A DNA stretch of 64,000 nt from Strobilurus pachycystidiatus. Taxonomy: Eukaryota; Basidiomycota; Agaricomycetes; Agaricales; Physalacriaceae. Under the pieces are notes generated by a model. That model did not search any database and had not been told where the DNA came from. It worked only from the letters and a program-made list of their open reading frames with translations. Location of the stretch: positions 1,054,001 through 1,118,000 of the forward strand of contig JAHLMK010000014.1 in assembly GCA_019915135.1 (NCBI GenBank), in the 5' to 3' direction. Below, piece by piece: positions 1 to 64,000 of the stretch (position 1 is the stretch's first letter; each line of letters starts with the position of its first letter). Both the position numbers and the translations under genes were made by a program.

Positions 1-1608
1 TTCTTAAAGAGGACTCGTCTAAGAAACGAACTCGAGTTCCAAGTAATTCGGACTCGACTTTGTCAGTGTTGTTCATAGACGATTAGGGTTCGATTAGCTC
101 ACTTCCTGCTGATGAGTAGAATGGGGTTAAGCTACAGAATGGTCTAGGTCAGCATAAATGGGGATGAAAGCCCAGTAATGTTATCACAAGATACAACTAT
201 CCCCTTGGAATTCTAAGTCTAGAACCCACGATAGCACAAAATCGAGTAACAGCCGAGCTATTCGAAGAAGCCAATAAAGATAAAGATGATCAAGTGTTCT
301 TCATGAATAATCCGCAGTATGCCAAGAGTGTTAAGAATCAAGAAGCCAAGCTTCTTCAGATCTCAGGTGATTAAATCTGACCTGAAATCAGTAGAGATTG
401 GAACAAGCAGACAGATTGCGAACAACAAGTCAACGATCTACCATGGATCTTAGAGTGGATTCTTAAGCGAAATGAAGCTCTAGACTCAATCAGATAATCG
501 AGACTGAATTGGTGACGCAATCTGAAGAATCCGAGTCGCAAAGAAGCATTCAGAACAATTAAGAGCCAAGAGAAGATGAACCCCATGTGATAGATTCGAC
601 CGATAGCACGCAAGGATGTTGCAATCCGAGCTTGAAATTAGTCAACGTGGATCAACTCTAGAGGGTTCGTCATGAATAAACTGGCATAATAAGGAAATGG
701 AAGCGCCTAGACTGGTGTCTACAGCGCGGAAATTAACTCCAAGTGGCTATTAGTTAGTAAGTTAAGATTAGTGTACAGTAGGGACCAGTTTGTATAAAAG
801 AAGCGTCGATACAGTATAGTAGTTTAGTTTAGTGACCCGCAGCCACGAGCCCACAAAGCTCTACTGTAGTAATCTATCTCTGTACAAAATCGAATTCGAT
901 TTGCACGCACCCAAAGAAACTCGAATTCGAGTCAAACCTAAGAACCAAAGAACAAACCTAACGCACTAAGAGCAAGGGTTTAGAACAAAAGTGAACTTAA
1001 TCGAAGAGCAAAGTTCCTTGAATTCAACGTACTAGAGGCGGTGTTTCTGAGCATAGTATCTCCCTAGAGACACTACAGAGACTTTGCAGTCTGAGCCAGC
1101 CTTTCCCTAGAGAGGACCGTTCAGTCGCGAAAAGCGTTAACCAGCATAACCTCTTGCGAGTTCAAGTGCAATTCGAGCACGATTTGGTCTAAAACCCACG
1201 CAAAACACTCAAACTCAAAGAATAAGCTCCTACCGAGGTTATAAGAAACATACCAAGTGTGGCAGTAGACTATCGTGTTCTTGATACAACCCCTCCAGCG
1301 CGAGGATTGTGAAAGTCGCATAGTTTAAGTTCAGTCAGAGGCTTGTGTATTGTTCCCTGAAAACCAGACGATTTGTCAATCGGTCAAAATCCCTACCACC
1401 CCCTTCAAACTCGCACTTTGTGCACACCTACGTTTCTGTTACGCAAGAACCTTGTTTTTCAAGTGTAGTGTTGTAGTAAATCAAGCTCGATTTTCTATTG
1501 CAAAACCCAATATTCCAAAACCGCAGAAACTTTACTCTCATTCGGAGTATTAAGAGTTGTGTTGTTTGTTAGGTGTGATTCTACGCCTCTAAAATAACGT
1601 GCACATCA
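1..1608. other. AT-rich sequence left of element A, no gene supported
   Basis: No reading frame here has a recognisable domain or convincing exon structure. There is a TATA-like motif (GTATAAAAG, near 793) and several AATCGAATTCGATT-like direct and inverted motifs, which could belong to a retrotransposon LTR, but I could not define LTR ends, a primer-binding site or target duplications. The sequence joins the truncated edge of element A at 1608/1609, where similarity to the complete copy stops abruptly. Confidence 0.5.
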
Positions 1609-4163
1609 GCGCCCCGCGCCCGACCCACTCAATGTTCCTCAGCCATCCCAACATTCTCATCAGCACCTGCCCTCTCCACTATCCCTCACTCACTCAGTGT
1701 GTTGAGGTCACTGTCAGGCCTAGAAACAGCGCGTCTCGCCCACTCGCCCGCCGTCTCGCCCGCTCATCCGCCGTCTCGCCCGCTCATCCGCCGTCTCGCC
1801 CGCTCGCCCGCCGTTGCGCTGTCACACCCATCCACCTACCATCCACCTACCACGCCCGCTGCACGCCGCCTCCTCCAAACACGAACGTCTCCATGATCAC
1901 GCATGACTCCACCCACCGTAGCATATTCGCCCATCGCACGCGTTGCACCCAATGCCGTGTGCCTACATCTCTCACACGTCTCTCTCTGGTGGCGCGCCAG
2001 TGTCCTCGTCGCGTATTTCGTCGCGTATTGTACCCGTCTCTCTCTCTCTCTCTCCTCATCCACTCCGCGCCGCAAACGTCTCCGGCCTTGCCGGGCTGTT
2101 CATCAACCCAGATCGCAACATCTTCACCAACACCTGCCCTCTCTCTCCACCACGCGTCTGATATCCCTCGGTCGTAGTTGTCACTCTCGTGCTCATGAAC
2201 ACCATCTCTCGAGGGCGAGCTCGCCGTCAAGCCCATCCACCTACCACTCCCGCTTTCCGTGCAACCTCCACACGTCTCGCCTCGCCTCGCGGGTAGTGTG
2301 CACGTCGCACACATCTTGCACTTGACATGTCCTTCCTTCTTCCACTACCACCACCGTGTCCTTCAACAAGCCAATCACCCTCCCACAATGGCATCAAAAT
2401 GGTGAGCTCTGTCTGCGCGCTGATTGTCTCCTCTCGACGTGTCGTTGATGTCACTATTAGTCCCAAATCGGTCTCGGAACATGACAGGTCGAGCGCACTG
2501 TGGAGCTCATTCCTCCTCTGCTCCTCATCACTGCCGCCCACCCGCCTGACAGCTCAGCACCAACACCATCGGACCACGATCTACGGCTAGCCTTGAGCTG
2601 GCCTCGAACTCTCTGCCCTCGGCCATGGACACTGGACGTGCGCCAGACCCCAGCTCCTCGACGCGCGCCCGCCGCCCACTACACGCTGCCCGCTACCCGC
2701 CCGCTACCCGCCCGATACCCGCCCACCACCTGCCCATCACCCATCACCTATCACCCACCATGCCCTGCTTATATTGTCTCCCGCGTTCCACCGTCGTGCA
2801 CACGCGTCTCCGTCGTTGCGCACGTGTGTCTCGTCGTTGCTCACCTTTGCGCGCACGCGTCTCCGCCCTCTCACTGTCGCACCTGCACACGCCGCCCACT
2901 ACCCACCACCCACTACCCGCCTTCCACCTGCACACCACTACCCACCCGTCGTCTGGTGCTTGCGTCTCCCGCATACCACGCGTCTCTCGCGTCTCTCGCG
3001 TCTTCACATTGTCTCCTCTGTCGTCGCTTCCTCCACTTTGCGCACACAGCGTCCCCTCCATCACGTATGCACTGTCTCCTCCGTCGCGCACGCGCCCATG
3101 CAGCTCCGCCGATGGACGCTCGGCCCAAACCCAGCTCCTCAAAGCGTGTCCGCCCCCACCACTACCCGCCTATCATTGGCGGTGACCTGCTTCTGTCTCC
3201 CACCCTTCACCGACGACAAGTGCCTGATCAATGGAGGCCATTCGTTCGCGTCTTTCTACTGCCGAAATCGAACACGCTTGGCGGATATATATGGTTCCAG
3301 ACTAGTGGAAAAACGTGAGTAGCCTGCTCTTGAATAATATATGTACTGATGCTGTGATAGTGGATCTGAGCATAGCGAACGTACACGCATCCTTCTACGC
3401 GCTCCTCGCGCGTAGCTCGTCACCGTCTCCTCGTCGCGTATCGTGCCCCTCTCCTCATCTCTCTCTCTCCACGTCCACTCAGCGGCATGTTCGCCGCCCA
3501 GCCCTCCTAGTGTTCATCAGCCCAGATCCCAACATCTTCATCATCTCTTGCCCTCTCCACCACTACATACACCTCACAATTGATGTGTTCTTCCTTCTTG
3601 GAGACGCGCTCCCCCCCCCGTGAGTGTCCTGGCTCATACACCTAATGCAATTCTCATTGACCCATTCCGCTCTGTACAGCGCCATCAAGCGTATCGCAGC
3701 TCGTAGCTCACCCTCTTTCATTTCAAGATGAACTCTTGGCCTACTGTTCACCTCTCCGAAAAGGACATCTATGTAAGTAATCGTGTTCATGTTCACTCCA
3801 CGTTCTAATTTGGGCATCGCCAGATCACTGCTTACAGTCCGTACGACATTGTGGTTCAAATGACCAGCTCGAATGACCAGCACGAATGCCTAGCAGCGTC
3901 GACAAGTCCACTGCCTCGTTGTCTGGATCAGAAACCTACTGGATAGTACATCGAAGTCCAACGTAGAGAAAGTAGACAAAAATTATGCCTGGAATCATAC
4001 CTCCTTTATGAGATGGTTCGTCTCTGGAGACACCGTCAGGAGCCGACACAGGAGGCGCGGCTTAGAGGCCGGGCGATCACAATATGGCCACACAAGGATA
4101 ATCCCCCTTCGCCGAGGCAAAATTTTCCTTCCGTCTATTCCACTCATCCCACTACCAACTACC
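1609..4163. repeat. GC-rich low-complexity centre of the transposon (copy A)
   Basis: Long open frames exist in several frames on both strands here, but they overlap and are rich in Pro, Thr, His, Arg and Ser, as expected from C-rich repetitive DNA rather than real genes. Visible repeats are a 20-bp minisatellite (about 1731-1813, units GCCGTCTCGCCCGCTCATCC), a TC run near 2038-2053, CCCGCTACCCG repeats near 2690-2730 and CGTCTCTCG repeats near 2980-3000. A possible two-exon small frame starts with ATG near 3728 (intron about 3773-3824) and contains an aldo/keto-reductase-like ITAYSP motif. That is too little to call a gene. Confidence 0.6.
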
Positions 4164-7100
4164 ATGACGAACGCTTTTTCCAAGCCTGTCAATCCGTTCT
4201 CGGAGCGTGTACAGGGTACAGGCTGCCACAAGTGCGAGTGTGCCTTTGCCTTTGTGCCCGGCAAGGAAGTTCAAAGCTACGCGCCGGACGATGTGTGCTT
4301 GTGTAGCTGTGCCCTCATTTTTCACTTGAAAGTGACGGCGCCAATGGTGAGGCTTCTCTTAGCACTTTGCCATCCCTCAACTTACTTTTCCTTAGCCACC
4401 GGAACCTGGCCCTCCATTGACGAGCCCAGAGAGCGAACCTACTCCTGCTTCCAAGCCTCAAGCGGTACCGAAAACCCCGTTAGAGGTCTGTTCATCTCTG
4501 TTGGCTCATATTCATCACTCAAGCGCAACGCGACAGGATCCCAACAAAATCAATCCAGACAAATTTCCAGGCGCCACAAACGAGACTCTCAAAGGCTCTC
4601 GGCCTGCAGGCGACAGCGATAGCCAATCTTACCATAAGCCTGGCGTTTGGAAAACTTATGCGAACATGAACTTCATGGACGCTCCCGCAAACCCTTGTCG
4701 CAATGCTGCCAAAAATCGAGAGGCCAATCGGCGGAACCAGAGCACACGCTCTTTCCCTTTTGATCCCGCCAATGAGGTGCGCGAGCTTTTCTGACGCTGA
4801 CTGCACTTGTACTTATGTTTGGACCTCTAGAAGGTCCAGGATAGCTTAGAGGATCACACCGGGCATGCTGCGCCCCGAGGACGGAAGAAAAAAGAGGTGA
4901 AAGCCTACAAGGGCTCGTGCATCCTGCTCCCCTGGACAAAACGCGTTCACCAAGGAACTGTCATTCGCCCGAATGAGGCTCTGTACCAGAAGCTGTCCGA
5001 CGCACGTTATGCTCGCGACATATCTCTCCACGATCCCGGTTCCAATTACGAGACCAAAGATGCCATCTCCACCGCCTTTGCACATATTAAGCCGCTCCGA
5101 AGACTGGACAATGTTCGAGAGGACTTTTCCTTTGACACATTTGAGATTTGTGAGATTCTCCGTCGGGAGAAACCTGGTGCCCGCAGCAGAATAGGTGTCA
5201 CCGAATCAGTCTACTTGGGCAGAGCCAGCTTTGGTCATCTGAAAAAGTGGGTCGTGTTGTGCAAATCACGTTCATCATATGCTGATACCTCTTCCAACTA
5301 GCAATGCACGAAAAGCCCAACCGTCGGGCATGAATAGCCAGATGTCGTTCTGCCTCTATATAGTCCTGCCTGAGGAGTATGAAGATCTGCCCTTCACGGA
5401 TCCAACAGAGCAACGGGAGAAAGCTCAACCAGAGCAGGCGGCATCATCGACGTCAAGAAAGGTACAGTTTATTCTAAGGTCCCAAGATCTTCACTTACAG
5501 TTCTACAAGCGCAAGCGCAAGCGCTCCCCTTCCCCGTCACCTCCACCAGTCAAGAAAGCCCGCCCAACCACATGTGTCATTGACGAGGACGATGCTCTCT
5601 TTGATAGTGACCCTAGCGAACGAGATGACTCGCCATCGCCCCCACCTATGCAGCCATCACATCGTCCAGCTTCTCCTCAACCTGTGGATCCAGACGCGTG
5701 TAAGACCAAGCGCCCCTCTCCATCCAAGGTACCTCGAGTTCCACCTGGTTGTTCAAATCTCTCATACCGTCCACAGATTCTGAAAATGCCTCCTGAATTT
5801 GGGTCCCTTGAACGAGCAATGTTGAACATGTACAGTCCACATATTGGTGGTCAACGGTTTGGCGACAGCAGTTACGGTGCGAGTGGGAAATGGGTACGCC
5901 TTTGATCAGATATCAGACTCATCTCCTGACATGGAAGCATAGTCGTCAACCTCCTCCTCGTATCATTACGCAAAGTTCGAGGTTCTCATTGGGCAAGCGG
6001 CCAATACGACTTTGATGGTCAAGAACTCGGCTTCTGTCAAGAACAATCCTCACTTCGCCACTGAGCTCCTACTAACGGACAAGACACACCTCACAGTATT
6101 TGAGCCTTTCAATACTGTCGCCTACAGTATCCGTTGCGCTCCCGATCATCCAGTGGAGGACAACCGTCCGTTCATCGATATCTTCCACCTTGGGAGTAAA
6201 AACTTTGGGGCCGCAGTCGAAGCTGCGCGTGACATGGCTAGTCTTACCATTCTCATCTCCGGTATAACTGGGATGTCCAAGGTGTCTTTGGCTGAGTTAC
6301 AGACGCACTTGGAATCACTAGCTCTTATTGCGGCTAATCTGGAAACGCTTATCACGTACTTCCAGCGCCAGGTGCCCGTCCAGTTCTGGTATCCTCTCAG
6401 TGGGTTCCGCCAGCTAGCTGCTGTAATTGAATTCAACCAGCCAGATCTTCGAACCTACACGGTATGGTCTTATATCTCCTCTTCTATACTACTCTGACTC
6501 TTTCTGAAGAGGCGAGCACCCCGGGATTCGGTCTTTCATAATGGCCTCAACCTCTTATCCGAGTTGTTAAAGGACGAAACCACCACGGTGGAGGACCTTA
6601 GCGAACATCTCAAGCAGTTTGCAGGTCATTGCAGTAATCCGGCGCTCATGTTCGTAACAACGCTCGACACGGGCTGCTTTGGCTTGGGACTATTGATGCA
6701 CATTCTTCGTCATCACCTATTGGATGCGCCGGTCGGGACGCACTATCATGACCTGACCGGAGTTCTGGGCCGTTTTTGCAAAGCTATCGCGTGGAAGCTG
6801 TTCAATTTTCTCAAGGTCAGACTTAATTTACACGCGCCTATATATACTGACAGTTCCTCTAGCTTCCAAAGTGTTACAGGCAATCTCGTCCTACCCATGT
6901 AGTCGAGGCGACTATCAACGAAACAACAGGAAACGAGGAACCCTCTGCCGGTTGTCGCCAGAGAGATACCTGTACGTCCAATTCCCCAATGTTAGCATGT
7001 TCTCATTCGTGTTCTAGATTTGGACCCATGTCCTAACGGACAGGATGACGAATGGTTCCTTGAGTTGGTCATACCCAGTAAGCTCAGTTTTTCATATGAT

Positions 7101-7652
7101 CATAGGCTATGTCTTGAACAGTTTGCAGATACCTTTACAAGGCGTGACTTCGGTTTCCCCTCGGAAGAACCCCAATCGGAACGTTTACCATCCGAAGAAC
7201 CACAACCGGAACGACCACGACCACGACCGAAACGGGCTGCACCCGAAGATAAGAATAAAGAACCTCTTTGGGATATCAGTGGCCCTGCCCTGAACACACT
7301 TGAAGGGAAACTCTTTCGCGCGCTTCAGTTTCCAGAGACCGTCTTCACTTGGGATAATCTCATCAAGTTTCTTCATCGCGACTTTGGCCATCCCCTGTTC
7401 ACGACGCGTCAGAGCTTCTGGCAGGGAACAACACCTGACAAGTCTCGGAAAGTGCAGTTCCGCGCTGCTCATTTGGTAGGAATTCTCTTGAACGACCGGA
7501 CCTGGCTAACAATTCCTTAGGCTTACTATCCTGACCGTAATACCCATCATATTGTTGGCAACGGAGATCTATGGGAGCAAATATGTAATGAATTGGCTGC
7601 TAGTATCATTCGTGTCAATCTGTCTGATCCACCGAAACCAAAGACAGTCTGA
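4164..7652 (+). CDS. Unknown 1018-aa transposon-borne protein (copy A), ten exons
   Basis: I do not recognise this family. Ten exons read as one frame: 4164-4346, 4396-4776, 4831-5246, 5302-5461, 5501-5893, 5943-6461, 6510-6815, 6863-6971, 7018-7475 and 7521-7652, with GT-AG introns of 39-55 bp (one with a non-optimal GTACAG donor). Residues 21-49 hold two cysteine clusters (CxxCxC and CxCxC) that could bind zinc. Basic stretches at 204-209 and 381-402 (KRKRKR followed by SP repeats and VKKAR) look like nuclear localisation signals. The rest is globular with one Pro/Arg/Glu-rich linker in exon 9. It lies 122 bp upstream of the transposase gene in the same direction, so it is probably an accessory transposition protein. 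That role is inference from position and from its conservation in copy B. Confidence 0.7.
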
Positions 7653-7774
7653 GGTTACAATATTACTCAGTCTCAATGTAGATTACTTGTCTAATTTTTT
7701 TATACGTACACTACGATGCGGACGTATATGCGTAATTGAACATGACGTGATTTTCATCTTCCTTTCACGCCACC

Positions 7775-9372
7775 ATGGAATCAGACAATGAACGCGACCA
7801 CACTGCCCAATTCCTACATCATTGTCACAAAGTTCTCAGCGACGCAGTCTTCATCATTACCTCTTTTCCCAATGCCGATGTAGGCGCTGTCGAGCGTATC
7901 TCATATCAACTCGAGGCCATACGCCGAGTTGCTCTATCACTGGAAGACGATAATCTGGCCGCAGAGGATGTCAAAAATATTGTGGCAAGCATTGACGCTC
8001 ATCTCCAGGACCTTCAGGACTTCTTGGACCATCCCCCACCATCTGTTTCCAGTCAGCTCCCTCGCCACCATACAGGCAGGCCTGGACGTCCAGCATATGC
8101 CCTGGATATGGAACGCATCTGTCTTCTCCATGATCTTGGCAACACCTGGGGCGATATTGCCAAGACATACGGGATTGATCGCAAGACACTGTTCTCGCAT
8201 ATCCGCCGCCATGGACTGGAAGGAGAGCTTCGGGAATTCACTGTCATCAGCAACGACGATTTGGATGAGATTGTCGCCCAATTCTCTCTTCAGCATCCCT
8301 TTACTGGGTCTGGCATACTACGTGGACATCTCCAGTCCCTGAACATCCACCTTCCTCGGAAACGCGTCCAGGAAAGCTTGAAAAGGGTAGACGTTCTGGG
8401 AGTCCTCACCAGGTGCGTGGCTTGATATCTACTTTGAGTGTTTATTCACCTTTCCGATAGATGGCACAGGACGACCAAACGCAGAGTCTACAAGGTTCGA
8501 GGCTCAAACGCGCTCTGGCATCAGGACGGCCATGAAAAACTCAAGTTCTGGGGATTCTGGGTTCATGGCTGTATAGATGGCCATTCCCGCCTCATTGTCT
8601 ACATGGAATGTCGATCGAACAAGCGCGCAAATACGGTCACTCAGTGTTTCTTGGCCGGAGTCGACATGCTTGGCTGGCCGAGTCGTGTTCGCGGCGATTA
8701 TGGGAAAGAAAATAACGGCATAGAGGCGGCCATGATCTTTCACTGGGGCGAGGCACATCGGTCCTATTTACGGGGGCAGCAAGTCTTCATTTCCTTTCCA
8801 AAACCTTTCCGTGTTGACTGGCATATAGATCTCTTCACAATGTTCGAATCGAACGTATCTGGGTGGACATGCAGAAGGATGCGCTCGAGGCCTTCCGACA
8901 GGTCTTCCTATATCTGGAACGGAACGAGCTATGGTACAAGGAAAACCCCATTCATTGCATATGTCTCTTCCTAGTCTTTCAGCCGCGTATTCAAGAAGCC
9001 CTCAACCAGGCCAAGGACGCATGGAACCATCATCAGATTCGGACTGCAAGGAACCGAACGCCGGTTGCCATGTACGAGTTGAGCCGCACGGACCTCATGC
9101 TCAAGGGCGTCTGGACGGGTGATGTGGGCGACGATATATCTTGCGTTGATGGATACTATGGCGTGGATGGTGGAGACGATGCAGGGATTGATATACAACC
9201 TCGGGAGGATGATGGTCCAACTTCACTCAACCGCGACGAGGACATTGAGGAGGCGCGCACTAAGCTCAGTGGCTTTGATTTTACACGCGATGATGGTAAC
9301 TGGGGTATCAATGTGTATTGCGAGGCTGTAGTACGACTGATATCTCTGCTGAATGAAGACACTTTAACTTAA
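7775..9372 (+). CDS. DDE/rve-type transposase (copy A), 499 aa, IS3EU-like
   Basis: Three exons, 7775-8412, 8461-8778 and 8829-9372, give 499 residues. Residues 101-150 (GRPGRP, then TWGDIAKTYGIDRKTLFSHI) form a helix-turn-helix that would bind transposon ends. Residues 214-400 match the rve integrase core found in eukaryotic integrase-like transposases: D235 in WHQDGHEK, D292 in RGDYGKEN and E327 in HNVRIERIW, a D-x56-D-x34-E spacing. The second intron (8779-8828) must be GC-AG to restore the RGQSLHNVRIERIW reading; its donor GCAAGT fits the usual GC-AG consensus. The 6-bp target duplications and TAT-starting ends suggest the IS3EU superfamily, from memory of that group. All catalytic residues are present. 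Confidence 0.88.
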
Positions 9373-9519
9373 GGCTTATGCCCAATTAAGACCTTGATCC
9401 GGACTCGGATGTTTAAGTCTTAAGTCCAAAAAGGAGATCCTCGCCGAGGGATTGATTTCACCTAGACACCAAACTTGGCAAAGTATTTCCACTACTTGAG
9501 AACACGAGACAAAGCTCAG

Positions 9520-9646
9520 TCAAAAGTACTCAAGAAAGTGCTTTGAAAAAGTCCAGGATTATAGTACGCGGAAAAGTACAACAAAAAGTACTTTTAGAGT
9601 CAAAGTACCGTGAAAAGTACTTCAAAAAGTAAGTACTACCTGATCT
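9520..9646. repeat. Subterminal AAAAGTAC repeats of copy A
   Basis: Many copies of (A)AAAGTAC or its close variants lie just inside the terminal inverted repeat. The same motifs flank the ends of elements B and C in inverted orientation. In other cut-and-paste families such subterminal repeats are transposase-binding sites; here that is inference. Confidence 0.75.
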
Positions 9647-9673
9647 GAATTATTCCCCACTATATCTCCCATA
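9647..9673. repeat. Right terminal inverted repeat of copy A
   Basis: Reads GAATTATTCCCC then ACTATATCTCCCATA, the reverse complement of the left end of element B. It ends at 9673; the next six bases, TGATTC, would be the target duplication, whose partner was lost with the left end. Confidence 0.9.
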
Positions 9674-9765
9674 TGATTCGAAGGTGGGCACGAACAGGCC
9701 CGAACCCAAGCGTACGTCACTCTATGCAGGTTGTGTAGGCGCGGTATAGCCTTCATCAGCCTTTT
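9674..9765 (-). pseudogene. Host F-box gene fragment 3 (between elements A and C)
   Basis: On the minus strand these bases continue the F-box reading frame interrupted by element C. After the TSD codons (K, R) they encode LMKAIPRLHNLHRVTYAWV and further residues, a typical helical repeat segment downstream of a fungal F-box. The frame runs 28 codons plus two bases to the edge of element A. The rest of the gene lay beyond element A and is not in the window. Bases 9760-9765 are one copy of the element C target duplication. Confidence 0.85.
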
Positions 9766-9792
9766 TATGGGAGGTATAATGGGGAATAATGC
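9766..9792. repeat. Left terminal inverted repeat of element C
   Basis: TATGGGAGGTATAATGGGG followed by AATAATGC. It pairs with 12544-12570 and is preceded by target duplication CCTTTT at 9760-9765. Confidence 0.92.
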
Positions 9793-10899
9793 AAAACACA
9801 AAGTACTTACTTTTTTCAGTACTTTCCGCGGCACTTTACTTTTCATCGCACTTTTTGTTGTACTTTCGATGGCACTCTCAAGAGCAATTTCTCGGGACTT
9901 ACGGGTAGCGTCTATATACGGACTTTAGCGCGCCGCGTGGTAACCAAAAGGAGCCTTTTTCTAATGTATTAATTTTGTAATTTGTAATTACTTATCTTCA
10001 TAGATGTGGCGCAAAAGGTCAGACTCACTCTGGACCTCGACGCGACGGCGGCGGCCAGTCCCATAAGTTCGGCTCAAGTATAGACGACATCAGGCATAAA
10101 CACGCAACAAGCTATCAGAACATACAGCCCAGTGAGCATACCATAAGTAAGGCTCACCAGACATTCAAGTTTGACGCTACACAGATTGCAAAGCAGGCTG
10201 TGAGAAACGTCAACTGGGTCCAGACATTGATAGAAACGAGACAAAGACTTGCCTCAAGCTTAAAGTGAGGACAGCAGTGCACAGCTGCCACCGACGTCAA
10301 GGTCCCGAAATATATAGCCACTGCCGGCGTGGTGTCTGGCGGGCAGACAATGACTTATGGACGATCATCACCAATGACTCTTCCTAGATTCAGAACAATA
10401 AGGTTCATGCGGAGCTCAGGCCGACTCACTTACCCTTGGTCCCGACGCAATAACAACGGCGGATACATAGTCGAATGCGTCACCCGCCTCGCACAGGGCG
10501 ACCAGGTACACAATATATTCGCAATTCTAGACATTGGCAGTCGTTTCGGAGGCTGGAAACGATGTCAACGGGGTCCGGAATGCACAGCAACTTGCAAGGT
10601 GAGGGCATTTGCGCTTCCAAGCAATGGCAAGGGGCATCGGCCGTGTGTGAGAGAAAGGGAGGGGGACATAGCCCGTATGTAGAGAGGTGTCATGATGTGG
10701 CCTCACCGCAACTCAAGGCCCTCCACTTTGGTCACACTTTGGCGTCCTGATGCTACGGCTACACAAACCAGCGCCACACCGGAAGGTGCCGAGAGATATA
10801 TCAAGGGGTTGAGAGTTCGATCCCTTATGGCGACAGAACCGGGATCCTGAAGTCCCGCCCTTGTCGGGCTTCCCGCCCTCCCGGATACACTTTGGAGCG

Positions 10900-11600
10900 A
10901 GCACACATGGTGTAAGACACCCCGGGAATATACTTAGGCCGCGTGAGTCAGGCGGGAGTCGGTACCCGACCAAACCCGCCTTCCCGACCAATGGGCGGTC
11001 ATCGATCTGTCGGGCGGTCATCAGGATGTCGGGATCTCCGTCATCCGCAGCGTCGGACCACTCCCGACGCATCGGGAGTATGTGGTAGAAGCTTCGAGAA
11101 GAGGAACGATGAGCAAGCATGGGATTAGTATAAATACAGAGACAGCGTTGTACTAGCTACTCAGACTTCGTCCTTAACCAGTTTTCCCCATACAACCCCG
11201 TTGGGCACTCTGAGCTCTCCGTGGTAGGACTCACCCACATGTCTCCCTTCGATACCTCCGCCAACGTCGTTGACTCCGACGAGAGAAGGCTCCCCGACGC
11301 CACACCTGGGACTAGGTCCGGCGGCGAGCCTCGTACCTTGGGATTAGGTTCCTACGGTATCACAGTCTCTGGCGAGATGGATGTGCGACCATCAAGGGCC
11401 CCTATGACTGGTACAGTACGACCAGTCGAGCACAATACGAGGATGTACGTGGTACGCTCGCAGGAAAGCTATGGGTTGACTACAGGGGTAGTCTCTCATG
11501 AGCGAGTCCTTGTCACGGCGGGGTCAGGTCGTAACAAGAGGGGGTAAGGACTCCAGTAGGCAAGTCTAGGGATTGATAACGCTGTTTGGTATCGGAGACT
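10900..11600 (+). repeat. Possible LTR-retrotransposon remnant inside element C
   Basis: The segment has a promoter-like TATA box (AGTATAAATACAG, near 11127) about 780 bp from an internal TTTGGTATCGGAGA sequence (11584-11597) that resembles the tRNA primer-binding region after a 5' LTR. It also has CGGGCGGTCATC repeats at 10990-11030. No gag or pol coding follows, and exact LTR borders could not be fixed. Confidence 0.3.
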
Positions 11601-12543
11601 ATTGGAACAAGAGGAGCAGGTCATGGAGCAGGCATGCACGGTGTTACAACAGTGGATGAATGGGTGATGATGATTACAGTCGAAATGAGCAAGGTGTGAG
11701 TCGTGGCCCCAAGGTCTCATGCTGGTTGCCGCTGAAGAAAACGGTTTGTGGTGACAGGAGAGGTGAGGTCTAGGCCGCAGATATCCCCGAAGAGATATCA
11801 GCTATGTGCAGAGACATCGGCGGCATGCAAGTGTAAGCCGCCGACGTCAATAAGAATGCCAGTGACTAAATGTATGAAATTTTGCTAACCTTGTTAAAAT
11901 TCCTAGGACCTACGGCGACGCCGCCCTCGTCAACAACCGCGCCCACATCACACCCCGTGCATTGCCCCGTAATTTGTCGGTGTGTTCACGTCCCCGTTGT
12001 CAGAGTTGTGCGGCCCATTGCCCAAGTTGAGGCGTGTCCCTCACCGAGCCGGTGATGTGTGAGACCTGTGTGAGTGATACCCTGGAAGCGGAGTCGCTAG
12101 TGGTCCTTCACGGCACGGGTACCTTTCGGATATCGCGTTAAAAAAAGAGGTGGTGGTGTAACCAGCTGTTGGTCAAAGGCAGAGGTGGCGACGATCCGAT
12201 CACCCGAGATTGCCCCAAGTCTCTCCGATCACCTGTACGCGCTTTGGAAAATGAGGAGGTATGATTGCTGCATGGATACTGCAACACTAGTCTTAGAGAA
12301 GTTCACGCGTACGATTGACCGTTCAACTTAGAGACTCCGGATCCAGGCCCGGCCCATGCCGTCTTGATTAGACATAAGTGTTTGAGCTAATAAGTCCAAT
12401 AACGGTAAGCCGCCGCCTACGTCGGCGGGACACCGGCCACTCAGAACGTGTTTGGAAAAGTACTATCAAAAGTACGGCAGAAAGTACTCTGAAAAGCAAG
12501 AACCCCTAAAAAGTGCGTCAAAAAAGTAAGTACTTTGCGTTCC

Positions 12544-12570
12544 GAATTATTCCCCATTATACCTCCCATA
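12544..12570. repeat. Right terminal inverted repeat of element C
   Basis: Inverse of the 9766-9792 repeat, ending CCTCCCATA, followed directly by target duplication CCTTTT (12571-12576). Confidence 0.92.
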
Positions 12571-12576
12571 CCTTTT

Positions 12577-12965
12577 GACGAGGCGATAATTCGAAGACCG
12601 CATCACCGGTTTGACATCGTTCCACATGCGGCGGACCGTTCTGCTTATAAGCGGGGCCCCCATTTTGAGAATCCCCCCAACAACATGTAGTTCCTTGATG
12701 TAGACACCAACGTCGGTGTTCCCCGATGTAAGCGCGTCGCAGAACGATCTGAGGGACTCCGTGCCTCTTCCAGTGTCAAAGTTTATATACAGAGTGCGGA
12801 AGACTTTCGCCTTGAGAGTTTGGTTTTCCGAGAAAGTGCTACATGTTGCGCGTAGCTGCAGCAAGTCGTCTCTTGACAACTGTAATACAGTGGGTTTGTG
12901 GTGAGTGACAGGCGGAAAGGTGAGGGTACCTGTTCAAGTATGATGTACAAGAGCTCCGGGGGGAG
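12577..12965 (-). pseudogene. Host F-box gene fragment 2 (between elements C and B)
   Basis: The minus strand encodes an F-box motif in two exons, 12965-12930 (LPPELLYIILEQ) and 12879-12577 (LSRDDLLQLRATCSTF onward), separated by a 50-bp intron. F-box domains link substrate receptors to SKP1 in SCF ubiquitin ligases, and large F-box families are typical of basidiomycetes. Element B interrupts the gene on the right (12966-12971 is its target duplication) and element C on the left. The frame is intact across the removed element C, so both insertions look recent. Confidence 0.88.
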
Positions 12966-12971
12966 GAAAGG

Positions 12972-12998
12972 TATGGGAGATATAGTGGGGAATAATTC
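12972..12998. repeat. Left terminal inverted repeat of element B
   Basis: TATGGGAGATATAGTGGGG followed by AATAATTC. It is preceded by GAAAGG (12966-12971). Confidence 0.93.
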
Positions 12999-13272
12999 AG
13001 ATCAGGTAGTACTTACTTTTTGAAGTACTTTTCACGGTACTTTGACTCTAAAAGTACTTTTTGTTGTACTTTTCCGCGTACTATAATCCTGGACTTTTTC
13101 AAAGCACTTTCTTGAGTACTTTTGACTGAGCTTTGTCTCGTGTTCTCAAGTAGTGGAAATACTTTGCCAAGTTTGGTGTCTAGGTGAAATCAATCCCTCG
13201 GCGAGGATCTCCTTTTTGGACTTAAGACTTAAACATCCGAGTCCGGATCAAGGTCTTAATTGGGCATAAGCC

Positions 13273-14870
13273 TTAAGTTAAAGTGTCTTGATTCAGCAGA
13301 GATATCAGTCGTACTACAGCCTCGCAATACACATTGATACCCCAGTTACCATCATCGCGTGTAAAATCAAAGCCACTGAGCTTAGTGCGCGCCTCCTCAA
13401 TGTCCTCGTCGCGGTTGAGTGAAGTTGGACCATCATCCTCCCGAGGTTGTATATCAATCCCTGCATCGTCTCCACCATCCACGCCATAGTATCCATCAAC
13501 GCAAGATATATCGTCGCCCACATCACCCGTCCAGACGCCCTTGAGCATGAGGTCCGTGCGGCTCAACTCGTACATGGCAACCGGCGTTCGGTTCCTTGCA
13601 GTCCGAATCTGATGATGGTTCCATGCGTCCTTGGCCTGGTTGAGGGCTTCTTGAATACGCGGCTGAAAGACTAGGAAGAGACATATGCAATGAATGGGGT
13701 TTTCCTTGTACCATAGCTCGTTCCGTTCCAGATATAGGAAGACCTGTCGGAAGGCCTCGAGCGCATCCTTCTGCATGTCCACCCAGATACGTTCGATTCG
13801 AACATTGTGAAGAGATCTATATGCCAGTCAACACGGAAAGGTTTTGGAAAGGAAATGAAGACTTGCTGCCCCCGTAAATAGGACCGATGTGCCTCGCCCC
13901 AGTGAAAGATCATGGCCGCCTCTATGCCGTTATTTTCTTTCCCATAATCGCCGCGAACACGACTCGGCCAGCCAAGCATGTCGACTCCGGCCAAGAAACA
14001 CTGAGTGACCGTATTTGCGCGCTTGTTCGATCGACATTCCATGTAGACAATGAGGCGGGAATGGCCATCTATACAGCCATGAACCCAGAATCCCCAGAAC
14101 TTGAGTTTTTCATGGCCGTCCTGATGCCAGAGCGCGTTTGAGCCTCGAACCTTGTAGACTCTGCGTTTGGTCGTCCTGTGCCATCTATCGGAAAGGTGAA
14201 TAAACACTCAAAGTAGATATCAAGCCACGCACCTGGTGAGGACTCCCAGAACGTCTACCCTTTTCAAGCTTTCCTGGACGCGTTTCCGAGGAAGGTGGAT
14301 GTTCAGGGACTGGAGATGTCCACGTAGTATGCCAGACCCAGTAAAGGGATGCTGAAGAGAGAATTGGGCGACAATCTCATCCAAATCGTCGTTGCTGATG
14401 ACAGTGAATTCCCGAAGCTCTCCTTCCAGTCCATGGCGGCGGATATGCGAGAACAGTGTCTTGCGATCAATCCCGTATGTCTTGGCAATATCGCCCCAGG
14501 TGTTGCCAAGATCATGGAGAAGACAGATGCGTTCCATATCCAGGGCATATGCTGGACGTCCAGGCCTGCCTGTATGGTGGCGAGGGAGCTGACTGGAAAC
14601 AGATGGTGGGGGATGGTCCAAGAAGTCCTGAAGGTCCTGGAGATGAGCGTCAATGCTTGCCACAATATTTTTGACATCCTCTGCGGCCAGATTATCGTCT
14701 TCCAGTGATAGAGCAACTCGGCGTATGGCCTCGAGTTGATATGAGATACGCTCGACAGCGCCTACATCGGCATTGGGAAAAGAGGTAATGATGAAGACTG
14801 CGTCGCTGAGAACTTTGTGACAATGATGTAGGAATTGGGCAGTGTGGTCGCGTTCATTGTCTGATTCCAT
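13273..14870 (-). CDS. DDE/rve-type transposase (copy B), 499 aa, IS3EU-like
   Basis: Mirror of the copy A gene; exons 14870-14233, 14184-13867 and 13816-13273 on the minus strand. The HTH (residues 101-150) and the D235, D292, E327 triad are intact. The only protein change noticed is E495Q four residues before the C-terminus. The stop codon lies about 300 bp inside the left terminal repeat, so the gene reads outward. As the only transposase gene in a complete element with clean target duplications, it is the best candidate for the enzyme that moved A, B and C. The GC-AG second intron is conserved. Confidence 0.9.
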
Positions 14871-14992
14871 GGTGGCGTGAAAGGAAGATGAAAATCACGT
14901 CATGTTCAATTACGCATATACGTCCGCATCGTAGTGTACGTATAAAAAAATTAGACAAGTAATCTACATTGAGACTGAGTAATATTGTAACC

Positions 14993-17900
14993 TCAGACTG
15001 TCTTTGGTTTCGGTGGATCAGACAGATTGACACGAATGATACTAGCAGCCAATTCATTACATATTTGCTCCCATAGATCTCCGTTGCCAACAATATGATG
15101 GGTATTACGGTCAGGATAGTAAGCCTAAGGAATTGTTAGCCAGGTCCGGTCGTTCAAGAGAATTCCTACCAAATGAGCAGCGCGGAACTGCACTTTCCGA
15201 GACTTGTCAGGTGTTGTTCCCTGCCAGAAGCTCTGACGCGTCGTGAACAGGGGATGGCCAAAGTCGCGATGAAGAAACTTGATGAGATTATCCCAAGTGA
15301 AGACGGTCTCTGGAAACTGAAGCGCGCGAAAGAGTTTCCCTTCAAGTGTGTTCAGGGCAGGGCCACTGATATCCCAAAGAGGTTCTTTATTCTTATCTTC
15401 GGGTGCAGCCCGTTTCGGTCGTGGTCGTGGTCGTTCCGGTTGTGGTTCTTCGGATGGTAAACGTTCCGATTGGGGTTCTTCCGAGGGGAAACCGAAGTCA
15501 CGCCTTGTAAAGGTATCTGCAAACTGTTCAAGACATAGCCTATGATCATATGAAAAACTGAGCTTACTGGGTATGACCAACTCAAGGAACCATTCGTCAT
15601 CCTGTCCGTTAGGACATGGGTCCAAATCTAGAACACGAATGAGAACATGCTAACATTGGGGAATTGGACGTACAGGTATCTCTCTGGCGACAACCGGCAG
15701 AGGGTTCCTCGTTTCCTGTTGTTTCGTTGATAGTCGCCTCGACTACATGGGTAGGACGAGATTGCCTGTAACACTTTGGAAGCTAGAGGAACTGTCAGTA
15801 TATATAGGCGCGTGTAAATTAAGTCTGACCTTGAGAAAATTGAACAGCTTCCACGCGATAGCTTTGCAAAAACGGCCCAGAACTCCGGTCAGGTCATGAT
15901 AGTGCGTCCCGACCGGCGCATCCAATAGGTGATGACGAAGAATGTGCATCAATAGTCCCAAGCCAAAGCAGCCCGTGTCGAGCGTTGTTACGAACATGAG
16001 CGCCGGATTACTGCAATGACCTGCAAACTGCTCGAGATGTTCGCTAAGGTCCTCCACCGTGGTGGTTTCGTCCTTTAACAACTCGGATAAGAGGTTGAGG
16101 CCATTATGAAAGACCGAATCCCGGGGTGCTCGCCTCTTCAGAAAGAGTCAGAGTAGTATAGAAGAGGAGATATAAGACCATACCGTGTAGGTTCGAAGAT
16201 CTGGCTGGTTGAATTCAATTACAGCAGCTAGCTGGCGGAACCCACTGAGAGGATACCAGAACTGGACGGGCACCTGGCGCTGGAAGTACGTGATAAGCGT
16301 TTCCAGATTAGCCGCAATAAGAGCTAGTGATTCCAAGTGCGTCTGTAACTCAGCCAAAGACACCTTGGACATCCCAGTTATACCGGAGATGAGAATGGTA
16401 AGACTAGCCATGTCACGCGCAGCTTCGACTGCGGCCCCAAAGTTTTTACTCCCAAGGTGGAAGATATCGATGAACGGACGGTTGTCCTCCACTGGATGAT
16501 CGGGAGCGCAACGGATACTGTAGGCGACAGTATTGAAAGGCTCAAATACTGTGAGGTGTGTCTTGTCCGTTAGTAGGAGCTCAGTGGCGAAGTGAGGATT
16601 GTTCTTGACAGAAGCCGAGTTCTTGACCATCAAAGTCGTATTGGCCGCTTGCCCAATGAGAACCTCGAACTTTGCGTAATGATACGAGGAGGAGGTTGAC
16701 GACTATGCTTCCATGTCAGGAGATGAGTCTGATATCTGATCAAAGGCGTACCCATTTCCCACTCGCACCGTAACTGCTGTCGCCAAACCGTTGACCACCA
16801 ATATGTGGACTGTACATGTTCAACATCGCTCGTTCAAGGGACCCAAATTCAGGAGGCATTTTCAGAATCTGTGGACGGTATGAGAGATTTGAACAACCAG
16901 GTGGAACTCGAGGTACCTTGGATGGAGAGGGGCGCTTGGTCTTACACGCGTCTGGATCCACAGGTTGAGGAGAAGCTGGACGATGTGATGGCTGCATAGG
17001 TGGGGGCGATGGCGAGTCATCTCGTTCGCTAGGGTCACTATCAAAGAGAGCATCGTCCTCGTCAATGACACATGTGGTTGGGCGGGCTTTCTTGACTGGT
17101 GGAGGTGACGGGGAAGGGGAGCGCTTGCGCTTGCGCTTGTAGAACTGTAAGTGAAGATCTTGGGACCTTAGAATAAACTGTACCTTTCTTGACGTCGATG
17201 ATGCCGCCTGCTCTGGTTGAGCTTTCTCCCGTTGCTCTGTTGGATCCGTGAAGGGCAGATCTTCATACTCCTCAGGCAGGACTATATAGAGGCAGAACGA
17301 CATCTGGCTATTCATGCCCGACGGTTGGGCTTTTCGTGCATTGCTAGTTGGAAGAGGTATCAGCATATGATGAACGTGATTTGCACAACACGACCCACTT
17401 TTTCAGATGACCAAAGCTGGCTCTGCCCAAGTAGACTGATTCGGTGACACCTATTCTGCTGCGGGCACCAGGTTTCTCCCGACGGAGAATCTCACAAATC
17501 TCAAATGTGTCAAAGGAAAAGTCCTCTCGAACATTGTCCAGTCTTCGGAGCGGCTTAATATGTGCAAAGGCGGTGGAGATGGCATCTTTGGTCTCGTAAT
17601 TGGAACCGGGATCGTGGAGAGATATGTCGCGAGCATAACGTGCGTCGGACAGCTTCTGGTACAGAGCCTCATTCGGGCGAATGACAGTTCCTTGGTGAAC
17701 GCATTTTGTCCAGGGGAGCAGGATGCACGAGCCCTTGTAGGCTTTCACCTCTTTTTTCTTCCGTCCTCGGGGCGCAGCATGCCCGGTGTGATCCTCTAAG
17801 CTATCCTGGACCTTCTAGAGGTCCAAACATAAGTACAAGTGCAGTCAGCGTCAGAAAAGCTCGCGCACCTCATTGGCGGGATCAAAAGGGAAAGAGCGTG

Positions 17901-18481
17901 TGCTCTGGTTCCGCCGATTGGCCTCTCGATTTTTGGCAGCATTGCGACAAGGGTTTGCGGGAGCGTCCATGAAGTTCATGTTCGCATAAGTTTTCCAAAC
18001 GCCAGGCTTATGGTAAGATTGGCTATCGCTGTCGCCTGCAGGCCGAGAGCCTTTGAGAGTCTCGTTTGTGGCGCCTGGAAATTTGTCTGGATTGATTTTG
18101 TTGGGATCCTGTCGCGTTGCGCTTGAGTGATGAATATGAGCCAACAGAGATGAACAGACCTCTAACGGGGTTTTCGGTACCGCTTGAGGCTTGGAAGCAG
18201 GAGTAGGTTCGCTCTCTGGGCTCGTCAATGGAGGGCCAGGTTCCGGTGGCTAAGGAAAAGTAAGTTGAGGGATGGCAAAGTGCTAAGAGAAGCCTCACCA
18301 TTGGCGCCGTCACTTTCAAGTGAAAAATGAGGGCACAGCTACACAAGCACACATCGTCCGGCGCGTAGCTTTGAACTTCCTTGCCGGGCACAAAGGCAAA
18401 GGCACACTCGCACTTGTGGCAGCCTGTACCCTGTACACGCTCCGAGAACGGATTGACAGGCTTGGAAAAAGCGTTCGTCAT
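14993..18481 (-). CDS. Unknown 1018-aa transposon-borne protein (copy B)
   Basis: Mirror of the copy A gene with the same ten exons (start 18481, stop 14993). It keeps the cysteine clusters, basic segments and all splice sites. Two amino-acid differences from copy A were seen, R226C and K719E; no stop or frameshift. It lies just upstream of, and is co-oriented with, the transposase. I do not recognise the family and assign no function. Retention of an intact 3-kb coding frame in both copies suggests it matters for the element. Confidence 0.7.
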
Positions 18482-21400
18482 GGTAGTTGGTAGTGGGATG
18501 AGTGGAATAGACGGAAGGAAAATTTTGCCTCGGCGAAGGGGGATTATCCTTGTGTGGCCATATTGTGATCGCCCGGCCTCTAAGCCGCGCCTCCTGTGTC
18601 GGCTCCTGACGGTGTCTCCAGAGACGAACCATCTCATAAAGGAGGTATGATTCCAGGCATAATTTTCGTCTACTTTCTCTACGTTGGACTTCGATGTACT
18701 ATCCAGTAGGTTTCTGATCCAGACAACGAGGCAGTGGACTTGTCGACGCTGCTAGGCGTTCGTGCTGGTCATTCGAGCTGGTCATTTGAACCACAATGTC
18801 GTACGGACTGTAAGCAGTGATCTGGCGATGCCCAAATTAGAACGTGGAGTGAACATGAACACGATTACTTACATAGATGTCCTTTTCGGAGAGGTGAACA
18901 GTAGGCCAAGAGTTCATCTTGAAATGAAAGAGGGTGAGCTACGAGCTGCGATACGCTTGATGGCGCTGTACAGAGCGGAATGGGTCAATGAGAATTGCAT
19001 TAGGTGTATGAGCCAGGACACTCACGGGGGGGGGAGCGCGTCTCCAAGAAGGAAGAACACATCAATTGTGAGGTGTATGTAGTGGTGGAGAGGGCAAGAG
19101 ATGATGAAGATGTTGGGATCTGGGCTGATGAACACTAGGAGGGCTGGGCGGCGAACACGCCGCTGAGTGGACGTGGAGAGAGAGAGATGAGGAGAGGGGC
19201 ACGATACGCGACGAGGAGACGGTGACGAGCTACGCGCGAGGAGCGCGTAGAAGGATGCGTGTACGTTCGCTATGCTCAGATCCACTATCACAGCATCAGT
19301 ACATATATTATTCAAGAGCAGGCTACTCACGTTTTTCCACTAGTCTGGAACCATATATATCCGCCAAGCGTGTTCGATTTCGGCAGTAGAAAGACGCGAA
19401 CGAATGGCCTCCATTGATCAGGCACTTGTCGTCGGTGAAGGGTGGGAGACAGAAGCAGGTCACCGCCAATGATAGGCGGGTAGTGGTGGGGGCGGACACG
19501 CTTTGAGGAGCTGGGTTTGGGCCGAGCGTCCATCGGCGGAGCTGCATGGGCGCGTGCGCGACGGAGGAGACAGTGCATACGTGATGGAGGGGACGCTGTG
19601 TGCGCAAAGTGGAGGAAGCGACGACAGAGGAGACAATGTGAAGACGCGAGAGACGCGAGAGACGCGTGGTATGCGGGAGACGCAAGCACCAGACGACGGG
19701 TGGGTAGTGGTGTGCAGGTGGAAGGCGGGTAGTGGGTGGTGGGTAGTGGGCGGCGTGTGCAGGTGCGACAGTGAGAGGGCGGAGACGCGTGCGCGCAAAG
19801 GTGAGCAACGACGAGACACACGTGCGCAACGACGGAGACGCGTGTGCACGACGGTGGAACGCGGGAGACAATATAAGCAGGGCATGGTGGGTGATAGGTG
19901 ATGGGTGATGGGCAGGTGGTGGGCGGGTATCGGGCGGGTAGCGGGCGGGTAGCGGGCAGCGTGTAGTGGGCGGCGGGCGCGCGTCGAGGAGCTGGGGTCT
20001 GGCGCACGTCCAGTGTCCATGGCCGAGGGCAGAGAGTTCGAGGCCAGCTCAAGGCTAGCCGTAGATCGTGGTCCGATGGTGTTGGCGCTGAGCTGTCAGG
20101 CGGGTGGGCGGCAGTGATGAGGAGCAGAGGAGGAATGAGCTCCACAGTGCGCTCGACCTGTCATGTTCCGAGACCGATTTGGGACTAATAGTGACATCAA
20201 CGACACGTCGAGAGGAGACAATCAGCGCGCAGACAGAGCTCACCATTTTGATGCCATTGTGGGAGGGTGATTGGCTTGTTGAAGGACACGGTGGTGGTAG
20301 TGGAAGAAGGAAGGACATGTCAAGTGCAAGATGTGTGCAACGTGCACACTACCCGCAAGGCGAGGCGAGACGTGTGGAGGTTGCACGGAAAGCGGGAGTG
20401 GTAGGTGGATGGGCTTGACGGCGAGCTCGCCCTCGAGAGATGGTGTTCATGAGCACGAGAGTGACAACTACGACCGAGGGATATCAGACGCGTGGTGGAG
20501 AGAGAGGGCAGGTGTTGGTGAAGATGTTGCGATCTGGGTTGATGAACAGCCCGGCAAGGCCGGAGACGTTTGCGGCGCGGAGTGGATGAGGAGAGAGAGA
20601 GAGAGAGACGGGTACAATACGCGACGAAATACGCGACGAGGACACTGGCGCGCCACCAGAGAGAGACGTGTGAGAGATGTAGGCACACGGCATTGGGTGC
20701 AACGCGTGCGATGGGCGAATATGCTACGGTGGGTGGAGTCATGCGTGATCATGGAGACGTTCGTGTTTGGAGGAGGCGGCGTGCAGCGGGCGTGGTAGGT
20801 GGATGGTAGGTGGATGGGTGTGACAGCGCAACGGCGGGCGAGCGGGCGAGACGGCGGATGAGCGGGCGAGACGGCGGATGAGCGGGCGAGACGGCGGGCG
20901 AGTGGGCGAGACGCGCTGTTTCTAGGCCTGACAGTGACCTCAACACACTGAGTGAGTGAGGGATAGTGGAGAGGGCAGGTGCTGATGAGAATGTTGGGAT
21001 GGCTGAGGAACATTGAGTGGGTCGGGCGCGGGGCGCGGTGGGCGCGGAGGGCGAGACGTGCCGGGATGGAGACGTGCAGCGCTGAAGAGAGCGCGTCGAC
21101 TGCCTGAGCCAGGCATAGGCACAAAGACGGGGCCTGGTGCTTGGAGGTAACCTTGCTGATGTTATCAGATGGCGGCGGCGCCGGGTCGCAGGGCGCGCGC
21201 AGGCGGTAGTGATGCTGAGCAGAGGAGGGATGAGGGCGCGGGAACTTGGCTCTGAGAGCCAAGTTCCCACGACAGCACGAGCAAGGGTGGACGCGGTCGC
21301 GTTGAAAGAGAGAGCAGAGGACGTGACCATCAACAGGTCATGTTTGGCTGTGTTGCCCAGGTGTTTGTTGCACCTTCTCTCCTCCCACCACCTGCAAGAA

Positions 21401-22684
21401 CGCCAAACCACCGGGGCGCACCCTCTGAGCATGGAGGCTAGCGGCCCAGCCGGGCGTTAGTTACCACCATCCCACGCGGAACGGGAGAACGGACGCGGCC
21501 GCGCATGCACCGCGAGAGACGGCGCGCGTTGTGCTGCCAATTCAAAGTGCGTTGATTAAACCTTTCTTCATCTTCATCTTGTCTCACTCGCACTTCTCAA
21601 GGACAGCAACCCAACTGACACAAGTACCCGCCTCACCCGGCCCTGGCCCCACATTTCCCCGCCTTTTCCCCGCATCGCCCGCCGGCATCTGACGACCAGG
21701 CCGCCGCATCGTCTTCAAGCTCCATGACGACATTGTGCCTAAGACAGCGAGCTCGCCACTGGCCAGAATGGCTTCGGATACGCCGGCTCTAGCTTCCACC
21801 GCATCATTGCCAACGGGTGAGAAGCTCGTTGGTAAGTCCGCCCACGCCGCCCGATGGCGCTGATCTGACCGGCGCCCCGTATAAGAGAACGAGACAGCGC
21901 GTCAGCTTAGTGCCCTCGTACAGCAATGCCGAACAACGGCGTGCACTCTGGATAGGACCGTCCTGCTCAAGATTGACAGTTCTCTCTACTGCCACACTCC
22001 TCTGCACCACCACCACCTCTCTCGGCTCTCGTTGCACGGCGCGACGTGCACCTCTCTCCTCAGTTCCACCGGGGCATCGTCGCTCCTTTGTCTGCCTCCC
22101 AGTCCACTGGATGGACATCGACATCGACGCGAGCCGCGTCACCTCGTTCGCCGACCACCACCTCGTTCGCCGACCACCATCTCGTTCGCCGGCCACCACG
22201 GCTGTCTTCGCACCACCTCCAAACCTCTTACAGTCCACTCCTCCTGCGCCCATCCGGTGCTGCACCAGGGTGTCGCGCCCACCACCGGGCTCAGTCTGAC
22301 ATTGGAGCTGACGCCCTACGAGGACGACCGAATTGATAGCTTGGTCTTCGTTCGAGCTCACAGATCCCGCGACGCTGCTTGACCTGAGCGTGGAGCAGTG
22401 CGTCGACCTGGCACTGTGACGAGGACCGTTCACCAACGGATACGCCGTCGTAGACGGTTGTCAAACTTTCCTTTGAATGTTCAACTTACTATACAATCCA
22501 TCCCTACCTACACATACTAGAGATTTACTATACATAACGTAGCATTTTCTGTAACCGGTTTTTCCATTGAACTTTGAATGAAATGAGTACGTTGTGCAGC
22601 AAAATGAAGCGAAATGAAGCCCTCACGGAGTCTGAACTCTAAATTCATGAACTTGTCCACTTCCCACCATCTTCTCGGATCCTC
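18482..22684. other. GC-rich centre of element B between divergent genes
   Basis: No complete gene is supported. The left part repeats the copy A low-complexity block in inverse: 20-bp minisatellite near 20832-20914, GA run at 20591-20606. The part unique to B has a three-unit 19-bp tandem repeat (22143-22199, units CTCGTTCGCCGACCACCAC) and a cyclophilin fragment. Promoters for both outward-reading transcription units must lie in or beside this block, but I see no clear TATA box. Confidence 0.6.
21688..21820 (+). pseudogene. Captured cyclophilin (peptidyl-prolyl isomerase) fragment
   Basis: From 21699 the plus strand reads GRRIVFKLHDDIVPKTA, then after a frame change reads ELATGQNGFGYAGSSFHRII and ANG before a stop. 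This is the N-terminal third of a cytosolic cyclophilin (GRIVF, VPKTA, NGFGY, GSSFHR). A few residues between VPKTA and the ATGQNG segment are missing and the frame is broken at least once, so it cannot be functional. It lies inside the transposon, so it looks like host sequence picked up by the element. Confidence 0.78.
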
Positions 22685-25600
22685 ATGACGGGCGAGCACC
22701 AAACTCAACTGCCTCACCCGGACGAGCTTTCGAGACGCCAACTCTACGCACTGCTGAAAGCATCTGAACAGCCTTTGACACCATGTCTGCAGAATTGGCA
22801 GCGCATCTTGAGCTTTGAAGGTGAGTCTTTCTGCCTGCCATTTCTGCCTGAGTTCAGCACGTTTACGCGCGCTAGAAATATCCAATGCCGCTCTGCCTTC
22901 ACCATTGAACACACCCACGCGTCCGGGCGCGCGTCCGGTCGCGCACTCTTTAGATTCTGCCTCCGCGGCCACAACTTCAGCAGAATATGGCCCTGCCTCT
23001 CATTCCGGCTCTCCTTCTCGAGCACGTTCTCAGTCTCCTGCTTCTCCTATCGACCTGGCTACCGCCTTTCATCATCAGTCCACTACAGATTCAGGATCAC
23101 CCATGCGAGTCGAGTCCCCCACGCACATTGACACCGACTCTGGAGCCTCTCACTCTGACTCAGGCCTGGACTGGGACTCAATGACGCTTGAAGAGCAGCT
23201 TCTGGCGAGTTTGTCTCCACCCAGGATTGCCCGTTCTCCTGAAGAGTCTGACGATTCCGACCCTGAGGAATCGGATCGCATTCTTGAAGAGGGGGGACGT
23301 CAGATGAAACGTCTTTGTGAGGGTTGGCGTTGGAGTAAAGAGGAAAGAGAACGGCATACGGCGCATGTTGAACAAAGTCTGGAGGCTGAAGAACGAGTCG
23401 GTCGAACGGCGGAGAGACAGGCTAACCGCCGTCCGAGAAGAGGTAGCTCATGCAACCGTGGCCAAGGCGGACTACCACCTGCTCGTACGGCCATGCGGAC
23501 GGCTGATGATGGTGATGTGGAGATGACTGGTCCAGAGGGCGCAGACGGGAGAGACACAAACACAGACCGAGAAGAGGCAAACACAGATGGCGCCGCCAAT
23601 CCATCCACCACCACCATACCACCCAACCAACGGCGTTCTTCTGGGCCATACCAACGTTTTGCAACCCCGCACGCCTCCCGGCTCTCGGATAAACTTTCGC
23701 GCTGTCTTGTTCGATTGGCAGGGAAGTGTCTTCATGTCTTGGAGACTACGCACCTCGACAATTGGTGGTCTCAGGTACTTATTGGGAATCCTGAATCTGG
23801 GATCTCTGAGAATACGCGCGATCAGAGTCTCCGGGGAATTCTTGCTCGTCTGGAACAAGCAGAGATTGACGAAGCCTCTGCCGGTTTTCGCCGCATTCTA
23901 GGATCTATTGCTCTGTGTCACAAGTTGGAGTTCTATCCAAAGAAAGACGGGTATATCTTTCATTTCATTTAATATCATCCACTTGCTCATTTGTGTTCTA
24001 GAAGAACGCTCACGGCAAGGGAGATTTGGGAGAAGGAAGGGCGACCGGGACGGTTCAATCGCCTGACATATTTTCAGCGCGTCGGAAAGTGTTGGATTAT
24101 GTGGGCACGAGGTGGGGGTATCTTCTTCATCCTCTTGGCCCTGCGCGCTCGAGAAACTGGAATCCTGGAAGACGCCACATACGGGGAAATCCAGACTGCT
24201 ACGCGTTTTTTCGTGCTCCCGCTAAAGGTATGGGTATCTACTATGGTCTGTGCCTTTCTGACATGTACCAGGAGAGGCAACATCAGAGTTGGTGTTGGCG
24301 TTCTTCAAGCCAGCAATCAATAACCTTCGCAAAGTTGTTCACGTCAGCTTGGGATCCATTTGGCCCTCGAGCACTCAACATCAGGGTCTGCCCGTAGACG
24401 CTCTTTTAACTGATTGGAAAACATCGGATCACTTCTTTGAGCAGATTGGAACGCGGTATGTGTTTGTTCAGACCATGTATGGCGCCTTAGTGACCAATCT
24501 CTCTAGTACCTTCTTGCCTGGTCAGCGGAATACGGCCATCTGGGATATCTATATACCAGACGACGATGAACTGACAGTGTCTCCCGTTCACCAAATATCC
24601 TCTGATGGCTCCAGTAACTCTCTTCTCTCTCACAATCTCCGAGGACTCAGCGGCTACGAGTTCTTCAATAACACAGTCGGTCACGGACACGGTAATCAAG
24701 ACTATTCTACTGAAATAGTCACATCAAAAAGCGACGTTGATATAGACTGGATGAACATTCTCATTGCTCTCTCACACAGTCTCCGAGAGAATGACATCAA
24801 GATCGCCACTGATTATAATCCCCAGGATCGCCACAACAGATTCAAGCTCGGTGGTGCTAAGCGGCCGGAAATCAAGTCGTTCACACAGGCTATTCGCTTA
24901 ATGGCATCCTTCGCCGATGAGCCGGAGAGCCTCGACGAGTTTAGAGCTCTGGTATGTGCATTCTTAATCATTGTCATTGTGATTCAGACGATCCGGGCCT
25001 AGATGAAGAAACAGCTGAGTGGCGGTTATCGGAAGGATCCATGGGATTATGTGATTATGGATCGAAGAAAATTAGTCCAAGAGTAAGTCTCACCTTCAGG
25101 AAATACACTCAACCATTCACGTATTTGTTCAGTACCGACTTTCTCCATGTGATGGATGGCGATGGACTTCCTCTGGTGATCGCCCTCCCGCCTCTTCCTC
25201 AGCATTTGCGGGACGCTCTTATACCATTGCTCGATGCCTCGTACCCAAAACTTGTCAAGACGTATGGCTCAGAGGAGGAGACCACAGATCTGAGAGGTAT
25301 GGCTTCACATTGCTCATACTACAACCGGTTTGCGACAAGGGTATGTAAATTTCTCTGTTTGCTATCTGATCTAATGAAACATAGGGTCATGAGGCGCCAG
25401 TAGAGGGTGACGCGTGGGCACTAGGACGGCCTGGTCAGAAGCGCACTGATCCCTCTCAGTATATCCCGCGTCTTGCTGCTGAAGGGAAAGATGAACGCAC
25501 TCAAACATTCGTCGCGGCTATCGAGCCCATAACAGCATGGTTGAGCGAGAAGGTCTGAGCGCCCTTCTTTCTCTGCTCAGTGGTTCATTGGCTGATCCTC

Positions 25601-26001
25601 TACAGTTACGCGAGCTACTCCCTAATCACACGTGCACTATCCTCGATGTGCAATACCATACCCTTCCTGCGTCCGCCACACCGCCACTCTATCCTTTCAC
25701 CGGCTTGGTCATCAATCTCAACGTGGCTACTCGCGCTCATCGAGATCACAAGGATCATGTCATCTGTCTCTCGATGACTATCATAGAGGGGAAGGGTGGG
25801 GATCTGGTAGTTGTTGAGCCAGGCGTGGTCATCCGGATGCAGACAGGCGATGCGGTTATATTTCGCTCGTGCGATGTTACTCATCTCAATATGCCATTTG
25901 TTGGACGAAGGGCATCTCTGGTCTTCCACAGCGATCAAGACCTCAACTCCTGGGTGAAGGATGCGAATGGATGGGATCCCAAGACGTATTTCTCGCCTTG
26001 A
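22685..26001 (+). CDS. TET/JBP-family 2OG-Fe(II) dioxygenase, 970 aa, nine exons
   Basis: Exons: 22685-22820, 22876-23950, 24002-24227, 24277-24455, 24507-24951, 25003-25082, 25133-25340, 25385-25552 and 25606-26001, summing to 971 codons with the stop. Introns are 44-55 bp; the third acceptor (24276) is the least certain. Residues 14-26 (ELSRRQLYALLKA) resemble a SAP-type DNA-binding helix, followed by an acidic Ser-rich linker. The C-terminal 131 residues are the catalytic double-stranded beta helix: iron ligands H884 and D886 (AHRDHKD), GGDL, H932 (VTHLN) and the 2-oxoglutarate arginine R940 or R941 (GRRASLVFHSD). Family members oxidise 5-methylcytosine or thymine in DNA. Known fungal members are linked to KDZ transposons; here the partner is an rve transposase. 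Confidence 0.88.
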
Positions 26002-26109
26002 TTTACAGGTTCTGTAAAATATTAATCTAAATATCCTTTTTGGTATGTTTGTGACCGACCGGCCTGCCGAATATAGACTTTATCCGGAGAGTCTGAAAAG
26101 GCGAAATGA

Positions 26110-26257
26110 AACTGTGCTTCAAAGTGAGATGAAAAGTACGCTGAAGTAGTGCGCCAAAAAAGTACAAGAAAAGTGCGGCGCAAAAGTACAACAAAAAGTG
26201 CTACTGAAAGTCGAGTGCTCGTAAAAAGTTCTCTGAAAAGTGAGTCCTTGTCGGTTT
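26110..26257. repeat. Subterminal AAAAGT(AC/GC) repeats, right end of element B
   Basis: About ten AAAAGTAC, AAAAGTGC or AAAGTG motifs between the dioxygenase stop and the right terminal repeat. They are more degenerate than at the left end. Confidence 0.75.
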
Positions 26258-26284
26258 GAATTATTCCCCATTATATCTCCCATA
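26258..26284. repeat. Right terminal inverted repeat of element B
   Basis: Inverse of 12972-12998 with one mismatch, ending CTCCCATA. It is followed by target duplication GAAAGG (26285-26290). Confidence 0.93.
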
Positions 26285-26314
26285 GAAAGGCAAAGCATGC
26301 TGTGCAGAGTACAT
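26285..26314 (-). pseudogene. Host F-box gene fragment 1 (start codon and first ten codons)
   Basis: The minus strand from 26314 reads ATG and encodes MYSAQHALPF, ending at the element B target duplication (CCTTTC on this strand). Joined to 12965 it continues in frame as LPPELLYIILEQ, the F-box. This ATG is therefore the likely native start of the disrupted gene. Confidence 0.85.
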
Positions 26315-28037
26315 GACGACGATGAGAGTTGGAAAGAAGATTATCGATATCACTGAACGGTCACTGAACTTAAGGGACGTCGTCCGAAAATAGAACTGAT
26401 CCGGGCCGAGTATGTATCTGGTCACTTCCGCTCATATCAAAATCTACTTACTTAGTCTTATGCATCGTGATTCACACTTTTGTTCAATGCGCTGTAGCAA
26501 TGATTTGACTAGCAAAAATGACATTGAACTCATTTCAACCGCCACGGTCCACCCGTCGCAAAAGGTCGTGCCATTTTACACAGTCTTGAATTGCCAAACG
26601 CTATTGAAGGAAAGCCTAAAGGTTACTTACGCCATGTCCTCGGCGCCAGGATCTTTGAACGTGCTACAAACATCGTGCAGTGAAATACGCCTCTTCCTGC
26701 TAGTGGTCCAACGGCGGGACGATTACATATATCCGCAATCCGACCTCAGCCCGAGCCTGTCTTCCAGAAACGCAGAAGACTTCGCAGAGTTCGCATCGCA
26801 CCGTTGTTCTCTGGGGTCAGTTTGCCACGCTTATCAGCGAAAGAGACCCACGCCAGGAGAGAGACGCACCCGAGCACATACAACTGTGAGCCCACATGGC
26901 GTAGGAATAATGCAGATTACCATTGCGCCCTCAGGTTTGCCGAGAATGATATCAGCGCTGACCTGGAAGATATCGGCGAGTCTCAATATAGGCGAGCACC
27001 GAGCGAAGGACATACCTCGGAGAACTCAATGCTCCCAAAGGAGAATCTGTGACAAGGTATCTAGGCAAAATGCCCTAGTCTTGATCATTATTCAATGTCG
27101 GCATCGGAGGGCGTATGTCTGCTAAGTTGTCTTCAGCTCGAGAGATGGCATCGTGGCTCGGTTGTCGGGCAAGGGCAAGTCTTATAAGGCCAGCAGAAGT
27201 TACTAGTGCGCCTTTGCAAAATGTAAATCGTCAAAACCGCGGAAGCGAATTTGCAGACAATGTGCGGTCCTAGCGGATACTGAGTGCTTCACTAACTCGA
27301 AGGCCACGATAAGCGTCGGCGTCTTTGTCATGAAGCTGGAAAGTTTCTTTTTGAAAAGCAAGGATAAGACGATTGCTGTTACCGAGTCTGTCGAGTCGCC
27401 TCGACTAATGCGATAGTGACTAGCAGCGGCAAAGATTGGAAGGAAGTGAACTAGCACACATCGTCGGGCGTTGGACCCGGCGTCGTCATCAAGACGACTT
27501 CATTTCCTAGGGTCCTCTACAAGGTCCTATAAACAGGGCAGACGTATGTTCTGGCTGTCCTAGTTGGGCTTGGTAACACGAGGCTGGCAGATGTCAAGTG
27601 AGGGCCGATGCAAGTGGGCTTGCAGTGGTGGCTGAATCCAAAAATAATGACGAGCGACGATGAGTGCATAATTGAGCAGCGCTGGAGGCTGTTCAAGTGT
27701 TGTTCGAGAAAAAAACAATGGTGGACAACAGTGGACAAGAGGCAGGGACATCTTAGTCAGCGCCTTGATATGATACCTTGTTCTCTCCCATCAGGATCTG
27801 AGCTTGACTATTGTTTTCCACGGCGACCTTCACGACTAGGCGGCTACCCTTCATCCCGACATGTTGTTCTCGCTTGTTCTGCTGTCCGCGTAACAAGGCC
27901 TGGGATGATGTGCTTATGTTCTCAATTCTATTACTTTCGGCCTTTTTTGTTCTGAACAAGGGCTTGCCTTCCACAGAGCCATCGCCATGGATGCGCCCTT
28001 GTTCAATGTCGTTATTATTCTCCAGGAGCTGCATTTT
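26315..28037. other. Intergenic stretch, no gene supported
   Basis: The first few hundred bases should hold the promoter of the disrupted F-box gene (minus strand). The longer open frames (for example 26412-27125 plus, 27203-27457 minus) have no recognisable domain, and I see no convincing exon chain. Nothing else stands out. Confidence 0.45.
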
Positions 28038-28046
28038 CTATAAAAG
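28038..28046 (+). promoter_or_regulatory. TATA box of the 28151 gene
   Basis: CTATAAAAG lies 105 bp upstream of the ATG at 28151, a usual distance for a fungal TATA promoter with a short leader. Confidence 0.6.
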
Positions 28047-28150
28047 CTTTAGGACTCGCGGTGGGTCCCGCCCAGCATCTCCTCCCCTTCAAGACTTCCG
28101 CCCACCACTAGACGACCTCTCAATTGACAACATACATTATCGCAACGAAT

Positions 28151-28916
28151 ATAATGGCCTACTATCAGAACTACTCAGCATCGCCTAATCCATTCTACAC
28201 CGGCTATGCTTCGCGCCCCAGCACACCTTGCGGCAGATATCCCCTAGCGGGATCTACCTCCACCTACCCCAAGGCGACGACTCATGCCGACTTCTCATTG
28301 GGATACAACACCCCGCCATCATCCGCTGAACTGCTTCAGGTCAAGCACCAGCTCCACGCTCGCTTAAACGAAGGCAGGCTGTCGAACATGCCTGCTGGCT
28401 TTCCCTTCGTATATTCTACGCGCTCTCGATGCGACCATTACTCGAAGTCGAGGTCGATGCCTTACGAATTTGAAGAACACTTTACTGTCCCGTCGTCTTC
28501 TGGATACTCGACGCGCCGCTCCGTCGCCGTTTCCTTCTCGGGTCCTAAAATCTCGAACGGCCCTTCATACTGGCGGATACACCACGTCAATGCTGACCGC
28601 AAGCTTCACTCCAGTACGCTCGTTCATTCTCGCAGGATTGCGCTGTGATACTGATGCTTGCCCTGCAGGCCAAAACGTGCCTTTCGCCCAGGTGCAAGTC
28701 CATCCCGAAGTGATGGCGACACGATATGGACGATGCGTCGAGAAGGATTCGAAGATCGTCCTGCGCGCCTTGGCATTATCACTCGAACTGGGTGTCTTGG
28801 TGACTATCACTACTCAGGCTGCTCTCGAGAAACGTCAGACCCGGCACGATACGATCGTTTACGTTGGCACTACCTCCAGCGGCATCTCCAGTGTTATCTA
28901 CTCTACCAACTGCTAA
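28151..28916 (+). CDS. Small unknown protein, 236 aa, two exons
   Basis: Exon 28151-28613, intron 28614-28668 (GT-AG), exon 28669-28916. The start MAYYQNYSASPNPFYTGYAS follows a good leader and a TATA box. The N-terminal half is rich in Ser, Tyr, Pro and Thr. The C-terminal half is more regular (GQNVPF-like start, VQVHPEVMATRYGRCVEKDS, then a hydrophobic LRALALSLELGVLVTITT segment). I do not recognise the family; composition suggests a soluble, partly disordered fungus-specific protein. An earlier in-frame ATG at 28124 would add nine residues. Confidence 0.6.
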
Positions 28917-29295
28917 GTAAGTGGGCCGAGCCACAAAAACTTGAATTGAGGCGCTGATGTTCCCTCCCAGTTTCGAACAATAAAACACAACTAATTGTCA
29001 TGTCCCTGACGCTTTTTCTTTGCATTTATCACATCCACGTACATTCCACGATTAGAACGATGAACTTTCCAGCACGCTTTGCATCACGACTCGCATTTGC
29101 ATACTTCCATGAACAGATTCAAGTTTACTTATTTGACGTCACTTATTCTCTTTCATGCATCTCATGTCCTGCATATTTCTGATACGATTTCTTTACGAAT
29201 ATAATGCGCATTATAACTGGCCAACGACTCGAGTGTTCAACGTTCAGCCATATTGAGGCGGCGTGGCAGCATTTACCTGATGCCAATGCCAAACA

Positions 29296-32200
29296 ATGTA
29301 TCCTATTCCGCAACCACCACATTCTGCCGGGACCGCATATAAAGGTCAATCTTCCGCGCATTGTCGCCGCCGTCGCTGACGACCACGACGAGCAGGACTG
29401 CGGCCGCGCATCGAGCCGCACCAGATTCCATGCCCGGTTGAGCTGCAGGAGGAGGATCGGCACAGATGGGACAATCAGCCGTACATGACGCTGCCGGGCC
29501 ACCGTACACCGCTCTCGACGACGGACTACTATGCGCTGGACCAAGGTGCGCCGTTCGGCTGGATGGGCGCGCGCGCTTCGCCGACTGACGAGCGACAGGA
29601 AACTCGTCACCCAAGTTCGTGCGGGTGTCGACGTGGGCATTTCCGCACACGTCGCGTCTGGCGTCGGACTGCAAGATTCCGCTCGCCGCCATCTTTCAGC
29701 CCTTTGCCGAACTGGATCCACGCGAAGAGCCCGTTCCGCTCGTGGATGCTCTGCCCGCACGCTGTCAGCGATGTCGGTCGTATGTCAATCCTTGGTGCCA
29801 GTGGCTTGCTGGCGGCGCAAAGTGGAAATGCAATCTATGCGCTCATGAAACAGATGGTACGTCCTGTCCTTTCATTCGTTCTCAGTCAAGTTTCGGCGCG
29901 TAATCTGACAGAGTTCCTCTGTCCGGTTCTGCGCCGAATTTGACAAAAATTCATCCGCTAGTTCGCGTCTCATCATTGGCCAGTTCTACCCGAATACTTT
30001 TGCGCGCTTGACGGTGGCGGCCATCGTCTGGATCACATGCGGCGCCCAGAACTCCTCAAGGGCACAGTTGACTTTAGGGTATCAGAGGACTACTGGGCAT
30101 CCAATCCACCCGCCGGACTAACAAGGCCCTACTTCTCTATTGAGCCACCAGCAACTGGGGTCCGGGAACCACAACCTCTGAACTACATTTTTGCTTTCGA
30201 CGTGTCGCATGGCGCTGTCCAGTCTGGTGCGCTCGCTACCGCCTGCGGAGAGCTCATGGATATTCTATTCGGCAATGACGCGTGTTTCCCTCCAGCCAGC
30301 CAGCTCGCCATCTTCACCTACGACATATCCATACACTTCTACGACCTCACCTCGGATGTCCCGTCCATGCGAGTCGTAGCCGACCTCGAAGAGGTCTTTG
30401 TCCCTTTCCACCATGGCCTCTTCGTGTCACCTACTGAACGCGCGGAGTCGATATCAACACTACTCCGCAGTTTGCCCGAACGATTCGCAACCTCCTACCT
30501 CCTGGAATCTGCCATGGGTTCGGCTCTGCGTGTCTGTCAAGCAGCCTTGGTGAGCAATTTGCACTGTCTTCGGCACCGAATTAACCTATCACAAGGCAGG
30601 GCGTGGTGGCCAGGTTGTTCTGTTCCAGAACCTACTTCCTCAAGCCGGCGAGGGTGCCTTGCCAGGAAAGCCCGCAGAGTCGGAACTCTACGATACCGAC
30701 AAGGAAAAGACGTTATACAAGCCTCGCGATCCGGCCTGGACACGTATAGGGGAGGAATGCGCTGAAGAAGGCATCGGGGTCAGCATGTTTCTGACGATGG
30801 ACAAGTATATCGACGTTGGATCAATTGGTTTGTGTTCTTGTTGAGAGTGGTGAACCTGTAACTCACTTTCACTCTCACCTCAGGCATTGTTTCGACTCTA
30901 ACAGGCGGGCAAATACACTATCTGCCTCGTTTCGATTCATCGCGGGATCGTTTGGTATTGAGATCTCATTTGCAGCGTCTCATGCGTCGGATGACGGGAT
31001 ACAACTGCACCGCCAGAGTGCGATCATCAAAAGGTCGGTTCCCTTTCAACATTCTTGCTGTCACTTAACTTTGTTCCAGGCGTACGAATATCTGAACATT
31101 ATGGCAACTTCCATCAGATATCGCCAACGGATCTGGTGTTTGCGGTTTTGGATGCGGACAAAACGTTCACAGCTACACTGGAGCACTCGGGCTCGCTTAG
31201 TCCGCGGGAATCAGCGTACCTGCAATCGGCTGTTTTGTATACGACTGTATCGGGGGAGCGCAGAGTGCGGGTGTGCAATCTCGCCTTGCAGGTCGTGGAG
31301 TTGGCGGCGAATGTCTTCTCGTATGCTGATGCTGAGACGGCCATCTGTCATAACATGCGCAAAGGTGTGTGGAACACTGTTTTGTCTAGGTCAATATCTG
31401 ACCCGGTTTGTAGCTATTGCGCATACTAGGACGACAAAGATGCATGAGATACGAGAGGACTTGACCGAGAACTGCTCGGCTATCCTCCTTGGATATCGAA
31501 ACAAATGCGCCGCATCAACCGCTGTCTCCCAGGTCCGCGTTCAATCATTCCGTTTAGATTCCCCATGACTGACGAAACTAGCTCATACTGCCAGAATCAT
31601 TCCGTGCCATGCCAGTACTTACCTTGGGTGTCTTGAAGTCAAAACCCATCAAAGGTACGCCGGTCGCCTTTCTGTTTGTTCTTCGTTGACCAATCCCTCC
31701 AGTCGGAAACGTCAATTCGGATGTGCGAAACTATTACGCTCATCGGCTGATGTCGATGAGCGTGCGACAAGTCATCGAATATCTGTATCCGCCGCTCATT
31801 GCGCTGCATGACCTGAATGCGGCGGCGGCGGTGCCCGATCCGACGACGGGTCTGTTGAATATCCCGGCGACGATGAAGAACACTTATCGCCAGATGAACG
31901 GCGGTGGGGTCTATCTCGTCGGTAAGGGAATCTTCATTCGTGTGATGACATGGCAGGCTGATCGTGTTCAGACAACGGCGAGGCGATGATAATATGGGTT
32001 GGGTCCAGCGCGTCGCCCCAGCTTCTTCTGGACCTTTTTGGCGTCGATGAGGTGCATCAGATCGATACTGGCCTCGTACGCCTACGCTCCCTTTCCTCTT
32101 GACCTAGGACTGACTGACCACAGACGGAACTCCCTGTATTGGAGACGCTCCTCTCAGCCCAAGTGCGGAATATAATAACATACCGGTCGATGAAGAGGGG

Positions 32201-32476
32201 ATACACCCCGAAGCTGTCCATCGCGCGACAAAACATGGATGGGATAGAGCTAGAATTTAGCGACATGCTCGTGGAGGATCAGAATAATGGGACGATGCCG
32301 TATATTGATTGTGAGTTCGAGCTTAGGTTATTTCATTATTTGTGGATTGACGAGCGTCATTGTAAGTCCTGATAGTGGTGCACAAGCAGATTATGCATGC
32401 AGTGAGTTATATTTGTGCTGAATTTGGACGAATACTGACTGGATTGTTCGAAGTTGAATCAGGGAGACATGTATGA
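29296..32476 (+). CDS. SEC24: SEC24-like COPII coat subunit
   Basis: SEC24 selects cargo and, with SEC23, forms the inner COPII coat on ER exit vesicles. The start at 29296 gives [20 protein letters not shown], then [12 protein letters not shown], as in fungal SEC24. The zinc finger ([12 protein letters not shown], then CNLC) is in exon 29599-29856; the trunk starts [12 protein letters not shown] and [16 protein letters not shown]. Beta-sandwich and helical segments follow ([55 protein letters not shown]), and it ends with VHKQI. Early exons are 29296-29344, 29396-29545, 29599-29856 and from 29984; the third intron is about 127 bp, long for this window, and might hide a micro-exon. Later introns split the rest. 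The exact C-terminus (32476 or slightly further) is uncertain. Confidence 0.88.
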
Positions 32477-32594
32477 GCCTAGAGCGATGCGGTCGGCGTG
32501 GTGATACAGACAAGAAGAGGTTTATATTTACAGAAGGACATTTCTACCTTTACAATTATAGGCAATTGTTTCCCGACAGCTTCCATTATCACCG

Positions 32595-33956
32595 TCAAAG
32601 CTTTCCGGATAATGGCGCACAACTCGAGTCCCACAAACTCCATATGAGACCCTTGTCTGCTTTAACACCCTCAGCCGAAATTCGAGCGTAGGATTTCTGT
32701 ACAGCATCAGCTCCATCCACGCGCTCAATATCGACCCAGCCTTGACAGTCATTCATCAGCTCTTTCCAAGCCACCTCTTGCATTCTGAATATTTCTGTCG
32801 GAGATAGTTGCTTTCTCCGTACGTCCAGCCACTCTGGCATAAAAAACTGCTCCTCTTGCGGCCAGAATGCGGAAGTTCCCCGAGAAGATGGTGTCGCAGT
32901 CGTAGCGAATGCGTTCGGAGACCATTTCAGAGTCGCGATGTTAGCGGGTGAGAGGTTCGTCAGACCGAGGGAGATGACGGCGTCAAGCGAGCTAATGTAC
33001 GGAGAGGCGAAGTGGTCATAAATCCTGCGATTGAGTACGCTGCTACCCGCAACGTCGACGTATATCCACTTGTCCTCGCGCGGACCGTGTAGCGATGTGA
33101 AGGATGTGTAGTCCACAACGTCGTCGTAAAGCCCAAGTCCTTTGGTGAATGCGAGGTTCTTGGCGGACGTGATACCAACCACCCTGGTCCGTGTTTTGCG
33201 CTTGCCAATGAGGTAGGCAAGGCAGAAGGCCGTTTTCGAGGACGCGGATGATACGAGAATCGCAGAGGCGCCGCCGCGGTAGTTTGACGACCAGAGCCAG
33301 TCCTCAAACCAGTATGATGTCCAGAAAAGTGGACGGTAGAGCATGGTGAGGTCTTCGTCGCGTGGTGAGGGGGAGTATTGGGGATCCGTAGCACACCGAA
33401 GGATCTGGTTATACGGTCGGCGGTCTGGAGAAAGTCAACGACTCGAGTTGATAGCAAGACAGGGCATATTCACCTGCAGGGAGATGAGGTCTCGGAACAT
33501 AGAATGCGTACTTATTCACGTCTGCTGGTGAAACGGCAAGTAACAAGTACCGCGTCGGGGCAAGGTATCCATAAACCCGCTCGCCCGAGTGGATCTTCGG
33601 GTGCGTGCTTTCTACGATGGTGGCAAATCCCCAGACAGGAATGAGTCCGTGGGTCTTCGCAGAGACTTCTTTACTTTCGGGGGGAGCATGGAAGTCAAAG
33701 TACCTGTCTTGACAAGATCAGACCCATGAGAATCGCTGTCAAGTCAATATGAAACGAACCGAAAGTGGGGATGCTCTCCAAGAGCCTGATATGTTATGTT
33801 ATTAGCTGAGAAGCCAAAGCGGTCGACGCGTAGGAGAACGTGGTTCTGGGGCAGTTCTCTGGGTCTCGGTGTCGTAAGTATTGTCGGCGAGCTAGTTTGA
33901 CCATCAGAGGACGGGCGAGGGAGGCACAGTGTCACATTCTGGTCCTCTTTCTTCAT
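32595..33956 (-). CDS. DUF2855 family protein
   Basis: Starts at 33956 (MKKEDQNVTLCLPRPSSDGQ), with an intron near 33696-33746 after HFR, continuing YFDFHAPPESKEVSAKTHGL and a segment typical of DUF2855 (VWGFATIVES, GERVYGYLAPTRYLLL). The last exon (from about 33345) has WTSYWFEDWL, a Rossmann-like strand-loop (ILVSSASSKTAFCLAYL) and GLGLYDDVVDYTS. DUF2855 proteins resemble medium-chain dehydrogenases, but the reaction is unknown. The 3' end lies about 120 bp from the converging SEC24-like gene. Confidence 0.82.
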
Positions 33957-34238
33957 GTTGAGAGCAGTCTTGGGACGTAGTGGAAAATCTTAATGCTCCT
34001 AGTGGTGAACGTATGAAATGAAGAGGTGACCGGCTATCGGTAACTTGAACCCCGGACTACAGTAACACGCGGCCGCGGCGAGCCGCGGCGGCATTGCAAT
34101 GTATGCACAGCGTTGGCACGTCCTTTCTTTCGCCGGGACTGTTTAAATCAACAGCCACGTTGACAAGAGTGTCGCCGAACGTACTACTAATGTCAACGTC
34201 TGCTGTGGGGATCCTCTGGGCTCAGCCAACGCGTCGAT
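33957..34238. other. Intergenic spacer
   Basis: No coding frame is supported. There is a GC-rich palindromic stretch (GCGGCCGCGGCGAGCCGCGG, near 34070). The promoter of the DUF2855 gene should lie at its left end. Confidence 0.4.
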
Positions 34239-34709
34239 TTATGTAGAGAAAGACGATAACCAATACCGATCGGACGTCTGCCAGTGCGTCATGCCATTAG
34301 CTGCTGCAGAGAAGCGAACAGCGTCGTAGGTTCTTAGCGCTCTACCGCCATCATCATGTTCATGATACCGCTCAACGAGTCTCGCCTGGTATTTTTTCCT
34401 CCGCAAGAAGGAACGGATCAAGTACCACGCGTCGGTCAAGTCTGGATCAAAACCGTAAATCAGTGAAGTCTTCTGTCCAACTTGAGACGCGTTTACGCTG
34501 ACGATGCACCCCAGAAACGCGTCAAAAGTCGAAACAGAAGTCTTCAAACGCGAAAAATTGAGGATCATGGTCTGTAAACGTTCCAAACTAGGCTTTTCGG
34601 CGAGTTTGACACCTCGCGGCGTTGGACAGAAAGCAGTCGAAACAGTCCTCCTTGGACATGTGCGCAATCGGATGCCTAAGAGTTCTATTATAGAGGGTGA
34701 CGGATTCAA
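34239..34709 (-). CDS. Possible unknown protein, single exon seen
   Basis: A 156-aa frame on the minus strand ends DRYWLSSFST. It has ordinary amino-acid composition and a few regular segments (LERLQTMILNFSRLK, GFDPDLTDAWYLIRSFLRRK, RYHEHDDGGRALRTYDAVRF). It is not recognised. A competing plus-strand frame overlaps at 34504-34899. A further upstream exon is possible, so the start is unsure. Confidence 0.35.
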   Translation of the reverse strand: MNPSPSIIELLGIRLRTCPRRTVSTAFCPTPRGVKLAEKPSLERLQTMILNFSRLKTSVSTFDAFLGCIVSVNASQVGQKTSLIYGFDPDLTDAWYLIRSFLRRKKYQARLVERYHEHDDGGRALRTYDAVRFSAAANGMTHWQTSDRYWLSSFST

Positions 34710-35252
34710 CCTGAGTGCCAGTAAGTGGCCGATCTACGCGTCGTATCGCGATCAAATTAAAATGACCTGTTCTGTTCAAGTCCGCAAGCCTTGGGATTAC
34801 GGAGAAACACTTGATTTCGAATGGGGTAGCCAGAGAGTCGAAACGGTTCCCGAAAAGTGGTGGTTTGTGTTTGAAGTGAAGGATAAAGAAGAAAACTGAA
34901 CGATTCGAGTATCATGCATCATGGGCCGCATTATCGTAATTCAGTAAGAATTATATATCGCGATTGGCCCCCCAGCACTGTGGACAGCCCGAGTCCTTGC
35001 GCCCCCATTATCTCCCAGTCGCGCTGGCGCAACCACGAGCCGCCGCTGGCCCTTACTAGACCCGCCTCCACCAGCGCAACCGAGTTTTCGCCGGCGGCCT
35101 CCTTGCCTGCCACAGCGTCTTTGAACGACGAGCGCCCGCGACTCTGTCATTTCCGCTCGTGAACATCTCCGAATCCGCTTGCGACTTCATCGCTCCCCGC
35201 CCTACGCATACACCCCTCGGCGTCTTTCGGCCCCTCACGTCAACAGAATAAT

Positions 35253-36574
35253 CTACGCTGTCGCCCATACGAGGAGAGCAGATGTAAGAACATCCACAGA
35301 ACCACCATCTGTCTCCATAACCGTGCTCGTTTCTTGCTCGCGCATGATATCATCATACTCTTCCGCTGCTCCCGACATGTTGGCGACGCGTGCACATGCA
35401 GCACGGATGTGAATCAGCGCAGGGCTAGGGAGTGCGGGGATAGGCATGCCTGTTCGCACGCATTCTGCCACTACATCTGGATCCACTTCAAATGTTACGC
35501 GATCGGGTGGCCGCTGAACTAATGTTTTGAACATCGGAGAATTTGCACAGATGTCGTATGTGTGAGGCTGTTTTTGAGGCAAAGTTTGAGTCTTGAAGAT
35601 GAATAGTAAATGGCAACCTACCTTCCCAGGCACCTGTTCTAACCAGAATACGTAGGTATCAAATAAGGTGTGGAGACTCATACACATTGTCAAGACGTTC
35701 GAGAGGTTGTTGACGTTAGGTCCCATCAGGCCTTTGACCACGTCGGCAAGACCGAACAAGTCCAGCATCGCGAACGTCGCGTCGGCGTAACCAGCAGCCT
35801 TAGATGGGATTAGAACCTCTAATCTCCTGGTATACACGGTAAAAGTTAAACTACCTTGTTGCTGGTGTTTTCTGAGAACAACCGGGCACATTGCGTTACG
35901 TCAACCCTACGGTGCTCGTCCCGACGATGTTGCGCTAGAGAAGGATGTTTATCCGTCGAATCAAAATCGAAGTCGCCAGTGAGCATGCACTTGAACCCGT
36001 CCCGGAGTAAAGCCTAATGCAGGTTAACAGAGGAAGATAACTTGAAGTAATCTGAGCATCACGCACCTGCTTCTTAGCGTCACCAGAGGTTTTGGGTGTC
36101 TCAGCCATACCCTCAAGAATCCGTTTCTTGACTGTCTCGAAGGAGGGCGGAGAGTGGTCTTCCGACGGGGTGGATATCGGACTAGCATCCGGACGAACTG
36201 TTTGGTTGAGTACGATAGTATGGATACGATGAGAGTCACTCACACGACCGCATCACATACGACCTCAGCCGGATCCCTAGTTGAAGAAGCTTTGGGACTG
36301 CCTTCTCTTCCTCAGTCTGGTCGTAACAAGAGCGTATCTCCCGATGAACGTGTTGATAGGGGATGAGTCCGAAGGCGTTCGTATTTGCATGATCCCAGAA
36401 GTCCTTGAGGAACAAGCCGAGAACTAGGATGCCTGTGATGCTGGCTTGACGCTCCGCCTTGTCCATCAGCTGCTTGGCAAAAACCTCCGCGCTCAACAGA
36501 TGTCGCCACGCGCTTGTCCCATGCTCCTCGAATTCGACTCTCAACTGGGAGAGAGACTCAATTTTGATGATCAT
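35253..36574 (-). CDS. HNH-endonuclease-like domain protein
   Basis: Starts MIIKIESLSQLRVEFEEHGT and runs through several exons to a stop at 35253. After a helical N-terminal region, the central part reads RDGFKCMLTGDFDFDS, with CARLFSENTSNK, SNVLTMCMSLHTLFDTYVFW and CHLLFIFKTQ further on, the layout of the fungal HNH_2-type domain (a RDG.xC..TG motif plus a later H in an SLHT..D context). Such proteins are common in basidiomycetes and their targets are unknown. Whether it still cleaves DNA cannot be told, because the first His of the triad is not obvious. An upstream start at 36709 is possible but less likely. Confidence 0.7.
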
Positions 36575-36927
36575 GGTAGGTGACAAAGGTAACGTCGCGC
36601 TTCTTTGTGTTTGTGAAGGTTTGAAATTGTAATCATGGCGGTGGATCAAGAACAAATTCGCAATTTCGTGTCCCCTGGGCTTTGTGAGCGATCCATTACC
36701 GATTCTCATCTCACAGCTGTCGAAGTACGATTATGGGATGTGCCTAAGTTGTAGTAATTGTAGGTGTTGGCATAGATTAGGTCTAAAATGTAGGTACGAA
36801 GGCGCCAAAAAAAGTAGTGATACAAAAAATGTCGAGATATGTGATACAACAACAAAACATCAATACTGGGAGAGCAGATCATAGCATACAAAGAGGGAGG
36901 AGGAGGAGGAGCGGTCGAAACGACCAT

Positions 36928-39900
36928 TCATTTCTTCCGGGACATATTGGGCGGCTTCGAGCCAGATGTGGACGACGGTTTAGCTCGCTTCGCTTGTCTA
37001 GATTCTGGCAGTGCATTTTCTGCTGGGCGTTTGCGTGGATCTACATCGATATTGAGAAACAGGACTCCATCCCAAGCTGAATCAAACACATACCAGATGC
37101 TGTCGCAGTCGATGCCGGTCGAGACGAAGTCGAAGAATTAGAGGGTTGATGGGCGTTGTTTGCTAATAGATGAATGTGTAAGCAATTCCACCACATCCAC
37201 GATGCAAAACCCATACCTGTAGGCGCGGGGACTCGGTTAGCTTCCTTCATCAAACGGAATCTTTGGAGACCCTCAGATATCGAGGTAGCAGACAGTGACG
37301 AGGGCACATGTGCAGAAATCGTCGGGGAGTAAGACGGTGTAGATCCTGATGCCATCCGCATAGACGGCAATTGCGCCACGGGGATCTTCGGCGAGGACGA
37401 TGCAGGCGTACTACTGTTGCTATCGATGTGTGTCCGGACACGAGGTCGAGGAGGGCCGGAGGGCATTGAGGTATCAAAGTTAGGCGCGTTGACAGCCGTA
37501 TTGGATGTTGATGAAGACGAGGAGCGCCCGTTCGACAGCCCCATAATTCTAGACGATGGCTTGGGCTTGGAAGACACCGGTGTAGGGAGGGCAGCAGCGT
37601 TGCGCAATTGCGTGTTCACAGGAGTGGTTATCGATGAACTTTCGCCTTCGCTAGGCTCATCCTTGGCTGTCGAAATAATTAGCAGTTGTTCCTGGCAGCG
37701 AATGGGACATGATATCGTACCAACGACATCCGGACTCTTTGAGAGCTTCTCCTTCAACCTCTTTTTGCTCTGTTTCAACTCCCCAATGGTCTTCTCGTGC
37801 TGCACACACTTCTCCCATGACACATTGGTAACCTTCTGCGCCACCAGCAGCCACTTCTTCAACTGCTTGATCAGCCCAAGCGGTACCCTCGGCGTTGTGT
37901 CCGCAACAGTCAGGACATTTTCAATCCCACACTCCGGGTAGGCCTTTAACAGCGCCTTGCCCGCCGTCTGCACGTCCTTCACCAGTGGTGCAATCTCCTT
38001 CACCCCAGCCAACAGCTTCCCCGCAAAGACGAACCCATACTGCTCATCCTGCACAATCCCAGCTGCCTCCAGCGCCGCCCTAAACTTGTCCTGTTCCTCC
38101 GCCTTCGTCTTCTCCCTCTCCAACTGCTTTTCCAACTGTTCTACCCTCGCCTTCGCCCGTCCACACGTCTCCTTCTCCTTATCCCGCTGATCCCTGTACC
38201 CAGCAGCGTGCTTGATGACATCCCGATACAACTTCTCGTACCCATCCCCGGCATTGATCGCGGCATCGAGCCACTCCTCCAAAATCCGCAAAAAGTCCAA
38301 GAGGCTGAACGGCGCGAACATCTCCACTGTCATCTTCGCCGCCTCGGCTGTCAAATCGCCCTGTGCAGCGGACAGCTCCTGGCACATCAAGTGTATAGCG
38401 TACACTGTCTCGAGGACCTTCTCGAGGGCAGCGGTAGAGTCGTCGCTGAAAGAGAATGATTGGTCCTCGAAGGAATACTGAAGCCCCATCCGCTGGAGAG
38501 AAAGAAGCAGATCGGGTTGGTTCGCCTTGGTGACAGCAGCATCCCGCTCCTGAGTCAGCTTCTGGACCTGCTGCTCCAACGAAGTGACCCGCGGCGACCT
38601 CTCGCGAGCGGTAGCGTTCCGGTCTCGCATCTCCAACGGCGAGGTGGAATTGCGCCTCGCATCGTCCCGCTCCCTCGTCGCATTGTCCCTCTCCGTCGTC
38701 AAATTGCGCACCTGGGACTCAAACGAGGCGATCTGCGGCACTATGTGCAGCCGGACTTGCTGAAGCGTGTCCTCGCGCTCACGAAGCTTGGCTATGAGGT
38801 CAACACGCTCCTTCGAGAGCATGGTGATTTGACTGCGTTGCGATGCTGCGAGGTCCTCCGACATAGCCTCTGGTCGATCGAGCAGCCCATCCCGTTCCGT
38901 CGTCAACGCATCAACCCGCCCCCGGAGCTCAGATAGCAGCCTCTGTGCGTCCACGCCCTTTTTCTGCAACTCCTCCCGCTCAATTTTGACCCCATCCAGC
39001 TCCTTTCTGACCCCATCCAGCTTCCGCCTCAACTCGCCCAACTTCTCCGGCATCTCCCTATGCAGGATGTCCTGGACCCTCGCCTCGCTCGCTACCAGCT
39101 TTCTCCGCAGTTCCTCCCTCTCAGTCTGTACACGGGTCTGATCAGCGAGCAAGGTTCCGAGCTCCTTCTGAATGGCGGTCTTCTCCGACTCGAGGCGCTG
39201 GATCGAAGCGGAAGAGTTCGCAACGACCGAACGTAGGTCCGTAATGGTGATGTCGCGCTCAGAGAGCAGGCCTTGGGACGTCTCAAGCTCTGACCGTGCA
39301 TGGGCGATAGTCCCCTCCGCCACCTTCCTCGCCTCATTGAGCGTCGATATGTTGTCATCACGTTCCGATACTAGGCCCTCCGATGTTTTCAAATCGGCAC
39401 GAGCTTGGTCCAGTTTCGTTGAGACGGCGGTTTCGGCAGCTCTGAGAATCGATATGGTCTCGTCGTTATCGGATAGTTGACCTCGTAGTTTATCGACCTC
39501 GGCAATGGCAGTATCCCAGCCCTTGGTCGAGGCCTGATGAGCAGAGACCGCAGCTGCCTTCTCCTTTTCGAGTAGGGAGATGGTTTCATCGCGCTGTTTG
39601 GCCGAATTGTTACTGTTCTCCAGTGACGAGCGGGCACGATCGCGCTCTGTGGTCAACAAGTCGATAGCTTCCTTCTGCTCCTTGCATTCGGACAAGAGGG
39701 TCTCGTACTGCTGAGACACCTTGTCGTGCTCCCTAAACAGGTCCTCGGCATCCTAGAGATACCATCAGTCACAGTTGGCAATAAGGGGAAAAGAAAATAC
39801 CTTCTGGCACTCGTCGCGTTCCTTGGTCAATGACTCCTTCTCCGACGTGAGACGCGAGATCTGAGTGTCTATTTCAGCCTTTTCCGTTTCGAACTGCAGA

Positions 39901-41269
39901 AGTTGCCGTCAGTATCGCTATCGCAAGATTGAGAAAAAACGTTCACCTTCTTCAGATTTTCCCGCTCCATTGACAACTTGTCCCGCTCGAGAACCAACGT
40001 CTCCATGTCCCCTCTCAGACGCGCAATCTGAGTATTCGCCGCCGCCTTCTCAGACTGGAGCTGGAAGATTGTGGTACCACATCCAGAATGTGACATGCGC
40101 GCCGCTGCTTCGAGTTCCGTCATCCGAGCGACAGAGGCCTTGAGTAGAGAAATTTGGGCGTTGCGTTCCTCGAGCATTTTCTTGGCGGTCTGCAAATTCT
40201 TGGAGGTATCCGCTTCGAGTTTCTTGAACTGCTCGATAGAGCTTCGCAAGCCGGCTGTCTGGGAGTTGCGTGTGGTAAGCATCGCCTGGGTGGTAGACAA
40301 CTTGTTTTCGAGCTCAGTGACCCTTTCACGTAGCTGCATAGCAGAGTCGGCGCCATCCTGTGCATCCACCAGCCTCTGCCCAGATTGCTTTGCCTCCTGT
40401 TCGAGTTCCTTGACCCGTTGACGCAGAGAGTCGGCAGCATCGTTGAACCGTCGCCTCTCCGCTAGAGCTGAATCACGTTCCTCTTCGAGTTCAGTGACCC
40501 GCTTTCGCAGATTGGTAGCAGACCTTTCTGTCGCGGTGCGGAGCGCGTCGATGGCTGCTACCAGTCGTTGATCCCTCTCCTTCAACTGAGAAACCTCCGT
40601 CCGAGCTGCGTCGCGTTCTCCATTGAACTCCGTGACCTGCCTGCGAAGATCGGTAATTGTCAGATAGGAGGAGTGTGTTTCGGCAGTAGAGGCGGCCTGT
40701 GTCTTTAGAATGTCCCGTTCTGCCTCCAGGTTCGTAATCGTCTGCGACTTGGCCGAGAGTTCTGTAGCCAGCTTATTCTTGGCGGTCAAAGCTGCATCGC
40801 GTGCGGATGTGACGGCGGTCATGGCCAGAGCGAGCTCGCCGAGGCGGAATTCAACCTGCGCCTTGGCGTTCTGCGACATGGCCAGGGATCGGCGGAGGGT
40901 GTCGATAAGCACTTTGTGGTCCGCCGCTTGGTTCAGCTTTTCCTGCAGGTCAGCAAACTCCCCCTTTACCCGTTCCTTCTCGTCCGCCGCCCTCTGTCTC
41001 TCCTCGTCGGCGCGCGCAACGTCCGCGAGGGCAGTATCGCGCTCTCTACGCAGCCTGATGGCTTCAACATTGCCGGGCTGTCCCGATGCCATGGCCTCCA
41101 GTTCCTGTAGTTGTTGTTGATAGCTTTGATGAATCACAAGCGCATTCTTGTTCATCTCTTCGTGCATATAAGCAAGGAGGGCGTCGGCGCCCAGTGTAAT
41201 AGCTGACGAGCGCTTCACTCGCGGCTGTCCAGGCGGCGCGACAGGCGCTGCGACCGCCGGCGCCGACAT
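36928..41269 (-). CDS. Long coiled-coil protein
   Basis: Starts MSAPAVAAPVAPPGQPRVKR. Most of its roughly 1,370 residues are heptad-like Glu/Lys/Arg/Leu/Gln repeats (many copies of ERD.A..E, TELE.ERD), with introns at about 39893-39944 and 39753-39800. The C-terminal 250 residues turn Ser/Pro/Thr-rich and end with a compact piece (DSIWYVFDSAWDGVLFLNI) and a basic bipartite stretch (RKRP...RQAKRAK) that could be a nuclear signal. Long coiled-coil proteins act as tethers or scaffolds (Golgi, septum, nuclear envelope), but sequence alone does not say which. The stop is at 36928-36930. Confidence 0.75.
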
Positions 41270-44200
41270 CGTGAGGCAAAAGGGAGAAATACTTAATCAT
41301 CTTTCCGCCCTGACTTTCAGCCGAAAATAATTATTAATAAATTCGAAATCATAAGCCCTGACCTCGCCTTTATCTTGTTCCACTCGCACCAGCGTAGTCC
41401 AAACTACTAGAGAGTAGCGCGCAAACGCGTCCGGTCATTGTTCATAGTCAAGATGCGGCTCATGGATGGACGTACCGCATGCACGTGAAGATCGGCGGCT
41501 GAACGCGGCTTGACAGGCTACATTCATCCCAATCATTAGCGCGACGGTGAAATACTTACAAGCTGTATTCGAACGAGCTGGATATGCACCACCAGATTGG
41601 GAGCAGCCGGGTTCTACGTGGCCACTCTCCTTGGCTCATCGACTACCATCCTTTATATATACCTTGGCGCCACCGCCTAAGCCTCGCCGTCCAGGAAATT
41701 CCAATCCTCGCCGCAAGCGGTCATTTGCAGACCAGAAACCTCTTTGTCTAGTTCTCGGACACCATGAACGCGTAAATCCGGGCAAGTTCACAAAGTACGT
41801 CGCCCTTTTTTGCCATAAACAAGTCAGTCTCAAGTTACACAATGATCCACAGCACAAGACTGGAAGGACGTGGAGCGTGGATCTTTGCATCGCTTGTTTT
41901 GAAGCACGTAGCTTGCTTGTGATGCTATTGGCTGGCGTCGATGGTGTGTAATGGCCAAGCCACCCTTCAATATTCAATGAGCGCTGAACCATGCGGAGCG
42001 CGATACAGCTCCATAGAGCTCTCTCCTATCCCTCTTGTAGCCCGCCCTACATACTCGCGTCGCTTCATCAGCGTTGATTTGATGTCATTCGGCCATCGGT
42101 CAGTACAAATCTGTACAAATCCTTTCTTCTCCATAGCATCCGCCTCGCTAAACTTGACCCTGCTAGCTTCCATTCTGACCGCAGAACATGGTTCCACTCG
42201 AAATATCGCCGGTCAGAACAAGGTCAGAATATTCGCTGCCTTGGAGGGAGCGAGCTCGATTTTCTGTCATTTATTGCAGTGGACGCAGTCGTGCACTGAA
42301 GTATCCAGAATCAACGTCTTTTCAATGAACCTCGCCCATGCCAAGTAGTGCCCCCCAACTGGCACTTTGGCTACTTCCACTCCCCGACCACGCTAGCACT
42401 CCACGGACCACCATCTATCGCCCGTGTTAGTGATCACGTCCACACCCCACATTCACTTAGACTAAACTTGCTCTCGTCTTCTGAGTTCTCAGGCTTCCAT
42501 TCAACAGACCACACAGGAACTGGTGGTATCCCGCGCCACCGTCGGCGAAATCACAACGGCCACATGTTTTCTCCGCCGAACTCTTGTCTCCTTTCGCCTT
42601 TCGTCGGGATCTGTAGCCCGAACCTGCGTCGTATCATGTTGCACTGTGGGTCCATGTTCAGATTCGGGGCCGCCCGCCGCCCTACATCCAGCTCCATAGC
42701 ACGCGGTCGAGGATTTTTGTGGCGGAGACCGCCTACAATTCCGACATCAGAATGTATAATGGCGTTACACTCTGGTCTTTCTGGCGTGAGTGTCAGCGCT
42801 AGCCTCTTTGATTTGATACGAAGTGAATGCTGAACGGGAAAGTCCGCGGCCCCTCATGGTATGCATGTCTCGATTCTCGTGTTCCAACTCACATGTCCTT
42901 CCACAGTGTGGCTCAGTGGGTGAGGGATATGACATTCATGGACACTTACTTGTCTAGCGTCCGTACTCAGCGTATTCGATTCGAATACTGATTTTTTTTC
43001 ACTGTCATTTATGATACCATCGATGTTTTCGATAACCAGCTGAGGTCCTGAGGAGCCCACCCGGGGGCATTTCGAGATCGATTTTGGCTGCTAGATCAAA
43101 ACTCGTGCTCAAAAACGAGGCCCGCGAGTCATTGTGAGCTCAGATCGACAGTGTACAGCTCCTTTGCTGCCTCAAAGTCGGTGCCGGTGAGTGCCCTCAA
43201 ACGTGTCTCTATTCACAGGCAGTGTTGAACTCCTTGACTCAGAAAAGCCGGGCATCTGTCTTCTCTCCGGCGTCCATGCATGCAACGCGAGGCAGTCAAC
43301 GTGCAAACCAAAGTAAAAGCTCGGTACCTACGTTGTAAGGCAGTGCCTTCTTTGCGCGCACTACTCTCGGTCAGTTCCGAGGGGCCACTAAACCGAAGAT
43401 ATGTAACTCCGACCCATCATCCTTTTCAAGGTATTCGCCTAAGGTATTTTTAATTGTGGCATGACCGCAATAGTCAACCTCAAAGAACCAGCATGTTCCT
43501 GACTCTGTAGATGTATTCTTGGCAACAAGACGTGTTGTGTGGCGCTTGATGGAAGCCGCTCGGCGGTGTCTGGTACGGCGGGGAAATATCGCGCTGGGTA
43601 TCGCGTAGTAACGATCGCGATTTGCTGCAGGGTAAGCGAGTCGGCGTTGTTCCTTTTCAGTCATGATATTGATTCAGGCGCAGTTGTGTGGTTCAATTTT
43701 GTGGCTCTGCTTCCGTACCCGAGCTTAACTGCTCGCTTACAATCATCATGTAAGGGTCGCAGCAAATGTCCTTGTCCTTGTTCTTGTTCTTGTTTTCTTG
43801 TCGGCCTCGCTTTGAGCACTTCTCCATACCTGATTGTTCTCCTGAGAAACCCACAAACAGTTGCTGATCTTGTTTTTTTTTTTTCAAGATAATTATTTGC
43901 ACAATTGCAGTCGTGGCTCGGGGAAAGTGGGTCCACTGCGCACTGAATCCTGATGATGATACTTAGATTATTATCGATCGACAGAAGACCTTCGCCAGGA
44001 TGCCGTCGCCATCAGGGCCTGAGATTGCTTTGGGGTCCCGAATTTTCACGCGCTCTATGTTCCCCTTCACTCAACCAAGTTGCTTCACGCCTCGCTTTAG
44101 GCCCGAAGCTGCTAATGCAATCTTAATAGTATGGCAATCTCCTTGAATGAAAACGAGTACTTACATACTGTCACCAGAAGAGCTATAAACTGCTCATTTC

Positions 44201-44546
44201 GGACTGGCGTTGTTCCCTCTATCTCACAACGCGATAAAAGCCTTGTTCCAACCTTGTTCTCGACAGTCAAACAATACGCGACTGACCCTGTTTGTGTGTA
44301 CCTGCGTGGGTCCAATTCGCCGGATAGACATTTGTTAGGGCTTACTGAAAGCATATATAGTTCCGGACTGCTATAAAACATAATATTCAGCCACGACCAC
44401 GTTCTGAACTGCTATGTATTGCCCGGACAGCCCATCTTATCACTTCACAGCTACGTCCTGGCATGTCGGCTTTGCTGACCCGGAACAATTGGGGCAAACA
44501 ACAACATGCGACAACCGACCGACTCAAGCGCCACATTCCGAATCGG
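41270..44546. other. Mostly intergenic, no confident gene
   Basis: A plus-strand frame at 41547-41951 (134 aa, with a basic PRRPGNSNPRRKRSF segment) could be a small gene, but has no recognised domain or clear splice sites. Frames at 42348-42833 and 43539-43892 look random. A poly-T stretch lies near 43869-43885 next to TTGTTCTTG repeats. I see nothing else. Confidence 0.4.
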
Positions 44547-44555
44547 TTATAAAAG
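44547..44555 (+). promoter_or_regulatory. TATA box of the C2H2 gene
   Basis: TTATAAAAG lies about 115 bp upstream of the ATG at 44666 and is followed by a pyrimidine-rich leader. Confidence 0.55.
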
Positions 44556-44665
44556 AGCCTGTCCTTGTATCACCTACTCCCATCTTCGCGTACTCTCGCA
44601 TTACTCCCCTCTGTCTAGCATCACTCATTCCCTCTCCGGATCCTCCAACCTATCATTCGCAGACG

Positions 44666-45910
44666 ATGGATGCGCCTGACCTTCCGGATGCCTCATCTAC
44701 CCTGTCACCTGCGGGCTATCCTACATATCCTTTAGACGCCACACCCAACGTGTTTCCGTCTATAGGATACATGTCTGTCCCGCTGCCCTCCTATGCGACT
44801 GACACTAACTACAACGACAACATGTCCACGCCCGTCACTGCACCGCGTTTCCATCGATACGCCCGTACAAACCCATACCCATCTTGGGGCTCTCCTCATC
44901 CTTCCCTATCTCTCGCGCCCACACCTGCGCCTTCTCCTTCAGCATCACAACTCCCCCCGGGTCTACCAATGCCCTCAACGGGGACTGATGTGAACGTGCA
45001 ATACCCGCCTGAGCATATCCTCGAGTATCTGCGTGCGCAGGCCCCGGTTTACCGCCCTGCGTGGAATCCCGCCAGCCTCGAGCCACGGAAGCCGGTGCTA
45101 CCATCACAAAGAGGCATCGAAGACTTTCCTGTGGCAAGTAAGAAAAAACCCAAGATGCACCGATGCGAGATTTGCGGTCACGAATTCCCTCGGTAGGTCC
45201 TTTCCATCCGTCGCACTCCTCTTGGATTCTCACTCTGAGTAGGCCGAGCGGCTTGGCGACCCACATGAATAGCCACACCAACCTCAGGCGTCAGTATTCA
45301 TTTGATCGTGTTATCTGTGGCGTTAATCAGATCTAACAGCATTCCCTTGTATCTTCCCTGGATGCCCCAAGGCGTTTGGGGTACGCTCCAACGCAAAGCG
45401 ACACCTCCGCACACACGGCATTAACGCACAGACTCCCAAGTCCAAGTCCAAGTCTAAGTCTGGCACCCCAAATCCCCCGAGTGATGACAGTGATAGTAAA
45501 TACAACAGTATAACTTGGTCCAACGAGCACTACGCCTCTTCTTCTTCAGCATCTCGTCAAGCCTCCTCATACCCGCGTTCTTGGCCAGGAGCCAGGGTTG
45601 AGCTCTCCGACTGCGCCGATCTATACCGGCTCCCCGCCGAGCCCGAATCGTCCTCCGAATACGCTCCCAGCGAACTCGGCGACGGCAGTGCCAGTGAAGG
45701 TTCCCCCTCGGTACCCGCAGAGTGGTCTCCTTACCAGGCCACCGCTTACCTCAGTGCGGATGAAAGCCCGCTGCTATCGCCAGACTCGGAGTCAAAGGTG
45801 AGTTAAATCATACCCCCCATCTCGTATCCCTGTCTTGAACTATTGGATAGAATGTTTCTCCGCTTACTTGGCCACTCAGTGCTGCTAGAGTCCTAGCGGC
45901 AAGTTCTTGA
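44666..45910 (+). CDS. C2H2 zinc-finger transcription factor, 363 aa
   Basis: Exons 44666-45192, 45243-45289, 45340-45797 and 45851-45910 give 363 residues. The N-terminal 160 residues are Pro/Ser/Thr/Tyr-rich, like an activation domain. Two C2H2 fingers are split by introns: CEICGHEFPRPSGLATHMNSH and, after the linker TNLRPF, CIFPGCPKAFGVRSNAKRH with the following LRTH. The second finger has the C-x4-C spacing seen in many basidiomycete regulators. A KSKSKSKS stretch and an acidic Ser-rich tail follow. It should bind DNA in the nucleus; targets are unknown. If the last intron is not spliced, translation stops at 45806. Confidence 0.85.
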
Positions 45911-47435
45911 AACGACAATCCGGTTGTCGTCACAAGTATCTGTACATTATGTACATACGACTAGCAACTCATCGTTGGCCCGCATATGATATCGTAGAAA
46001 CCAAGCTTAATTCTGATACACCCAATGCATCTGTACTAACTGACCAGTCTCTGTATACCTTCCGTCCACATTACATTAGATTACATTGGTGTGTTGCTAG
46101 TCCAATTTGACCAGTCGATGTAATACATCCTCATGCTCGTACGTACCGCAAAGTCTATACGAGTGTGAGTTGTCTTCAGGTGCATACAGTACGCCTTGTC
46201 CAGGCTTCGGGTTACTCAAATAACATCGTCTTACGGTGACAATCAGGCATACGACTGTTTGCGTTTACCTTTAGGTCGCTTCCGTCGCCTTGAAGTGAGG
46301 CCGTATCGCAAGTATGAGTAAGTTTCCGGTTAATCGAATTCGATTTTGTGTGCGCCTGACAAGATATCTTTCCATGATCAATCAGAGGTAGGTTTCCGGC
46401 GGTGCCTCGACGCAAAACCCGAAGACGGATTGAAAGTATGGCCACATCGTGGTCGATTTAGTACGGGTGCCGATGCGCATCTGGCTAACTCGTCGACTTA
46501 CTGACTCATTTGCTGGTGCGTCTCATATCGAGGTCGAATTGCTAATTCGAAATCGATTTACTGTGTGTGCCCTTACTGGAGCATGGTTGAGTATCTTCCA
46601 ATTGCAAGGGCTTGAGTAGAAATAGTAGGTTTCCGACTGCAACTCAAAGTCGGTTCATCACTGCGCCTTACTCTTTTCCCAGAGATACTTCGAGCCCGCC
46701 CGAGTGGATTCGCAGCACTGCATACCTAATATTGAGTTTGTGGTGAGGCGACCAACGCTAAGCAAGATCGATATTCTAACTAACTCAAGTCCCAAGACCT
46801 TCGAATTTGTTCTCTTCGGCAACTTCGAGCATTCAACCACATGCATGGTGGAGGTCACTGAGCACTAAGAGTACCTCGAGGACATCTCATGATCACTGAG
46901 AATTCGGTTCCTCCCTCATCGACATCGTGGATAGGACACCATTGACTAATGAGAGACCTTCCTGCTCGTCACCGTTGTTCCTGCGTCCTCAAGAGAGAAA
47001 GAGGTTACCGTGATAACCAAGATATTCCGCCAGATTGACACTGAACGCAGTGACATCGCAGCAGAATCTCTCTCATCCTAGTGGCCGTACTTACGCGGCT
47101 ATGCTCAAAAGACATTCTGATGGCCTGACATCCGTCATCCGTCGACATAGCGTCAAGAAAAACACATGCATTTTCAACTTACGCAACATCGACCCGATAA
47201 CAATTCATATAAAGTACCTGCTCCACTGTCAGTGTCATTACGCTGTAGGCACTGTACACGTACCGATAATTCTACAGTGGGCTACAATGCAACTTGATTA
47301 GGCATCAGAGTCTGTCACACCACAGGAAACCAAGTATACTCACTTCAACAAAAAAGAAAACAGAGATACAATTGATGCCCTAACAGCCTAGTTTCGAAGA
47401 GAGAGGGGGGGAGAGGGGTGTCCAAGCGAGTGTGG
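45911..47435. other. Intergenic stretch, no gene supported
   Basis: Only short frames occur. AGGTTTCCG motifs recur near 46322, 46390 and 46626 together with AATTCGA-type palindromes, suggesting an old dispersed repeat, but I could not define a unit. Confidence 0.4.
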
Positions 47436-49065
47436 TTAGTAGGGCGGGCGCTTGAACTCGTCCTTGATCTGCTGAGCCTCGAGATCGTGCGCATGTCCAT
47501 ATTCGCTATCATCTCTTGATCCCTTGACAATGTTTCCCATCGCGTCGTACTCGACAAATGATCCCGGCGACTCGAATGTCTCCATCTGGGCACGGTGTCA
47601 GAAGCCTGTTGAGTGTCAAAGAAGAATCCCACCTGTACGTGTACTCCGTCCACGCCGCTGAGTCCTGATGTAGTCACCTTGGGTCTCTTGGGTATAGTCG
47701 TTGTCGTCGTCGTGCCGGACGTCCGGAAGGCCAAACTCGAGGCCATCGTGGTGCTGAAGATGATGTTTATATCGCAGACACATGGTCGCAGAAGCTGATG
47801 GACGTACCCCAAGAAGTCTGGACCTTGCTGTGTGTACTTGCATAAACGCCGCACTGCTCGGCAGGCTACAATTGTCGACGCAATGGCAGCAGGTACGTTA
47901 GCGATGATGGACATCACGGCATTGAGATTCAGGAGCATGAAGATCTAAACGCACATCAGCACCATGTGTACGCATGTGAAGATGAGTTTGAACTCACCGT
48001 CGCAAGCAGGTTGGCCAGGAATGCCACGACAAAGTATATCAGACCATCTCCAAAAATGAGGGTGACGAGCATAGAGCGACCAATCCTGACCGCACTGGGC
48101 GCGCTGAAAACCAGTTTCCAACCAGTCAGCATGAGGACGGTAAAGTCAAAGGCCATTCCATAGATGAATGTGACCGCCAGAAGCTTATTGTCCGTCCCGG
48201 TAATGACACATCCTTGGCCAGGGATCCATGCCGCATGCAGAAGAACGCCTGCAATGCTTAAGAAGCTTTAATCAGGGAGGCGGGAGATGGACTGTACCGT
48301 GCAGCAGTAGGGACCAGTGTCCCATGATCACCAGGACTATGGGAACGGTGACATACAGACTGCGCGACCACACAGCGATTCTGTATCACAGTCAAACTCA
48401 AGTTAGCAGTAAAAGTCGCAGAAAGTGCGTACGTTCGAAGTGAGAGGTTTATCGAGGCGAGGCCAATCGAAGCATTTCCCAGTACCTAAGTGCGTCAGTT
48501 TTTTTGGCGGGAGCGAGAATGAATTGTATGTTACCGAATTGTAAGTATACAGCGCCTGGCAGTCGATTTCGCTGTCCAGGGCGAGAGTGAGAAGGGGTCA
48601 TACGACAAAAGGCGATATCGTACGTGGTCACGTCCAATGCTACTGCACTGTAAAGGAGGGTAAAGAAACAATTTTGGAGCAGAAAATGGCGCATACATTC
48701 CAATCAGAGCGAAAAGCAAGCAATACCGGTTCAGAAAGTAAAATATCTACGCATATATTCAGCGAAACGCGTCCAGAAAGGCATATAGAAGCATACCAGA
48801 GGCCAGCGGAAAGGGCGCCGTCCCGATAAGTGCTCCCAATCAAATTTGAGCGACGTGAACCATTCCCATCTGACGCAATCAATGATGACAAGAAAAGCGG
48901 AGGTACGTCGCGGTAACTCACACATAAATGCCAAGCAAGACGTGAATCAGGCGGCTGAAGAACACTGCGGCAGAAAATGACAGTGAGCGACGACGCGCGG
49001 GAGAGCGGGAAAGCCGACTCACAGCCGTCCTTCAAGACCTCTTGCTGTGATTGCCAGTCGACCAT
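47436..49065 (-). CDS. Multi-spanning (about seven-TM) fungal membrane protein
   Basis: The start at 49065 reads MVDWQSQQEVLKDGC; then come short exons encoding VFFSRLIHVLLGIYV, WEWFTSLKFDWEHL, and hydrophobic spans including SLRTIAVWSRSLYVTVPIVL, AFDFTVLMLTGWKLVF, LIFGDGLIYFVVAFLANLLA and NLNAVMSIIANVPAAIASTI. A cytosolic tail contains VACRAVRRL, GVHVQ and METFESPGSF and ends DEFKRPPY. This layout belongs to a large basidiomycete family of uncharacterised seven-span proteins; ligand and function are unknown. A truncated paralogue lies 4 kb to the right on the same strand, so the family is locally duplicated. Introns are many and their exact borders were only partly checked. Confidence 0.72.
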
Positions 49066-52000
49066 GGTATGGAGAACGATGAGGAAGAGGGTATAAAGGC
49101 GAGGCAAAGGCGGGAATGGCGGGGAAAGTGGGGAAAGGAGGAGAGAAGATGGTGGTACTTAAGCAAGATGCGTGACGCCACTCTTCCTTCGAAAAGAAGC
49201 ACGTCCATGCCACACGCGTACAGTTACTGTTCGTTTTCGCTGGCAGACAGTCGTACAGCAGCCGATTTATGCCTTTCATTTGCGTGGAATAGCAACGCGA
49301 AATGGGCTGCGAGAACGCGCTGCGCGGAGCAGGAGCCATTCGGGTTGCAGGGAGTCGGAGGGCATCTACGAGGAGGAACAGTTCCAAGAAAGGAAATACT
49401 AAATACGAACAAACAGTCACTTCATCTTGAAATCTCAAATGTCGATGCTCAAAGGGTATCTGCCAGCCTCCAGCTATCTGCATTCTCAGTGCCCGGCGTT
49501 GCTACAACACAGACTCTCTCAACCTGCTAAATCGGACTGGATCTATCTCTGAACTTTCTTGCTCTGCCTGCCTGCGCCTGTTAACTTACGTATGATGTCT
49601 TCTCATAATCCTGTCAAGTCACCGGATCCAGAGTGCTACGATACCTCGAAAGGCACTTCCCAAATTCGGTTCAACAAATGCCGTTTATCCTTGACACGGT
49701 TTTCTCGTTACGTTACGGAATCTGTGGAACTGATACATACGGATGCGCCACACCTTCATTATGAGGTGAATCAAAGTCACAACGGAGCTAGCACGATCTG
49801 TCTGCGAACCTCACCACTGATCCTTTTGTTACGCACGTCAATGCGAGCTTCAAGGGCATCCTTCGCTACCTACAACCTTCCGAAGCAACGAGAAACTATC
49901 GTCAATCTTTCTCTTCTTGTCCAAAATGGGAGCTGTCCCAATCCACAGTATGCATGTAGTGCCTGTATGGTCTGCGACATACAAGCCACACATTTGCTGT
50001 TGCAGTCTCATAAACGACGGCGTGCCGTACAACTCGACGACGAATGCCACCTCGTTCTGCTCAGAGGGACGCGACAAACGGCATCAGGAAAACGGTCCTT
50101 TGATAATAGGACAGTCTTACCTCGGTATTACGCCAGAAATGAGATAATGTCCTCAATTACCCAAACTATCACAGTTACTTACAAGTTCCCAAATTACTGA
50201 ACCGTTAAGCGGTCCCCTCTGGGAAACGGATCGAATAGCTCGTCGTTATCCCATGGTTACACTGTATGTAACTACATGGGGCATATTGCTTGGATCGCCC
50301 AGATTGCATCCTCGCCAAATAGATCACAATGGAAAGCATGTATGATGGTAAAAAAAAAGCATTGCATTGCAGAGCTACTTGAGACATAGATGTTATATAT
50401 TACATAGGTTAAGGGAACGATATGGAATGCAGAGACCATTAGTCATGGCATGAAACGGGAAAGCTCGTGCATGAAGGATGCAAGATTGAGGGAGGCAATC
50501 CATGGGTTTGACGTCGCTCGAGTCGTTGATTTACGTCGGGTGAGCGGCTTGGGATGACATGGCGTCCGTCATGGGTCGCCGGCCCAGTAGTATTGTTGTC
50601 GCAATAGTCGTAGTCGTGGTTGTGGGTCATCGTCGTCTCGTCGCCGGTGGTGGTGGTCATATCGTCGTCATGGCGTCGCCGGGTTTGTGGTGTCGTCGTC
50701 GTGGTGTCGACATCGTGGCGTCGTCGTCGTCGTCGTCAGCACGTGGGTGAGGTCGGCGGTCGCAAGCGTCGGGAGTCCTCTTCATGGTTTTTGTGTCATT
50801 CGAATCTTGAGGTGCTCGCCAGATTCGCAATAACGGGAAGTAGTCGGGAGTAATGGCGGCTGATTCGAGCCGTCGTGGCGTCGGCGTCAGTTGCAGTGGT
50901 GAAATCCATTGTCGCAGGTAATGACAATCGTGGGCGGAGGCCGCTGTCGCCAGCGTCGAAGTTCCTCGTCAGGGTCTTGGCTCCATCGCGGACTTGAAGT
51001 GTTTGCCAGAGACGCTGCCAACGGGACGCACTCAGTAGTATCGAAGGGAGAGCGGTGGTGAATGGGCGGTCAAGAGGAATGTCCCGGGAACGTCGATATG
51101 GGGAGAGGGAAAGAAGACTGGGGAAAAAGCGGAGTTCGATTTTTTTTGTCAATCATCAACATGCACGTGACAGTACCCACGCCGTCTCGGACCGCTCGGC
51201 ACTCAGCAATGCGCACGGGCCATGTGATTTCGGACTTGGAACGTTATGGTTTTGATTCTTTTGAACACTTCCCGTCAGTCCCGTCCAAGCCATAGCTCCG
51301 TCGCCCTCGACTACACTGTCTGAACTATGCCACTTGGAGCAGCCGGAAGGCGCCATTGCGCCTCCCAACATCTTTTTGATCCGATGGCTGATTCCCGTTC
51401 ACTGATCTCACTGTAATTTGTACTAGAGTACTTAGCTGGAGCGATCTGCTCTATCAATGCCTCAGTACCAAGTATATACACATTCAAGTGCACCAATACA
51501 CAGAGCGCAGCTTGGCCGACGTCTCTTCATGAGCAAAATGTTCTCAGTGCATATGTCATTGACAGCAGCTACAATTGCAGCATTTTTGTTCGCTCCAATC
51601 CACTGTTAGTCGCCTCCACTTGCCTGTATGAACGCTCCCCCACGCCCCGATTCAAAACACCAAGTGAGATTTGCCCGTTGTTGTCGCGGCTACCGTGACA
51701 TACCTACAACATGGGCAGATGTCGGTCAATTCATTCCTATTACCTAGCTTTTATCTTGTCCGATTATGGTCCTAGCAAATGTTGAGGTAAGTTGCGTTCA
51801 TTATCATGTATTAATCTAGCTATCTGTGCTATCTGCAATAGCTCATATTGCTCAGAACTTACCCGAGCATTATCCAAGGGGGCTTTTCCTGATGGGCGGG
51901 ACCGATGTACATGTATGATCTGCGACATACAAGCTACATATCTGGTGGATAAGCGACCAGTGGCCGTACACCTCGTCATTCTGCCCGGATGCCATCTATG

Positions 52001-52424
52001 GCGCTTCAGGAGCATACTCCATCCTGTTTCACTCTGGCTCGACATGGTGAAGGTGTCTCCCAAGAAATACAATCTTTCATCGAGCTTCAAATGAGCTAAT
52101 TGAAACATGGCCAGTCCATCGTTGCAGTGGCGAAGCTCGGCTGAGTATATAGAGAGGCGAAACAACAAGGCTCGACCACATAATAATTTTATCCTTATCG
52201 CCGTACCCTCATACTCAAGCCCACGAGATCCGCTAGACAGTGCGCCATCTGAGATCAGACAAGTATTATTACATCAATTCCAGACAGCTTACGATACATT
52301 GAAATGTTTACATGGTTTCCAGCCCACTGGCATCGCTACCTCCGAGCCACCGAAAGAAAGAGAAGAATCAAAAACGACAGTCACAAGAAATTCGTTCCAC
52401 TCCAATCGCGACCTTACTATCACC
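49066..52424. other. Intergenic, repeats and microsatellites
   Basis: The sequence from 49157 rightward recurs at 63921. A GTC/GTG-rich microsatellite zone covers about 50595-50745 (several GTCGTC runs). A short segment (TGTATGRTCTGCGACATACAAGC) is shared between about 49966 and 51918, hinting at two decayed copies of some element. Frames such as 49559-50200 (213 aa, plus) have no recognised domain, so I do not call genes. Confidence 0.45.
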
Positions 52425-53320
52425 TCACATGCCTTCAACCTTTCGCTCCGCCACAGCCATCCCCATCTCCACATCCCGGTCGCCCACTTTATGCTCGTCG
52501 AACATCTCAGACTCTGGCGTCTCGAGCATGTCATCATCCGTTCGCGTGAACGTCTCCATCTGGACATGTACGCCCAAGGCCGAGGTCCGTATAGCGCTCG
52601 CGTGTCTCGCAGTGTTGATCCGAGGTCCAGGCTCGCCGGGGTGTCTGAACCGGACAGCGGTATGCGATACATGAGATCCAGAGCTGCAATTTCCTCAAAA
52701 TCAGCTAAAGGCGAGTAACGCAATAATTCGACGTACTTCAGCATCTCCGGCCCTTGATTCGCAAACTTGTTCAGACGACGAACAACTCTGCACGCCACGA
52801 TCTGTGTCGACATGAGTTGCTAGCCCCCGATGGAGTGGTGACATGTACGTACTGTGTTGAAGATTGCAGCAGGGACATTGAATATGATGCTCATGATAGC
52901 GTTGAGATCCAGGAGCATAAACACCGTCGCGAGAAGATTCGATAGGAAACTGTCCAGAGAGTTAGGTCATCTTTGCAGTTGCCACGCAGAAACACTAACG
53001 CGATGATGAAATACACAAGTCCATCCGCAAAGAGCAGTCTCCCGAGGCGACTTGATTCCATCGCGCTGACTCCGAGTCTGTGTTCGGGAAACATGAGAAT
53101 GCGGCGGATAATTTGAGGCAACCACATGCCAACCAGCGCGAAGACCTGAGTGAGTGACCCCGGATCCGTCAGCGTTGAAAGATCCAGAGCAGAAAGACCG
53201 TGAAACCTGTCTAAAGAGTTAGTCACCTTGACATCTGTCGTGCGGGGACACTTACGGAATAAGATCGAGTTGCCCAACAGAAATCTGACCGGATATAAAT
53301 AGGGCAAGCCAAAAGCACCC
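52425..53320 (-). pseudogene. 5'-truncated paralogue of the seven-span membrane protein
   Basis: The minus strand encodes the second half of the family seen at 47436-49065: ALVGMWLPQIIRR, LGRLLFADGLVYFIIALVF, MLLDLNAIMSIIFNVPAAIF, then after an intron IVACRVVRRLNKFANQGPEM, and the tail GVHVQMETFTRTDDDML. The stop is at 52425-52427. To the right, where the first four spans should be, the sequence turns into G-rich low-complexity DNA at about 53320, and no matching N-terminal exons were found beyond it. So the gene looks beheaded, although distant exons joined by an unusually long intron cannot be fully ruled out. Confidence 0.65.
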
Positions 53321-53865
53321 CGGCTGCCGCCAATCCGCGCCAAGCACACCTGCCCCCGTTTTCCGCTCCCAATCGCCCCACCTCCTCCCGTCTTCCCTCC
53401 CTCCACCCGCGGAAGGAGTCAGGTCCGCCCGCGCACAGGTGAGGAGGCGGTCGGGGGCGTGGAGGGCACCCGGGGAGGCGCTGGGGGGAAGAGGACACTC
53501 CCGAGCGCGCAAACGGAAGAGGAGGGTGCGGGCGCGTGGGGCGAGGACGACCTACACTCCTGCGCGGGCGAGGAAGGGGGGTGGAGGGCACACAGCGTGC
53601 GCCCGGGGGAGGTGACACGGGGGCAAGAACCGCACCCCCAGGCGGGCGAGGAGGGCGTGTGGGAGGTGTGGGTGGCAGTGAGGGAGGGGAGGACGTCGGA
53701 CAGATCCCGGGCGGGCGAGGAGGGTGCGTGGGGGGTCGGAAAGGGGAGAGGGAGGGGAGGACACCAGGAGACAGTGGTGGAGGTGGTTGCGGCGCGGAGG
53801 GGGGCCGTCGAGGGGAGACGGGGGGAAGGGATGGCGGGAGGGAGCACGGCGGGTAAGTCGTGCGA
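53320..53865. repeat. G-rich low-complexity block
   Basis: Plus strand rich in GGGCGAGGAGG, GGGGAGG and similar units; the minus strand would encode only Pro/Ser/Arg runs. The long frames on both strands are composition artefacts. Similar G-rich DNA occurs at 63600-63760. Confidence 0.7.
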
Positions 53866-53962
53866 ATCGTAGGCTGTCGAGCCACGTTCGCGCTATTCGG
53901 CTGACCGGTCGTCTTGCATAAGTATCTCGAGAGTTGTTAGTAAAGTAACGACTCGAAATGGC

Positions 53963-54560
53963 ATGGGACTCACCAGCTGTACCAAGTCCCTGTCAATTCA
54001 AATGAACTTTTGCGCGAAATTGAACATCGTATTGGCGCGCCGTGAGGCAGCTGCTGATACGGTCAGTGATGAGTGTTCCGAGGACAATAGCACAGACATA
54101 CCCCTCGGTGACGCTCAGACTGAATCCGATGAAGCATCGACCCAGGAATGCTTGCATCGAACGGCTCGCCATTGTGATAGCGTCAACCAAAGAGTGTCCC
54201 TGTGGATGAGTTGAATCAATGACTGGAAGTGTACCATCAGTCTGCTTGGACTTACGGAGGAAGGTGGGGACCGAGTCCATCGTGCTCGAGGCCGGAAAGG
54301 ATGTCGTCCAACTTGAATTTGAGGTAAAGATTGTCGCTTGTGCAGCACTGAACTCGCGATCAACGAACGTTATGTGAATGAGAAAAATGAACGCACCTTG
54401 ACAGACGGTGCACGTCGAGGCTGGGTAAGGCGAGCGTGTCAGTACATGACTCGAGCGACGGAGTGGAGACCGGACATACCTGTTGCTGTCAATCTCCCGA
54501 CTGCTGTCCACAGCCCGGCCGCCGTCCGGATATCGCATCCCAGTCAGAAACGAGAAGCTG
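53963..54560 (-). other. Unassigned coding-like fragment
   Basis: A minus-strand frame has a hydrophobic segment (GFSLSVTEGYVCAIVLGTLI) and possible splice sites around 54240-54260. It does not match the missing part of the seven-span paralogue in any way I can see. It may be a remnant of another gene. Confidence 0.25.
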
Positions 54561-54805
54561 GATAGAAGTGTTCAGCGATGGAATGACGGCCGAAAGAAAA
54601 GAGCGAGCGATTACCTCAAGTCAGACGCGTGGGTAAGAGCTTATCTTACAATGCAGTAGGTAACGGGATTACTGACACTGCACTCTACCTTAGTATTCTT
54701 GTATGGATCTGGCGCTGAACGAATACTTAAAGTAGAGTAGATAAAGTAAGTATGAATGCAAGTAAGTAATAAGTAAGTTGGACATCGGATGAATGATAAA
54801 TGGAC

Positions 54806-54822
54806 GGGCGGCGATGCCGCCC
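54806..54822. repeat. GC-rich hairpin
   Basis: GGGCGGCGATGCCGCCC can fold into a perfect stem with a 3-base loop. It belongs to a set of similar hairpins in this region (60008, 60310, 61519). Confidence 0.6.
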
Positions 54823-55048
54823 TTGTCTACGACGATCAGGAATTCGCCATCCGTTTCACAATGGTGCCCTCCTTCATAGTGACAGCTGAGAGGGCGGCGT
54901 ACCGTCCGACGTGATGCGCAATGCGGGCATTACGACGGCGCCCGGGTACCCAAAGGTGAACGGTCCGTGTAGCGTGAACAGTCGATGTGTGGTCCCGGCC
55001 GAAGTCAAGGCGTCCTGTCAAGGACACACTAGGCCGTCAAGATAGATG

Positions 55049-55480
55049 AGTAAGGCCCTGCAGAACAACGGTCAGTACAAATCACCGTGCGGTCAAGGGT
55101 TGGGCATACCTTATGAACAGCGTAGCTGCCGCCGAGGTTACCATCTGAGCTGGACCGTGTGACTGAACGCTGCATGGGCAAGGTGAGCTAGGACCGTGAG
55201 ACGGGTAACGAACACGGAAGACTGACCTTAGACTTCAACGGGTAACGGACATGGCTGCGCCATATCGCCATTCGTCGGCCTACCATATGTCGGCAGGTCA
55301 GATCAACATCACGGCGCCGAGAGTAGAGGGCCCGAGCAATAATGAAACCGTTGAAACTATCAACGAGGGACCTGTACATAAAGGTTAGTGAGACAAGAGT
55401 GAACGGAAATGAATTAGCTTACCGTGAGTCGTACACTGCGCCGAACGGTCCGATATTCGACGAGTAGATTTCTGAATACG
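55049..55480 (-). pseudogene. Exon fragments of an unknown gene
   Basis: Three minus-strand exons with good splice sites join in frame. About 55480-55423 encodes EIYSSNIGPFGAVYDSR, about 55374-55227 encodes SLVDSFNGFIIARALYSRRR onward to YPLKSK, and the next encodes SVTRSSSDGNLGGSYAVHK, ending soon after at a stop near 55049. The composition is gene-like and the exons are consistent, but upstream exons dissolve into degenerate tandem repeats. The family is not recognised. Confidence 0.4.
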
Positions 55481-55699
55481 CCAGTCAGCTGTTCACAGCG
55501 GCGTTAGAGGTATCCAGGCTGCCCGCCCACTGCACCGGCTGCGCCACATATCGACCCGATTCCTCGACGAAGGCGATGGATAGCGCCAATCCAACCCTCT
55601 CAGGTCATCGCGTACATGATGCGCACCGGCATGTCAGATCTCTACCAGCGGTATAGGATCCTCAAGGCAGGAGGCCGATAACAAGGTTGTGAATCTCCG

Positions 55700-57050
55700 G
55701 CCATGCAGTAGCACAGCACGACAGTTGGTGGTCGCCGGGCATGATCAGATGTACCTAAGCATCGTGTCAGTCAGCGCGCAGAGTCACAAGCCGAGATACT
55801 GGGCGCACCGATGTCGAGCGCGAATTCGGTGACGCGTGCACGAATGTCTGAGCATGTCCGTGTCGGACTAAGAGAAGTCAAGTAAAGACTCGTTAGCAGT
55901 CACTAGGGACTCATAGAGTGATTGCTTACCTCTGTAAGCTGCTATCCCAAGTGAGCTAGTCACGGCAAAGGCAAGATCTGACTTGATAAGAAGTCGGTCA
56001 ATGTCCCGCCATCCAATGGACGACGGCGACAGATGGTGGTCGCCGGACATGAGCAGGTGTACCTGGGCATGTTGTCAGTCAACGCGCAAAAGTATGGGCC
56101 GAATTACTGGACGCACCGCTGGTGGGTGAGTCCGAGATGGGTGGCGCATGCATGACCGTCCGAGCGCGTCCATAGTCGCTGAACAAAGGCTAAGAAAGTC
56201 AATCGGAGGTTTGTTAGTGGTAAGTACAGAGTAACAGGACGATTGCATACCTCCGTGAGGCTACAGCTCAAGGAAGCTGATGACGGACAAGAAGAGTCCG
56301 ACTTGTGAATTAGCCGGTCAGTGTCCCGTCATATAGTAGGACGACGAGCACAGTTGGTGGCCGCCGGCCTTAGTCAGACGTACCTAGACATCGTATCAGT
56401 CAATGCACAGAGATATGGGCCGCGGAAGTGAACGCACCGTTGTCGAGCGCGAGAACAGTGGCGTTAGCGTGACCGTGCAAAAGTCGTGCAATCAGGTCCG
56501 AGTTCTCTAATCGGTTCGAGTTCTGTGAAGACGCGGTGCACTGGAGATTTGTTAGCAGATGTAGAGTTAATGGGAGGTTGTTATGCACCGTGTACAAGGC
56601 CGACATCAGACTCGGACTTGCGGTCGTCGTGGATCCTCTGCAGAGTCTGTTGGCCAGGTTCCGAGGCAAGAACGTCAAAGTTTACTTGCCTTGTGTCCGG
56701 TCAGGCTGACAGCCGTCAAGCCTGTGGGAATGACAGTCATCAAGTCCGCGCAGGGTTTCCCAGTGTATGGCGACCTTGGAATTTTGCTGCGAAAGTCTTG
56801 TGAGTCGCGGACACGAACAGTGAGAATGACAACACACCTCTTCGTGGAATTATTGGCTATGGAGGAGTCACGAACACTATAAGGCAGAGAGTCGTAAGCG
56901 GAGTCAAGGCTGTAAGAGAATAGTCAACGCACCTTGGGGCCAGTAGCGAACACAGAGAACGGCGCACACCTGTGTAGCAAATTGAAGGGGTTCTTGACGG
57001 TGGTTAGTACAAGACTGTTCGTCAACGAAGATACATAAGCCAACCTTCAA
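55700..57050 (-). repeat. Degenerate tandem array, about 315-bp units
   Basis: The motif CAGTTGGTGGTCGCCGGGCAT and its diverged copies start near 55719, 56027 and 56348. The companion motif GTTAGCAG...GATTGCTTACCTC recurs near 55892, 56211, 56548 and weakly near 57000. On the minus strand the best unit encodes MSGDHHLSPSSIGWRDIDRL followed by a splice donor; other units carry stops. So an exon-containing unit was tandemly duplicated and has decayed. Confidence 0.6.
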
Positions 57051-60000
57051 TGCGTTTACGGCGTCCGTCGAGATATCCCAAGGGTCCCACAACTCGTTCG
57101 TTCGCAAAAGCAAGGTCGAAGTGAGTCTGCTTGACGGCTGCGGCAAGGTTGATGAGTGAGTGCATGGTAAGAAAGTCAACAAACACACCATTGACCAAGC
57201 GTTCGTTCAAAGCGGACCGTGCTCGTGAGGACAAGCGTACTGGCTGTGTTGGGATTCAGACGGGTTCTGAAGCCGTCTCACGGAGTCTTGAAGGTTGGGC
57301 TCGAACGACTCCTAGAAATGATGCGGTCAATTTGTGAGGAAAGGCAAGAGCAAGCGGACGTACGCAAGGGCTATCGCGAGGCGCCGTAGAGAAAGGCAGA
57401 AGTCTTGAGACAAGAGGTAAGACATGGTAGTGGTGGTAAGAGGAAGACTTACCCGAGGGAGCCCCACCGTTGATGAAGGGTCTCGAAAGTCACGTTTTTC
57501 GAACGCGTCGAGTAAACGAAGGCAGCGGTCGCGTCCAAAGCGTACAGAGTACTTGGAAGTCGTTGAGATCATCACCATGTATGAGTTGGAAAGGTCAGTG
57601 AGCGAGTGAGAGGAAGTAGACCGAGTAGAGGAGGGAAAGAAAGCAGGAGAGCTGCTGATGTATTCGATGTCCTCCTCGTCCTTTTATACCATCCTAGCGC
57701 CCGTTCCAAGCGCTCCATCAAACGCCAAGTCATTCTGATTGAATGATCGAACGGCCATACGGAAACACTGCGGCGAGGAACACCGGACATTTTGTACAAG
57801 TCCTGATCGATGCAAATTAGCACAGTTACGGATATTGGAATTGCGCTAACTTACCTGACGGTCTACGGCCCAGAAGCTAGCATATCCGTTGAGTTATATG
57901 TATGATGAATGACTAGAGATAAAAATTAGAAGAGATTTGTGTGAACATAGGCGAACTTGCCGCGTCTCTCCCGGTGCACCCGTTCACTCGTCCCATGGAT
58001 TTCAGTACCTTCAAGAATTCAATCGGCTCCATTCTAAACACGGAGTCGCAGCTCCGTGACATCCCTGCATGTCTGATGGGAGTCGTCTGGGCACTGGAAG
58101 AAGATTAAACAAGAAGTTTTCACTGATGCGCAAACACACCCACACCTCCGCGTCGCGTCCTGCCCTGTCTTGAACCCAAAAAAAAAGTTTGTACATGCCA
58201 AGGCAAGTCCCTGGATACTAATGCGGCGTTAATTGAGGCCCGCCGAAATCTGAAGAAGTACGTACCTTTCAGATTATCTCTAGACCAGTCACTGCGATGC
58301 TATTCCTGTGTGTCTGGGAAGGTCTGAAGTCACAGAATAGACTGGACATAAGCGGGTGCAACTGGAATGAGACCCCTGAGCCGTCAGATTGAGACCCAAG
58401 CCGAGAGCGAGTAAATCAGCGGATTCGGCGCTGAAGGGATGGAGGACAAGGTCAGCGCCGACGGCTCTACCCCGCATTCCCTGAGCCAGATAAGATGAAA
58501 TCGCGCGTCATACGCAGGGAAAATCATGACGCATGCCTTGAGCATCGATGGTGCAGGGTCCAGACGGCGTAGAGGCAGCGTTGAGCCCAAAAAGCGCGTC
58601 CAAACCGTTCTTTCCGCGTCAAATTTCATCGGAAATCGTATTACGTAAGTATATTTCCAAGTTCCAAGTAAAGTAAAGTCGCTGAGAGTGCGCTGAGGCT
58701 GGCAATAGTCCACGGCAGTCTGGGGAAGGTGAGCGAGGGTGCGGAGGTCGTAGCGTGGGTGAAAGTGATGGCGATCACTTGGCGGGTCCAGAATAGATCT
58801 TTCCTCCTTACCACGATGTTTTGCCGCCGATTCCGAGGCCGCCGCACGTCTGGAACTTCTACCCAACTCGACTAGCGTGTTTCACGAGCGGAGCAAATCA
58901 CTCTCTGGCGAATCAACGGCGCGCCCTGGTTGACTCGGGAACTTCAAGTCCAGGGCTCAAATATTCGATCGCGAAAGGAATTGGACTGAACAGACGTACT
59001 GATGGAACATTATTTTTGTCCAACGTATCGACCGGTTCAGTTCATCCAGAACACGAACATGTGCTAGGACGGTAAGTCCGCGATTACGACCGTCTACTGG
59101 ACTTTGCCAAACTCTAGTAGGATGTACTATAGCATCTTGGAACGTCTTTTGGGGACGTTCCAAGCGACGAACAGACGGGTACTTGCCAAAAAGTGTTTTG
59201 TAGGGTTAAGTAAGCTGTTTTTCGAAGGAGGTAAGTAATTCGTTGAATCTCGGACTTGTGGCGTTAGGAATTGACAAGTTATTCGGATTTCAGATCTCTA
59301 CCAAATACAACAGGGGGCATTCTACGCTATTTCGACGTGATTATCTGCGCGCCTACGGCGCCTTGCTCTCCACAGCCTCGACACCTCCATCCGAGATCCA
59401 ATCTCGGCGTATTTCCCTTTGCCCTCCTCACGCCCAACTTGGCGCCAAGTTCGCCGTGTTGTACGCCCTAGTCCAGACGTTTGCGAGCATGATACGCAAC
59501 ATCGCAACGACCCTACGCGGTTCATCAACGCCGATACTTATCAAACGGACGCAAAATCAAAGTACGTACATACCCTTTTTGCAAAGTTCGAATCGCTCCT
59601 TCTGACGCCAGCTTCCCAGAGCATGGCGAGTCCGATAATACACCGCTCTCTGTCTCTCTTATTGTCTTTTTGAGCTCCATCTGGTCGTCGTACAGTTCCC
59701 GGCAAAGATCGCAAAAGTGGCGCCACCGTATTTCAAGTTGTCTACGTTCTTGCTGGGAGCGACCTCGTCACTGGAGTAGACGCGCATAGCGCTGAGGATG
59801 CTGAAACTGTTCAATCCGCCTGGAAACGGACGAGTTAGTGCAAGCTCAGGGCAAGTGAAGGTGACGAATCTTTCCAATTGAAATCGGCTCGCAATTAACG
59901 CTCAGAGACGCTAGATCTAAATCTGAATCGAGGGACGATGGGTTTGGACTGCGCATAATACTAATATCTTGGCCCTTGGGCCGTTCGTTGCCGAGTTCGT

Positions 60001-61220
60001 GAAGTGTGGCGGCAGTGCCGCCTGCCGCGTTCAGAGTGCTCGGTATTGATCTGGGAAGCGTGGCGACGGGTTTTTTTTGGAAGCTCTAATCTCTGTAGAC
60101 GCTGAAAATGGGTAAACGACGCAAGCTGAACGACAGTGAGCGCGAGTTCAGGGTGCATAAGGTAATGTACCTCTGCAATGGGAATGCGTCCGAAAGTGAC
60201 CCTCCGTTCGTCCAGACTCGGTCTGAAATTGTTGACTTGAGTCCCTGTGCCGGACCTGAGATAGTGGCTCGAGCGCCCGGAGCCGTACTTGCCGAAGTCG
60301 AGGGAGTGTGGCGGCGAAGCCGCCACCGTTGTTGGAGTCGTCGCTGCTAACTTCCTGCACCCTGCGAGACGTTCTAGGATTACCGTTGACAAGGTTGAGC
60401 CTGAGAATGAATCTCTAGGGGTAATCTAAAAGGAGTGAGTCAACGATTATGGTGTTGAGAAGTAACGTACCTCAGTGTTCAATTTTTCACTTCTGTTGAC
60501 GTTGAAGTACCCCAGCACTCGCACCAAGAGTGACTCCTCCAAGTAGTCGCCAGCGAAATGTGTAGTTTTGAAGCAGATTTCTTCCGTTGACGGCAACCCA
60601 GCGCGGCCGTGGCGCAATTCCGGAGATGTTGCTTCCTTCCCGGTTGTGGTCCGGCTCTTGGAGGGCGTTGCCGCGTAGACAGTGTGAGCAGCTAGCCCTG
60701 TCTGTGGATACCTAGGGTGAGCACGAATTCCGGGAATCACAACAAGTGAGTGGCGTACCTGCATATGTTCGTGACTCCGTGATTGATCCCGTTGTTCTCC
60801 AGGTACAATTCCAAACTAAATCGTTCAATTTGTCTTGGTCCCTTCTGGGACATAGCTCCGGCGCCGCTGCGAGCACGAGGTTAACGGAATGGCAGGGTGG
60901 CGAACTCTACGCCGTTGAGCTGTTAGGACTCTGCGGGCATCCCTGAGCGAGTGCAAACGGCCGAATCGAAGGTGTGCGTACTTCTTGCGAGCGCAAGTGG
61001 CTCGGAGACTAACAATGAATGTTCTAAGTCATGTGTTCGCGGTATTGAAATCCATACTGACCTTAGTTGACTTTCCACGACCGGGAGAAGTCAACTGAGG
61101 CGGAGACTGGGCGGAGAGCCGTCCGTAGGTGTTCCGCATTCTCTGCCGGTCCCCATCGGACGAAAAGCATTAGGTTCCGCCATTCGTCCACGCAGCAGAG
61201 ATGAAGAACTTACCAAATCA
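57050..61220. other. Gene-poor repeat-rich stretch
   Basis: There are many short frames, mainly on the minus strand. Some share a PELALT motif (near 59845 and 60145), suggesting duplicated exon remnants, but I cannot chain them into a gene. GGCGGC hairpins lie at 60008-60022 and 60310-60324. The frame at 58384-58866 (minus, 160 aa) has no recognised domain. Confidence 0.4.
60310..60324. repeat. GC-rich hairpin
   Basis: GGCGGCGAAGCCGCC, within a longer GTGGCGG...CCGCCAC palindrome. The identical 15-mer recurs at 61519-61533. Confidence 0.65.
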
Positions 61221-61860
61221 CCGCCACACCCTCTATATCCTTAGCCCAAGCGCTGCTCGCTCTCTAACCCAGCACATTCGAACCGCGCCGTCGCTGGCAT
61301 TCAAACGCGCACCATATTGACGCGACCCTGACTGTTTTTCGCGCACCTCCAACTCGGCCGCCGAAATGCAGGAACTGATTTCCATTAGAGGTCAAAACAA
61401 AGGCAAAACCGAGCTCGAAAACCTCACTTTTTCCCAAAAACTTTTGCCCCGCGGCGAGCGAGCTCACGCGCCCTTAGGTCCGGAAGATTTCGCGAGGTTC
61501 TCGAAGGTGAACGTGAAAGGCGGCGAAGCCGCCGAAACAGGTCGTTGAGCTCACCGTGATCCGAGACGCCGAAATCACCGCCACACACTCTATCTCCTGA
61601 GCCCCAACCCTCTCCGCCTTCTAACCCAGTGCATTCGAACCGCGCCGGCGCTGGCATTCGAACGCGCACCATAACGTTGCGACCCTGACTGTTTCTTCGG
61701 CGCCTTGAAAGTGCTCGCGGAATGTCCAAAACTGTCTGCACCGGAGGTCAAAACGAGCGCGAAACCAAGGCCGAAAAACACACTTTTTCCCCAAAAATTT
61801 TTGCCCCGCGGCGAGCGAACTCACGCGCTCTAGGTCCGGAAGATTAGCGAGCGTGTGGCG
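61221..61860. repeat. 357-bp tandem duplication
   Basis: 61221-61500 and 61578-61850 are similar copies at a constant 357-bp offset (shared CCGCCACAC, CTAACCCAG, TCGAACCGCGCCG, CGACCCTGACTGTTT and TTGCCCCGCGGCGAGCGA). On the minus strand both encode a similar low-information peptide (VRVA...WCAFECQRRRGSN); I do not call it a gene. Confidence 0.75.
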
Positions 61861-62106
61861 GCGAAACTGACGGTTGGTAAGAACACCATTGCATTGAGTT
61901 TGACAAAGTGCTCACCGTGAACCCAGACTTCTTGATAGCTCTTCTCTGTGTTACACGATGTCTGTTAGCTGATAAAACGAGGTGTAGGCTGACGAGGGGA
62001 CGAACGGGAGGTAGGTAGGAAGTGTGGTTCAAAAAATAATTGCGTAACCACATCACATTCCTCGCCGCCCTGCCGGTTCACATTTGCTCACCCTGTCTGT
62101 CTCGAG

Positions 62107-62178
62107 CCCTGCCCGTCTCATAAACCCTGCCCGTCTCGTAAACCCTGAACGTCTCGTAAAGCCTGTCCGTCTCAAAAG
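62107..62178. repeat. 18-bp minisatellite, four units
   Basis: Units CCCTGCCCGTCTCATAAA, CCCTGCCCGTCTCGTAAA, CCCTGAACGTCTCGTAAA and a diverged fourth. Confidence 0.85.
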
Positions 62179-63920
62179 TTTCTTGTATAGCTCAACTCAA
62201 ATCCTGTCTTGTGCAAACAATCCGCCTGAGAAATCCGCTTTGAAAGACACCAATTCCGCTACAAAAGACACCAAGAAACGACCTTGCTATCCCTATTCCA
62301 GAGGTGAACTCACCCGTGGTCCAGAAATAGCGAGGTACATAATTCAGGCGTGATATATTGCTGATATGAAATACAACAAGTTTAAGCAACGAGAATCTAC
62401 TGTGAGCTCAGGCTGCTGTGTGAGAGAAGACAAGAGAAGGTATATATGAATCGGAAGGGAACAGTGGTATGTAGAGTAGAGCAAAGATGAATGAGAAGTG
62501 TGGCACCAATAAATCAAAGTGACGTGTTGAGCAACCGGTCCGCCGTGCCAAGATGCCGCAGTAGATGTAAAATATGCCAAGAAGAGGGTGATTTTGCGCC
62601 GGAACCCGATTGGAGGGTGGAAAACATATATAAGAGCGGAATTCTTGAAAGTCACCTTTGTTTCGTTCTCTCACTACGCCGCCATTATGCTCTACTCAGA
62701 AGCCCCCACCCCTTGCTGCTGTTGTCCACGCCCGCTTTCCTTGTATGTGCCGCATCACATTGCGTCGACGGCGGTGACTTCCGTATTGGGATTGACGTTT
62801 TCGGTGAGTCTCCAGATGTTCGCAAAGTGTTATAGAGTCTCACCAGACTTGTAGACGCGTCAACCAGTCCTTCCCAGCTCCCTAAGTCCCCCACCCTTGC
62901 CCCCAACCACCGCTGACTTTACTAGAACGCCGATCCCCTGCGGTGTGACTGCCCACGGCACGCGTCCTCGCGACGTGTGTTAGCCCATGACATTCGGGAC
63001 CAGCTCGGCTACGCCACGGTCTGGGGACTTGGCTCCGGCCATATGCAGAACACCCGCGTGAAACGCCCGAGATTTGGTTGGAGGCACGGTTCTCTGCCAG
63101 CCGGTGACTGTTCTTGAATGAGCTCACCGAGTGACATATGTCGCGTAGCTGAACCCGTACGCGGCGTAGAAGTAGTGTGAACGTGCTGACCTTTACAGCC
63201 ACCGCCGCCGTTCCCTTGAGGAACGGCGGTCTTCTTTTTTTTTAAGCCAAGAGCCGGCTGGCTGGGGAATCTATGGAGAAATTTCTGATTTTGTAAAAAC
63301 CGAGCCACCTTGCAACGCACCACGAAAAATGAAAATGCAAGCTTGAGTTCTCAAAATCAGTTTCGTCGTCGCGCGAGTCTGTTTGAGTGAGCCGCCATCG
63401 AGTTATCCACAACGGAAGCGATCGCCGTTAGCGCCGTATTCAACCATCAACCTTGCCGAGAATCTGAGTCGAAACGGCACCCGGATAGGGAATTAGACTG
63501 AGGTAAGGGCACTTTGGCGCGCAAGTCGACTTGTCTCTGACCACGACAGGACGGCATTCAGGTGCGTGAATTTCACTCGGCACCCATCCACCCGCTGACT
63601 TGTGGCGGACGCGAGGGGCAGGCACACACCGGGGGCACACGCCGGGGCCACGCTGGGGGGACGGACGCGCACGACGGAGGGGCGGACACACACACAGCGA
63701 GGGGCACGCACACACGCCGGGGGACGCACACACACCGAGGGACGCGAAGAGGCGCAGGGAAGAGGACGGCCGCGCGAGGAGGACCACCAAAGCCCGCTCG
63801 CACCCCATCGCCATCGATCGCCAGCAGCCCACCCGCAACCCAGCCAGCCAGCCATCGCCAGCCATTGCCGAGTAGACACGTAGACACGTAGACACGGCAA
63901 TACACGTCATCGCGTCATCC
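62179..63920. other. Gene-poor stretch with low-complexity blocks
   Basis: No gene is supported. A hairpin (arms 63205-63214 and 63220-63229, CCGCCGTTCC/GGAACGGCGG) is followed by a T-rich run to 63243. A G-rich imperfect minisatellite (CACACNCCGGGGGACGC-like units) covers about 63600-63760 and produces long artefactual frames on both strands. Confidence 0.5.
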
Positions 63921-64000
63921 ACTTAAGCAAGATGCGTGGCGCCACTCTTCTTTCGAAAAGAAGCACGGCCATGCCCCACGCGTACAGTGACGGTTCGTTT
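63921..64000 (+). repeat. Diverged copy of 49157-49236, running off the window
   Basis: ACTTAAGCAAGATGCGTGGC... matches the sequence upstream of the seven-span gene at 49157 with about six mismatches in 80 bases. Similarity starts sharply at ACTTAAGC in both places, suggesting the edge of a dispersed repeat or a duplicated promoter region. Confidence 0.8.

Follow-up and report, generated by a model that had tools for sequence, protein, structure and literature searches.

An IS3EU-type transposon with a TET/JBP-like dioxygenase gene in the genome of a probable Agaricomycete

Introduction

In 2014, Iyer et al. reportedly described fungal TET/JBP genes as travelling with KDZ transposons, and one study is said to have detected oxidised 5-methylcytosine (5mC) in Laccaria and Coprinopsis. 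The locus analysed here raises the question of whether a transposon of another class has taken up such a gene, and what the enzyme might do for it. The locus lies in the window, by which is meant the whole 64,000-nucleotide stretch that was analysed (contig C14, 1054001-1118000, of a genome of 51.8 Mb in 61 contigs). An initial annotation had described a single 13.3-kb unit with matching terminal repeats and perfect GAAAGG target duplications, with an integrase-type, IS3EU-like transposase at one end, an apparently intact TET/JBP gene at the other and no KDZ transposase. It had named two observations that would speak against its reading, full-length family members lacking the dioxygenase and a KDZ element boundary, and neither was made.

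Element boundaries and copies

The boundaries of the IS3EU-type element, window 12972-26284 (13.3 kb), were confirmed to the base. The layout is GAAAGG, then TATGGGAGATATA...TATATCTCCCATA, then GAAAGG, with target-site duplications at 12966-12971 and 26285-26290. The left terminal inverted repeat (12972-13100, plus strand) starts with TATGGGAG and the right one (26157-26284, minus strand) finishes with CTCCCATA. These long inverted ends (TATGG..CCATA) are identical at 19 of the 20 outermost bases and align over ~128 bp with 76% identity. Subterminal AAAGTAC-type repeats occupy the usual place for transposase binding and are putative binding sites; AAAGTAC occurs 6 and 3 times in the outer 250 bases of the two ends and 0 times elsewhere in the element.

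At least eight places in the genome match the left 329 bases of the element. Together they make up the left and right ends of four elements: the copy in the window, an inverted copy on the same contig (C14:1019648-1063673, duplication TGATTC), a third long copy (C10:675371-765026, duplication TATACG) and a short, 2.8-kb relative (window 9766-12570, duplication CCTTTT), in which the ends are 76-79% similar and no rva_4 match was found. The 6-bp duplications are perfect in all four, and TATGG..CCATA termini are common to the three long copies found and the short relative. The ends are not due to chance, since two further places carry the left 329 bp at 99-100% identity, each with a matching right end, and since the other copies have their own, different, perfect 6-bp duplications. 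The single unit of the initial annotation was thus upheld by its ends, its duplications and its recurrence.

The inverted C14 and the C10 copies have been stretched to 44 and 90 kb by later insertions inside them. The first 8065 bases of the inverted copy lie in the window (1609-9673, minus strand, with TGATTC at 9674-9679) and the remainder, separated by a nested insertion, lies beyond the left edge of the window. Blocks aligned from both copies cover the whole element, save ~1.2 kb absent from the C10 copy, a loss that falls between internal repeats; apart from this loss and the later insertions, the order is kept from end to end in all three copies. A search of the genome for copies with the same ends found the TET region between them in 3/3 long copies found, each at its own site. 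In the inverted and C10 copies, insertions that arrived later interrupt TET exon 2, at element positions 10332 and 10201.

Copy divergence was counted after removing alignment blocks of <400 bases. The inverted copy differed from the window copy by 18 mismatches and 1 gap per 13,329 aligned columns (0.135% mismatch) and the C10 copy by 100 mismatches and 72 gap columns per 12,157 (0.82% mismatch); divergence this low points to recent movement. The CpG observed/expected ratio was 0.95 in the element, compared with 1.06 in window 26291-64000; this absence of CpG depletion fits little C-to-T decay but proves nothing.

Left ends of near-identical copies in opposite orientation stand 3.3 kb apart at window 9673 and 12972, with the short relative between them, an arrangement that may reflect local hopping. 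The insertion that splits the TET gene in the C10 copy (C10:744054-761894, 17.8 kb, 6-bp duplication TGGACT) has a perfect 42-bp inverted repeat (TACCG..CGGTA) and contains ORFs that we take to be gag-pol-like. In the inverted copy, the ~6-kb insertion within the TET gene (C14:1022641-1028618) has terminal 413-bp direct repeats and is flanked by a near-perfect 11-bp duplication (CTGACGTCCCC/CTGACATCCCC).

Transposase, G2 and class assignment

The transposase gene lies at the left end on the minus strand and was modelled as exon 1 (14233-14870), exon 2 (13867-14184) and exon 3 (13273-13816), with two introns, the second of which (after exon 2) was modelled as GC-AG. The model is stop-free and encodes 499 aa. 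Searched against Pfam, the spliced model matched rva_4 (PF24764, E 1.7e-61), while the rve match was weak and the HTH matches, in exon 1, were very weak; the integrase type assigned in the initial annotation is thereby confirmed. The catalytic triad is D235 and D292 (exon 2) and E327 (exon 3), with 34 residues separating the last two (DD34E). No HHCC motif was found in the transposase and no C-x2-C upstream. Three of the ten relatives of exon 1 were named (Hymenopellis radicata, 77% identity across 39% of the query; Mycena polygramma; Auriscalpium vulgare). Hymenopellis, Mycena and Auriscalpium are Agaricomycetes, as are Cylindrobasidium and Fomitopsis, which are met below. As set out in the parts of the published work drawn on here, IS3EU elements have an rve-like DDE transposase with the first Asp 100-300 residues from the N-terminus and no HHCC motif, TA..TA termini and target duplications that are usually 6 bp (PMC10045372). 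Because the rva_4 DDE transposase, the TA..TA ends and the 6-bp duplications agree with that description in every respect tested, the element was classified as IS3EU-type, and the IS3EU-likeness first suggested for the transposase holds.

A third gene, G2 (15128-18249, minus strand, limits approximate, start possibly nearer 18750), lies between the transposase and TET genes. It has several exons, and its ORFs gave no Pfam match. Between G2 and the TET gene, which are read divergently, is a G+C-rich region with dispersed direct repeats (18700-22600).

The dioxygenase and its proposed role

The TET/JBP gene, at the right end on the plus strand, was modelled with seven introns and an open frame of 987 aa, as exons 1 (22685-22820), 2 (22876-23950, the exon interrupted in both other copies), 3 (24002-24227), 4 (24277-24951), 5 (25003-25082, alternative acceptors also open), 6 (25133-25340), 7 (25385-25552) and 8 (25606-26001, one alternative acceptor open). 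Exon 8 encodes the double-stranded beta-helix core with the HRD, His and Arg motifs. The sole Pfam match of note was Tet_JBP (PF12851, E 5e-4 to 4.5e-3), at 16.7-19.8 bits and so below the curated cut-off of 34.9. Precomputed annotation placed PF12851 in 8/52 TET relatives, and hmmscan of 10 relatives gave matches at E <= 0.001 in eight, all below the cut-off. As the Pfam score is below the cut-off, the TET/JBP assignment rests on a fold search and on the relatives.

For the fold search, exon 8 was modelled with AlphaFold from a 56-sequence alignment (pLDDT 84.7); a four-sequence model (pLDDT 37) was discarded. In Foldseek against the PDB, rows 1-12 were CcTet and rows 13-16 NgTET1, ahead of prolyl hydroxylases. 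In VIA-align 2, NgTET1 and CcTet ranked top, above AlkB and with a small margin over a cupin; the TETs among the 50 rows were NgTET1, CcTet and CMD1, and the absence of others is no evidence. The modelled core is predicted to be the TET/JBP variant of the 2OG-Fe(II) double-stranded beta-helix.

PDB sequence searches found no TET, and the long TET model (residues 300-987), searched against proteins, returned zero relatives among 7993 candidates scored. An exon-sized alignment search found 52 relatives, probably because database proteins from fungal contigs are mostly single exons; two of the 52 were named (Cylindrobasidium torrendii and Fomitopsis schrenkii). A pattern was matched by 29 viral-contig stretches, of which 0 encode a relative. 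In the 56-row alignment, H45 and D47 of exon 8 (HxD) were present in 52/52 rows with residues there, H93 in 56/56 rows and R102, which we take to be the downstream Arg with a role in TET/JBP dioxygenases, in 54/55 rows with residues there.

The genome has seven matches above cut-off to the C5-methyltransferase family (PF00145), so 5mC is a plausible substrate. It also has the class II peroxidase extension (PF11895) above cut-off, a family of Agaricomycetes.

The locus is probably an IS3EU-type cut-and-paste transposon with a transposase, G2 and a captured TET/JBP dioxygenase that would relieve methylation-based silencing or ready the ends. Its mode of movement is well supported by its anatomy: inverted ends, 6-bp duplications, DDE residues and near-identical copies are all present, and from these we infer the cut-and-paste reaction, in which the transposase would bind the inverted ends and subterminal repeats, excise the element and insert it with a 6-bp stagger. 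The dioxygenase would oxidise 5mC, possibly also 6mA, in DNA including that of the element, and this oxidation may either lift methylation-based silencing or prepare the ends for transposition. The activity, the substrate and the benefit to the element are suggested by the modelled fold, the conserved residues, selection and the host C5-methyltransferases.

It is unlikely, though slightly less so than the other alternatives, that the enzyme is a TET-fold 2-oxoglutarate dioxygenase acting elsewhere (RNA, histones, 6mA or thymine), with a benefit that does not pass through 5mC. The three published types, as given in the parts of Kojima 2025 used here (PMC12730594), are PU; PE, marked by HxE; and AG, which has Gly or Ser five residues and Asp eleven residues beyond the HxD His (+5 and +11). 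The window enzyme has HRD instead of HxE, and the AG marker residues are absent from it at the ungapped positions (offsets counted ungapped from published residue numbers): +5 is Asp in 53/53 rows with residues there, and +11 is Val, Ile, Ser, Thr or Leu in 55/55 rows, being Val or Ile in 52/55 and Ser in the window enzyme. The +11 Asp that this core lacks is reported there as essential for 5mC in CcTet, and likeness of fold does not fix the substrate, CMD1 and JBP differing in product (PMC12730594). Against this, structural comparison puts CcTet and NgTET1 first, above prolyl hydroxylases in Foldseek and above AlkB in VIA-align.

Relatives elsewhere in the genome

Besides the three copies, TET relatives were found at three loci (on C7, C4 and C6). 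The C7 relative (L026) is the most similar other TET found in the genome (77% in the core). It sits in a 7.9-kb element (L026 751-8656, C7:1984751-1992656) with TATC..GATA ends and a perfect 6-bp duplication, CGTTTG; the end scan used on this element hit 0/200 Markov sequences with the TA rule on or off. Neither a transposase relative nor a G2 relative was found inside it, its left 500 bases have one matching place in the genome and, by eye, its inner terminal repeat is unlike that of the window family beyond TA. The C4 and C6 relatives (50%, HxD) adjoin matches to Transposase_21 (CACTA/EnSpm, PF02992) of 27.5 and 26.8 bits, compared with a cut-off of 28.6. The adjoining ORFs were also considered as Plavaka, an assignment that was rejected: they gave no Pfam or PF18759 match, with PF02992 sub-threshold instead.

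In a tree of 56 TET sequences, the window and C7 enzymes were sisters (100/95), with a relative, P0002, adjoining (100/94). Between their cores, 80% of synonymous and 14.5% of non-synonymous sites differ. Across all six pairs of four TET cores (131 codons), 14.5-38.6% of non-synonymous and 70-80% of synonymous sites differ, the latter near saturation. Non-synonymous differences so far below synonymous ones indicate purifying selection on the TET enzyme family.

Matches to rva_4 numbered 34 in the genome, at 18 loci, three of them from the window family; of the 15 others, four were read (C1:5070, C1:5089, C9:696 and C1:5873). C1:5070 and C1:5089 are one tandem duplication. G2 relatives adjoin three other rva_4 transposase loci, namely C1:5070/5089, C9:696 and C1:5873. 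No relative of the window TET was found within the 30 kb read at C1:5070/5089 or the 10 kb read at C9:696. In C1:5064001-5094000, a segment of 10.7 kb or more occurs again 19.3 kb further downstream at 99.95% identity, and 850-bp units are repeated there.

These sister loci without a detected window-TET relative, together with the interruption of the TET gene by later insertions in 2/3 copies, are what would be expected if the gene were a chance passenger, picked up by a single IS3EU element through recombination and useless to it. Such an origin is nevertheless quite unlikely: the gene is present in 3/3 long copies found, its nearest relative (C7), under strong purifying selection, is housed in another element whose ends are IS3EU-type and which yielded no transposase relative, the window and C7 enzymes form one clade (100/95), and a rust TET-IS3EU pairing has been published from seven species (PMC12730594, in the parts drawn on here). 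Because one genome holds all three copies, a relative with TET alone and sister transposases lacking a detected window-TET relative, it allows the benefit of the cargo to be tested.

It is highly improbable that the TET gene is part of another transposon (KDZ, CACTA or other) nested in the IS3EU element, as the C4 and C6 relatives beside Transposase_21 matches just below cut-off, the plentiful KDZ matches in the genome and one Kyakuja-like CA..TG pair with a 7-bp AGATGAA that encloses the gene (18155-26126) might suggest, for such pairs occur at chance level (at least one in 180/500 random sequences), a search for inverted repeats accompanied by a 5-9 bp duplication found none around the gene (edges 18000-22685 and 26001-26280), rva_4/rve were the sole transposase families in the element ORFs tested with Pfam, and the three copies keep the same order throughout, later insertions and the one 1.2-kb loss aside. 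The absence of a KDZ transposase noted at the outset was likewise corroborated: no KDZ match (PF18758) was found in the element ORFs tested, nor on contig C14 among the matches listed (150/249 candidates scored).

Comparison with published elements

The initial annotation had suggested that different transposon classes recruited the same enzyme. The idea was right, but both this recruitment and the pairing of TET with IS3EU are already known, as they were reported by Kojima 2025 (PMC12730594, on parts of which this comparison draws). TET-bearing IS3EU elements are described there from seven species of Pucciniales, with 6-bp duplications, TAYGG..CCRTA ends and terminal inverted repeats >30 bp, and the window element is like them in class, duplications, ends, repeat length and the enclosed TET gene. 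It differs in order: in all the rust families the TET gene lies between the transposase and an alpha-kinase gene, whereas the window element reads transposase, G2 and TET, the last at the far end. The host also differs, being most likely an Agaricomycete. A single TET-bearing IS3EU element is described from Tuber indicum; it pairs the same transposon class with TET/JBP, but is of PE type (HxE), whereas the window enzyme has HRD.

For Agaricomycotina, the TET-bearing transposons given in these parts of the paper are Kyakuja, Zisupton, EnSpm, Plavaka and Helitron2 (PMC12730594). The window element shares a host that is most likely an Agaricomycete, and HxD, with TET-bearing Kyakuja and Zisupton (KDZ, AG type), and CcTet was its best Foldseek match. 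It is unlike them in having an rva_4 transposase and 6-bp duplications; they have a KDZ transposase with 7-bp (Kyakuja, which has CA..TG ends and no inverted repeats) or 8-bp (Zisupton) duplications. TET-bearing EnSpm and Plavaka elements of Agaricales (PE type) recall the C4 and C6 relatives, which adjoin sub-threshold EnSpm/CACTA matches but have HxD, not HxE.

Relative to what these parts of Kojima 2025 report, the new features are an IS3EU element in a probable Agaricomycete, with an HxD enzyme that is neither PE nor AG-marked and with its genes differently arranged; an element (C7) that has IS3EU-type ends and holds TET but no recognised transposase; and, tentatively, a second IS3EU family with another dioxygenase. 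Published from rusts and a truffle, TET-bearing IS3EU elements thereby gain a host that is most likely an Agaricomycete, together with a further gene order and an enzyme that belongs to neither the PE nor the AG type among the three published.

A candidate second IS3EU family

The transposase at C1:5873 (63% in exon 3) is accompanied by another 2OG dioxygenase, located between it and a G2 relative. This protein has a weak Tet_JBP match (15.4 bits, E 0.011) and is 41% identical to a protein on C26 that lies 5.8 kb from a KDZ match. C1:5873212-5882765 is a probable 9.6-kb element with the duplication AAAAGA and 17/24 end bases alike, and would be a second IS3EU-type element carrying a different dioxygenase. 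This assignment is tentative because the same scan hit 2/40 random sequences and the right end is TTTGG, not TA. A wider scan of this stretch gave a second, unrelated pair (5549-18331, 18/24); applied to C1:5064-5094 and to C10, the scan gave a single hit and many hits, respectively, the latter mostly palindromic six-mers within large inverted repeats.

If the candidate is genuine, this one genome would hold at least two captures of a TET-fold dioxygenase by IS3EU-type elements, at different positions: in the window family the far end holds an HxD enzyme that falls outside the AG and PE types, and at C1:5873212-5882765 a different dioxygenase lies between transposase and G2 relative. The 7.9-kb C7 element keeps its enzyme without a recognised transposase. 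Selection would then repeatedly have favoured oxidation of DNA methylation as a cargo function of the superfamily, retained even where the transposase is borrowed. This broader reading is offered tentatively, as a possibility about which we are doubtful. A relative (39%) of the C1:5873 dioxygenase was also found at C10:706290-706799, within a 44-kb insertion of the C10 copy.
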